Assembly: GCA_036874045.1 (NCBI GenBank)
Contig: CM072344.1
Coordinates: 10,512,501 to 10,576,500 of the forward strand
DNA: 64,000 bases
From: Cymodocea nodosa
Lineage: Eukaryota > Streptophyta > Magnoliopsida > Alismatales > Cymodoceaceae
Direction: 5' to 3'
Part shown: in pieces, positions 1 to 64,000 of the stretch
How positions within the stretch are numbered: the stretch's first letter is position 1
How the letters are laid out: each line of letters opens with the position of its first letter
Translations under genes and position numbers: made by a program
The notes under the pieces: model-generated
What the model saw: the letters and a program-made list of their open reading frames with translations, nothing else
Databases searched by the model: none
What the model was told of the DNA's origin: nothing

Positions 1-395
1 TCTTAAAGAGTTCATACTTATGAATCAACATGTTTATTTTTCTCTTTAACTTGAGAAGTACCTTCATGTGAAACTTCTAATGCATGCCACACTTCATAAG
101 CAGATTTATATGCCGACACTTTATTGAACTGTTCATAACTCAATGCATAGAATAAAATATTTAAGCCCTTAGCATTCAGAGTTTCATTTTCTTTTTCAGT
201 AATTGTCCAAGTATTATAAGGAGTAGTTAACGGAGTATATGGTTTAGAAATCATGAACCACAATTTATGATCTATATTTTGAAGAAAAACAGTCATCCTA
301 TATTTCCAATATTCAAAATGTATTCCATCAAATAAAGGAAGACGATTAAGATTTTGGCCTTCATATAAAGAAAAATTACCATTTTCAGTAGCCAT
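1..395 (-). pseudogene. gag: gag N-terminal part of element A, frameshifted
   Basis: This is the capsid-type N-terminal domain of Copia gag (UBN2/retrotransposon gag type). It starts with MATENGNFSLYEGQN and includes the conserved FEYWKYRM segment and ALEVSHEGTSQVKE. It is nearly identical to the gag starts of G and H, which fixes the ATG at 395. Compared with those copies about two bases are missing near 42-47, so the frame shifts just after SQVKE and stops at 18. Gag normally coats the RNA in cytoplasmic particles; this copy cannot encode a full protein. The rest lies outside the window. Confidence 0.88.
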
Positions 396-580
396 TTTAC
401 CTTAGATTTTTCAACCTATTTGGTTTTAAACAGTCTAAAAGCTTTAAAACAACTTGAGCCTTAAATCAAGAAAGTTAAATGTATGCTCAGATATTAATTT
501 CTGTTTAAAAACAAGGAAGGTAGAATAATCAATGATATTAAATAAGTTGGTATAGATTTTATATCAAAGATTATTAACAA

Positions 581-593
581 AGCTCTGATACCA
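581..593 (-). other. Primer-binding site of element A
   Basis: On the minus strand TGGTATCAGAGCT lies two bases inside the LTR end. This is the standard plant Copia primer site, complementary to the 3' end of initiator methionine tRNA. Confidence 0.9.
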
Positions 594-595
594 CT

Positions 596-2168
596 TGTAG
601 GATCGTATGGCTACATAAGAGGGGGGTGAATTGTGTATTTTTAATATTTTATGAAATATAATTGAAACGTTAATTCTCAAAAACAAGTCGAGACATTGTT
701 TTCATAAAATCATTTTTATTCAAGGTTTCAATTATAATATACAATTCAATTCTCCTCAGAAATTGTAGATGCAATTATAACCCGATACCATGTATCATCT
801 AAACAATTTCATAACTACAAATAGAGAAAACTAATTTGCAGAATTTAAAACTTTTCTCCCTGTTTAAGATCTTTCTTCTTCTTCTTTTTCTTCTTCAACA
901 ATTCTTCAGTGACGAATAACTTGTCTTTTCATGCTTCATCGAATTTGCTTTCTTTTGATACTTCAAATCTTCAGTGACGAAAATCTTACCTTTCTATGCT
1001 TCACTGAACTTTCTTCCACTTGAGAGATTTTTCCCGAAGAGGTGTTTTTGATCCCTAAAAAAGATTTTTCTTTTGGTGTGCAGGGATGGTTTGATCCTTG
1101 AAAAGATTTTTCATTTTGTGTGCAAGGATGATTTGATCAACGAGAACTCTATGCCTTTTATACTGTATCTTCATTTCATGCATATCCTCCACGTTTAATC
1201 ACTACCAGTTTTCCACTTCTCCACGTCTTTTCTTTTTCCTTCATCGAAACACACACGTTCCGACCCACGTTTATATTTCGAATTTCCTTTAATCATCAGT
1301 CTTGGATCTCTGAAAAATTTCCTGCAAAATAAACTTTCTCGTCCAAAAGTTTTTCATCAGTGTAATAAGAAGTCATTACTTTAATGTTAACTAAACGAGT
1401 AACACAAGTATATATATAACTTAACATTTTTAACTTAACGAGTTCCTCATGTGCCATTTTACGTGACAAGAACTGTAGCTAACTGAATGAACTAAGTCTG
1501 TGGTGTTATGATAACTCAACGAACCATCTCCATTGTGTTATGATAACTCAACGAACCAGTAATAACAAATGTTTTTATAATAAGAATCTTACCACGTGTA
1601 AAACTAACAACTTAAGTTTATAACGCTAACCTAACGCGTTGCCTTACTGTTCAATATAGCAACTCAACGCGTTTAGTTATGTTAACTTAACGAGTTAAAC
1701 ATGTGCACCTCACGTGATACAATACAACATTCGTAACTTATAATTTCACCACATGTATAACACTAACTTAACGAGCTTCTTTTACTCACTAACTTAACGA
1801 GTTATCACATGACCTATTTTAACCTTTAAGCCTCTAACTTAACGAGTTCTCACGTGACCTCTTTACGAACAAAACTCTAACTTAACGAGTTGTCTAAACG
1901 TGCACTGCTCATGATATAGAAGATATAACATTAAAACATATCATGCTTTTCAATAAAAGCACACGTTAACTTAACGTTTAGCTAATTGAGAAATTAATGC
2001 AACGAAACGACTAGTTATTAACTTCAGATCCAATACAGACAAGTATTTATATCAGTAAGCTTTTTCTGTATTAATTGATGATTTTAATTTCTTTTCACAA
2101 GAAATAGTAATTGAGCAAATATGATTATTTTCATTCAGCACACATCATCAAAACAAAAATACTCAACA
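596..2168 (-). repeat. 5' LTR of element A
   Basis: The LTR is about 1573 bp, TGTTGAG...CCTACA when read on the minus strand. It matches the LTRs of C, G and H. A TATAAAAGG box lies at complement 1154-1162 and marks the probable promoter. The U3 part (about 1420-2000) is packed with copies of AACTTAACGAGTT and related units, interspersed with CACGTG or CATGTG boxes. It lacks the block of about 200 bp with TCGGATAGTTA units found in the LTRs of H. Confidence 0.92.
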
Positions 2169-3970
2169 GTGTTGATACTAGGGTTTCTAAGGATTCTTCT
2201 TCAGATGATGAAGACATATTTACTACCAAAGTGAACTCCTTAGAACCTCAATTTAAATCTGTTTATAAGGCTTATGTTAGCCAATTTTTGAATACTTCTA
2301 AGGATACTAGGGCATCTGAGAAACAAGCATTGCTTATGGCCCTACATCTACAAGATACTCTAGTCAAGAGGAGAAATCAAGCATTATTGCATAAACTCAG
2401 TGAGCAACCAGGAATTAAAATTCAAGAGCCTATAGAGCCTGCTTGTCTTCATGATTTTTCTAATATGACAGAGAAGAAGAAATCAGTGGCTGAACCTAAA
2501 TTCTTTTTGCCCTAGAAAGGAATTGATTTCAAGCATGTGGCTAGCCATTCATATCCTCCAATTTCTGAGTTATGTATTGGAATTCTACATCAAATTGCTC
2601 CTAGTCCTTCTCATTTGATCTCCTCAACTAGTCCAATTTTGCCTATAGTTGTCTCCTCTCCCCTTCCATTTACTTCATTCACTTACTCTAGGAGAAGAAA
2701 GAAAACTCTTTCTTCTCATCCGAGTTTTGCTTAATATCTGCTTGTACATAGAGAAGACTTCACACCTCCTCCTCCATCTAATGTAGAATCTCATCTAATT
2801 TCTTCCCCTCATACTCAAATGGTGATACAAGGATTGTATGAAGATTTAGTTTTTGTCTCTACTCCTAAATCTCCTCCTCCTTCTACAAAACCTCCAGTAG
2901 ATGAAGATCTAGAGGTTGAAGTCAATTTTTCCTCAGACATCCCTATAGATATATATTATTTCAGATCTTCTACAGCTAGGGATCTCTTTTTCAACAAATA
3001 TCAAGGCATGAAAATCATTTACAGCAGACCTATAAATTTTAAAGGAATGGATTCTATTCATAGTCTGCTAATTCATCAAGGGCTTTTAGGTCTTATTTCT
3101 TCCCCCTCAGGGTTATCTGTTTTTGAAGGCCTAATTCCCCTTTTCTACTCAAACCTTGAGATATTTCCTCATTTTTGCCTCCTGCACATACAAAATCAAA
3201 CAATAAGAATTGATGGAGATTTTTTGGAGAATCTGTTTGGAATACCATCTACTAGTATAAATATTGCTCTTTCTCCATTAGAGCTTGGGTGGCAGGAATC
3301 CGAGATGAATAAATTGATTGTTAAAACTCTTGAAAGAAAATTCAAGTTAGTTAAGACTGTAGATCTTAATGGTTTGGCTCGGATGATTGCTACAATTCTG
3401 TCTACCTTTGTATTTCAGAAGATTGGTCATGTAGATGAATTGGAAAGGAAAGTTTACCAAGTTACTTATGCTGTGATGGCTGGTATCAAGGTTAACTGGG
3501 CAAAAGTTATTATTGCTCAAATTTCTCATCTGCAAAGTTTTCTATACTATGGAGATTTTATTTATCATTTAATGGCCAGATACATTGATTTTTCGGGCAA
3601 GCCTCTAAAATCCATTAAAAGAAGAGTATTACAACTTAAGGATCTTTAGAGAATGTCATCTTCTGATCTGGTTGAGTTGCCCTCTCATTTTCAACCATCT
3701 GCAACTCAGAATTCAGCTTCTCCTTCTATAGAACATCCACCTCCTGTTGTACCTCCTTTCGTAGAAACTCCACCTCCTGCAGCACCTCCTCTAGCTCTAG
3801 CAGCTTCATTTTCAGTAGTTGATAGTTCTAAGACCCTCCTAAAATAGAATGAGCTTCTACTTCAGCATATTTAGATGCTTTTGGATCAAGTGGCTCATTT
3901 AAAACAACTTTTGAGGGAGAGGGATAACTTAATTCAAGAATTGTTACAGAAAAAGTCAACTACACCTTAG
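2169..3970 (+). pseudogene. Extra 3' ORF of element B, Transposase_32-like domain
   Basis: One reading frame runs the whole length, broken by stops at about 2513, 2732, 3647, 3845 and 3872. An acidic N-terminal part (DSSSDDEDIF) leads to a conserved domain at about 2930-3630. There the pattern IIYSRPINFKGM, then FEGLIPLFYSNLE, then LENLFGIPS, then LSTFVFQKIGH matches the putative plant transposon-protein family (Transposase_32-like) and the ORFs of C, H, I and J. A proline-rich stretch and a leucine-rich coiled coil (LLRERDNLIQELLQ) end the frame. The function of the family is not known. The N-terminus is cut off by insertion of A. Confidence 0.75.
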
Positions 3971-4163
3971 ATTGTATTTTTCATTTTCATTTGATGTAAT
4001 TTTTCATTTTTTATGTATCCCTATTGTTCTTACTCTTGAATCAATAAAATTACATTTTATTTATCTCTAAGTATCCTTTAATTAATTGTCTCCACTTTTT
4101 AATTCTGACAAAGGGGGAGAATATATCTGTTTATAGTTTTGTCATCATCAAAAAGGGGGAGAT
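3971..4163 (+). other. Non-coding tail of B with two polypurine tracts
   Basis: This AT-rich tail holds two purine runs: GACAAAGGGGGAGAA near 4108-4122 and AAAAAGGGGGAGA directly before the LTR. Repeated polypurine tracts upstream of the 3' LTR are typical of Sireviruses and prime plus-strand DNA synthesis. Confidence 0.7.
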
Positions 4164-4288
4164 TGTTAGTTCATTTATTTTAGTTAATTTGGATGATGAA
4201 AAACGTGTGGTTTAATTATTTCTACCATATTTTAGATGTCTTTTTATTCACATGAATTTTGGCTAACTACTATGTACTTAAAGTCTTT
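4164..4288 (+). repeat. 3' LTR of element B, left piece
   Basis: The LTR begins TGTTAGTTC immediately after the polypurine tract. After 125 bp it is interrupted by insertion of element C. It continues after the second TCTTT copy. Confidence 0.8.
4284..4288. repeat. Target-site duplication of element C, left copy
   Basis: TCTTT directly precedes the TG of C's 5' LTR and recurs at 11997-12001 directly after the CA of its 3' LTR. The 5-bp size is normal for Copia integration. Confidence 0.92.
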
Positions 4289-4763
4289 TGTTGAGTATTT
4301 TGTTTTGATGATGTGTGTTGAATGAAAATAATCATATTTTCTCAATTACTATTACTTGTGAAAAGAAATGAAAATCATCAATTAATACAGAAAAAGCTTA
4401 CTGACATAAATACTTGTCTGTATTGGATCTAAAATTATACTAAGTTAATAACTAGTCATTTCATTGCATTAATTTCTCATTTAACTAAACATTAAGTTAA
4501 CGTGTGTTTTTATTGAAAAACATGATATATTTTAAAGTTATATCTTATGTATCATGAATAGTGCACATTTAGACAACTCGTTAAGTTAGAGTATTATTTG
4601 TATAGAGGTCATGTGAGAACTCATTAAGTTAGAGGCTTAAAGGTTAAAATATGTCACGTGAGAACTCGTTAAGTTAGTGAGTAAAAGAAGAGACGAACTC
4701 ATTAAGTTAGTGTTATACACGTGGTGAAATTATAAGTTACGAATGTTATATTGTATCACATGA
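4289..4763 (+). repeat. 5' LTR of element C, truncated
   Basis: The first 475 bp match the 3' LTR at 10583-11996, including the TGTTGAG start, the GTTAAGTTAGAG units and the CACGTG/CATGTG boxes. The match stops abruptly at the TG terminus of a Gypsy LTR. No TATA box or primer site remains. Confidence 0.9.
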
Positions 4764-5254
4764 TGTTTGCGTTTTCCTAGCACTACACTAGAAAAACTTG
4801 GATTTGTTACTTCTATTTTTACTTAGTTAATTTATCTTTATGCCAATTCTTTCTTTTAGAAGTAAACAAACAACCTTTAATACAATTTAGATATTAATTC
4901 CAATTTGTACTTTAACTACAAGTACATAGTGTCTATTGTATCAGTGTGCAAGTACAGGTCGATCCCATAGGGAATTGCTGACGAATTTGAGAACTGTTCA
5001 TTTGTTAACAATCAAATTTATATATTCAATAAGCTCTCCGTTGACTTACAGTTAACTCAACGGACTAAGTTCGTTAAGTTATGGCTAACTCAACGAACTA
5101 ACCTCGTGGACTTAAGTTAACTCCACAAGCCTATCTTTTCTTTTTAATACTACTATTTACAGAGGAATTCGGCCAACCATTGGGCAATTTCACAGATTGT
5201 AAATAACATCAATTAAGCTCTTTAATATTAGTTAACATTGGATTTATCATTAAG
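4764..5254 (-). repeat. Element D: Gypsy LTR fragment inside C
   Basis: About 491 bp match the terminal part of the LTR of Gypsy J (49252-49742 and 61374-61860), starting exactly at the LTR terminus TGTTTGCGTTTT. It therefore entered by normal integration, and its inner side was removed by a later deletion. It contains the paired units around AACTCAACGAAC and CTCGTGGACTTAAGTTAAC seen in the family. Confidence 0.9.
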
Positions 5255-6224
5255 ATCAGATTGTTGTTCAAATATACGTGGATGACAATCTTTAGAGCAA
5301 CCTCTAATAAGCTGATAAAAATATTCTCTGAAGAGATGACTAATCAGTTTGAAATGAGTATGATAGGAGAACTTTCATATTTTCTAGGACTTCAAATTAA
5401 GCAAATGGATAAAGGTATATTTTTAAATCAGGAAAAATATGCAGATGAAATGCTTAAGAAATTTAATTTTAATGATACAAGGATTCGAGAAACTCCTATG
5501 AGTACTTCTTTAAAGTTAGATATTGATGACATAGGAAAATCAATAGATCAAAGAAAATATAAAAGTATGATTGGTTCTTTACTTTATTTGACTGCTAGTA
5601 GACCTGATATTATGTTTGTTGTGTGTGTTTGTGCTAGATTTCAATCTAATCCTAAAGAATCACACTCAATTGCAGTTAAAAGAATATTTAGATACATATA
5701 AGGAACTAAACATTTCAGACTGTATTATTCTAAGGATAGTTCAATAAATCTTATAGGATATATTGATGTTGATTATGCAAGATCTAAATCTAATAGAAAG
5801 AGTACCAGTGGCACATGTCAATTATTGGGAAATAATTTGGTGTCATGGTTTAGTAAAAAGCAAAACTGTGTAGCACTTTCTGCTACAGAAGCTGAATATG
5901 TTGTTGTTGCACTGTGTTGCATACAGATTCTGTGGATAAGGCAAACTTTAGAAGATTTTGGATTATCTTATGATTCAACTGAGATTTATTGTGATAGTAG
6001 TTCTGCAATAAATCTTTCCAAAAATCATGTATTACATTCAAGAGCAAAGCATATACAGGTTAGACATCATTTTCTAAGAGATAACATAATTAAAGGAAAA
6101 ATTAAATTAGAATTTGTGTCTAGTAAAAATCAATTAGCTGATATATTTACAAAACCTCTAGATGAAAATACATTCTGTAACATTAGATTAAAATTTGGGT
6201 ATTTGTAGGCTATGTGATGTGTAA
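5255..6224 (+). pseudogene. pol: pol remnant of C: reverse transcriptase C-terminus and RNase H
   Basis: The remnant begins in the reverse transcriptase just before the YVDD box (VVQIYVDD is readable at 5262-5286). It continues through the connection (SYFLGLQIKQMDKGIFLNQE) into Copia RNase H, with KSTSGTCQLLG, ALSATEAEY, IYCDSSSAINLSK and HSRAKHIQVRHHFLRD. Integrase and the front half of reverse transcriptase are absent. Frameshifts follow the YVDD box, a TAA ends one frame at about 5700, and one extra base near the end shifts the last residues. The family stop is at 6222-6224. It is not functional. Confidence 0.88.
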
Positions 6225-7808
6225 AATGCTTAAACTCCACATAAAAAAGATAAATAGTATTGATGATGTTGTTCACCTCATAGATATTATATACTTATCA
6301 TAAATATCTAAAGTAATATCTAAACTACTACTTAAGATACTATGTATTTATTGTAAAATCATAGTAGTATCTTATTGATTTTAAGTAGTTTATCAATTTT
6401 AATGGTTTTGACGATTTTAAGTGGAAGTGTAAATGAAAAACATTAAATACTTCTGACATTTTGAAATTTTGATTAAGTGTTTTCTTTGAATCAAGGAAAG
6501 TGCATATGATCATGCATAAATTTGACTTAATTGATTAAACTTGTAGAATAAGTTATATGTAACTCATCTTAAACTGTTAATCAAAAGTATAAGCTTATTG
6601 AAACTGATTCATATTCTCAGTAAAATCATAGAAGTAAAAATTGTATGAGATTTGTGTTTTATTGCATCTGTATTAATGGAATACATATATACTATGCTTA
6701 AAATGAAAAGTGCTTACAAAGTGAAAATTTTTGAGAGTTTATTGATCAGTTTGATCACGAGCCTTTTGTACTTGAGCAGATAGGTATGTAAGGATTGTTG
6801 TCTTGAAAAAGGATTCTTTAAATCTGGCAACCTAAGGTCCTAATTAGATCTAGGATTGTTGATTGAAAGCTCATTACATGGGTATATTAGAAAGCTCTTG
6901 TATGATTCAAGCTTTTCAAACTAACTTTTAAAGAAAATTATCAATATTTACTGTTTTGAAAAGAAAAAGTTGTTTCATTAATTACAGATATCTTTGAATT
7001 GAATATAGTTTCTACCAATATGACTACTAATTTATTGAATCAACATTAGTACTTTTGAAAACGTTCATTTGAGATACATTCTTTTTTTCTCCTTGAATTA
7101 ATCATATAGAGTTCAAAGTTGTGTTTTGATTCATATACAGTAGGAATTGATTCTGGAAATCATTTTTGATGAAGTTAGAATAAGGGAAGTTTCTGAAAAG
7201 AAAATTTAAAAGTATAGTTATACTTAACATCTATTGTTATACAAGTATATTTTGTATGTTATTGAATATATAAGAAGTATATTTGTAGGGGGAGGATTAA
7301 CAATGTCGAAAAATAGATTAATATAATTCAGCATACAAATCTTGGTTAATCTGAATTAATGTCCTCTTAAAATCTTGATGAAATAATTTAAAAAGACAAA
7401 CAAACTATTTTAGATTCAAAGAACAGGAATGCTAGAATAGTTTACAATGTTCTCAAGAAAATGATAAGGTATAGCTATTGTGATGTGTTCGGAACATTTC
7501 AGTTGAAAGCATCTGAAAATTGTTGTGTACTAACTAAACGTTATGTTAGATAAGGTAACGTGTAAAACTACCTCTAGACAGTGTTTTACTCATTAGGTTA
7601 GTTAACTCAATAAGTTATACTTGAATATTTCAGGTACCTTGATTGAATAAACTTTATTCAATATTTATTTAATATCTAAACCCGACTTCTATTCACATTG
7701 AGTTATTTGCCTAAAACCCTATTTAAACACTTATTACACGGGCAGTTAGTTTTTTTTTGTAAACTTTGTCAAGAAAATATTTCCCACTTGTTGCTGTTAC
7801 AACCTACG
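6225..7808 (+). other. Non-coding spacer of C between pol and the extra ORF
   Basis: No coding sequence is seen. The spacer is homologous, in the same sense, to 29958-31548 of H. Its block at about 6740-6960 (around GGCAACCTAAGGTCC and GGATTGTTGATTGAAAGC) also matches Gypsy J at about 52000-52200. A purine run TAGGGGGAGGA lies at 7287-7297. TATTTAAAC at 7720-7728, 89 bp before the ATG of the extra ORF, is a candidate TATA box. Confidence 0.7.
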
Positions 7809-10085
7809 ATGATGGTCTCCAAGTTCTATAAAGGTCGTGGTAGAGGAAAAGGCAAAAGTAGATGAGATGCAAAAGGAAAAGAAATAGAAAATGATGAAGT
7901 TCCACGCACTTGGTTCAAGAAAATATTTCGAGTGGACAAAAGGTTAGTAGAACTTTATAGAGATTACTTCTTTCCTTAGGGTATATTAGATGAAGTTAGA
8001 CAAGAACTTCAACATACTGATGCAAATATTACATACATGGGTATTTGTAGTAAATATGATAGAGAATACAGAATGAAATGTGCTGAAATTGCATTTTTGG
8101 AATAGTATGCAATATATATGGAAAAAGGTGTAGGTTCATCATCAAATAGAATTCCTCAAACTCCTATTAGTGGTACACAACTACAACCATTTGAGGAAGA
8201 ACATGAATCAGCTATCCCTACTCCTTTATATTCAAAACAATTAGAATCAAATATTACTGTTGATAAAATAAAAGTTGAAAGTTTTCGAAAGGCTATAGTA
8301 ATAGAAAGTGCCTTTGAAGAACTAAAGCAGAAAACTTTTATGGAGCAATTTGAAAAGAAAACAGCAATACTTGAAGAGGAGAAACAAAAATGTTATAGAA
8401 GAAGAAAAATCAGAAAAATTATGTCTAAGGAAACAAAGTTTATTGAAAAAGAAAAATCAGATGAAAATTTATTTCCAAAGGACAATGTATGTCTAGACAT
8501 AGACATTGTAACTTATAATGCGTCTAATAAACTCATCAGTTCTAAGCACACTAAAACTGATGATGATAATGAGACTTTATTTTCCCTTACTAGAAAGCTT
8601 GAGAAGAAATACAAGTCAAATATGAGCTCAAGTTTTTCTATTAGTACAAGTCTTGATGATGTAGAAATTGAAAAATCAAAGCATCAGGCACCTGACATTG
8701 AACAAGTTATTGCAAACATAATTGACAATGTTGAGGCAGTAACTAGCTCACAGGCTGAATTGCTTGGAGTAGTAGATATTGAAAATGTTAAGACTCTAGA
8801 AGAGCTAAACCTCAACCAGCCTTCTTCAAAATCTATAGAAGTAGAGTCTGAGAATTCACAGCATGTATTAATGGAAATATCTGTTGAACAAAATGAACAA
8901 TTACAGACAAATACACTAGCTGTAGAATTGGTGGAAAAATTGAACTCTGAAGATTCTATAGAGACTAAACAGATGAATGTTGAGCATATTGAAAATGTTC
9001 TTTACACTATTGAAGCTGAAGAATCAAGCTTACTTGAGCAGCTTCAAGAAAATATTTTCATAGAGGAACAAAATGACATTCATTTTGAAGAAGAGGTTCC
9101 TGAAATAAACTCTGAATCAAGGCTTCAGGTATCACCTTCTTTATATACAATATTACAAATTCAAGGTAATTCAATTCATTTTAGATTTGAAGAAGTATTG
9201 CAGAAATACAATAATTTGATTACATGTTAGATTCTACATGCTTGTCCAATAAAATTCAAAAATTTGATGGAAATGAGAGATCTATTTGAGTTTCAAGGCC
9301 TCATTCAATTCTTGCCAGTTGGAATGAAATGGATGCAATACAAAGAGCTTATTGTAGTTTTTTATAGCAATCTGGTCAAGAATGACAATATACTGAAAAC
9401 TCAAATAAATCAACAGGAGTTCACATTGTCTCTTGAGTTAATTTTTGAAGTTTTGGGATTATAGAATGAAGGTATTGTTGTTACAAATAGATTTGACATG
9501 ATTAGACAACTGGAATGGAACATTCAGTCTTTATCAAAAATTCCAGATGTATATTCTAAAATGAGATTAATGGAAAATCTAAATGCAGAGGCAAGGTTTA
9601 TTGCAAATATATTGCATGCAAATTTATTTCAAAGAGTTGGACATAATTTGGAAGTCAGCAGAAGTTGTTTATATGCAACTTATAGCCTGCTGAATAGAAT
9701 TCAAATCAATTGGTTTGATGTTTTCACTTCTCAACTACAGCATATGAGTTCAAAGTTATTTTATGGTGATGCTGTATGTAGACTCATTGCAAGCCAATTG
9801 AATTTATCCGATTGGCCCTTTGAAACTAAAGACATGAGAGCATTTAGTGTAAAAGATTTGCAACGATTCCAGGTCATGCATAAACCTCAATGACAACGAC
9901 AACAATAACATGATTATATAGACCATATACAACAACAACAATCAAGTTATTCAGTTCGAGCGAAACAGCAACTCCAACTACCTCCTGACTTAGATGTAGT
10001 GCTGAACGACATCAGAAATGATATTAGTCATCTAGGAGATAAAATATGTAATGCTATAAGTGATATACTTAAGAGGGATCGTTAA
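7809..10085 (+). pseudogene. Extra 3' ORF of element C, Transposase_32-like
   Basis: A 2277-bp frame (758 codons plus TAA) runs from ATG 7809 to 10085, with internal stops near 7863, 7976, 8103, 9228, 9462 and 9891. A basic start rich in Gly and Arg (FYKGRGRGKGKSR) is followed by a long acidic, glutamate-rich coiled region. The Transposase_32-like domain lies at about 9230-9880 (LFEFQGLIQFLP, VVFYSNLVKND, FEVLGL, FIANILHANLFQRVGHN, FYGDAVCRLIASQLN). A Gln/Asn-rich CAA-repeat stretch and a short helix (NDIRNDISHLGDKI) end it. Element H has the same ORF. The stops are mostly at positions that are Gln or Trp codons in sister copies. Confidence 0.78.
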
Positions 10086-10582
10086 CTGTCTGTTTGCTTG
10101 TTTCTGAATACAAAAGGTAATGTTTGTATTCCTTGTTTGATTCATTGAACAATACATTTTTTTTCTGTAAATGCATTCTATTCTTATTATTGTTTACAGA
10201 AATAGTTGTTGTAAATATATCTCTTACTATATATATATTCTCTGTAATTATCTTTTTGATTAATGACAAAAAGGGGAAGAAATATTATAAAAAGATGATT
10301 ATGATTTTAATTGCATATATTATAAAGGGAGATGATATTTAAATGGTTATTGTAATTTGACAGATGATAATTAGAAAAATGATACTTATATAATTATTGG
10401 CATCTGAAAGTTTTATTTCTGTGAGTGATTTTTACACAAACAATAGACATAAGCTTAAGTGAACTTAAGTCAACAAACTTATTTGTTGAATTAAAAGTTA
10501 ACCCAACGAAGGTGCTTTGTTGAGTTAAACATATTTCATAATTGATTTAATATGGTTTTGTCATCATCAAAAAGGGGGAGAT
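10086..10582 (+). other. Non-coding tail of C with repeated polypurine tracts
   Basis: This AT-rich stretch holds GACAAAAAGGGGAAGAA near 10264, AAAGGGAGATGAT near 10325 and the LTR-proximal AAAAAGGGGGAGA at 10569-10581. Between them are GTTAACCCAACGAAGG and AACTTAAGT units. Multiple polypurine tracts are a Sirevirus feature. Confidence 0.72.
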
Positions 10583-11996
10583 TGTTGAGTATTTTGTTTT
10601 GATGATGTGTGCTGAATGAAAATAATCATATTTGCTCAATTACTATTGCTTGTGAAAAGAAATGAAAATCATCAATTAATACAGAAAAAGCTTACTAACA
10701 TAAATACTTGTCTGTATTGGATCTGAAATTATACTAAGTTAATAACTAGTCATTTTATTACATTAATTTCTCATTTAACTAAATGTTAAGTTAACGTGTG
10801 TTTTTATTGAAAAGTATGATATGTTTTAAAGTTATATCTTCTGTATCATGAACAGTGCACGTTTAGACAACTCATTAAGTTAGAGTGTTATTTGTATAGA
10901 GGTCACGTGAGAACTCGTTAAGTTAGAGGCTTAAAGGTTAAAATATGTCACGTGAGAACTCGTTAAGTTAGTGAGTAAAAGAAGAGACAAATTCGTTAAG
11001 TTAGTGTTATACACGTGGTGAAATTATAAGTTATGAATGTTATATTGTATCACGTGAGGTGCACATGTTTAACTCATTAAGTTAGCATAACTAAATGTGT
11101 TGAGTTGCTATATTGAACACTAAGGCAACGCGTTAGGTTAGCATTATAAACTTAAGTTGTTATTTTTGCACGTGGTAAAATTCTTAATATAAAAACATTT
11201 GTATATTACTGGTTCGTTGAGTTATCGTAGCACAACAGAGATGGTTCGTTGAGTTAGCATAACACCACAGAGTTAGTTCGTTAAGTTAGCTACAGTAGTT
11301 GTCACGTGAAATGGCACATGAGGAACTCGTTAAATTAGAAACGTTAAGTTATATATATACTTGTGTTAAACTAAAGAAGTGGAAAACTGGTAGTGATTAA
11401 ACGTGGAGGATATGCATGAAATGAAGATATAGTATAAAAGGCATAGAGTTCTCGTTGATCAAACTATCCTTACACACAAAACAAAAAATCTTTTGAAGGA
11501 TTAAACTATCCCTACACATCAAACGAAACATTTTTTAGGGATCAAAAACACCTCTTCAGGGAAAAGCTCTCAGGTGGAAGAAAGTTCAATGAAGCATAAA
11601 AAGGTAAGATTTACATCACTAAAGATTTGAAGTATCAGAAGAAAGAAAATTCGGTGAAGCATAAAAAGACAAGATATTCGTCACTGAAGAATTGCTGAAG
11701 AAGAAAGAAGAAGAAGAAGAAAGATCTCAAACGGGGAGAAATGTTTTAAATTCCGCAAATTAGTTTTCCCTGTTTGTAGTTATGAAATTGTTTAGATGAT
11801 ACATGGTATCGATATATAATTGCATCTACAATTTCTGAGGAGAATTGAATTGTATATTGTAATTGAAACCTTGAATAAAAATGATTTTATGAGAACAGTG
11901 TCTCTACTTGTTTTTATGTATTGAAGTTTCAATTATATTCGGAAAAAGTTGAAAAACACAATTCACCCCCCTCTTGTGTAGCCATACGATCCTACA
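10583..11996 (+). repeat. 3' LTR of element C
   Basis: This complete LTR is 1414 bp, TGTTGAGTATTTT to GATCCTACA. A TATAAAAGG box at 11433-11441 follows the motif-rich U3, which has many AACTCGTTAAGTTAG units alternating with CACGTG boxes at about 10860-11340. A GAAGAAGAAGAA purine stretch lies near 11695-11725. It serves as the family reference for A, G and H. Confidence 0.95.
11433..11441 (+). promoter_or_regulatory. TATA box in the C LTR
   Basis: TATAAAAGG is conserved at the same place in the LTRs of A (complement 1154-1162), G (23445-23453) and H (complement 26101-26109 and 35623-35631). The unrelated I LTR has the same box at 39150-39158. It should set the transcript start a few tens of bases downstream. 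Confidence 0.72.
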
Positions 11997-13593
11997 TCTT
12001 TTAAATTAGATTTTGGCAAGTTATTTTGTCTATAGTGTATTGATCATAGAGTTATTTTTTAAGCCACCGAACAAAACAAGACAAATTGGATGGTTATGTC
12101 TCTCTCTCTTGGCTTTTCAAATGGTTATATCAGTAACTATCCAAAAAGTATTTATCTTCGGTGAGTTAAGTCTTTTTTGGTTTCGGATAGTTAAGGTTTT
12201 TTTTCTAGAGAGTTAACTATTTCTTTGATTTAATATATTTTCAGTTACTTTCTTCTAAAGGACACGTGTCAGTCTCTCATCGCTCGACTTAAGTGACTTT
12301 TCGGAAGGTTATGATGTAACTATCCTAAAACTCTTAAGAATTAGAGAGTTATCTTCAATAAGTATCCGAAAACAGTTTTAAGCTTCGGATGGTTGAGTTT
12401 TCTAGTATTTTCTAACTTAAGTGACTTTTCGGAAGGTTACTTGTGTAACTATCCGAAATGACCTAAGAATCGGAGAGTTATCTTTATAAGTATCTGAAAC
12501 ATGTCCACTCTATCGGATAGTTTATTTTTAATATTTTATAATGCTATTTTAGAAGGACACGTGTTTCAATTTTAATACATGACCTAAGTGGTCTTTCGGA
12601 ATGTTAGTTTTATCTATCCAAAATGTTTTTGAGTTTTGGTAGGTTATCTTTTTAAGTTTCCAATTTTCTCAAAGCCTCTAAAGATTTTATTTTTAAAGAA
12701 ACTGCAACTATTATTAATTAACTAATCTTTATGGCAAGATATCTTTTGATTGTAGATCTCAACTCTATTATGATTGAAGGTTGCCAGAAATGAATTCCTG
12801 CATAAGGCATTTGACCATTTCAGAATTCTTTCCACTTATGCAAATCTCGAAGGAAAAATAAAAGGATTTTGCAGAAAACTAAAAGAGACACATAGAATTT
12901 TTCAACACTTGAAAGGAGAAATTGTCTGCTCAGTAATTCTGCAAACACTTTGAAGATTTGTCTGCAACAAAGTCCAGAAAATCAACAACTGCAGATCAAT
13001 CAAGAATTCTCCTCAGAGCTTCTATGTCAACTCTTCATTGGAGTTGATCTAGTCTTGTGTGTTGTGTTCATTTTGAGTCTGTGACTCTTGGTTGTGTCGT
13101 GTTCATTTTGAGTCTGTGACTCTTGGTTTTAAACTATTGTCCTTTTGGGTTAAAACCTTAACTCACAAGGGTGTTGTGAGTATACCTTTACAAGATCGAG
13201 GCCTTGGTGAAGAGAGTGAAGTGTGATACTTCATTTGCTCAAGATTGGGGTCTTGAGTACACAAAGTTGGTGCTTTGTGTGAGGTTTTTGTTTAGCCTTT
13301 AAAAACATATGTAAGGTTGTTGCTTAGCCTGAAAAAGCAACTTGTTTAATGTTTGTGCTTAGCCTTAAAAGCACTTAGTGGAATTCTCGAGGTTGTGGCT
13401 TGAGGAGTGGACTACCTAGTTTGGGGAACCACTATAAATCTCTTTGTGTTCTTTACTTTTTGCACTACAAGTTTTTATTCTAAAATCAATTAATCAAGGT
13501 TCATTAGTGTCAACAGCTTCCGAATTTTAAAAGCAAAATAAACTTTATTAGGACACTATTCACCCCCCTTTAATGTGCCATTCGATCCTTTCA
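11997..13593 (+). repeat. 3' LTR of element B, right piece
   Basis: It resumes after the second TCTTT copy (11997-12001) and ends in CCTTTCA at 13593. It is rich in units of the type TCGGATAGTTA / GTAACTATCCGAAA (about 12120-12640) together with ACACGTGT boxes. The last part is CT-rich and carries the run CACCCCCCTTTA seen near the ends of the other Copia LTRs. Total LTR length without C is about 1.7 kb. Its right end fuses to Gypsy gag. Confidence 0.8.
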
Positions 13594-14746
13594 AAAATTC
13601 TATATTTTGAATTAGTTAATGAACCTTTATTTATTTGGTTGCCAAACTTTGAGGGAGATAGGTTTGAACTGAAATCTAATTATATTAGTCAATTGCCACA
13701 CTTTCATGGATTAGAAAGAGAAGATGCCTATTATTTCCTTAGAGAATTTAACAAAGTTTGTCAAATGATAAAAATGCTGAACATGAGTATTGATATTATT
13801 AAACTTAGATATATCCCTTTTGCTTTAAAAGACATAGTTAAGAGATGGTTATATACTCTATCGCCTGATTCAATTTCTACATGAACTGAATTTTGCTCTA
13901 TTTTTTTGGAAAAATATTATCCAACACATCAACAATTAAAAGAAAAAGGAAATATTAATGTGTAGCCAAAAATAGAGAGAATCATTCTAGAAATATTTTG
14001 AAAGATTTACTAACTCAATGTCCACATCATGTAATGAGTAAAGCACAATTAATAGGTATAATTTATGATGGCATAGATGTTTCAACAAAATCTTTATTAG
14101 AATCTACTTGTTAGAATGGATTTTTAAAACTGTGTAGTGAAGAAGCATGGGCATATTTAGAAAACTTTGCAAAAAGAACTACATAGTGGGAAAACTCAGC
14201 TGAAGCTATTACAAATAAAAGAATATTGCCAAGGGGAATGCATGAAATAGATTCAAGCACTATGCTTGAAGTTAAATTAACTGAATTAACAAAGAAAATA
14301 GAAGAGTTATCATTAAATCAAAAACTAGCAGAAAAGAATGCAAACATTAATGACTTAGATATTATTTATGCTAGAAACTAGAAAGATAACTTTGGAAATT
14401 CTTATAACCCTAATTGGAGAAATCACCCGAACTTATCTTGGAGAAATAACAATTTCCAAGGAGGAGAAAATATAAATGACAAAAATATAAGTTATGAAGC
14501 ATTAATTGAACAAGGATCTAGAATAGAGAAATTAGAAAAGATAATTCAACAATTAAACAATCGTCTAGATCTTATATTTGGAAATGGTACCATTCAAAAT
14601 CAAAATATGAATAGAAATATACCCTCTAGATAGAAGGAATCAATGGAAGTTAAACCTACGAGAGGATTGCCAATACAAGCAGTACCTAACCCTATCAACA
14701 GAAATGTTAATGAAATTGATATCTCCTATGGGAGGGAAGCTAAATG
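13594..14746 (+). pseudogene. gag: Gypsy gag-like ORF of element E, broken
   Basis: This is a retrotransposon gag domain (Ty3/Gypsy type). LPNFEGDRFELKSNYISQL, LPHFHGLEREDAYYFLREF and LRYIPFALKDIVKRWLYTL are followed by a CPHHVMSK-type segment and an Asn/Arg-rich tail (NPNWRNHPNLSWRNNNFQG). The copy in J lines up residue by residue. Several stops break it (near 13882, 13963, 14113, 14185, 14379 and 14632); most stand where J has a Gln or where Trp is expected. The N-terminal residues were removed by insertion of B. Confidence 0.85.
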
Positions 14747-14973
14747 AAGCAGTATAACTAAAGCAACTATGTATAATATAGTAGGTATAAAAAATATATA
14801 TATAAAAGAAAAAAAATATAAGTTTAATTATAGTTAGTAGTATCGTAGAGTTATTACTTTACTCAATGAACTTAGTCCCTTGAGTTATGACCTAACTCCA
14901 CGAGGGTAAGTAAGTAGCTATGTTAATTTTATCTTTGTTAAATTTTTGTTTATGTTATATAGAATCATAATAG
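14747..14973 (+). other. Spacer between gag and F-box in E
   Basis: This is short AT-rich DNA with the inverted pair CTCAATGAACTTAGTCCCTTGAG and CCTAACTCCACGAGG near 14860-14905. It corresponds to 54414-54587 of J, which has the same kind of AACTCAACG / CGTTGAGTT pair. No coding sequence is seen. Confidence 0.5.
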
Positions 14974-16113
14974 ATGGAATTGATGAAATTACCACTAGAT
15001 GCATTGAGGGAAGTATTGAGTAACTTGTCAACTAAAGATCTATGTAGATTGTGTTGTGTATCAAAGGAAAGTAAAGACTGTGTCATAGAAAAATATTTTC
15101 ATGGACTACAAGTTGCAAAAATGATTAAGATTAGAGATGGATTTTTATGGAAGTCATTTAATCGTAGTTCAATCAGTTATAAATATCTGAATATGGAAGA
15201 AAATGCTGGAATTCTACCCAATACATTAGAAGGAATAGATCATATGATGAGGATAGATAAAGGATTAATTATTTATAGAACTAAACCAAGGTATGCAATT
15301 CTGTTACCTGATATTTTGATTAGAAATCCTTTCACTAGAGAAGAATGAAATATAGGAAGGCCTAATAGATATGAAGTACCAACTAAAAATTGTGGGTCAA
15401 CTTTAACATTTTCTGATAAAAATTTGACCATTCCTGAAAAATTATATTACTGGAGAGCAACTGGAAATGGGGATGAAGATTTATGTTTAAGTGTGTATAA
15501 TTTTCTAAATAGATCTTGGACTGAAAATACTATGATATATCTAGGACAGAAAGCATTAATTAACAACATACATGTCATACTTTATGGATATATATATCTA
15601 GTCATAGATATATCAGTTGCATTTAGATCTGATTCATACATAGTAAGCATAGACAATTATGATGATGACTTTATAGAAATATTGCCTATACTAACTGATA
15701 TAGCTAAACCACCATCTTCAGAATATGATAAAATTCAATGAGGAATGTGGTATAATGAATATGATGATCCTACTTTATGTCTGATAAGATGGTGGGATGA
15801 ATTGATGAAATTTCAAATATGGATTATAAAAGACCTAAATGAGTGGAAGTGGGAAGAGGAATATATTGAAATAGATGTAGAAATAGAAATAGCTACATTA
15901 TCTTGGAATAGAAGAGGATCCCTTTCTACATTTGAATTCATTAATGGAAATACGCTTATATTTAGTATTGATAACATACTGCAAGTTTACGAGTTAAAAA
16001 GAAAAGCGGACTACATTAAAATAGAATTAATAGCAAGAAGAATTATGCCTAAAATATTTGCTTGGACTGACACATTTATTCCATTTGTTACTACTTTTCA
16101 ATTATGTTCTTAA
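14974..16113 (+). pseudogene. F-box protein pseudogene in Gypsy element E
   Basis: This is a second copy of the F-box gene of J. The F-box lies at residues 3-45 (LPLDALREVLSNLSTKDLC, then RLCCVSKES), followed by a region like an F-box-associated domain (GLIIYRTKPRYA, LIRNPFTREE, LYYWRATGNGDEDLCLSVYN, LIRWWDELMKFQIWI). Two point changes give stops: TGA at about 15346 where J has Trp, and TGA at about 15739 where J has Ile. The frame is otherwise kept to the TAA at 16111. An in-frame TAG directly precedes the ATG, which supports this start. Confidence 0.85.
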
Positions 16114-16445
16114 ACTATGATTTTGTACTTTTAATGTTGTGTGTATTCTGCATTTATTTTTAGAAAAAAAAAACAAAATATAAATCCAATTTGTTGGTAT
16201 CTGTTCTAGGAAACCAACTAGCTTGCTTGTGAGCCACCAAAGGCATAGGAGCTTGGGTTCCATACAAGACATTGATTTAACAAGTTATGTTTTGTTATTT
16301 TGTTATATATTCTGCTTTTATGTGTGAATGACAAGTTTTTTAGAATAAAAAATCAAGAGATATTGAAGGAGATACAAAAGAACAAGGTATGTAATTGATT
16401 ACTTATCCTGAATTTACATTTAAACTCAATTCGTGGAGTTATTCA
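16114..16445 (+). other. 3' non-coding part of Gypsy E
   Basis: The stretch at about 16187-16275 (GTGAGCCACCAAAGGCATAG, CTTGGGTTCC) is conserved with complement 53041-53140 of J, directly after the F-box gene. The rest is AT-rich. The element is interrupted at 16446 by the LTR of F, and the last five bases (ATTCA) are the presumed target copy. Confidence 0.6.
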
Positions 16446-17874
16446 TGTTAGGGCCCTAGTATTTTGATAATGCAAAAACCTATGTGAGGAAACAATTTGT
16501 ATTACATAGATATGACAGTTCAGCAGAAGAGCAGAAGGTAGATAAGTCTTTATAGATAGTTCAGTATGTGCTGCAAGAGATAAATAGGATTTCAGAAGGT
16601 TACCAGGCTTAACCATCTGGAAGAGAAATTTTCGATGAGTTGTCAGGCTTAAGTATCCGAAGAGTCAGTGTTAAGCAACAAAAACTTTATTGGACAATTA
16701 GAAGGTTAATTATCTGAAAATACAAGGCCTTCGGAGAGTTTGAAAGGTGGTTGGTTGAATGATCGGAGAGTTAAGGAGTTAACTATCTGAAAGTTCAAGG
16801 AAATCAAAAAGTTAGGAAAGCTAACTATTTGAAACTTAAGTCATTCATTTACCCACGTGTAGAAATCCAAACAAAAGCTTAAAAGGTTTTTCGGAAAGTT
16901 AACTATCCGAAAAACTTGAGATTTCAGAAGGTTACAGATTTAATTATTCGAAACTTAAGTTATCCTTTTTATGCACGTGTAGAATTAAGAAGACAGCAGT
17001 TAGAAGCTTAAAAGCAGAATCATAGAGTTATTGTAGCTAACTATCCGAAAGTCAAGAACTTTTCGGTAAGTTAAAGTTACAAGTTTCTGAACTCATGACA
17101 CCTCATGTGAATAACTTAAATTATCATGTGACACAGACAACAGGATTTAAGTGGAGTTTCAGTGAGTTACAGATGTTCTTCGGTGAGTTACACATATAAC
17201 CATCTGAAAATCAAAGGAAATTAGAAGGTTACTTACTAAACATCAAACAGAACGGTAACTTACTATTTTTGGGACTGACTACATATCTAGTATAGCAGAA
17301 AACATCTATTGGAAGAAAATATGATCATTATATCTTTTGGTATAAATATGAGAAAAGAGAAGATCAACAAAACAACAACAATCATCATATATTGTGAGCT
17401 ACACAAAAATTCCAAACACTCTCAAGTCTGCAACATTCAAGAATACTCTGAAAGATTCACTGCAACATAAAAGCTCCCTACGCTCAAACTCTAAGAAAAA
17501 GTTCAAAGCTGTTGGTTCGTGAGTTTCAATCTGAAAACTCATCGTTGGTTTAGAGCTTGTACCTAAAAGCTTGAAGGAAGATTGGTTGCTGAGCTTCAAC
17601 CTGAAATCTCAAGTGTTGGTTCTTGCTTCTACTTGAAAGCAAGTGTTATAAGTTCTTAAACTTAGTGGAGCCCAAGTGAATCTTGGGGGTGGACTAGCCG
17701 AGTTGGTGAACCACCTAAAAATTGTCTTGTGTTCCTTTCTATTTACTGCTTTACATCCATTTAATTTATTTCAACTCATAGTAAATTTGAATCTCTTGAT
17801 TAAGTTTTAAAAGAAGTAAAACTTACACACCTTCACCATTCACCCCCCCTTTAGTGAGCCTACCGATCCTAACA
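16446..17874 (+). repeat. 5' LTR of element F
   Basis: The LTR is 1429 bp, TGTTAGGGCC to CCTAACA. U3 holds many units such as GTTAACTATCCGAAA and TTCGGATAGTTA-like words, with CACGTG boxes near 16855 and 16975. TATAAATA at 17341-17348 is the probable TATA box. CACCCCCCCTTTAGTGAG near the end resembles the other Copia LTR ends. Confidence 0.88.
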
Positions 17875-17876
17875 AT

Positions 17877-17887
17877 TGGTATCAGAG
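17877..17887 (+). other. Primer-binding site of element F
   Basis: TGGTATCAGAG starts two bases after the LTR and is complementary to initiator Met-tRNA. Confidence 0.88.
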
Positions 17888-17925
17888 TGTGGTTAATTTG
17901 TCATAAGATTTAACCATTTGGATTT

Positions 17926-19256
17926 ATGGCTTAATTTGCTAAGGGACAAAACATCCATAGACCTCCTCTATTCAATGGTTCCAATTATAATTATTGGAAG
18001 AATAGAATGAAGTGTTTCCTTAAGAGTTCTGATGTAAAACTCTAGAAGATTGTTGTTCTTGGAACTACACTTCCAACTAGTAATGTTATGGACTAGTCTG
18101 AGGAAGATGAGAGAATCATCCAATTGGATGCTAGAGGGTTGAATACTATATATTGTGCACTAACTATTGAACAATATAACAAAGTTTCTACATGTAAGTC
18201 TGCACATGAGGCCTGGAAAATCCTTCAAGTTACACATGAAGGTACAAGCCAGGTAAAGGATACTAAAATTAGCATTTTGTTAAGAAAACTAGAACTGTTT
18301 AAAATGGATTATAATGAAAACATAACTAAAATGTTTTCAAGATTTACTGAGATCATTAACAGTCTTAAAGGCTTGGGAAAGGAATTCTTTTCTTGTGAAT
18401 AGGTACAGAAGATCCTGAGAAGTTTAATTATCGAGTGGAAACAGAAATCCACTTCTATTCAAAATTCCAAGGATCTCAACAACTACACGGTTGAAGAACT
18501 ATTGGGCAATCTTCTGGCCCACGAAGTTCAGATGAAAGATTGGAAGGAACAGGAGGGAATTGGTGAAAAGAAAGTTGAGAAGAAAAAGGAAATTGCATTT
18601 CCTTCAACTGAAGAAGCTTTGAGTTCAGATGATGATGAGATTATGCTGCTGGCAAGGAACTTCAGAAAGTTCATGAAGAAAAATAATAAGACCAGCTCCT
18701 CCAAAAAAACTATCCTTACATGCTTTAAATGTAAAAGGCAAGGGCACATACAGACCTTCTATCCATTTTAGACAGAAGAGGATTAGATAGATAAGAAGAA
18801 GAGATGGAAGAACAAAAAGAAAATGGCTCTCAAAGCTACTTGGGATGACAGTAACTCTTCAAACAGTTCAAATTCTAAAGATGAAGCTGCAGCCAACATG
18901 TGATTTGCAGCACAGGAGGTATGCTCTACTTCCTCTTATTGTTTAGAAAATGAGCATGATGAATTAGATGTTAACAGTCTTCTATATACTGTAGATAATC
19001 TATATGTTAAATGTAGAGAATATAAGAAAGAAATTAAGAGACTGAATAATTGTTTGGAAGACTCTTTTGTTGAATTAGAAATTGCTATTGTTGAAAATAG
19101 AAATTTGAAAACTAACATGGATAAATATGGTTGTGATAATAGTGAGTTAAAAGAAGAAAATAAAAATTTATTAACTACAATCTCTAATCTTAAAAGTACC
19201 ATTTGCAAATTTACGCAAGGTCAAAAAGGACTAGATAAAATGATAGGATCTCAATG
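17926..19256 (+). pseudogene. gag: gag of element F, with stops
   Basis: This is a Copia gag. HRPPLFNGSNYNYWKNRMK lies near the start, followed by a long helical domain (ALTIEQYNKVSTCKSAHEAW, FSRFTEIINSLKGLGKE). The zinc knuckle CFKCKRQGHIQTFYP near 18720-18765 has its last Cys replaced by Tyr. A coiled-coil region follows (about 18950-19250). The ATG at 17926 has TAA as its third codon, and stops recur at about 18043, 18094, 18400 and 18769. The copy is dead. Confidence 0.85.
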
Positions 19257-22200
19257 ACCTAATGGAATTAAATTTGGCCTAGGGTATGCTACACCACAAG
19301 AAGTACCTTATTGTGGTGGCATGATTCAATCATATAGAGATGGCACCACTGTTTTTGCTATTAAAAGAAGATCAGGTCACATGTGGCTGCCAGGAGACAA
19401 TAAATTTAAGGTTTTAAGGACTAACTCTGTTGGACCTAAGAAGATTTGGGTACCAAAAGCTTTAATTTCAGTATAAATTGTAGGATGACAAGGAGCTCTA
19501 AGCACGTACAACAAAATGGATTGTGAATAGTGGATGCTCAAAGCACATGACAGGTAAGAAAAGATTTCTTGATTCAGTTAAAAGCTTAAGTTCAAGATCG
19601 GTTAAATTTGGGAATAATGAAAAGTGTAAAATAACTGCAATAGGAAATATTACATTTGAAAATGGTAGAATTGAGAATGTCTTGCATGTTAATGGACTAA
19701 AACAAAATTTATTAAGTGTAGGACAATTATGTGATAAAGGTTATATTGTCTCATTTACTGCTGAAAATTGTTACATTATTGATCTAGCTATAAATGAAAT
19801 AAAATTTACTAGTGTTAGAAATTGCTCAATTTATACACTAAACTTTCCATGTGAAAATTCTACAAGTAATTCCTGCTTGGTAGCATCTAGTGAAGATGAC
19901 TGGTTGTGGCATAGAAGAATTGGTCATGTTAGTATGAAGACTCTCAAAAAATTATCCAAGAATGATCTAGTCAGGGGACTACCCAAACTTGAGTTCAAGA
20001 AAGATAAGGTGTGCAGTGACTACATGTTAGGCAAGCAGAAGAGAACCTCTCTTCATAGCAAAAATGAGATTTCCACCAAAAAGCCACTAGAACTTTTACA
20101 TCTAGATCTTTTTGGCCCAACTCAAGTATCAAGTCTTAGGGGTCGAAAATATACTCTTGTTATTGTAGATGATTTCTCTAGATTAACTTGGGTAATATTT
20201 TTGACACATAAAAATGAGACATGCATTGAATTCAGAAATTTTTGCATAAGAATTCAAAATCAAAAGGAACTAACTGTGAAGAAAATTAGAAGTGATCATG
20301 GAGGAGAATTTGAAAACTATGAATTCGAAAATCTTTGCAATTCATTTGGAATCTTACATGAATTCTCTTGCCCTAGAACTCTAGCTCAAAATGGAGTTGT
20401 GGAAAGGAAGAATAGAACATTGCAAGAAATGGCCAGAACTATGTTGAACGCCATTGATCTGCCAAAATTTCTTTGGGCTGAAGCTGTAGGTACAACTTGT
20501 CACATCTCCAACAGAACTCATATCAGATCTTTGCAGAACATGACACCTTTTGAACTTTGGTTTGACAAGACTTCAAATGTTAGATATTTTAAGACATTCG
20601 GATACAAATGCTTTGTCTTAAACACTAGAGATGCTAAAGACAAGTTTGACTCAAAATCTGAACCTACCATACTTGTCGGATACTCATCTAGAAGCAAAGC
20701 TTACAGAGTGTACTTTGCTAAAGATAGAAGAGTAGAGGAAAGTATAAATGTTCAGTTTGATGAAGATCTGATATAGAATTTCAAAAATTTGAAGATTGAC
20801 AGTGAAAGTGAAAATGAATATTTGGAAAAAGATAACTACAAGCAGAAACTCAAATCCCAAGCTTTAGATCAGAATCAAAACAGTTGGAAGTTCAAATTTG
20901 ATCACCCCATGGAACAAATAATTGGAAATGTAACCAAAGGGGTGCAAACTAGAAGCAAAGCACAAGATATTTGCAATTATTGTGCATTTGTGTCAGAAAT
21001 AGAGTCAAAATCAATAGATGAAGCTTATAAGGATATTTACTGGACAATGGCTATATAGGAAGAATTAAATCAGTTCCAGAAAAACAATGTCTAGAAATTA
21101 GTGGAGAAACCTGTAGGAAAATCCATCATTGGAACTAAATGGATTTTCAGAAACAAATTAGATGAAGAAGGGAACATACTCAGAAATAAAGCTCGACTAG
21201 TTGCACAAGGTTATAATCAACAAGAAGGCATTGATTATGAAGAAACTTTTGCACCTGTGGCTAGCATAGAAGCTATCAGAATGTTGCTTGCATTTGCAAG
21301 CAATATGAGAATAAGACTGTTTCAAATGGATGTAAAAAGTGCATTTTTGAATGGGGAAATACAAGAAGAAGTATTTGTTGAGCAACCCCCTAGATTTGAA
21401 GATGAAGTCAATTCAGATCATGTCTACAGACTAAACAAAGCTTTATATGGTCTGAAACAGGCACCTAGGGCATGGTATAAAAAGCTGAAAATGTTCTTAA
21501 CTGAAAATCATTTCATCATAGGCAAGGTGGACGACACTTTATTTATTAAAACTGTTGATTTACACATGTTGATCATTCAAATATATGTTAATGATATTGT
21601 TTTTGGAGCTACATCAGAAAAACTATGTCATGAATTTCAAAACTTGATGAAAAACAAATTTGAAATGAGCATGATCGGAGAGTTGAAGTTTTTCTTAGGA
21701 TTACAGATCCATCAAGTGAAAAATGGCATCTTTGTTAATTAGGAAAAATACTACAAAGAAACTCTAAAGAAATTTGGTTTTTAGAACATCAAATCTGCAA
21801 ACACACCAATGAGTCCAAACACTAAACTTGAAAATGATGACTCAAGTGTTGTAGTAGATCAAAAGAAATATAGAGGTATGATCGGATCTCTGTTGTACCT
21901 ATCAACAAGTAGGCCAGATATCATGTTCAGTGTATGTTTTTATGCTAGATTTCAAACATCACCAAAAGAATCTCATCTGAAATCAGTCAAAAGAATCTTC
22001 AAGTATCTACAAGACACTAAAGATTTTGGATTATTTTACTCAACTGACAGCAATTTAGTTTTAATAGGTTATAGTGACGTAGATTATGTATGCAGTAGAT
22101 CAGACAGAAAAAGCACAAGTGGCACATGCCAACTGCTTGGAAATTCTTTAATTTCATGGTTCAGTAGGAAACAAAATTGTATAGCATTATCCACTACTAA

Positions 22201-22482
22201 AGCTGAATATATTGCAGCAGGTCTATGTTGTGCTCAAATTTTATGGATGCAGCAAACTTTAGCAGATTACAGACTAAAAATTCAAAATATAGATATATTT
22301 TGTGATAACAACAGTGCAAAAAGCTTATCTAAGAATACAGTACTTCATTCCAAAGCCAAGCATATGGAGATCAGACATCATTTCTTGAGAGATCATATGG
22401 AAAAAGGGCACATTTCACTCAAGTTTATTCCAATAGAAAATCAACTTGCAAATATTTTCACAAAACCCTTAAATGAATCAAC
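19257..22482 (+). pseudogene. pol: pol of element F: protease, integrase, reverse transcriptase, RNase H
   Basis: Domains in Copia order are protease (about 19520), gag-pre-integrase (LWHRRIGHVSMKTL), integrase (LDLFGPTQVS, VDDFSRLTW, IRSDHGGEFEN, NGVVERKNRTLQE, with its DDE residues visible), reverse transcriptase ([32 protein letters not shown]) and RNase H (KSTSGTCQLLGN, CDNNSAKSLSK). Key residues are lost: the protease box reads VNSGCSKHMTG where Asp is usual, the catalytic YVDD box reads YVND, and the integrase zinc motif has Tyr for its last Cys (VCSDYMLGK). Stops lie at about 20774, 21056, 21092, 21740 and 21782. The frame runs into the LTR of G at 22483. Confidence 0.9.
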
Positions 22483-23967
22483 TATTGAGTATTTTGTTTT
22501 GATAATGTGTGCTAAATGAAAATAATCATATTTGCTCAATTACTGTTGCTTGTTAAAAGAAATTAAAATCATAAATTAATACAGAAAAAGTTTACTGATA
22601 TAAATACTTGTCTGTATTGGATCTGAAATTATACTAAGTTAATAACTAGTCATTTCATTGCATTAATTTCTCATTTAACTAAATGTTAAGTTAATGTGTG
22701 TTTTTATTGAAAAGCATGATATGTTTTAAAGTTATATTTTCTATATCATGTACAGTGCATGTTTAGACAACTTGTTAAGTTAGAGTTTTGTTTGTATAGA
22801 GATCACATGAGAACTCGTTAAGTTAGAGGCTTAAAGGTTAAAATAGGTCACGTGAGAACTCGTTAAGTTAGTATTATATATGTGGTGAAATTATAAGTTA
22901 TGAATGTTATATTGTATCACATGAGGTGTAGATGTTTAACTCGTTAAGTTAACATAACTAAAGGCGTTGAGTTGCTATGTTGAACATTAAGGCAACACGT
23001 TAGGTTAGCGTTATAAACTTAAGTTGTTATTTTTTGCACGTGGTAAAATTCTTATTATAAAAACATTTGTTTATTACTAGTTCGTTGAGTTATCGTAACA
23101 CAATGGAGATAGTTCGTTGAGTTAGTGTAACACCACAGAGATAGTTCGTTGAGTTAGCTACAGTACTTGTCATGTGAGTTGGCACATGAGAAACTCGTTA
23201 AGTTAGAAAGGTTAAGTTATATATATACTTGTGTTACTAATTTAGTTAACATTAAAGTAACGACTTCTTATTACACTAATGAAAATTTATTCTGCAAGAA
23301 ATTTTTCAGAGATCCAAGACTGATGATTAAAGAAAATTTGAAATGTAAATGTGTGTATTTGGATAAAGGAAAAAGAAAAGACGTGGAGAAGTGGAAAACT
23401 GGTAGTGATTAAACATGGAGGATATCCATGAAATGAAGATACAGTATAAAAGGCACAGAATTCTCATTGATAAAATTATCCCTGCATACAAAACGAAAAA
23501 TCTTTTTAGGGATCAAAAACACCTCTTTGGGGAAAAGCTCTCAAGTGGAAGAAAATTCAGTGAAGCATAAAAAGGTAAGATTTACGTCTTTGAAGATTTA
23601 AAGTATCAGAAGAAAGAAAATTCAGTGAAGCATAAAAAGACAAGATATTCGTCACTGAAGAATTGCTGAAGAAGAAAGAAGAAGAAGAAGAAAGATCTCA
23701 AACAGGGAGAAATATTTTAAATTCTGCAAATTAGTTTTCTTTGTTTGTAATTATGAAACTGTTTAGATGATACATGGTATCAAGATATAATTGCATCTAC
23801 AATTTCTAAGGAGAATTGAATTGTATATTGTAATTGAAACCATGAATAAAAATGATTTTATGAGAACAATGTCTCGACTTGTTTTTGAGTTTTAAAGTTT
23901 CAATTATATTCGAAAATATTGAAAAACACAATTCACACCCCCTCTTGTGTAGCCATACGATCCTACA
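22483..23967 (+). repeat. 5' LTR of element G
   Basis: The LTR is 1485 bp and matches the LTR of C over its length, except that the terminal TG has become TA (TATTGAGTATTTT). TATAAAAGG lies at 23445-23453. U3 carries GTTAAGTTAGAGG-type units with CACGTG boxes, and the R/U5 part has GAAGAAGAAGAA at about 23675-23695. The end is GATCCTACA. Confidence 0.92.
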
Positions 23968-23969
23968 AG

Positions 23970-23981
23970 TGGTATCAGAGC
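23970..23981 (+). other. Primer-binding site of element G
   Basis: TGGTATCAGAGC begins two bases after the LTR end and is complementary to initiator Met-tRNA. Confidence 0.92.
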
Positions 23982-24167
23982 TTTGTTAATAATCTTTGAT
24001 ATAAAATCGATACCAACTTATTTAATATCATTACTTATTCTACCTTCCTTATTTTCAAACAGACATTAATATCTAAGCATACGTTTAACTTTCTTGATTT
24101 AAGGCTCAAGTTGTTTTAAAGTTTTTGGACTGTTTAAAATCAAATAGGTTGAAAAATCTAAGGTAAG

Positions 24168-25538
24168 ATGGCTACTGGAAATGGTAATTTTTCTTTATAT
24201 GAAGGCCAAAATCTTAATCGTCCTCCTTTATTTGATGGAATACATTTTGAATATTGGAAATATAGGATGACTATTTTTCTTCAAAGTATAGATCATAAGT
24301 TGTGGTTAATGATTTCTAAACCATATACTCTGTTATCTACCCCTTATAATACTTGGACAATTACTGAAAAAGAAAATGAAACTCTAAATGCTAAGGGCTT
24401 AAATATTTTATTTTGTGCATTGAGTTATGAACAGTTTAGTAAAGTGTCGGCATATAAATCTGCTTATGAGGTGTGGCATGCATTAGAAGTTTCACAAGAA
24501 GGTACTTCTCAAGTTAAAGAGACAAAAATAAACATGTTAATTCATAAGTATGAACTCTTTAAGATGCATGAAGAAGAAAGTATTTATGAGATGTTTTCTA
24601 GATTTCTTGATATCATAAACTCTTTAAAATGCTTAGGAAAGAATTTTGAATAGAAGGATTTGGTGAGGAAAATTCTCAGATCCCTATGTTCTAAATGGAC
24701 TCAGAAAGTAACATCAATAGAGGAATCACGAGATTTAAATGTTTATACCATGAACGAACTTATAGGAAACTTAACAGCTTATGAAGTTCAATTAAATGAA
24801 TCACTGAGTCACAACAAACCAAAAATGAAGAAAGAAATAGCCTTCAAAATTAATTCAGATTCTGATATATCTACTGATTCTAACGAGAATTTGATTTTGC
24901 TGACTAGGAAATTCAAGAAAGCATGGAAAGCTAGGAAACAACAAAGAAACAAAAATGACAAACCGTCAATGTCAAAATCACTAAATGACAAGAATTCTTC
25001 ATCTAGAAAGTGTGTATGTTACAACTGTAAGAAACCTGGACATCTTTCTCCAGATTGTCTTATAAGGAAAAATGAAAAGCAAAGTAGGACAAATCAGAAG
25101 AAGATGTCTTAGAAAACTCAGAAAAAGTTTTATAAGAAAAAGGTTTTGAAGGTCACTTGGGATGACATGTCTGAAAAGTTTGAATTTGAGGAATCATCAT
25201 CAAAATCTTTACATTTAGAAGGAGAACAAGAGTTAGAATACGTTGCTCATGTGTGCTTCATGGCAGATGAGTCTGAGGTAATATCCGATCTTAAAAGTCA
25301 TTTAGATTTTAACTTTGATGAATTATTATGTGCTTATTGTGCATTATTACAAAAACTTAAAGTTTGTAAACTGGAAAATAAGAATATTAGAAACTCTTTA
25401 TCCATTGTGGAAGAAGAAAATAGTTTTCTATCTACTACTTTAGAAAAGTTTAAATGTGATAATGAAAATCATGCTAGAGATTTACATAAATTTAGATTTA
25501 ATGAATGTGTCTTGCATGAACAAATATAGAATACAAAT
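24168..25538 (+). pseudogene. gag: gag of element G, first part
   Basis: It starts MATGNGNFSLYEGQN after a 200-bp leader. The capsid-type domain (FEYWKYRMTIFLQSIDHKLW, ALSYEQFSKVSAYKSAYEVW) is intact up to a TAG at 24651. The frame then continues through VRKILRSLCSKW to a complete zinc knuckle CYNCKKPGHLSPDC (about 25018-25060). Further TAG stops lie at 25110 and 25527. An acidic segment and a coiled coil follow. Insertion of H interrupts it at 25538; the coiled coil resumes at 36821. Confidence 0.88.
25534..25538. repeat. Target-site duplication of element H, left copy
   Basis: CAAAT precedes the TG of H and recurs exactly at 36816-36820 after its other end. Removing H and one copy restores the G coding homology. 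Confidence 0.93.
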
Positions 25539-27249
25539 TGTAGGATCGTATGGCTACACAAGTGGGGGGTGAATTGTGTATTTTTAATATTTTCTGAAAT
25601 ATAATTGAAACTTTAAAACTCAAAAATAAGTCGAGACATTGTTTTCATAAAATCATTTTTATTCAAGGTTTCAATTACAATATACAATTCAATTCTCCTC
25701 ATAAATTGTAGATGCAATTATATTTCGATACCATATTTCATCTATAAAATTTCATAACTACAAATAGAGAAAAATAATTTGCGGAATTTAAAACATTTCT
25801 CCCTATTTGTGATCTTTCTTCTTCTTCTTCTTCCTTTTTCTTCAGTAATTCTTCAATGACGAATATCTTGTCTTTTTATGCTTCACCAGATTTGCTTTCT
25901 TCTGACACTTCAAATCTTTAGTGACGAAAATCTTACCTTTTTATGCTTCACTGAATTTTCTTCCACTTGAGAGATTTTTCCCGAAGAGGTGTTTTTGATC
26001 CTTGAAAAAGATTTTTCTTTTGGTGTGTAGGGATGGTTTGATCCTTGAAAAGATTTTTCGTTTTGTGTGCAAGGATAATTTGATCAACGAGAATTCTATG
26101 CCTTTTATACTGTATCTTCATTTCATGCATATCCTTCACGTTTAACCACTACCAGTTTTCCACTTCTCCACGTCTTTTCTTTTTCCTTCATCGAAACACA
26201 CACGTTCTAACCCACGTTTATATTTCAAATTTTCTTTAATCATCAGTCCTGGATCTCTGAAAAATTTCCTACAAAATAAACCTTTCTTGTCCAAAAATTT
26301 TTCATCAGTGTAATAAGAAGTCGTTACTTTAATGTTAACTAAACGAGTAACACAAGTATATATATATAACTTAATGAGTTCACCATGTGCTATTTCACGT
26401 GACAAGTATTGTACCTAACTCAACGAACTAAGTCTGTGGTGTTATGCTAACTCAACGAACTAGCTTAACATTTCTTTCGAAAGGTTAAACGATAACTCAC
26501 CGAAAACAGTTTAAGTTTCGGATAGTTACAGATGTAAGTCACCGAAAAACTCTTTATATTATAAAACTAGTGAGACACGTGTCAAAACCTGAAAACATGA
26601 CTTAAGTTACCTTTCGGATAGTTATCACTGTAAGTCTCTGAAAAAACTTTAACTCATTGATTTAGTAATAAACAAATGTTTTTTATAATAAGAATTTTAC
26701 CACGTGCAAAAATAACAACTTAAGTTTATAACATTAACCTAACGCGTTGCCTTAGTGTTCAATATAGCAACTCAATGCGTTTAGTTATGTTAACTTAACG
26801 AGTTAAACATGTGTACCTCACATGATATAATACAACATTCGTAACTTATAATTTCATCACGTGTATAACACTAACTTAACGAGTTCGTCTCTTCTTTTAC
26901 TCACTAACTTAACGAGTTATCACGTGACTATTTTAACCTTTAAGCCTCTAACTTAACGAGTTCTCACATGATCTCTATACAAACAACACTCTAACTTAAC
27001 GAGTTGTCTAAACGTGCACTATTCATGATACAAAAGATATAACTTTAAAACATATCATGCTTTTCAATAAAAACACACGTTAACTTAACGTTTAGCTAAA
27101 TGAGGAATTAATGCAATGAAATGACTAGTTATTAAGTTCAGATCCAATACAGACAAGTATTTATATCAGTAAGCTTTTTCTATATTAATTGATGATTTTA
27201 ATTTCTTTTCACAAGCAATAGTAATTGAGAAAATATGGTTATTTTCATT
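25539..27249 (-). repeat. 3' LTR of element H, first bases of U3 missing
   Basis: It matches the 5' LTR at 35061-36815 but stops after TTTTCATT at 27249. The first 35 or so LTR bases and the adjoining polypurine tract are deleted, and the LTR joins TAACTCAACAAAGCACC of the internal region. TATAAAAGG is at complement 26101-26109. Both H LTRs carry an extra block of about 200 bp (26462-26665 here) with TTTCGGATAGTTA units that A, C and G lack. Confidence 0.9.
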
Positions 27250-27696
27250 TAACTCAACAAAGCACCTTCGTTGGGTTAACTTTTAATTCAACAAACTTGT
27301 TTGTTGACTTAAGTTCACTTAAGCTTATTTCTATTGTTTGTGTAAATTTTACGTCTCAGAACTAAAAACTCTCAGATGTCAATAATTATATAAGTATTAG
27401 TTTTCTAATTATCATCTATCAGATTACAATAACCATTTAAATAGCATCTCCTTTTATAATATATATATGCAATTAAGTTCATAATCATCTTTTTATAATA
27501 TTTCTCCCCCTTTTTGTCATTAATCAAAAAGATAACTACAGAGAACATATATATATATAAGAGATATAATTACAACAACTCTTTCTGTAAACAAGAATAA
27601 TAATTGAACACATTTACAGAAAAATGTATTGTTCAATCAATTAAACAAGTAATACAAACATTACATTTTGTATTCAAAAACAAACAAAAATAGTTA
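27250..27696 (-). other. 3' non-coding region of H
   Basis: This AT-rich stretch is homologous to 10086-10540 of C. One polypurine tract remains (GACAAAAAGGGGGAGAA on the minus strand, about 27502-27518). The LTR-proximal tract is gone. TA-repeat runs occur at about 27460-27470 and 27548-27560. Confidence 0.65.
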
Positions 27697-29957
27697 TCAA
27701 CCCCTCCTAAGTATATCACTTATAGCATTACATATTTTATCTCCTAGATGCCTAATATCATTTCTGATGTCGTTAAGCACTGCATCTAAGTCAGGAGGTA
27801 ACTGGGTTTGCTGTTCTACTTGAACTGAATAACTTTGTTGTTGTTGTTGTATATGGTTTGTATTAGGTTGTTGTTGTTGTCGTCGTTGAGGTTATGCATG
27901 GCTTGGAATTTTTGCAAATCTTTGACACTAAATGCTCTCATGCCTTTAGTTTCAAAGGGCTAGTCAGATAAAGTCAATTGGCTTGCAAGGATTCTACATA
28001 CAGCATCACCATAAAATAACTTTGAACTCTTATGCTGTAGTTGAGACATAAAAACATCAAACCAATTTATTTGAATTCTATTCAGCAGGCCATAAGTTGC
28101 ATATAAACAACTTCTGCTGACTTCCAAATTGTGTCCAACTCTCTAAAATAAATTTGAATGCAATATATTTGCAATAAATCTTGCCTCTGCATTCAAATTT
28201 TCTATTAATCTCATTTCAGAATATACATTTGGAATTTTTGATAAAGACTGAATGTTCCATTTCAATTGTCTTATCATGTCAAATCTGTTGGTAACAACAA
28301 CACCTTCATTCCTTAATCCTAAAACTTCAAAAATTAACTCAGGAGACAATATAAACTCTTGTTCATTTATTTGAGTTTTCAGAAAATTTCTATTCTTGAC
28401 CAGATTGCTATAAAAAGTTGCAATAAGCTCTGTGTATTGCTTCCATTTCGTTCCTACTGGCAAGAATTTAATGAGGCATTGAAACTCAAACAGATCTCTT
28501 ATTTCCATCAGATTTCTAAATTGTATTGGACAAGCATGTAGAATCTAACATGTAATCAGATTATTGTATTTCTGCAATGCTTATTCAGATCTAAAATGAA
28601 TTGCATTACCTTGAATTTTTAATATTATACACAAAGAAGGTGATACCTAAAGCCGTGATTTAGAGTTTAATTCATCTTCGGGAACCTCTTCTTTAAAATG
28701 AATGTCATGTTGTTCCTCTTCGAAAATATTATCTTGAAGCTGCTCAGGTAAGCTTAATTCTTCAGCTTCAACAGTGTTAGGAACATTGTCAATATGCTCA
28801 ACATTAATTTGTTCAGTCTCTATGGAATGTTCAGAGTACAATTTTTCCACAAATTCTACAGCCGGTGTATCTGTCTATAATTGTTCATTTTGTTCAACAA
28901 ATAATTCCATTGATTCATGTTGTGAATTCTCAAACTCTGCTTCTATAGATTCCGTAGAAGGCTGGTTAACTTTTAGCTCTTCTGGAGTCTTAACAATTTC
29001 AATATCTGCTACTCTAGACAATTTAGCCTTTGAACTAGTTACTGCTTCAACATTGTCAATTATATTTGCAATAACTTGTTCAATGTCAGGTGCCTGATGC
29101 TCTAATTTGTCAATTTCTGCATCATCAAGACTTGCACTAATAGAAAAACTTGAGCTCATATTTGACTTGGATTTCTTCTCAAGTTTTCTAGCAAGGGAAA
29201 ATAAAGTCTCATTATCTTCCTCAGTTTCAGTGTGCTTGGAACTAATGAGTTTATCAGATGCACAATAAGGTACAATGTCTAGACATACATTGTCCTTTGG
29301 AAATAAATTTTCATCTGATTTTCCTTTTTCAATAGACTTTGTTTCCTTAGACATAATTTTTCTAACTTTCCTTCTATAAAATTTCTATTTCTCTTTTTCA
29401 AGTATTGCTGTTTTTTTTTCAAATTGCTCCATAAAAGTTTTCTGCTTTAATTCTTCTAAGGCACTTTCTATTGCAACGGCCTTTTGAAGACTGTCAACTT
29501 TTGTTTTGTCTACAACAATATTTGATTCTACTTGTTTTGAATATAAAGGAGTAGGGATAGTTGATTCATGCTCTTCCTCAAATGCATGTAGTCTTGTTCC
29601 GTTTATAGGAGTTTGAGGAGTTCTATTTGATGAACCAACACCTTTTTCCAAATATTTTGCATACTGTTCCAAAAATGCAATCTCAGCACATTTCATTTTG
29701 TATTCTCTATCAAATTTACTACGAATACCCATGTATGTAATATTTGCTTCAGTATGTTAAAGTTCTTGTCTAACTTCATCTAATATACCTTAAGGAAAGA
29801 AGTAATCTCTATAAAGTTCTACTAACCTTTTGTCCACTCAAAATATTTTCTTGAACCAAGTACGTGGAACTTCATCATTCTCTATTTCTTTTCCTTTTGC
29901 ATCTCTTCTGCTTTTGCCTTTTCCTTTGCCACAACCTTTGTAGAACTTGGAGACCAT
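27697..29957 (-). pseudogene. Extra 3' ORF of element H, Transposase_32-like
   Basis: This is the same ORF as in C. It starts with a basic Gly/Lys/Arg-rich segment (FYKGCGKGKGKSRRD), then an acidic helical region with many Glu (IVPYCASDKLISS, EELKVNQPSTES), then the domain at about 27940-28510 (LFEFQCLIKFLPVG, ATFYSNLVKNR, FEVLGLRNEGV, FIANILHSNLF, LFYGDAVCRILAS). An Asn/Gln-rich repeat (TTGTTGTTG on the plus strand near 27840-27880) and a C-terminal helix end it. Stops occur near 29390, 28875, 28645 and 28145, plus some early ones. Length and layout match C, so the ORF is a family trait and not a local accident. Confidence 0.78.
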
Positions 29958-31548
29958 CGTCGCAAGTTGTAACACCAACAAGTAGGAAATATTTTCTTGA
30001 CAAAGTTTACAAATAACCTAAGTGCTCGTGTAATAAGTGTTTAAATAGGGTTTTTAGGCACATAACTCAACGTGAAGAGAAGTCGAGTTTAGAAATTAAA
30101 TAAATACTGAATAAAGTTTATTCAATCAAGGTACCCGAAATATTCAAGTATAACTCGTTGAGTTAACTAACCTAATGAGTAAAATGCTGTCTAGAGGTAG
30201 TTTTACATGTTACCTTATCTAACATAACATCTAGTTAGTACACTTAAAACAATTTTCGAATGCTTCCAACTGAAACGTTCCGAAAACAACATACAAGCTA
30301 AACTTAACATTATCTTGAGAACATTGTAAACTATTTGAACTTTTTGTCCTTTGAATCTAAAATAGTTTATTTGTCTTTTTAAATTATTTCATCAAGATTT
30401 TAAGAGGACATTAATTCAGATTAACTAAGATTTGTATTCTAAATTATATTAATCTGTTTTTGACATTGTTAATCCTCCCCCTACAAATATACTTCAAATA
30501 TATTCAATCAAAATACAAAATATACTTGTAGTGACAATAGATGTTAAGTATAACTATACTTTTAAATTTTCTTTTCAGAAACTTCCATTATCCTGACATC
30601 ATCAAAAATGATTTCCAGAATCAATTCCTACTATATATGAATCAAAACACAACATTGAACTCAACTCGATTAATTCAAGGAGAATAAAAGAATGTATCTC
30701 AAATAAACGTTTTCAAAAGTACTAATGTTGATTCAATAAATCAGTAGTCATATTGGTATAAACTATATGCGATTCAAAGATATCTGTAATTAATGAAACA
30801 ACTTTTTCTTTTCAAAACAGTAAATATTGACAATTTTCTTTCAAAGTTAGTTTGAAAAGCTTGAATCATACAAGAGCTTTCTAATGTACCCGTGTAATGA
30901 GCTTTTAGTCAACAATCCCAAATCTGATCAAGACCTTAGGTTGCCAGATTTAAAGAATCCTTTTTTAGGACAACAATCCTTACATACCTATCTGCTAAAG
31001 TACAAAAGGCTCGTGATCAAACTGATCTATAAACTCTCAAAGATTTTCACTTTGTAAGCACTTTTCATTTTAAGTAAAGTATATATGTATTCCATTAATA
31101 TAGATGTAATAAAACACAAATCTCATACAATTTTTACTTCTATGATAGTACTGAGAATATGAATCAGTTTCAATAAGCTTATACTTTTGATTAACAATTT
31201 AAGATGAGTTACATATAACTTATTCTACAAGTTTAATCAATTAAGTCAAATTTATGCATGATCATATGCATTTTCCTTGATTCAAAGAAAACATTTAATC
31301 AAAATTTCAGAATGTCAGAAGTATTTAATGTTTTTCATTTACACTTCCACTTCAAAATTTTAAAAACCATTAAAATTGATAAACTACTTTAAAATCAATA
31401 AGATACTACTATGATTTTATAGTAAATACATAGTATCTTAGGCAGCAGTTTAGATATTACTTTAGGTATTTTATAATAAGTATATAATATCTATGAGGTG
31501 AACAATATCATCAATAATATTTATCTTTTTATGTAGAGTTTAAGCATT
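29958..31548 (-). other. Spacer of H between pol and the extra ORF
   Basis: It is homologous to the spacer of C and no coding sequence is seen. TATTTAAAC at complement 30039-30047 lies 90 bp before the ORF start, and TAGGGGGAGGA at about complement 30472-30482. The block at about 30843-31040 is the one also found in Gypsy J near 52000-52200. Confidence 0.68.
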
Positions 31549-32639
31549 TTACACATCACATAGCCTACAAATACCTAAATTTAATCTAATGTTGCAGAAT
31601 GTATTTTCATCTAGAGGTTTTGTAAATATATCAGCTAATTGATTTTTACTAGACACAAATTCTAATTTAATTTTTCTTTTAATTATGTTATCTCTTAGAA
31701 AATGATGTCTAACCTCTATATGTTTTGCTCTTGAATGTAATACAGGATTTTTAGAAAGATTTATTGCAGAACTACTGTCACCATAAATCTCAGTTGTATC
31801 ATAAGATAATCCAAAATCTTCTAAAGTTTGCCTTATCCACAGAATCTGAGTACAACACAGTGCAGCAGCAACATATTCAGCTTCTGTAGTAGAAAGTGCT
31901 ACATAGTTTTGCTTTTTACTAAACCATGTCACCAAATTATTTCCCAATAATTGACATGTGCCACTGGTACTCTTTCTATCAGATTTAGATCCTGCATAAT
32001 CAACATCAGTATATCCTATAAGATCTATTGAACTATCCTTAGAATAATACAGTTTGAAATTTTTAGTTCCTTGTATATATCTAAATATTCTTTTAACTGC
32101 AATTAAGTGTGATTCCTTAGGATTAGATTGAAATCTAGCACAAACACACACAACAAACATAATATCAGGTCTACTAGCAGTCAAATAAAGTAAAGAACCA
32201 ATCATACTTCTATATTTTCTTTGATCTATAGATTTTCCTATGTCATCAATATCTAACTTTAAAGTAATACTCATAGGAGTTCCTTGAATCCTTGTATCAT
32301 TAAAATTAAATTTCTTAAGCATTTCATCTGCATATTTTTCCTGATTTAAAAATATACCTTTATCCATTTATGACACTCAGTAAATTAAATCCTAGGTTTT
32401 CTACATATAGTACATTCGAAATAACACAAGTAGGAGTTATTTGAACATTACCCATACCTATGATTTTATCTTTGCTTTTGTTTCCAAATGTTACACTTCC
32501 TTTCATTGTATTTGTAAAATTTTGTAATAGACTTTTCTGTTCGGTTATGTGACTTGACGCTCCAATGTCCAAGATCCATTTTGATGTTGTTTCCTGTGCA
32601 ACACAAATTAAGAAAAACTTTTTCTTGGTACCCAATGTT
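31549..32639 (-). pseudogene. pol: pol remnant of H: protease start fused to reverse transcriptase C-terminus and RNase H
   Basis: In the minus sense, the protease box WILDIGASSHITEQ and the segment to NLLSVI are followed directly by MDKGIFLNQEKYADEML, the connection and RNase H (KSTSGTCQLLGNN, ALSTTEAEYVAAA, YGDSSSAINLSK, RAKHIEVRHHFLRD), ending LGICRLCDV. The join is at about 32368. About 2 kb coding for gag-pre-integrase, integrase and most of reverse transcriptase, including the YVDD box, is missing, and the frame is not kept across the join. The 272-codon RNase H part is open but has no start signal of its own. Confidence 0.9.
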
Positions 32640-34860
32640 GTTGAGGACCAAGTTCATTAAACGCATATTTCTTCTTTTTGTTTAAAAATAGTTTAACATT
32701 ATCATTTATATTCTTATTAGTTGTAAGTACTATTGATTTATCATTAGCTTCATACTCACATATTGCATTATTGCTTTTGTAATCATTCTTTTTGTTTTCA
32801 GATGTAGTATAATCAAGACCAAACAGATTTTTATCAAATGTTAATTTATTTTGGTCATGCTCATACATTTCAGTAAGTTCATACCAAGATTTTGTGCTTG
32901 TATTAACACTTTCCGTACATACAAAATCTTTTTCTGCTCAAGAATTTTTAGTTTTATCACATGCAGAATGAGTAATTGGTCTAATACTAGTGTATTGAAT
33001 TACAAGCTCAGGTTCCTGAATTTTCAATTTACTACAATTGTTTGAAATTTTAGAAACATTAGAAACTGAATTTCCAGAACAAGAAACAAGATTTCTAGAA
33101 ACATTTATAGTCATGTTAGAAGTACAATTTGACAAATCACATTGATTTATATTATTACTGCATAATTCATCCCTTGAAGTACCTACTTCTATATATTTAT
33201 TACCTTGTTTCATAATAAAAGTAATTTTAGTCTTAGATTTACTTGAACTGCAACTAATAAATCCTTTATTCGCTTGAGATTCAAGATATTCAAGATAATC
33301 AAATCCTAAGCCAAATTTATAAGACACCCCAGGAGTACTAGTTAGTTTGTCTAACTTAGTTTGACTTAAATTCCATTTCTCAATGGTAGAATTTAAATTT
33401 TGCTCTCTTAGTTTTAATTTATCTATCTCTAATTCAAGTTTATTTATATTATTTCTCAACATTTCATTTTCAAATTCTATCTTTCATTTTTCAACATTTA
33501 TATTTTGTATTCGTTCATGCAAGATACATTCATTAAATCTAAATTTTTGCAAATCTCTTGCATGATTTTCATTATCACATTTAAACTTTTCTAAAGTAGT
33601 AGACAGGAAACAATTTTCTTCTTCCATAATGGATGAAGATTTTCTAATATTCTTATTTTTCCAATTTACATACTTTAAGTTTTTGTAATAATGCATGATA
33701 AGCACATAATAATTCATCAAAGTTGAAATCTGAATGACTTTCAGGATCAGATATTAACTCAGACTCATCTGCCATGAAGCACACATGAGCAACGTCTTCT
33801 AACTCTTGTTCTCCTTCTGAATGTGAAGATTTTGATGCTAATTCCTCAGATTCAGACTCTTCAGACGTGTCATCCCAAGTGACCTTCAAAGCCTTTTTCT
33901 TGTAAAACTTTTTCTGAGTTTTCTGAGCCATCTTCTTCTGATTTGTCTTACTTTGCTTTTCATTTTTCCTCATAGGACAATCTAGAGAAAGATGTCTAGG
34001 TTTCTTACAGTTGCATACTTTCTAGATGAAGAATTCTTGTCATTTAGTGATTTTGACGTTGAGGGTTTATCATTTTTGTTCCTTTGCTGTTTCCTAGCTT
34101 TCCATGCTTTCTTGAATTTCCTAGTCAGCAAAATCAAATCCTCGTCAAAATCAGTAGATATATCAGAATCTGAATTAATTTCAAAGGCTATTTCTTTCTT
34201 CATTTTTAGTTTGTTGTGACTCAATGATTCATTTAATTGAACTTCATAAGATGTTAAATTTCCTATAAGTTCATTCATAGTATAAACATTTAAATCTCGT
34301 GATTCCTCTATTGATGTTACTTTCTAAGACCATTTAGAACTTTGGGATCTGAGAATTTTCCTCACCAAATCCTTCTATTCAAAATTCTTTCCTAAGCATT
34401 TTAAAGAGTTTATGATATCAAGAAATCTAAAAAACATCTCAGAAATATTTTCGTCTTCATGCATCTTAAAGAGTTCATACTTATGAATCAACATGTTTAT
34501 TTTTGTCTCTTTAACTTGAGAAGTACCCTCATGTGAAACTTCTAATGCATGCCACGCCTCATAAGCAGATTTATATGCCGACACTTTACTAAACTGTTCA
34601 TAACTCAATGCACAAAATAAAATATTTAAGCCCTTAGCATTTAGAGTTTCATTTTCTTTTTCAGTAATTGTCCAAGTATTATAAGGAGTAGTTAACAGAG
34701 TATATGGTTTAGAAATCATGAACCACAATTTATGATCTATACTTTGAAGAAAAGCAGTCATCCTATATTTCCAATATTCATAATGTATTCCATCAAATAA
34801 AGGAGGACGATTAAGATTTTGGCCTTCATATAAAGAAAAGTTGCCATTTCCAGTAGCCAT
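32640..34860 (-). pseudogene. gag: gag of element H, with stops and frameshifts
   Basis: It starts MATGNGNFSLYEGQN at 34860. The first 161 codons, the capsid-type domain, are open, then a stop stands where G also has TAG. The zinc-knuckle region near 33990-34020 has lost bases, so the first Cys spacing is wrong (CNCKKPRHLSLDC) and the frame shifts. The C-terminal part is acidic (SEESESEELASKSSHSEGEQ) and then coiled coil (NNINKLELEIDKLKLREQN). It is homologous to gag of A and G. Confidence 0.86.
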
Positions 34861-35046
34861 TTTACCTTAGATTTTTCAACCTATTTGATTTTAAACAGTC
34901 TAAAAACTTTAAAACAACTTGAGCCTTAAATCAAGAAAGTTAAACGTATGCTCAGATATTAATTTCTGTTTAAAAACAAGGAAGGTAGAATAAGCAATGA
35001 TATTAAATAAGTTGGTATAGATTTTATATCAAAGATTATCAACAAA

Positions 35047-35058
35047 GCTTTGATACCA
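35047..35058 (-). other. Primer-binding site of element H
   Basis: TGGTATCAAAGC on the minus strand lies two bases inside the LTR end. It is the initiator-Met tRNA site with one change from the usual TGGTATCAGAGC. Confidence 0.9.
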
Positions 35059-35060
35059 CT

Positions 35061-36815
35061 TGTAGGATCGTATGGCTACACAAGTGGGGGGTGAATTGTG
35101 TATTTTTAATATTTTCTGAAATATAATTGAAACTTTAAAACTCAAAAATAAGTCGAGACATTGTTTTCATAAAATCATTTTTGTTCAAGGTTTCAATTAC
35201 AATAGACAATTCAATTCTCCTCAGAAATTGTAGATGCAATTATATTTCGATAGTATGTTTCATCTATACAATTTCATAACTACAAACAGAGAAAACTAAT
35301 TTGCGGAATTTAAAACATTTCTCCCTGTTTGTGATCTTTCTTTTTCTTCTTCTTCTTTTTTCTTCAGCAATTCTTCAGTGACGAATATCTTGTATTTTTA
35401 TGCTTCACCAGATTTGCTGTCCTCTAATACTTCAAATCTTCAGTGACGAAAATCTTACCTTTCTATGCTTCTCTGAATTTTCTTCCACTTGAGAGATTTT
35501 TCCTGAAGAGGTGTTTTTGATCCCTGAAAAAGATTTTTCTTTTGGTGTGCAGGGATGGTTTGATCCTTGAAAAGATTTTTCATTTTGTGTGCAAGGATAA
35601 TTTGATCAATGAGAATTCTATGCCTTTTATACTTTATCTTCATTACATGCATATCCTTCACGTTTAACCACTACCAGTTTTCCACTTCTCCACGTCTTTT
35701 CTTTTTCCTTCATCGAAACACACACGTTCTAACCCACGTTTATATTTCAAAAGTTCTTTAATCATCAGTCCTGGATCTCTGAAAAATTTCCTGCAAAATA
35801 AACCTTTCTCGTCCAAAAATTTTTCATCAGTGTAATAAGAAGTCATTACTTTAATGTTAACTAAATGAGTAACACAAGTATATATATATAACTTAACGTT
35901 TTTAACTTAACAAGTTCACCATGTGCTATTTCACATGACAAGTACTGTAGCTAACTCAACGAACTAAGTCCGTGGTGTTATGCTAACTCAACGAATCAGC
36001 TTAACCTTTCTTTCGAAAGGTTAAACGATAACTCACCGGAAACAGTTTAAGTTTCGGATAGTTAGAGATGTAAGTCACTGAAAAACTCTTTATATTATAA
36101 AACTAGTGAGACACGTGTCAAGACCTGAAAACATGACTTAAGTTACCAGATAGTTATGACTATAAGTCTCTAAAAAAACTTTAACTCACCGATTCAGTAA
36201 TAAACAAATGTTTTTTATAATAAAAATTTTACCACGTGCAAAAATAACAACTTAAGTTTATAACACTAACCTAACGTGTTGCCTTAGTGTTCAATATAGC
36301 AACTCAACGCTTTTAGTTATGTTAACTTAACGAGTTAAACATGTGCACCTCACGTGATACAATACAACATTCGTAACTTATAATTTCATCATGTGTTTAA
36401 CACTAACTTAACGAGTTCGTTTCTTCTTTTACTCACTAACTTAACGAGTTATCATGTGACCTATTTTAACCTTTAAGCCTCTAACTTAACGAGTTCTCAC
36501 GTGATCTCTATACAAACAACACTCTAGCTTAACGAGTTGTCTAAACATGCATTGTTCATGATACAGAAGATATAACTTTAAAACATATCATGCTTTTCAA
36601 TAAAAACACACGTTAACTTAACGTTTAGCTAAATGAGAAATTAATGCAACGAAACGACTAGTTATTAACTTCAGATCCAATACAGACAAGTATTTATATC
36701 AGTAAACTTTTTCTATATTAATTGATGATTTTAATTTCTTTTCACAAGCAATAATAATTGAGCAAATATGGTTATTTTCATTCAGCACACATCATCAAAA
36801 CAAAAATACTCAACA
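35061..36815 (-). repeat. 5' LTR of element H
   Basis: The LTR is 1755 bp, TGTTGAGTATTTT to GATCCTACA on the minus strand. TATAAAAGG is at complement 35623-35631. It is longer than the C LTR mainly because of the block at about 35998-36200, which contains TTTCGGATAGTTAG, GTAAGTCACTGAAAA and ACACGTGTC. The AACTTAACGAGTT array lies at about 36310-36545. Confidence 0.93.
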
Positions 36816-36820
36816 CAAAT

Positions 36821-38781
36821 GCTGAAAAATTAAAGATAGAATCTGAAAATGAAATGTTGAGAAACAATATAAATGAACTTGAATTAGAGATAGATAAATT
36901 AAAACTGAGAGAGCTAGATTTAAATTCTACCATTGAGAAATGGAATTTAAGTCAAATTAAGTTAGACAAACTAACTAGTACCCCTACAGTGTCATATAAA
37001 TTTGTCGTAGGATTTGATTATCCTGAATATCCTGAATCTCAAGCCAATAAAGGATTTGTTAGTTGCAGTTCAAGTAAATCTAAGACTAAAATTCCTTTTA
37101 TCATGAAATAAGGTAATAAATATGTAGAAGTAGGTACTTCAAGGGATGAATCATGTAGTAATAATAAAAATCAATGTGATTTGTCAAATTGTACTTCTAA
37201 CATGACTATTAATGTTTCTAAAAATCTTATTTCTTGTTTTGGAAATTCAGTTTTTAATGTCCCTAAAATTTCAGACAATTGTAGTAAACTGAAAATTCAG
37301 AAACCCGAGCATGTAATTCAAAACACTGGTGTTAGACCAATTACTCATTCTGCATGTGATAAATCTGAAAATTCTTGTGTAGAAGAAGATTTTGTATGTA
37401 CGGAAAATGTTAATACTAGTACAAAATCTTGGTATGAACTCACTAAAATGTATGAGCATGACCAAAATAAATTAACATTTGATAAAAATCAGGTTGGTCT
37501 TCGTTATACTACATCTAAAAACAAAAGGAATGATTATAAGAGTAATAATGCTATAAGTAAGTATGATGTTAAAAATTAGTCTATAGTACTTACAACTAAT
37601 AAGAATGTAAATGATAATGTTAAACTATTTTTAAACAAAAAGAAAAAATATGCGTTTAATGAACTTGGTCCTCAACAACATTGGGTACCAAGAAAAAGTT
37701 TTTCTTAATTTGTTTTGTAGGAGGAAACAACATCAAAATGGATCTTGGACAGTGGAACGTCAAGTCACATGACTGAACAGAAAAGTCTACTACAAAATTT
37801 TACAAATACCATGAAAGGGAGTGCAACATTTGGAAACAAAAGCAAAGATAAAATCATAGGTATGGGCAATGTTCAAATAACTCCGACTTGTGTTATTTCG
37901 AATGTACTATATGTAGAAAACCTAGGATTTAATTTGCTGAGTGTTATAAAACTAACTGAAAATGGATATTATGTAGTGTTTGAAGATAATGTATACAAAA
38001 TTATTGATAAAAATATAGATAAAATTAAGTTTATTGCTAAAAGAAAAGGTTCTGTATGTATTTTATCTTTACCTTTTGGTGTAGTTGATTTAAATTCATG
38101 TTTGCTAGTTGAAACTAGTGATGCATATCTGTGGCAAAGAAGGATTGGGCATATAAATATGAAACTGTTACATAAACTATGTAGAAAACATTTAGTGAGA
38201 GGTTTACCAAAGATTAAATACTCAAAGGACTTTATGTGTGATGCATGTGAGTTAGGTAAACTTCATAAAAACTTTTTTAAATCCAAAACTGATATTTCAA
38301 GCAAAAGAGTCTTAGAACTTATACATATGGATCTATTTGGACCAACAAGAATCATGAGTCTTGGTGGTAAACGGTATGTATTTGTTTTAGTAAATGACTT
38401 CTCTAGATACACTTAGGTATATTTTCTAGCATCTAAGACAGAAGTTTTTGAAAAGTTTAAAATGTTTTGCAATTTTGTTCAAAATGAACAAAGTGTCTCT
38501 ATTCAAAAACTCAGGAGTGATCATGGTACTGAATTTGATAATGATCAAATGAATAATTATTGTAATAAGCATGGCATTGATCACAGATTTTCTTTTCCAA
38601 GAGCACCGTGTCAAAATGGTGTTGTTGAGAGAAAGAATAGATCACTTCAAGAAATGGTCAGAACTATGTTGAATGAACATAAATTACCTCAAAATCTTTG
38701 GACTGAAGTAGTGAATACAGCTTGTTATGTTATTAACAGAAGTCATTTAAGACCTCGTGTTAATAAAACTCCTTTTGAAAT
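36821..38781 (+). pseudogene. pol: Element G continued: gag C-terminus, protease, integrase N-terminal half
   Basis: The coiled coil (NNINELELEIDKLKLREL) continues the gag broken at 25538. Then come the protease box WILDSGTSSHMTEQ (37739), gag-pre-integrase (WQRRIGHINMKLLHKL), the zinc motif CDACELGK, and the integrase core with MDLFGPTRIMSLGGKR, KLRSDHGTEFDND and NGVVERKNRSLQEM. The usual VDDFSR reads VNDFSR, and a TAG stands in place of Trp after SRYT (38415). Further stops lie at about 37109 and 37577. Insertion of I cuts it at TPFEI (38781). Confidence 0.88.
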
Positions 38782-39958
38782 TGTTAGGAATTTAATTTTG
38801 ATGATATATGCTTTATTAACGTTTTTAAATAAGTCTACATAATATTCTCTAAGTATAACAGTTAACAGATTATCGGAAAGTTTCATTTTTATGTTGGATA
38901 AATTAAAGATTTCCGAAGAGTTAGATTTGCAATAGTTAAACTTTCGGATAGTTAACATTTCAGATAGTTAAATGTCTCTTTTTTGTCGAATACTTTATGT
39001 TAAAAACTCATATAGTTAAGTTATCTATACGTGTGTTTTTAATGTTTTAAGTTGTCACGTGTTTTCCATGTGCGTTCGATAATGAAAAATCGAATAGTTA
39101 GATAACTGTTTGAGTTTTTATAGACATGGATAGATAACTGTTCGAGTTTTATAAAAGGACTAATGAATAGATAAGTTTCCTTATTTAGTCACGTGTTTTG
39201 TAGGTGCAAAAACTCGAAGAGTTACAGATAAGTGTTTGACTAAATCGAAGACTTAGAAGATATTCTACAAGACTCCAAGAAGATAAAAGTCTCAATATAT
39301 CTACGAGAGGAGATCGTGGAAATTCAAAATGATTGTGGAGAAAGTGGAAACTCAAAAAGAAAGTAATTTGGATTAAAGAAAAAATTAGTATGTGGATTAT
39401 GGATTAAGTGGATGAACATGCTAAACGTGAAAGACAATAGAGTTTGACTACAAATAGAGAGTACCAGCTACATTACAGTAGGGGATCCCAATCTCAAAAA
39501 CCAAGTCTAAATATTCAATCTGGATCCCTAACTGAAAAGTTAAGTTTGAATATTCATATTCTAAAAAATTCTCCAACATCAGAAGAAGTTCGAAATTCCA
39601 AGCAAATTTAGAAAAGGAGCTACAAATGCAAGAAGTCTGGAAATTTGATAATTGGAGAAGAAGAAATACAGAAGCTGAGCAAAGAGAAAGAAAGAAGCTG
39701 TGTGCATAAAATTAGGTTTTATACAATTCAAAATTAGTTTTGAATAAGAGCTTTGTTTTTCTATTTGAATTGTATATCAAACATTACTATATCAAAACCT
39801 TCAAGAAGGGAATTGAGTTGAAAGATATTGTAAATTCTATCTTTAAATAAAGGATAGAATTTCATTCACGAGTGTTTGTACTCTTATTTTATCTACTAGT
39901 ATTTAATTACTAAAGACATAATTCACACCCCCCCTCTTATGATACAGACGATCCTACA
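38782..39958 (+). repeat. 5' LTR of element I
   Basis: The LTR is 1177 bp, TGTTAGGAAT to GATCCTACA. U3 has CTTTCGGATAGTTAA, ATCGAATAGTTAG and TCACGTG units. TATAAAAGG lies at 39150-39158. CACCCCCCCCTCTTATGA precedes the end, as in the related LTRs. Confidence 0.9.
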
Positions 39959-39960
39959 AC

Positions 39961-39970
39961 TGGTATCAAA
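39961..39970 (+). other. Primer-binding site of element I
   Basis: TGGTATCAAA lies two bases after the LTR and matches the initiator-Met tRNA class. Confidence 0.85.
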
Positions 39971-40054
39971 GTATTATTATCATAATTAAGAGCTTTTATT
40001 TCTCTATTTAGGAATCAGTTTTTCCTTTCATTTTCTTAGGATTATCTATTTAAA

Positions 40055-42012
40055 ATGGATAATACTGAAATCTTAGTTATGATTGAAGGATAGACCACTA
40101 ATCGTCCTCCTATGTTTAAAGGTAGCAATTATGGCTACTGGAAATATAGGATGAAAGTATTCTTTTAGTCAATCGATTTCAAATTATAGCATATAATTAG
40201 CAATCCTATAGTGTTAGTTATGACTCCATATGATACTTGGACTTTTGATGAAAGGGAGCGAATGACACTGAATGCTAAAGGTTTAAACATCTTGTTTTAT
40301 GCTTTATCTCATGATCAATTTAATAAAGTTTCTGCATATCAAATTGCATATGAGATATGGCATGCATTAGAAGTTGCCAACGAAAGTACTAATCAAGTCA
40401 AGGAATCTAAGATTAATATGTTAGTACATAAATACGATCTTTTTAAAATACACGAAAATGAATGTATCTCTGACATGTTTTCCCATTTTATTGAGATTGT
40501 AAATTCATTAAAATCTTTAGGCAAGAAATTCGAGGAAAAAGACTTGGTAAGAAAGATCCTTAGATCTTTAACTAAAATTTGGGCTCAAAAGACAACATCT
40601 ATTGAAGAGTCCAAAGATTTAAATACATATACTCTAGATGATCACATAGGAAATCTAACAACCTATGCAGTACAACATTTAGATCCAAAAGGGAAAATTC
40701 CTTGAAGGGATCTGGCTTTTAAGGTTGATAAAGTCTTAGAAATCACTAGTGATTCTAATGATGATTTACTGTTGTTGACTAGAAAATTTAGAAATCTATT
40801 GAAGAAACGTAGGAACTTCAGGTTAGCAAAGACATCTGGAGATATGGAGAAGAAGTCATTCACGAAAGACAAAATCATATGCTACAAGTGCAATAGATCG
40901 AGTCACTTTCAAACTGATTGTCCGCTCAACAAAGATAAGAAGAATTTGAGGACGAATTTTAGGAGTAAGAAATTCAAAAAGAGAAGGGCACTTAAAGTGA
41001 CATGGGATGGCTGTTCAGCTTCACAAAGTGAAGAAACAAAGGATTCAACATCAGACAATGAATCCTCATCAACATCAGATTCAGAAGAAAATCTAGCAAA
41101 CGTATGCTTCATGGCAAAATCAAGTGAGGTATCCTTTGATCAAATGCTAACTTTGATAGTTTTCATGGATTACTTGTTGAATATAATAGACTAGCTAGAA
41201 AATATAAGAAAGTAAAAATAGAAGGAAAGAACACTAGGAAAATGCTAGATGAATCTGAAAATATGGTTGATTTTCTGAACTCTACATTGAATAAATTTAA
41301 AGAAGAAAATCAAAGGCATACACAGGAAATTTTAAAGTTTACTGCAATAGAAAGAAAATTGCATGCTAATTGTGAAAATTTAATTGCTAATAAGAAGAAA
41401 ATGATCTGTGAAATTGAAAAACTGGAACTGACTATTACTGATTTAAATTCAAAAATTGATATGCTAAAGATTAAGATTTGCAATCAAAAGGCTATATTAA
41501 GTAAATGGAATAATAGTCAAACTATAACAAATGAACTTAGTAGTAAAATATCAAATATAGAAAAACATGGTATTGGTTTACACGATGCATCTTCTGAAAA
41601 TTATATATTGCATGATGGTACTGCTAAAAATAATGTCTTTATTTCCAGTACTAAGAATAGTAAGAGAAAAACTATTCCGTGTGTAATTAAAAAGGGAGAA
41701 AAATATGTGCAAGTTGATAAAATGCAGTATATAAATTATAGCACACAATGCAAGAATGTCAAAAGAAATTTTCAGAAAAATCAAGCTAAGTCATTTGAGA
41801 ATCTTAATATTCTTGATCAATTTTCTTCATATTTAAAGAATATTGGATATTGGAAATCAAATAATGTTAGAAATGAAAATTTCAACTCTGGTTTACATAG
41901 AGATAAGTGCTTTGATAATTATAACACTAATAGAAAGAAACGAAAAAATAATTATCAGAAAATAGATAAGTTGAAGTCTAAAAATACAGATTATTTTGAT
42001 ATGACTCTCTAA
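40055..42012 (+). pseudogene. gag: gag of element I, with stops
   Basis: The ATG at 40055 gives MDNTEILVMIEG, followed by a TAG, then NRPPMFKGSNYGYWKYRMKV. More TAG codons stand where G has Gln and Trp. The capsid-type domain (ALSHDQFNKVSAYQIAYEIW, MFSHFIEIVNSLKSLGKK) is followed by a zinc knuckle CYKCNRSSHFQTDCP (about 40880-40923), where the usual Gly before His is Ser. A basic stretch, a Ser/Glu-rich acidic segment and a long coiled coil (about 41240-41530) come next. It ends with TAA at 42010. Confidence 0.86.
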
Positions 42013-42069
42013 AATTCTTGGACCCACTCAAAAATGGGTTCCAAGAGATAAAATCTCTTTTTGACTGTT

Positions 42070-45000
42070 TTGTAGGTACACAAATCAAAATGGATAATGG
42101 ACATTGGAGCATCCAGCCACATGACTGGAGATATACGATTACTTACAAAAATAACAAAGACCAAGAACGGACAAGTTACCTTTGGAAATAAAAGCAAAAC
42201 AAATATCCTTGGGTTTGGCAAGGTTCAGGTAACTGAGAAATGCTTTATAAATGATGTCTTATTAGTGGAAAACTTAGGTTTTAATTTATTGAGTGTTCCT
42301 GTTTTAATGAAGTTTTACAGAGTAATTTTTTAAAAAGATTCCTATAAAATTATGGACATGTCTACAAACGAAATTTTATTCACTACATATAAGAAAGGAT
42401 CTGTTTGTATTCTGAATTTGCCTTCTGATATTATTAAAGATAATGCTTGCTTAATTGCAAAAATAGATGAAGTTATTTTATGGTATAGAAGGCTAGGACA
42501 CTCAAATTTAAAATTATTACAAAAGCTGTCTAAAAAGAATCTAGTTAGAGGTTTACCTAGTATTAAGTTCTCAAAGAGTTTATGTGTGATGCACGTCAAC
42601 TAGGTAAATTACATAAAACATCCTTTAAAAGTTTAAATGAAATAACAAGCAAAAGAGTATTAGAACTAGTGTATATGGATTTATTTGGACTTACTAGGAC
42701 AACTAGTCTAGGAGGTAAACATTATACTTTTGTACTAGTTGATGACTATTCTAGATTTACTTGGGTCTATTTTCTAGCTAATAAAACTGAAGTTTTTGAA
42801 ATATTTAAGATATTCTGTAATAAAGTTCAAAATGACCAAAATGTTAGAATTCAAAAACTTAGGAGTGATCATGGTACAGAATTTGATAATGATCAAATGG
42901 ACACCTTTTATGAAGAATTAGGCATAGATCATAGGTACTCATTTCCAAGAGCTCCTTCACAAAATGGGATAATAGAATGTAAAAATAGATCACTTCAGGA
43001 AATGTCTAGAACCATGTTAAATGAGAATAAGTTACCCCTATTTCTCTAGGCAGAAGTAGTTCATACAGCATGCTATGTTATAAATAGAGTACATCTAAGA
43101 CCAATTTTAGATAAAACTCCTTATGAGATATGGTATAACAAGGTTCCCAAAATAAGTTATTTAAAACCCTTTGGTTGTAAGTGTTTTATTTTAAACACTA
43201 AGGAACGAAGAGACAAATTTAAAGCCAAATCAGATGAAGGTATTTTTGTTGGTTATTCCATTAGAAGTAAAGCTTATAGAGTTTATAATAAATCAACAAA
43301 AACCATTGAGGAAACCCTATATGTAAAATTTCATGAAAATTCTCATTTGGATGTTAGACATGCTGAAAACTTTGATTCAGAAATTCTCCTAGAAATGGTA
43401 TCAAATGATGTTGACAAAGAAATTGAGAGATTATCTGACGGAATAAGAAATATAAACTTAAATGATGAAATTTAGAAGAAAATAATGTCATACCTATAGA
43501 AAATATGGAACAACATAAAAATTGGCGTTATGCTTCATCTCATCCCATCGATCAAATAATAGGTGATCCTAATCAAGGAGTTAGGACTAGGTCATCAATA
43601 GTCAACATCTATGGTGCTTATTCATTTGTTTCTTTACTAGAACCTAAGAAAATTGAAGATGCCTTAGAAGGTGAATTTTGGTATTTAGCTATGCAGGATG
43701 AGCTAAATCAATTTATAAGAAATGAGGTATGGGATCTAGTTCCACCACCTGAAAATCAGTCCATAATTGGAACAAGGTGGGTATTTAGAAACAAAGTAGA
43801 TCAAGATAGACATATAGTTAAAAATAAAGCTAGATTAGTTGCTCAAGGTTACAAGCAAGAGGAAGGAATTGACTATGATGAAACATTTGCTCCTATTGCT
43901 AGACTAGAATCAAGACGAATTTTGTTAGCTTATGCTTGTTATATGGATTTCAAATTATATCAAATGGATGTTAAGATTGCTTTTTTAAATGGATATATAA
44001 AAGAAGAAGTGTATGTAAAACAACCTCTAGGTTTTGAAGATTCAAAACATCCTGAGTATGTTTATAAGCTTAAGAGGGCACTATATGGCTTTAAATAAGC
44101 TCCTAGATCTTGGTATAAGAGATTATCTAAATTCCTTATGGAAAAAGGGTATTCTATGGGAAAGGTAGATCACACTCTTTTTATCAAGAAGATCAAAAAA
44201 GATATATTGGTAGTTCAAATCTATATAGATGACATCATATTTGGAGCAACAAATGATAAATTAGTTGAGTCCTTTTTGAAAGACATGACTAATCAATTTG
44301 AAATGAGTATGATGAGTGAACTATCATTTTTCTAGGTTTACAAATTAAGCAATTAGATCAGGGCACTTTTATTTCACAAGAAAAATATACTCAAGATTTA
44401 TTAAAGAGGTTTGGTTTAGACAACACTAAAACAAAGAATACACCAATGAGTACTATCACCAAGTTGGATAAAGATGACTCTAGAAAAATTGTAGATGTAA
44501 AACAATATAGAAGTATGATTGGTTCATTACTTTATTTAACAGCTAGCCGACCAGATATTATGTTTAGTGTGTGTACTTGTGCTAGATATCAATCTAATCC
44601 TTAGGAATCACACCTACTTGCAGTTAAACGAATTTTTAAATATCTATTAGGAACCATCAATTTCAGATTGTTTTACTTTAAACATAGTTCTTTAAACTTA
44701 GTAGGTTATAGTGATGTTGATTTCGTAGGATGTAAGTCTAAAAGAAAAAGCACTAGTGGCACTTGTCAATTATTAGGAAATTCTTTAGTGTCATGGTTTA
44801 GCAAAAAACAAAATTGTGTAGCATTATCTACAACTGAAGCTGAATATATAGCTACCGCACTTTGCTGTGCTCAAATCTTGTGGATCAGACAAACTTTAAA
44901 AGATTTTAATTTAGACTATGAACCAACTAAGATTTTCTATGATAGTAGTTTTGTAATAAATTTATCTAAAAATCCTATCTTACATTCAAGAGCAAAACAT

Positions 45001-45171
45001 ATAGAAGTTCGACCTCATTTTCTAAGGGATAATGTTATAAAAGGAAAAATAGTATTAAATTTTGTTACTACCATAAAACAATTAGTAGATCTATTTACAA
45101 AACCCTTAGATGAAAATGCTTTTTCAAAATTACGATTAGAACTTGGTATCTGTAGGTTATCTGATATTTAA
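42070..45171 (+). pseudogene. pol: pol of element I, near full length
   Basis: Visible in order are protease (WIMDIGASSHMTGD), gag-pre-integrase (WYRRLGHSNLKLLQKL), zinc motif and integrase (MDLFGLTRTTSLGG, VDDYSRFTW, LRSDHGTEFDND, NGIIECKNRSLQEM), reverse transcriptase ([38 protein letters not shown], catalytic YIDD intact) and RNase H (KSTSGTCQLLGNSL, STTEAEYIATA, HSRAKHIEVRPHFLRD), ending ICRLSDI. It is broken by stops at about 42331, 43048, 43480, 44096 and 44333, and by a frameshift near 42585. It is the most complete pol in the window but not open. Confidence 0.9.
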
Positions 45172-46262
45172 ATGGTTCTGTTCATTGCTTTTTGGTTTGT
45201 TATAAAGGTAGTTTTAGAATTTAATGTCTTTATTATTAAAATATATATATATATATATCTATTTTTCGAATTACAGTTTTCTGGTAGTTAAGAATTTATA
45301 AAATTCTAATTTTTATTGAAGTCAATTTATTTAAGAAAAATTCAGAAAAGATTACTTAAGGAAAGTTAAATTGATTCAATGTGAGTGCCAACTATATTTT
45401 TGTTACTTATGTATATGCTATTATAGAGATTTTAATAGGAAAATACATAGAAAGTATGTACTTTTTATTAAAGGAAAGTTATTAACATTCTGTTAGAAAA
45501 ATTAAGTATTGCAGTTGCCTCTAATTTAATTTACTATCTTACTTTATTTTTTGTTTGTTTTTGTCTGCAATTACTTGAGTAATTAAGTCCGTTGGGGGAT
45601 CTTAAACCCTAGTCACTTAAACCAACTAGTTTGGGATGTGCTGATTGAAAACTCATTTTGCAAGTAATTCAGATTACAATTAAAAAAAATAAATAAATTA
45701 CCTATTCTCACTTGTCATTAAGTAACTAGTTATCTTTCCCCTAAGCAAGGGATTGTGATCACATAAAAAGATGATATTGTGGGAGGTAATACATAATATA
45801 TATATATGAATATAAACAAAAAAAAAAAGGAAAAAGGGGCAATGTATTCAAGCTTAATTTATGTTTCAAGGTGTTGTAACAATCTTGCCATAATCTGTGC
45901 ATATAATTTTTTTTTTTTTTTTGTTATTATCTACTCTTTACACATAATGTATGATATTTATTATCTTAAGTTTGTGGACTCATTATTGAATTCTTTTAAG
46001 TTCCTGAAGGTATATCTTTATGAATTATCTTTTGTAAATTGAATAAGATAAAACCCAGAAAGTCTAAATTGTTAAATCTACTACTTCTTTCTATATTTAA
46101 TTCATATTTTAAAAAAAATAAAAATAAAAATTTAGAGAGACTCAAATCTATTTAAGGCTTAACATCCTTTTTAAGTAAGCTATTTGACCTTTTAAAACCA
46201 ACTCTATTGAAGGGCTTGACAACCCAGTTTAAATATGCCATAGATTCTTTACACTACATTTA
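45172..46262 (+). other. Spacer of element I after pol
   Basis: No coding sequence is recognised. It contains a TA dinucleotide run at about 45240-45258, A/T homopolymers near 45825 and 45907-45921, and a block near 45590-45650 (GGGGGATCTTAAACCC, TGATTGAAAACTCATTTTGC) resembling the GATTGTTGATTGAAAGCTC block of the C and H spacers. Confidence 0.5.
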
Positions 46263-47290
46263 TGTAGGGGGAGCAATTTCTCGTATAATAATTTATCTCT
46301 TATGAACTATTATATGTTTTCATGAAAGAATCTACATAATTTCAGGAAATACACTTTAATTAAGTACATTTCTAAACTGTCGGTGACTTGCAGGCTTTTT
46401 AAATTCTTAAGTATCCAAATTTTCTATTGTTTCGGCAAGTAATATTGCAAGTATCGGACAGTTATGTTTTAAAACGTTCAGTAGAATATTTTATTATTTC
46501 CTGAAGTACATGTGTCGAAACCATAATGCATGACTTAAGTAGATTTTCGGTAAGTTATCTATAACTCTTCGAAATGCGTTTGGGCATCGGATAGTTAGAT
46601 TTGTAACTGTTCGAAACATCTCTTTATTATAAAACTGCTTAAGTACACGTGCCGTGATCTGGAAGATTGACTTAAGTTATCTTTCAGAAGGTTATCTGTA
46701 ACTCTCCGAATTGTGCCTACGCATCGGATAGTTAGGTTTATAAGTCTTTGAAACTATCTGAACACCTTAAGTTCAAATTGTGCACATGTTGAATTTCATT
46801 ACTTTATAATGTCTTAGTTGAAACTCGAACAATTATGTTTAACTCTTCGACTTTCACACCTATCCATTCAAGAAACTCGAATAGTTAACTTAATATTATT
46901 ATATTTTTTGAAAGACTTAATCTTTGACAATAACTATTCATGTTTGTCGTATATTTATGTGCTTTACTGCTCACAAAACTCGAATAGTTATCATAAGTCT
47001 TCGAGTTTTCTCACTATTCACTTAGCCAAAAGTTATTTTCTTTGCATGAATAGTTACGCTAAGTATTCTGCTTTTGTCGGTTGTAAAACTCGTATAGTTA
47101 TTGTAAGCACTCGAGTTATTTATTAGTAATGGATCTTATATTTATGATTTTAATGATTGAATCCATTTATAAACTCGAAGAGTTATAAATGTTTTACTCA
47201 CAACCTTTCATGTTTCTACCTTGGTAAAACCTAGTTTCGTAATCTTCACTTCCACTATGTTCTACAGTGCACAACGAAGATTAATCGACA
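46263..47290 (+). promoter_or_regulatory. Gypsy U3-like block upstream of the extra ORF of I
   Basis: After a purine run (TGTAGGGGGAGCAA) at about 46264-46277, the sequence to about 46800 reads like the U3 of the J Gypsy LTR in the same transcriptional sense (compare complement 50750-51420). The words ATTATATG, TAAACTGTCGGTGACTTGCA, AAATTCTTAAGTATCC, TTATTTCCTGAAGTACA and GCATCGGATAGTTAG occur in the same order. The remainder to the ATG repeats AACTCGAATAGTTA units. It may act as an internal promoter for the extra ORF; that is inference. Confidence 0.65.
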
Positions 47291-49251
47291 ATGTCAGAAC
47301 GTGGAAAAGGACGTGGTAGAATGACAAAAGTGCAAAAAAGAGAGCTGGAATTACAGAAAATACAGAGTGAAATCCATGACATCTACTCCAAGTACACTTT
47401 TTCAAACGAAGTACTACACGAAATCAGAAAAGTTGTTCAAGATGAGAAAAATTTCTATTGGAAATTTATTCGCAATTATGCTGAAACACAATTTAGACTA
47501 AAATAGATTGAACTTTCTGCATTGCATTTATGGAAAAGAAATTTACAACCAAACCTTGCGGTTGTAAGTTCTGGACATGTACAAGAGACATTGGTACAGT
47601 CTATCACTTACTACAGAAAGAAGTGGGGACCAATGATCGAAAATGCAAACAAGAAATTACAATCCTTGTATTCCCAACATTATTTTCCCCCAACTGTTTT
47701 AGATGACATTAAATAGTGTATAGATGAACAGAAAACTGCCATTAGCAAAATGGGCCTTTGAAGTGAAGGACAAAGAGTTTATCAACTTAAAATGGCAGAG
47801 GTTGAGAGCTTAAAACTCTATATTCCATTATTACAACCTAGGCATCATGGTGAAGGACCATCAAGACCCCAGGTGCCTTTAACAAGAGAAATTAAGACAA
47901 TTTTAGAATCTCTTGAACAACCTAAAACACTGCAGACATATAGTCAAAAAAGAAAAAGACAATTGAATATTTTGGACTAACTACAGGTGTACAAGGAATA
48001 TTGCAGCAAAAAGAAGAATCAGTGAAAAATAGAAAACTATGCTCCATTGCAGAAGCTAGATAGACATTTTTGTTAGGAATCCCAGCAGATGTGACAAATA
48101 TTGGCTTACAAGCATATACTCTAAGGTATTGTGTCACATTAGTGCATAATGTATCTTTTCATATAATGGAAAGTTTTTCACACAATGCTGCAAGCACACA
48201 TTCTTTTCCTACGGAAAGAGAGCATGTAGGAAATTTTGATGATACATATACAGATGATATCCAATTTGATGATATTTTTGATGACATAGACACTAAGTCT
48301 ATGAATTTTGAAGATATTTCATCTGAAGAGGAATGTACAGATATTCTTCCTCTTACTATATCTCGAATAGAGACTTTTGAATTTTGGTACAGTTGCTTAT
48401 ACTACAGGTTATATATATGGTTATGTCTGTTACAGTATATAGTATACTTGTTGATAAATGTATATAACCAACAAAATACACAGTTACAAATAGAATATGA
48501 TACTACCAATGTCTCACATATACAAATTTCAAAAATACAGGATGATTCTATTCCACAGATAGATATAGAACATTCTTTCATACAGAGACAGTTGTATAGA
48601 TCAAATATAGACATACATGTTGCTGATATACAAATTATTACAGAGACTATTGCTAGTGAAATGTTTCCAAAAGAACACAGAAGAATTTCAGCAGATTATT
48701 GATACAACAATACCAGATACTTCAAACATTTATAATAGTTTTAATGGCAATTCCAACAGTTTTGAAAGATTTGAAAAGTTAGATACTGCTGATAATTTTG
48801 AAACAAGTCCCATATCAGAACATCATGATAGGAAAATACCTAATCCTGAACAGAGTTTAGATGAAAATACACTATTATGGTTTAGAAATACTTCCTGTTA
48901 TGACAAATTTCAGACATATAAAACTTTTACAGTTTTATATTCAAGACGAGTTAAGTTTAAAGGGATGGCACACATACAAGAACTGTTTGAATTTCAAGGC
49001 TTGTTGACTCTACTTCCACAACAACCAGGCCATCTTGTTATACCCGAACTTATCATCTATTTTTACTCAAACTTAACAGTAGAAGACGATATTCCTATTT
49101 CCAATATACAAGAAAATGACATATATTTAACTCCCAATTTACTTTATCAAGTACTTGGTCTAAAAAATGAAGGAGTTAACTTATCAGAAAGAAAACAGGT
49201 TTATCATTTGGGATGGACATTCAAACTTTAGCCAACGATCCAATTGCCAAT
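47291..49251 (+). pseudogene. Extra 3' ORF of element I, Transposase_32-like, cut by J
   Basis: It begins MSERGKGRGRMTKVQKRELE, a basic start like those of C and H, followed by helical charged segments. The Transposase_32-like domain starts at about 48850 (YDKFQTYKTFTVLYSRRVKF, ELFEFQGLLTLLPQQPGH, PELIIYFYSNLTVED, LLYQVLGLKNEGVNLSE). Stops interrupt the frame at about 47504, 47714 and 47759, and frames change near 47980-48070 and 48620-48700. A further shift lies near 49205: the family continuation is readable in another frame as IQTLANDPIAN, up to the J insertion. It continues at 63618. Confidence 0.75.
49247..49251. repeat. Target-site duplication of element J, left copy
   Basis: CCAAT precedes the TG of J, and CCAAC (63618-63622) follows its other end. 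Four of five bases agree, and the coding homology of I resumes across the pair, so the difference is probably a later mutation. Confidence 0.75.
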
Positions 49252-51508
49252 TGTTTGCATTTTCCTAGCACTACACTAGAAAAACTTGCATTTGTTACTT
49301 CTATTTTTACTTAGTTAATTTATCTTTATGCCAATTCTTTCTTTTAGAGGTAAACAAACAACCTTTAATACAATTTAGATATTAATTCCAATTTGTACTT
49401 GAACTGCAAGTGCACAGTGTCTATTGTAATAGTGTGCAAGTACAGGTCGATCTCACAGGGAATTGCTAACGAATTTCAGAACTGTTCGTTTGTTAACAAT
49501 CAAATTTATATATTCAATAAGCTCTTCGTTGACTTATAGTTAACTTAACGGACTAAGTTCTTTGAGTTATGGCTAACTCAATGGACTAACCTCATGGACT
49601 TAAGTTAACTCCACGAGCCTGTCTTTTCTTTTTAATACTGCTATTTACAGAGGAATTCGGCCAGCCATTGAGCGATTCCACAGATTGTAAATAACATCAA
49701 TTAAGCTCTTTAATGTTAGTTAACATTGGATTTATCATTAAGCAGTACTAACATTCAGATAATTCAAACAGTAACCATTAAAATCTTTAAGTCTTTTGAA
49801 CGAACCAATTTCAATAAACTGTAAAACTAAAATAAACATAAAACAATCACAACACTGATAAAGATAACATTAATCACGATACAACACAAACAATACAACA
49901 CTCAAATACAACATACAAACATAGATAAATTGTTTTTTGTATTTTTGTTTTAATATGAACATGGAAATGGGCGAAAGGTGAAATGTAAAGTAATCTCACT
50001 TAACAGTAAATACTTCCGACACTACTTGCAACGTGCTTACACCAATGAAAATTAAAACATTTACAATTCTATCTCCTCTCCCTATAGAATCGCGAGTCCA
50101 GAATTGCAAGATGATCTCCTCTTCAGCATACAGGCATCAACCCGAAGCCAAGGCTAAAAGCTTTACAATCTCCTGAAATATGAGTCGGCGCTTGGTGAAA
50201 ATGGCTTCCCTTCCCGCGACGCGATCACTCCTCATAGTAGTTGTCAAGCACTGTGTTTGGCTCGGAATCGACCTGACATCAGGCAATTGTCCTCACAGAC
50301 CTCCGATGGTTGTGGATTATGGTGGTGATGATGACGGTTGTGGTGATGATGGTTGTTGGTGTGGAACTTTGGAAAATTACGATGCTTATCCTCCTCTGCA
50401 CACACTGCCCACCCATCGATCACACCCTTCTTTTTTTCTTCTTTTCTTTTATATTTCTTCAATAGTAACTGCTTCTGCTTGAATGGTCGGTTGGATTTCC
50501 TTCATTCGTATCAATGACGATGATTTCTTTCCCTACACGATACGTACAAATGTGGTTTTTCTCTTCCAACTATGTGTTCCTGCAACCGCTATAATGGCAT
50601 TTTAGAAAATAGATTTAACTATAAAATACGTGCAATAAAGAAATAAGTCGCTAACATAACGCGTTACCTTAGTGTGTATTCATGTAACTTAACGTGTACA
50701 GTTATGCTAACTTAACGAGTTAAGTATGTGCATCTCACATGATATACTAAAGCATTTAAATTCAACACATGCATAAATCTAACTATTCGATGCTCAGGTG
50801 CATTTTGGATACTTATAAACTTAACTATCCGATGCTCAGATGCATTTCGGATAGTTACAAATAACTCATCGATATATAACTTAAGTAAATCTACCAGATC
50901 TCGACACGAGTTAGCAGCAGTTTAATCATAAAATAACATTTCAGAGAGTTACAAAGCTAACTATCCAATGCTTAGATGCATTTCGGATAGTTATAGATAA
51001 CTCACTGAAAATCCACTTAAGTCACTTTCCTAAAACATGACACGTGTCCACAGCTATTTTATAAATAAAAAGAGATTTCGAAGAGTTACAGGAATAACTA
51101 TCTAATGCCCAGCTACAATTTCGGAGAGTTATAAATAAGTCATCGAAAGTTCACTTAAGTCATTCATTATGGTTTTGACACGTGTACTTCAGGAAATAAT
51201 AAAATATTCTCTCAAAACATAACTATTCGGCAATTTAAACATAATTGTCCGAATATGTTCAATTTTTTAAACATAACTGCCCGAAATATTAGAAATTGGG
51301 ATACTTAAGAATTTCACAGCTTGCAACTTACCGACAGTTCAGAAATGTACTAAATTAACATTAATTCCCCCAAATTAAGTAGATTATTCAATTAAAGCAT
51401 ATAATAGTGAAATTATAACATAATGGCTTAATTCTCATAAGATAAGCTAAATATTATGCAATTAACCATCATTTAACCATTAATAATATGCACTTTTCAT
51501 TCTAAACA
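49252..51508 (-). repeat. 3' LTR of element J
   Basis: The LTR is 2257 bp, TGTTTAGAATG to CGCAAACA-type ends, and matches 61374-63617. It contains arrays of TCGGATAGTTA / AACTATCCGATGC units with ACACGTGT boxes (about 50740-51180), and paired AACTCAACG / CGTTGAGTT units near the other end (about 49525-49620). The open frame at 50180-50482 is rich in His and low-complexity codons and looks fortuitous. Confidence 0.93.
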
Positions 51509-51522
51509 CTTCCCCCATACCT
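51509..51522 (-). other. Polypurine tract next to the J 3' LTR
   Basis: AGGTATGGGGGAAG on the minus strand abuts the TG of the LTR. It is the expected plus-strand primer. Confidence 0.85.
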
Positions 51523-52800
51523 AAATTTTGCTAGTCCCTTAGCAAACTAAGATCTAATTAATTGGTCTTTCAAAAAGTGCTAGAATTAATTCTTCCCCTT
51601 TGTTTTTCTTCTGTTTAGCATAAAAATATATTCTGTATGTTTCAGTAATCAACCTGCAAATATACTTAGAATATATGCAAATTACATACAAAGTATATCA
51701 TCATCACATAAGTGTTAATTATATTATCGTTTGTTCTTCTTTTCATCATCTGTCATCCTGAATTTTTCAATAAGATTTCTAGAAGAAGTTTCAACAACAT
51801 ACAAATCAAAGTACAATCCAATTCAATCTGATTAAGACAAGTAGAATAAAAATTGTATCTCTATTAAACAACTTCAAAAGTCAATTCCAGATTCATATTT
51901 CAGCAATTCAAGATAACAGAAAATATACTAGATTCATAAGATATCTGTATTTCACAAAACACTTGTATCTTTTCAGAACAGTATATGTTTTTTTTTTTTT
52001 CTTTAAAAGTTAATTTGACAAGCTTGAATCATACAAGAGCTTTCTAATGTACCCATGTAACGAGCTTTCAATCAACAATCCTAGATCTGATTAGGATCTT
52101 AGGTTGCCAGATTTCAAGAGTCCTTGTTCAGGTCAACAATCCTTACATACCTATCTACTCAAGTACAAAAGGCTCGTGATCAAACAAGTCAATAAACTCT
52201 CAAAATTTTCCTTTTTTTTTTTTCTTTTTAATCAAACTACAAACACAAAACAAAATATTAATCACATACTATATATGTACGTATTTCATTAATATAGATG
52301 TAATAAAACACCAATCTCATATAGTCCTGCTTCTATCAATTACTGAAAATATGAATCCATAACAATAAGCTTATACTTTTTATGTAGTTTACTAAGATCT
52401 ACACATAAATCATTCTACAAATTCAATCAGTCAAATTAAATATATCTCTAATCATATGTGTTTCATTTAATCTAGAATTCACATCTCAGCTCATTCAGGA
52501 CTTCAAATAATTTACTGATTTTTCATTAAGCATTCTAATTTCATTTTAAAATCGTGAAACTATTAAACTCATGAAATTCAGAAAAAGCATAAGATACTAT
52601 ATCTAGATTTGCATAACTAGTAAATTCAATAGCATCTTATATAGCCTTCTAAATATAACATTCAAGCAGTTTATAAATATTTACAGTCTTATTTATCGGA
52701 TAGTTACAACAAGTTTATAAAAATTTTCAATTTCCTTAAAACTTTGCAGTACTATTTTAATTTCATTAATTAACAAACTTACATAGCTGTTACTTTAATT
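51523..52800 (-). other. Spacer of J shared with Copia C and H
   Basis: No coding sequence is seen. The block at about 52000-52210 matches, in the same sense, the pol-to-ORF spacers of C (6740-6960) and H (30843-31060): TCTGGCAACCTAAG..TCC, TCTAGGATTGTTGATTGAAA and TCTTGTATGATTCAAGCTT words occur in order. It lies between the two polypurine tracts, so it looks like a piece acquired by the Gypsy element, or given by it to Copia. Confidence 0.75.
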
Positions 52801-52801
52801 A

Positions 52802-52839
52802 CCTCCCCCCCATACCTACATTTTGCATTGTCCTCAATG
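52802..52839 (-). other. Second polypurine tract and CATTGAGGACAATG palindrome in J
   Basis: On the minus strand CATTGAGGACAATG (52826-52839), a perfect 5-bp stem with an AGGA loop, is followed by GTAGGTATGGGGGGGAGG. To my knowledge this motif pair usually marks the end of the internal region of Athila/Tat-type elements. Here it is about 1.3 kb away from the LTR. Confidence 0.7.
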
Positions 52840-53258
52840 TAAAAGATTTGACAATAAGTACAGTAATTGTAGTAGGCATGAATACAGTTTTGTTTGACTT
52901 AAAATTCAGGATGAGTAATTAGTTACATACCTTGTTTCATTTGTATCTCCTTTTGCATATTTCGATTTTTGATTCTGAAAAACTTTTCATTCACAAATAA
53001 ACGCAGACTATACAACAAAATAACACTTAACAGATATTAATAAATTAGTGTCTTGTGTGGAACCCAGGTTCCTATGCCTTTGGTGGCTCACAAGCAAGCC
53101 AATTGATTTCCTAGAATAGATACCAACAAACTGGATTGATATTTTGTTTCATTTTTTTTTATTTATAAAACAATCATGAAAACTTCAAAATTCTCTTTTT
53201 TCAAAAAAAAAAAATTAAATGCAGAATACACACAACATTAAACACACAAAATCACAGC
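52840..53258 (-). other. 3' region after the F-box gene in J
   Basis: This AT-rich stretch includes a poly-T/A run near 53147-53217. The part at about 53041-53140 (GAGCCACCAAAGGCATAGGA, CCTGGGTTCC) is conserved with 16187-16275 of E. Confidence 0.6.
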
Positions 53259-54413
53259 TTAAGAACATGATTGAAAAGTAGGAACAAATGGAATAAATGT
53301 ATCAGTCCAAGCAAACTTTTTAGGCATAGTTCTTTTTGCTATTAATTCTATTTTAATGTAGTTCTTGTTCCTTGTTAATTTGTAAACATGTAATATATTA
53401 TAAATTCCAAATACAAGTGTATTATCATTAATGATATGCAATGCAGAAAGGGATCCTTTTTGGTTCCAAGGTAATGTAGCAGTTTCTATTTCTACATCTA
53501 TTTCAATATACTCCTCTTCCCACTTCCATTCATTTATGTCTTCCATAATCCATATTTGAAATTTCATCAGTTCATCCCACCATCTTATCAGATATAACTT
53601 AAGATCATCTTCTTCATTATACCACATTCCTATTTGAATTTTATTAAATTCTGCAGATGGTGGTTTAGCTATTTCACTCGGTATAGGTAAAATTTCTATA
53701 TATTCATCATAACTGTCTATGCTCATTATATATAAATTAGATCTAAATGCTATTGATGTATCTGTGACTAGATATATATATCCATCAAGTATGACATGTG
53801 TTTGGTTAATTAATGATTTCTGTCCTAGATATATAATAATATTTGCATTCCAAGATCTATTCAGAAAGTTATACACACTTAAGCGTAAATCTTCACCCAA
53901 ATTTCCTTTAGGTCTCCAATAATATAATTTTTCAGGAATTGCAAAATTTTTATCAGAAAATATTAAAGCTGACCCATAATTTACAATTGGTGCTTCAAAT
54001 CTATTAGGTCTTCCTATATTCCATTCTTCTCCTGTTATAGGATTTCTTATCAAAATATTAGGTAATAATAAACTTGCATACCTTGGTCTCGTACTGTATA
54101 TGATTAATCCTTCATCTATCCCCATAATATGATTTATTCCTTCTAATGTATTGGGTGGAATTCTAGTAGTTTCTTCTATAGCTAGATATTCATGGGTATT
54201 TGAACTACGATTAAATGACCTCCATATGAATCCATCTCTAATCTTAGTCATTTTTGTAGCTTGTAGTCCTTGAAAATATTTTTCTTCAATACAGTTTTTA
54301 ATTTCCTTTGATACACAACACAACCTGCATAGATTTTTAGCTGATAAGTTACTTAGTACTTCCCTTAGTGCATCCAATGGTAATTGCATCAATTCCATTT
54401 GTCGATTCTGCAA
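53259..54413 (-). CDS. F-box protein carried by Gypsy element J
   Basis: An uninterrupted 384-codon ORF. The family start is probably the sixth codon (MELMQLP, ATG at 54398), because E has a stop directly before the matching ATG. The F-box is at about residues 8-50 (LPLDALREVLSNLSAKNLC, RLCCVSKEIKNC). Such domains bind SKP1 and link targets to an SCF ubiquitin ligase. The rest resembles an F-box-associated domain: GINHIMGIDEGLIIYSTRPR, LIRNPITGEEWNIGRP, LYYWRPKGNLGEDLRLSVYN, LKLYLIRWWDELMKFQIWI, ending FAWTDTFIPFV. There is no transmembrane segment. It lies about 175 bp after the gag-like ORF, in the same sense. It is the only long coding region here without damage, although its neighbours are broken. 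The substrate is unknown. Confidence 0.85.
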   Translation of the reverse strand: MQNRQMELMQLPLDALREVLSNLSAKNLCRLCCVSKEIKNCIEEKYFQGLQATKMTKIRDGFIWRSFNRSSNTHEYLAIEETTRIPPNTLEGINHIMGIDEGLIIYSTRPRYASLLLPNILIRNPITGEEWNIGRPNRFEAPIVNYGSALIFSDKNFAIPEKLYYWRPKGNLGEDLRLSVYNFLNRSWNANIIIYLGQKSLINQTHVILDGYIYLVTDTSIAFRSNLYIMSIDSYDEYIEILPIPSEIAKPPSAEFNKIQIGMWYNEEDDLKLYLIRWWDELMKFQIWIMEDINEWKWEEEYIEIDVEIETATLPWNQKGSLSALHIINDNTLVFGIYNILHVYKLTRNKNYIKIELIAKRTMPKKFAWTDTFIPFVPTFQSCS

Positions 54414-54587
54414 AACACAAACAAAAATTTAGCAGAGACAAAAATTAACATACTATTGCACACCCTCGTGGAGTTAAGGCATAACTCAACGGACTAAGTT
54501 CGTTGAGTTAAAAATTAACTCTACGATACTATTAACTAAAAATAGAAAACATATATACATACAGATAGTTGCTTTAGATATGCTGCT
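54414..54587 (-). other. Spacer between gag-like ORF and F-box gene in J
   Basis: It contains inverted units AACTCAACGGAC and GTTCGTTGAGTT around 54480-54510, as in the LTRs and in the same place in E. No coding sequence is seen. Confidence 0.5.
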
Positions 54588-55812
54588 TCATTCAGCTACC
54601 CTCCTAGAAGAGGTATCAATTTCATGAACAGTTCTATTGATAGGACTAGGTATAGCTTGTATTGGCAATCCTCTAGTAGGTCTAAGTTCCATTGGTTCCT
54701 TCTGTCTAAGTGGTATATTTCTATTCTGATTTTGAATTGCAACATTACCAAATATAAAATCTAGACGATTGTTTAATTGTTGGATTATCTTTTCTAATTT
54801 CTCTATTCTAGATCCTTGTTCAATTAATTCTTCATAACTTATGTTCTTCTCATTTATATTTTCTCCTCCTTGGAAATTATTGTTTCTCCAAGGTAAATTC
54901 GGGTGATTTCTCCAATTAGGATGATAAGAATTTCCCAAGTTATCTCTTTGGTTTCTAGCATAAATAATATCTAAGTCATTTATGTTTGCATTCTTTTCTG
55001 CTAACTTTTGATTTAATTATAACTCTTCTATTTTCTTTGTTAATTCATTTAATTTCACCTCAAGCATAGTATTTGAATCTATTTCATGCATTCCTCTTGG
55101 CAATATTCTTTTATCTGTAATAACTTCAGCCGAGTTTTCCCACTGTGCAGTTCTTTTTGCAAAGTTTTCTAAATATGCCCACGCTTCTTCACTACATAAC
55201 TTTAAAAATCCATTTTGACAAGTACATTCTAATAAAGATTTTGTTGAAACATCTATGCCTTCATAAATTATACCTATTAATTGTGCTTTACTCATTGCAT
55301 GATGTGGACATTGAGTCAATAAATCTTTAAATCTTTCAAAATATTTCCAAAATGATTCACCCTATTTTTGGCTACACATTAATATTTCTTTCTTCTTTTT
55401 AATCGTTTGATGTGTTGGATAATATTTTTCTAGAAAAATAGAGTAAAATTCAGTCCCTGTAGAAATTGAATCAGGCAATAGAGTATATAACCATCTCTTA
55501 GCTGTCTTTTAAAGAAAAAGGAATATATCTAAGTTTAATAGCATCTATACTCATGTTCGGCATTTTCATCATTTGACAAACTTCGTTAAATTCTCTAAGG
55601 AAATAATAGGCATCCTGTCTTTCTAATCCATGAAAATGTGGCAATTGACTAATATAATTGGATTTCAGTTCAAACCTATCTCCCTCAAAATTTGGCAATC
55701 GAATACATGAATGTCCATCAACTAATTCAGGATACAGAATCTCTCCTAATGGTTTTCCTACTAGAGCAGCCATCTCTATGTTCTCTTTTAAAGAAAGGTT
55801 AGATACACCCAA
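54588..55812 (-). pseudogene. gag: Gypsy gag-like ORF of element J
   Basis: A Ty3/Gypsy gag domain: MAALVGKPLGEILYPELV, IRLPNFEGDRFELKSNYI, HFHGLERQDAYYFLREFNE, LRYIPFSLKD, FLEKYYPTHQ, then TQCPHHAMSKAQLIGIIYEG and an Asn/Arg-rich basic tail (WRNHPNLPWRNNNFQGGEN). It lacks a zinc knuckle; one is found instead in the ORF at 60938-61315. About two bases are missing at 55500 compared with E, and TAG or TAA codons stand near 55365 and 55016. Its place downstream of integrase, next to the F-box gene, is shared with E. Confidence 0.85.
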
Positions 55813-56875
55813 AGAATTTCGTTAAAGTTAAGTTCAGAAAATTTTTCAATACTCCTCTACAATGAAAATTCCTAGGTAGGTGTTCTTACTAATCGTTTAG
55901 TGCTTAGAGAACGAGTCCATGTGCTCATAAATAAATAGTAGAAGATTAATTACATACCAATCTGAAGCTTTCCATTCAATAAATATTTGTTGTCAAATGA
56001 AGTTGAATTAGTTGCTTCTCCTTCTAGTTCCTCCAACGCATTCTCCTCTCTTTTAAAAGTGCTAGTAACTCGTAAATAACATTCTGTTTTATATATATAC
56101 TGCAATCGCTAAAGTGTATAAATCTCGTTGCAAGAACGTGGCTTGCAACATGCATCGTGGTTCCTATTTTTATGGGTACGTATACCACTACTAATTTCAA
56201 ATTTTGGTAACCGCTAAACCGACGAAGTTTCATTCGTGGTTAAAATAATAACCATTCTGCTTAATCCACGAACTAACCTTGTTGAGTTATAGAAAACTCA
56301 ATAGAACACAGTCGGTTACTGTTGCTAACTCCACGGACTAACTTCGTTGAGTTACAAATAACTCAACAGAGTGATCTTATATTATATTACTGACCTCGTG
56401 GAGTTACGTTTAACTCAACGGACTTACTTCGTTGAGTTAACACTTGACAACTTCTAAGTTTTACTCTCGTAAGTTCTTCTCTATTTTTTTTCTTTTTCAT
56501 TCTGCTAACTGAAATAAAGTTAAATCTATGTCATTAATGCATCATTTTGATTAAAATTCATTTAAATCTGAACCTTATATAAAGATTTAACTTGCATGTT
56601 ATTTTATGTTATGCAAAATTTACATTTTACCTTACAACATGCAGAAATTTTTAAGCAGTTATCCTATCATTCAGTAAATTGTAAATCTGTTACATATTCT
56701 TTCATAATATTTCACAAAATATGTATAACAGTCAATACATTCCATTCATTTTCACTTCCAAAACACGTATGAAAATTGCATCTGAAAAATTTACATTCAT
56801 TAATATGAATCAATTACATTACAAGTACATCATACAATTTCATACAATTTTACACAAGTAGACGAACAATACAAT
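55813..56875 (-). other. Non-coding region between extra ORF and gag-like ORF in J
   Basis: AT-rich, with a cluster of CCACGGACTAAC, TTCGTTGAGTTA and CTCGTGGAGTTA units at about 56265-56460 like those in the LTRs. This may be a promoter or leader for the downstream gag/F-box unit. A 69-codon open frame (56024-56233) has no recognisable domain. Confidence 0.5.
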
Positions 56876-59103
56876 TTAATCTTTATGCCTAAGTTCATCT
56901 ACTTCCTTCTGGAGTTTTTCTAATTGAAGCTCTAATTGATTAATCCTTTCTACTGCTCTTGTAATTCCTCCAAAAGGTACAGCTAGTTCTGCAGCTACAA
57001 AATTTCTATATTCTTTCACTAAATGGTTCTAGATCTGATCCTTTTTGATGTCCATTTTGTGAAATCAATACAGTCCACCATCAGCAATGGAATCAAATCT
57101 CCATAAAATAATTTCTTCTTCACTATTTTCAGCTTGGAGATAAAAACTACAGACCAATTTATTTGGATCTTATTTATAACTGCATATATGGCCCATTTGA
57201 CAAATTGACTTAATTCTATGTCATGGCCCTGTCGTTGATAGACATTCTTAATCAAAATGTTAGCTACCATGTGTGCTTTACCATTTAAATGCTTCAATTT
57301 GTTTAATAATGGCACACCAGGATTGATAGCTAAACAATCCTTAATTTCTTGTTTAGTCCATTCAACTGCAGTTGTATCTTCCAAAATTTTTGGTCCTTCA
57401 TTCTTTAAACCAAAAATGTTGTGGAGAAGCTCTGGTGTTATGTGTACATCAGCTTCCTCCATGTTTGAAATTAATCCTCTTTCTCCTTCTCTTAAATTTG
57501 CATAAAAACAAGGCACTAAATTCTCATATACTGCATGCCCTCTTTCTTGAGAAATGAATTGCAGTAGACCTTGGAATTCAAATAAATCTTTGATTTCTTA
57601 CATTCCATCCCAATTTACTGGTCTACTGTAAATAATGTCGTAATCCCTTATTTCTTGGTATTTGGTATAAGCTTCCTGACTACAAAAATGTACTTCATTC
57701 AAAATCGTTGTTTTAGTCGGGTCAAGAAGGTGACTTTGTTGCTCTAGAGGGGTTTGTACTTGTTCTTCCTCTAGCATAGGCTGCATTTGAATATTTTCTA
57801 CAGATTCCTAAATTTCTATTTCTATTTGTGGTGGTGAGCCGGCAGAACTCTCCACTCTATCTTGAATTCTCTCCATAATTTGCTGAAGAGTTTCTTGCTC
57901 TTCAATGGAATCTGTAAAATTATTTTTGTCCAAATGGCTTCTTTCAGCCTCTTCATTTTGTACTCTTTCTTTTTCCTCCTAACTACCAATCTGTTCTGTT
58001 ACTGTTCTTTTTGATTCTGTAACAGATTGGGATGGAGTCACGGGCAATTCAGTTTTTGCCCTAATTTCTGTTTCTTATTGTACAGGCTGTAGACTAATTT
58101 CAACCTGATTCTTTTCTTTTCTTTGCTCCTACTACTGCAGCTCCTCTTGTTCCTCCTCAGAATCGGATAGCAGGTTAATAAAAATCTACTCCACAGGCCC
58201 TGTAAAGTTGGTACTTCAGATTTAATTTCTTCATATTCAGGCACTTTTTCTTTTCCTTTCTTTTTTCTGATTAGTTGTGCATGTTCTTCCTCTTCATCTT
58301 CTGAAATTAAATCTACAAAAGTAGGCTCTGCAGGCCTTCGAGCCACAAGTACTAGCTCTTCCTGTTTAACTTTTTTTTATTACTGCTGGTCTCGTAGGAC
58401 CAGCTTCATCTCCTTTTGCAGCAGGTTTGGCAGTAGCTTCTTAATGCTGTTCCACTTTGATTTTATATTGAACTTTCAACTTTTCTACAACCCTCTTTTT
58501 GTAAAGTGCATCAAGCACTAGGTGTGCATTAGCCACTGCCAAATCTTCTAATTCTCCTTGGTTTTTTCTAACTTGAACCAGTTCTTCAAATTCTCTTATT
58601 TCTTCTTCGTTTGGAGGCCCCATAACTACCAACCTTTCTAATGGTTTAGGAAGTGGATTTGAAGGTCCAGGGTGCTGCTCCTTAGGAACAGGTCTTTCAG
58701 TAGTCGGCTCCTCTTGTCCTTCAGTTGCCTCTTCTTCATTTTCTTTCCTTTCTTGCTCCCAGATCACTCATTTAGCTCGTCTACAGATTCGTCTTTTGAA
58801 CTAGAGCCGAGACTTACGTTGGATTAATTCTAGGGCTACTTCATTGTTTGGCCGTATCTTTCTTTCTTTACTTACTACAATTTCAATTGCCACTCTAATT
58901 CGTGTCTCCATTATCTATGGTATCTGTATTTCTAACTCAACCAAAATTTTTCTCAAGTTAAAGAGTTCTGATTCTACCTTTTGTAGCTCTTTCTCTCTTG
59001 TTGTATTTTTGATCTTCTGCCTCGTGTGCCATTCTTCAGATTCCTTTAGAAACTGTGCGGTGTCCACTACCTCTTCCTAGAATTTAGGCTTCATCTTCCT
59101 CAT
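56876..59103 (-). pseudogene. Extra ORF of Gypsy J, Transposase_32-like
   Basis: From ATG 59103 (MRKMKPKF, then TAG) a 2.2-kb region encodes charged coiled-coil segments (REKELQKVESELFNLRKIL), a Glu/Pro-rich low-complexity part (NEEEATEGQEEPTTERPVPK) and the Transposase_32-like domain at about 57020-57790. The domain shows YDIIYSRPVNWDGM, LVPCFYANLREGERG, LLHNIFGLKNEGPK, HMVANILIKNVYQRQGHDIE and KKLFYGDLIPLLMVDC. It ends in a leucine-rich helix (INQLELQLEKLQKEVDELRH). Several stops and frame changes break it. Architecture and domain match the extra ORFs of Copia B, C, H and I. Confidence 0.75.
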
Positions 59104-59671
59104 CGTGGAGTTACACAACAGCACGGAATCGCTCTGATTTCTACTATTCTAGATTCTAAATGATTTACCGAATAATGCCCCCAAAACCCTAGGTTTTAGT
59201 TAAAATAAGCCCTAAGTTTAGGTGGGTAATCGGGTCATTTCCCGAACCAACTATTACTATTTTATCCACGGTCTTAGCTACAGTAATCTGTTGAGTTACA
59301 GTTAACTTAATGGAATAAGCTCGTTGACTAACTCAAGACTCAACGGAGTAAGCTCATTGAGTTAAGCATAATTCAACGGACTCCCTGTACAAATAGATAT
59401 AATAATAAAAATACTACAGATAATAGTTTTTTTGTTTTTTTTATCGGTTTAATCGATACTATGTTTCGGTCAAACCTAAATATTTTTTTTTATTTTTTTA
59501 TTTTTCTTTCGGTTGAACCGATACTATGATTCAGTAAAACCGACATTTTTTCTGAAATTAATATACATATTTTTATGTTTTGGTCATACTAATGGATCCA
59601 ATCGGTTGAACAGCAACAATTTTTTATATTTCATTTTTTTTTTTTATAAACAAAAAAAAACTAATTTCTTA
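59104..59671 (-). other. Non-coding region between integrase and extra ORF in J
   Basis: It holds homopolymer T runs (59425-59650), three diverged words around TCGGTTNAACCGATACTATG (59440-59560), and inverted GTTGAGTTA / AACTCAACGGA units at about 59280-59390. No coding sequence is recognised. Confidence 0.5.
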
Positions 59672-60733
59672 CTAAGTAAAGCTTGAGTAGTCTTCTACTC
59701 TGACTTCTTCTATAATTCTAAAGGAGCTTTTTGTAGTTTTCAGAATAGGTTTTAGTCTTTGTCCATTTACTTTAAATATATTCTGATTTTTAGGATTTTC
59801 AATTTCAATAGCTCTATAAGGATAAATATTTCGAACTATGTAAGGTCCTGCCCATCTAGATTTTAGTTTTCCTAAATGGTTATGGAGTCTAGCCATATAA
59901 AGATATACTTCTTGTCCTATTTCAAAGCTTTTAGGAATAATTTTTCTATCATGCCAAAATTGAATTTTTTCTTTTTCTCTTATAGTCTTTGAATAAGCTT
60001 CATTTTTAAATTCTTCTAATTCAATTAATTGCATTTTTCTATTTTCAAAAGCTTGATTTAAATTAGTGTTCAGAGTTTTTAATGCCCAATAAGCTTTATG
60101 TTCTATTTCAACTAGTAAATGACAACTTTTTCCATATACTAGCCTAAAAGGTGACATACCTAAGCTCGTTTTATAAGCAGTTCTATAAGCCCAAAGTGCA
60201 TCTATCAATCTATTAGCCCAATCTCTTCTAGTAGGATTTACTACTTTTTCTAAGATTAATTTAATTTATTTGTTTGCACTTTCTACTTGTCCACTTGTTT
60301 GCGGATGATATGATGTTGCAATTTTGTGGTTTACTCCATATTTCTTCATTAAGGCTTCAAAACTTCTATTACAGAAATGAGTTCCTCTATCACTGATAAT
60401 AGCTTTAGGTGTTCCAAATCTAGCAAATATATTTGTTCTTATAAATTAAATTACCACTTTATTATCATTAGTTTTTGTAGGAATAGCTTCTATCTATTTA
60501 GATACGTAATCCACCCCCAAAAATATGTAATTAAATTGATTAGACATAGGAAATGGACCCATAAAATCTATTCCCCATCTTAATGTTATACATACATCTT
60601 CCAGATTTTCATTACTCCCATGATGTTTTTGTATATCATTTTCGTGATTATGATCTTCAATTGTTTTTAGTTTTAAAGTGCATTCTTTAAATACTCTTGC
60701 ATTAGTATTTTCTGTTTGCTGTATATTTTGCAA
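59672..60733 (-). pseudogene. pol: Integrase of Gypsy J
   Basis: A Ty3/Gypsy integrase core and C-terminus. The catalytic Asp in WGIDFMGPFPMSNQF, the second Asp in IISDRGTHFCNRS and the Glu in SYHPQTSGQVESANK are all visible. They are followed by [40 protein letters not shown] and a GPY/F-type module ([14 protein letters not shown]). There is no chromodomain, as in Athila/Tat types. Stops stand where Trp or Gln is usual (after DYVSK, KVVI and SANK). The 178-codon C-terminal part is open. The usual N-terminal zinc domain, reverse transcriptase and RNase H are missing just upstream. Confidence 0.88.
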
Positions 60734-60937
60734 ATTATGCAGGTTTATAACATTATAATTTTCATTGTCCTATTGCATAACTTGTATTTTCCTTGTATAT
60801 TCGTCTAATGCTTTTAATTTTCTTTCCAGATCATCTAATCCCATTACATTCAATTTTTGATCAATTTTCATTATGGTTTTTTCAGTTTCGTAAATTATAT
60901 CCTTTTTAGGTTCTGAATATGCTTCCTTATAATTTAA
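60734..60937 (-). other. Remnant between knuckle ORF and integrase in J
   Basis: Residual frames rich in Lys, Asp and Asn (DLERKLKALDEYTRKIQVMQ) without a recognised domain. The deletion that removed protease, reverse transcriptase and RNase H must lie between here and the integrase core. Confidence 0.4.
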
Positions 60938-61315
60938 TTAGTTGACTTCTTGTTGTTGGCATACAATGTATTCCAGTTTGTCTAGATTTTTCTCTATACT
61001 ATGATCCAGTTTGTCATACCTATCCCAAACTTCATTGTCTCTCAACATATTACACATTCTATACTGACCATCAGTTGGGTAAACTATAGGATTCTCATAC
61101 TCGGCTCTATTATATTGAGGATAATTCATTTGTTGTTCATGGGATCTAACCATCTGCAAACGTCTTAGTTTCAAACAGTCAGAAATGTCGTGTCCTTCAG
61201 AATTGCAGAATTCACATATGCTAATTACAGGTTTCAGAAATCTTTGAGCATAAGCATATGCCATATTCTCAATTACAGAAGAAAACACACAACTCTGGCT
61301 ATTAAAACGAAACAA
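60938..61315 (-). pseudogene. Zinc-knuckle ORF at the 5' end of J
   Basis: A 125-codon frame close to the primer site, with one CX2CX4HX4C knuckle (CEFCNSEGHDISDC) as at the end of Gypsy gag. After it comes a Tyr/Asn-rich stretch and a helix (YDKLDHSIEKNLDKLEYIVC). It is probably the residual C-terminus of the original gag. Its capsid part may correspond to the gag-like ORF now found near the 3' end. The start codon is not certain. Confidence 0.6.
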
Positions 61316-61348
61316 CTCTTACAGTTGCTTATATTAATTCAATTCAAT

Positions 61349-61366
61349 TCCCTGGCAACGGCGCCA
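61349..61366 (-). other. Primer-binding site of element J
   Basis: TGGCGCCGTTGCCAGGG on the minus strand lies seven bases inside the LTR. It is the common Athila/Tat-type Gypsy primer site, and I believe it is complementary to Asp-tRNA. Confidence 0.88.
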
Positions 61367-61373
61367 TAAAACT

Positions 61374-63617
61374 TGTTTGCGTTTTCCCAGCACTACACTA
61401 GAAAAACTTGGATTTGTTACTTCTATTTTTACTTAGTTAATTTATCTTTATGACAATTCTTTCTTTTAAAAGTAAACAAACAACCTTTAATACAATTTAG
61501 ATATTAATTCCAATTTGTACTTTAACTACAAGTGCATAGTGTCTTTTGTATCAGTGTGCAAGTACAGGTCGATCCCATAGGGAATTGCTGATGAATTTGA
61601 GAACTGTTCATTTGTTAACAATCAAATTTATATATTCAATAAGCTCTTCGTTGACATATAGTTAACTCAACACACTAAGTTCGTTGAGTTATGGCTAACT
61701 CAACGGACTAACCTTGTGGACTTAAGTTAACTCCACAAGCTTGTCTTTTCTTTTTAATACTGCTATTTACAGAGGAATTCGGCCAACCATTGGGCGATTC
61801 CACAAATTGTAAATAACATCAATTAAGCTCTTTAATGTTAATTAACATTGGATTTATCATTAAGCAATACTAACATTCAGATAATTCAAATAGTAACCAT
61901 TAAAATCTTTAAGTCTTTTGAACGAACCAATTTCAGTAAACTGTAAAACTAAAATAAACATAAAACAATCACAACACTGACAAAGATAACATTAATCACG
62001 ATACAACACAAACAATACAACACTCAAATACAACATACAAACATAGATAAATTGTTTTTGATATTTTTTTTTTAATATAAACATGGAAATGGGCGAAAGG
62101 TGAAATGTAAAGTAATCTCACTTGACAGTAAATACTTCCGACACTACTTGCAACGCGATTACACCACTGAAAATTAAACCACTTACAATTTTGTCTCCTC
62201 TCCCTATAGAATCGCGAGTCTAGAATTGCAAGATGATCTCTTCTTCAACATACAGGCATCAACCCGCAGCCAAGGCTAAAAGCTTTACAATCTCCTGAAA
62301 TATGAGTCGGCGCTTGGTGAAAATGACTTCCCTTCCCACGATGTGATCACTCCTCAGAGTGGTTGTCAGGCACTGTGTTTGGCTTGGAATCGACCCGACA
62401 TCAGGCAAGTATCCTTACAGACCTCCGATTGTTGTGGATTATGGTGTTCATGATGATGGTTGTTGGTGTGGAACTTCAGAGAATTGCGATGCTCATCCTC
62501 CTCTACACACATTGTCCGCCCATCGATCACACCCTTTTTTTTTTCTTCTTTTCTTTTATATTTCTTCAATAGTAACTGCTTCTGCTTGAATGGTCAGTTG
62601 GATTTCCTTCATTCGTATCAACGGCAATGATTTCTTTCCCTACGTGATACGTGCAAACGTGGTTTTTCTCTTCCAACTATCTGTTCGTACAACCTCTACA
62701 GTGGCATTTTAGAAAATAGATTTAACTATAAAATACGTGCAATAAAGAAATAAGCCGCTAACATAACGCGTTACCTTAGTGTGTATTCATGTAACTCAAC
62801 GCGTACAGTTATGCTAACTTAACGAGTTAAACATGTGCATCTCACATGATATACTAAGGCATTTAAATTCAACACGTGCATAAATCTAACTATCCGATGC
62901 TCAGGTGCATTTCGGATACTTATAAACTTAACTGTCTGATGCTTAGATGCATATCGGATAGCTACAAATAACTCACCGATATATAACTTAAGTAAATCTA
63001 CCAGATCTCAACATGTGTCAGCAGCAGTTTAATCATAAAATAACATTTCGGAGAGTTACAAAGCTAACTATCCGATGCTCAAATGCATTTCGGATAGTTA
63101 TAGATAACTCATCGAAAATCTACTTAAGTCACTTTCCCAGAACATGACACGTGTCCACAGCTATTTTATAAATAAAAAGAGATTTTAGAGAGTTATAGGG
63201 ATAACTATCTGATGCCCAACTGCAATTTCGGATAGTTATAGATAACTCATCGAAAGTTCACTTAAGTCATTCATTATGGTTTTGACACGTGTACTTCAGG
63301 AAATAATAAAATATTCTCTTAAAACATAACTATTCAGCAATTTAAACATAACTGTCCGAATATGTTCGGTATGTTAAACATAACTGTCCAAAATATCAGA
63401 AAATTCGAATACTTAAGAATTTCACAACCTGCAACTTACCAATAGTTCAGAAATGTACTAAATTAACATTAATTCTCCCAAATTAAGCAGATTCTATAAT
63501 TAAAGCATATAACAGTGCAATTATAACATAATGGCTTAATTCTCATATGATAAGCTAAATATTATGCAATTAACCATCATTTAACCGTTAATAATATGCA
63601 CTTTTTCATTCTAAACA
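61374..63617 (-). repeat. 5' LTR of element J
   Basis: The LTR is 2244 bp and matches 49252-51508 base by base with scattered differences. It has the same motif arrays (TCGGATAGTTA type at about 62890-63280, AACTCAACG type at about 61640-61740). The open frames at 62359-62589 are shadows of low-complexity DNA. Confidence 0.93.
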
Positions 63618-63737
63618 CCAACAAACCATTGAGGTTACTAAATGACTTAAATGGCTAAGCATGTTTTATTGCAAAAATACTGCATGCTTCATTGTTTCAG
63701 AGGTTTGAAACTGCTATTAACATTATGTATGTTTGAA
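63618..63737 (+). pseudogene. Element I extra ORF, continuation after J
   Basis: Directly after J the frame reads NKPLRLLNDLNG, a stop, then ACFIAKILHASLFQRF. This lines up with the FIANILHANLFQR part of the Transposase_32-like domain in C and H. The first five bases (CCAAC) are the right target copy of J. The homology ends about 63705-63737, where Gypsy LTR sequence begins. Confidence 0.8.
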
Positions 63738-64000
63738 ACTGCTATTTACAGAGGAATTCGACCAACCATTGGGCGATTCCACAGATTGTAAATAACATCA
63801 ATTAAGCTCTTTAATGTTAGTTAACATTGGATTTATCATTAAGCAGTACTAACATTCAGATAATTCAAACAGTAACCATTAAAATCTTTAAGTCTTTTGA
63901 ACGAACCAATTTCAGTAAATTGTAAAACTAAAACAACATAAAACAATCACAACATTGACAAAGATAACATTAATCACGATACAACACAAACAATACAACA
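63738..64000 (-). repeat. Element K: further Gypsy LTR fragment
   Basis: It matches the J LTR from its position of about 385 onwards (compare 49637-49900 and 61757-62020) and continues past the window edge. It does not begin at an LTR terminus: it joins element I at ACTGCTATTTACAG with short shared sequence. It is therefore the product of a deletion or recombination and not a simple insertion. Confidence 0.85.

Follow-up and report, generated by a model that had tools for sequence, protein, structure and literature searches.

The window analysed here is the whole 64,000-nucleotide stretch of Cymodocea nodosa DNA. It contains a Ty3/gypsy LTR retrotransposon, denoted J, which carries an F-box gene on the minus strand of the window. 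As the initial annotation had it, the gene runs in the sense strand of the element and lies between the gag region and the 3' LTR. A second copy, denoted K, had been overlooked although it is inside the same window. The features of both copies are as follows (a slash marks a donor or acceptor boundary).

61374..63617, minus strand: 5' LTR of J (TG...CA), flanked by GTTGG at 63618-63622
61349..61366, minus strand: primer-binding site TGGCGCCGTTGCCAGGGA, which we take to be of the tRNA-Asp type
60938..61264, minus strand: 5' frame of 108 aa plus stop, with CEFCNSEGHDISDC, presumably a CCHC zinc knuckle motif
60576..60577, minus strand: pol gap, about 3.05 kb absent from J (protease, RT, RNase H and part of integrase), with a non-GT-AG junction
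59672..60208, minus strand: C-terminal remnant of integrase, aligning with the rve-bearing ORF L039:5545-6228
57019..57516, minus strand: extra ORF, weakly Transposase_32-like ('putative plant transposon protein')
54408..55957, minus strand: intron-like segment of 1550 nt that holds the gag region; donor ATTG/GTATGT, acceptor TTTTGCAG/AATCGACAA-ATG
54588..55812, minus strand: gag capsid region, downstream of pol, in three ORFs (55498-55812, 55017-55319, 54588-54938)
53259..54398, minus strand: F-box gene, 379 aa, ATG at 54398, stop at 53261-53259
51509..51519, minus strand: polypurine tract TATGGGGGAAG, preceding the 3' LTR
49252..51508, minus strand: 3' LTR of J (TG...CA), flanked by ATTGG at 49247-49251
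13588..16415, plus strand: copy K, a diverged gag and F-box segment
14974-16113, plus strand: F-box of copy K, interrupted by two nonsense codons but not by a net frameshift

The F-box frame had been described as an ORF of 384 codons. The frame is indeed open, but its first codon (54413) is TTG, and the natural ATG start gives a protein of 379 aa. The F-box is as clear as had been claimed (PF00646, E=1.3e-9, 38 bits against a cut-off of 20.5), and the same Pfam family was matched by 9/9 aligned F-box copies. The proposed F-box-associated domain is less certain: FBA_1 does match in the C-terminal half (E=0.0087) and in 7/9 aligned copies, but even the best of these matches (E 0.0039) is below the Pfam cut-off. 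Among solved structures (PDB) there was no match to the F-box protein up to E 1, nor to a 9-row F-box profile up to E 10. A chance ORF is ruled out, as the expectation of a 380-codon open frame at 28% GC is near 5e-11 for the window.

As the initial annotation stated, J's gag, integrase and extra ORF are all broken. Pfam gave no match for J's own gag pieces, extra-ORF piece or integrase remnant. The corresponding assignments come from homologous ORFs in other copies (designated L), namely PF03732 Retrotrans_gag in L031:8538-8966 (E=1.1e-9), PF00665 in L039:5545-6228 (E=5.2e-9) and, for the extra ORF, PF20167 in L039:2911-3588 (E=6.4e-4, 20.1 bits, under the cut-off of 45). The 5' zinc-knuckle frame, for whose homologue L031:417-935 Pfam had no match, is the sole gag-like part found upstream of pol.

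Ten copies were retrieved, each with 16.9 kb of context. At the equivalent of window position 60577 four of them (L031, L039, L045 and L049) hold 3049-3055 bases absent from J, L037 holds 2282 bases and L035 a shorter part. In L039 the ORFs of this segment have matches to RT, RNase H and integrase, plus a weak one to a protease. Since other copies keep a segment with these ORFs, J has lost most of pol; splicing as the cause of the loss is ruled out by its non-GT-AG ends. The target-site duplication of J is imperfect (GTTGG/ATTGG, 4/5 bases matching), and an exact 5 bp duplication is present in L045 and in L043.

Gene order and copy number of the family

The order is read in L031, where the LTR end is followed by the zinc-knuckle ORF, homologues of the protease, RT and integrase ORFs, the Transposase_32-like ORF, the gag capsid and then the F-box. 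The ORFs of L039 run protease-RT-RNase H-integrase (the protease match is below cut-off, and J itself is without most of pol), and no second RNase H, a domain that the Athila clade lacks, was found among the scanned L039 ORFs. Gag sequence lies downstream of integrase in 8/10 contexts, and none was found upstream in the same element in those eight at E<=1e-5. Within the contexts, the F-box element of L041 retains only the second half of gag, and L043 has a further gag, more distantly related (36-44% identity), in the sequence next to it. As for the other two contexts, L045's own element is without gag and L047 shows no sign of gag or integrase. The usual Ty3/gypsy placement of gag upstream of pol is not found in these contexts, where only the zinc knuckle lies upstream. 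For the family we read the order as 5' LTR, zinc knuckle and protease, then RT, RNase H and integrase, followed by the Transposase_32-like ORF, the gag capsid, the F-box and the 3' LTR.

A split, permuted gag, with the capsid behind pol and the CCHC zinc knuckle at the 5' end, is seen in this high-copy family in L037, L039, L031, L049 and J. The family departs from the gag-pol order that is described for plant elements in parts of a review (PMC7264820). A phrase search of the open-licence literature returned no paper on a gag-after-pol order, a result that does not prove that none exists. In L044 a related gag is accompanied by an F-box/LRR-like frame; this frame had no Pfam match, and we rejected it, reading it as translated tandem DNA repeats.

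A genome search with the F-box protein gave 7028 candidates in a loose first look, and among the best candidates, which alone were scored, there are at least 108 F-box copies. Nearly all of these 108 align over positions 1-380, and their identity, J itself excepted, is 88-91%. By our count, 36/108 have no internal stop; because the ranking follows protein similarity, intact copies are over-represented in it. To sample copies blind to the frame, we searched with the noncoding 3' flank (best 40 scored of 2928) and retrieved five copies. An F-box is present in 5/5, two of them with frameshifts and the three others with nonsense codons. The copy into which L045 is inserted has a frameshift in its F-box. 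Together with K, the frame-blind copies include no intact one (0/7).

A gag-anchored search (best 40 scored of 4315, being the best matches to J) produced 39 matches besides J, 26 of which were assessed. The F-box, or its 3' flank at J-like spacing, was found in 24/26. For 12 matches the F-box or 3' flank was already in the earlier lists, at a spacing of 1297-1346 nt (1344 in J), and among the next 14 matches by rank, 42-base probes revealed the F-box in 12. It was absent at the probe site in the remaining 2/26 assessed copies. In the gag-bearing L068 (C5:5047152-5047193), J's 3' noncoding sequence 52632-52673 sits at the expected F-box start, while the probe of the other matches nothing in J. 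The initial annotation had allowed that most family members might lack the gene; the search for J-family copies shows the opposite.

The gene is also old. The F-box gene is older than the split between J and K, whose synonymous distance is about 0.30. This does not support the suggestion of a recent capture, and a recent single capture is rejected in view of copy K, the copy number and the synonymous distance.

Evidence for selection on the F-box frame

We compared observed changes with rates expected from the mutation spectrum of the noncoding spacer and flank in 36 copies, with K kept apart. The spectrum came only from noncoding columns in which 20 or more copies were represented and the majority reached 60%, counting changes in one or two copies only. 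Codon columns readable in fewer than 15 copies were omitted, as were gapped codons.

F-box variants present in three or more copies comprise 52 synonymous and 71 nonsynonymous changes, a spectrum-corrected omega of 0.40; with variants treated as independent events, ignoring recurrent mutation and relatedness, the synonymous excess has binomial p=9e-7, and 3 stops were observed against 18 expected (Poisson p=1.7e-5). For gag variants of the same kind in the same copies omega is 0.46 (p=0.0014), which does not differ from the F-box value (p=0.56). Singletons gave 0.71 for the F-box (25 stops, synonymous excess p=0.0087) and 0.97 for gag (p=0.44), and the difference between shared and singleton variants is seen in both genes (p=0.011 for the F-box, p=0.013 for gag). 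In +1-frame controls the singletons gave 1.36 (F-box) and 1.17 (gag). The controls for shared variants were 0.63 and 0.67, respectively; since these are also below 1, the contrast that speaks for constraint is moderate. Within the gene, the first 46 codons (from 54401, the F-box motif) have an omega of 0.25-0.28 and the remainder 0.49-0.67.

Comparison of K with the family gave spectrum-corrected values of 0.53 for the F-box, 0.42 for gag and 0.95 for the +1 frame of the F-box; the uncorrected F-box dN/dS is 0.40. Among the frame-blind copies and J, with K left out, omega is 0.76, and K against these gives 0.59. The 30 main loci were picked by F-box protein similarity, which lowered the apparent omega. 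An initial pairwise dN/dS of 0.39, obtained from this biased sample without spectrum correction and without two of the 30 loci (L025 and L029, whose F-box is 3 nt shorter), carries no weight in our conclusions. We read the sequence comparisons as pointing to a real but moderate constraint on the F-box, with near-neutral decay after insertion. The initial annotation had considered a dN/dS near 1 among copies as evidence against its proposal. This ratio is roughly observed, but only for recent private changes and not for shared variants.

The two LTRs of J are 92.4% identical over 2261 aligned positions in a self-comparison (K2P 0.073), and a grass substitution rate of 1.3e-8 per site and year puts its age at about 2.8 million years. 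The frame is thus not open because J is young, as had been offered as an alternative. On the tip branch of J (0.038) 3.1 nonsense changes are expected, so that the chance of remaining stop-free is about 4% (P(0)=0.04). Against the frame-blind copies J has an omega of 0.86, which is near neutral. Because about three stops are expected, omega is 0.86 and all seven frame-blind copies are broken, we call the frame of J a lucky survivor. The implication of the initial annotation that the frame is intact since this particular copy is kept finds no support here. Judged from these comparisons, J is an old copy without most of pol, and its F-box frame appears to be open by luck. The idea of a cargo kept by selection is supported, with a moderate signal, for the family (shared-variant omega and 24/26 linkage) but not for J's own copy.

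A probable intron footprint and a proposed role of the F-box protein

J retains both donor and acceptor, and the intron-like segment between them is unspliced. In the element of L045 (locus L025), which has LTRs of 95.0% identity and the exact 5-bp duplication, this segment is absent to the base, from CAGACTG/GTATGT to TTTTACAG/AATCGACAAATGG; in the L037 reference the missing segment measures 1546 nt. The same GT-AG junction occurs in L017, L025 (context L045) and L027, that is, in 3/30 loci. The missing segment spans gag, and its end lies 9 nt before the F-box ATG. The three loci belong to separate clades (support 0.94-0.97), each beside copies that retain the segment, in a tree built from the F-box and 3' flank only, so that the argument for independent losses assumes no recombination. 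The upstream Transposase_32-like region is kept in two of the three and absent from the third. Identical GT-AG loss in three separate clades suggests the footprint of a spliced F-box mRNA, and the simplest reading is that the precise loss of the gag segment probably arose by reverse transcription of spliced RNA, at least three times. Two other gaps were ruled out as introns by their non-GT-AG ends: one of 423 bp in L031 and one of 2.3 kb common to L043 and L045 (window equivalent 59270-56925). The latter is a deletion that removes the Transposase_32-like ORF and is a subfamily mark.

Our main reading, to which we assign a probability of about 0.7, is that the F-box gene has long been an accessory gene, coding for an SCF adaptor, of a high-copy, putatively Athila-like Ty3/gypsy family, that it is kept by selection, and that its mRNA is spliced. 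With the gag-spanning intron removed, the splice junction would lie 9 nt ahead of the F-box ATG. Because splicing both removes gag and places the ATG near the junction, two RNAs could serve two proteins: gag would be made from unspliced RNA and the F-box protein from the spliced form, much like a retroviral accessory or env mRNA. The F-box ATG is far from the 5' LTR, and ribosome access would need a further upstream splice or an internal promoter. Selection on element lineages would have retained the protein, chiefly its F-box motif. F-box proteins connect SKP1-Cullin with a substrate. Presence in the assessed copies, constraint, the intron footprint and the gene order are shown by the sequences; beyond these, we predict that the protein would be translated from the spliced RNA, assemble into an SCF complex by docking on SKP1/Cullin and mark a protein for degradation. 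The distribution of constraint, tightest in the SKP1-docking motif and laxer in the part presumed to bind the substrate, fits an SCF adaptor with a changing target-binding face.

The degraded protein would most plausibly be a host factor that limits the element, and the target that we favour, tentatively, is perhaps a host restriction or silencing factor. The full combination, namely a dedicated, alternatively spliced ubiquitin-ligase adaptor that removes such a factor, in a permuted genome with capsid and adaptor behind pol and the capsid gene inside the alternatively spliced intron ahead of the adaptor, is possible but rather doubtful as a whole.

The main rival to a host-factor target is a role on the element's own proteins, such as turnover of gag or integrase or the timing of particle assembly. 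It is compatible with the accessory-gene reading, from which it differs in the target, and we regard it as rather unlikely. The F-box co-occurs with gag and follows the alternatively spliced segment that holds gag; links of this kind are known from retroviral accessory genes. However, 3/30 loci have lost gag and keep the F-box, which speaks weakly against a role directed at gag only.

We consider it improbable that the gene is a passive passenger, i.e. a host F-box gene captured in the distant past and since replicated with the element without benefiting it. The decay of every frame-blind copy, the omega of 0.76 among these copies and J, and the +1-frame control of 0.63 for shared variants would all suit a passenger. 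Yet stops and nonsynonymous changes are depleted among shared variants as strongly as in gag, the constraint peaks in the F-box motif, and the splice footprint recurs at the F-box start.

Two further alternatives have very little to recommend them. Some F-box copies might now serve the plant, with selection acting there, and the 36 stop-free copies among those scored agree with this; but J evolves nearly neutrally, luck alone gives its open frame a chance of about 4%, and the 11 stop-free loci among the 30 retrieved scatter over several parts of the tree. It is equally far-fetched to explain the intron-less copies by ordinary deletions, which are frequent in the family, as the GT...AG end points of the three copies, which lie in separate clades, agree to the base, and the other large deletions listed have, on inspection, no GT-AG ends.

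Relation to known systems and other related sequences in the window

To our knowledge, many extra genes of plant LTR retrotransposons have no known role, and transposon counter-measures against plant silencing are a largely open field. The accessory-gene reading offers an extra gene of a recognisable biochemical type (an SCF adaptor) with at least 108 scored copies and a constrained docking motif, and the splice footprint suggests how its mRNA is made. Whether transposons degrade host defence proteins would thereby become a direct question of binding and proteomics. If the adaptor does remove a host restriction or silencing factor, it would be a transposon counterpart of polerovirus P0 or of retroviral accessory genes. 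A downstream gag would also bear on the control of the gag:pol ratio in Ty3/gypsy elements.

The position of the F-box resembles that of the additional ORFs (aORFs) known from plant Ty3/gypsy elements, such as Athila env-like ORFs, Grande gene23 and Retand ORF4, which likewise lie between the coding region and the 3' LTR. According to parts of PMC7264820 and PMC11963269, aORFs are present in most copies of their elements. The F-box follows the pattern of a conserved aORF, with presence in most copies (24/26 assessed) and conservation like that of gag (omega 0.40 versus 0.46), but the family here encodes an F-box protein. The word 'f-box' occurs 0 times in the available text of these two papers and 0 times in the main text of PMC3726574. 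Searches of the open-licence literature for a retrotransposon F-box, by phrase or combined terms, found no such case and returned related papers only, a result that holds for that literature alone. As a kind, extra ORFs of plant Gypsy elements are already known (PMC7264820, in part), and so far as searched, the F-box as extra gene and the unusual gene order are new.

Phalaenopsis Gypsy elements carry an ORF for AlkB, an m6A RNA demethylase, which is suggested to matter in host surveillance of transposons (sections of PMC9289625). There too a host-type gene, in that case for an enzyme, is fixed in one plant Gypsy lineage, but the gene and the mechanism are different. Across 121 angiosperm genomes that survey reports 15 non-canonical domains; section 12 names some but not all of the 15, none of those named being an F-box, and the word occurs 0 times in the paper as available. 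Among plant parasites, polerovirus P0 sets a precedent: this protein has an F-box-like motif, interacts with SKP1 and targets AGO1, and autophagy contributes to AGO1 degradation (PMC6593998, in part). AGO1 is P0's target, and the F-box here is known from sequence alone. Partial splicing has a parallel in Ogre (Tat clade) Ty3/gypsy RNA, as described in portions of PMC6317226. The Ogre intron lies between gag-protease and RT-RH-INT, whereas the intron here spans gag and joins upstream RNA to the F-box.

Several other stretches of the window are related to J. An LTR fragment at 63732-64000, 96% identical to part of J's LTRs, starts 115 bp past J's 5' LTR and continues beyond the edge of the window. 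Another LTR remnant, an end piece of 491 bp (4764-5254), is 94-96% identical to J's LTRs and, by eye, abuts Copia RT-like sequence. Three ORF stretches outside J (3134-3631, 9351-9851 and 27999-28424) have 31-34% identity to J's Transposase_32-like ORF, and a fourth, short match to it is at 49061-49189. Finally, J's 3' noncoding region (51653-52676) recurs at 6503-7289 and 30480-31476 with 71-74% identity, marking either a related family or a modular 3' region.
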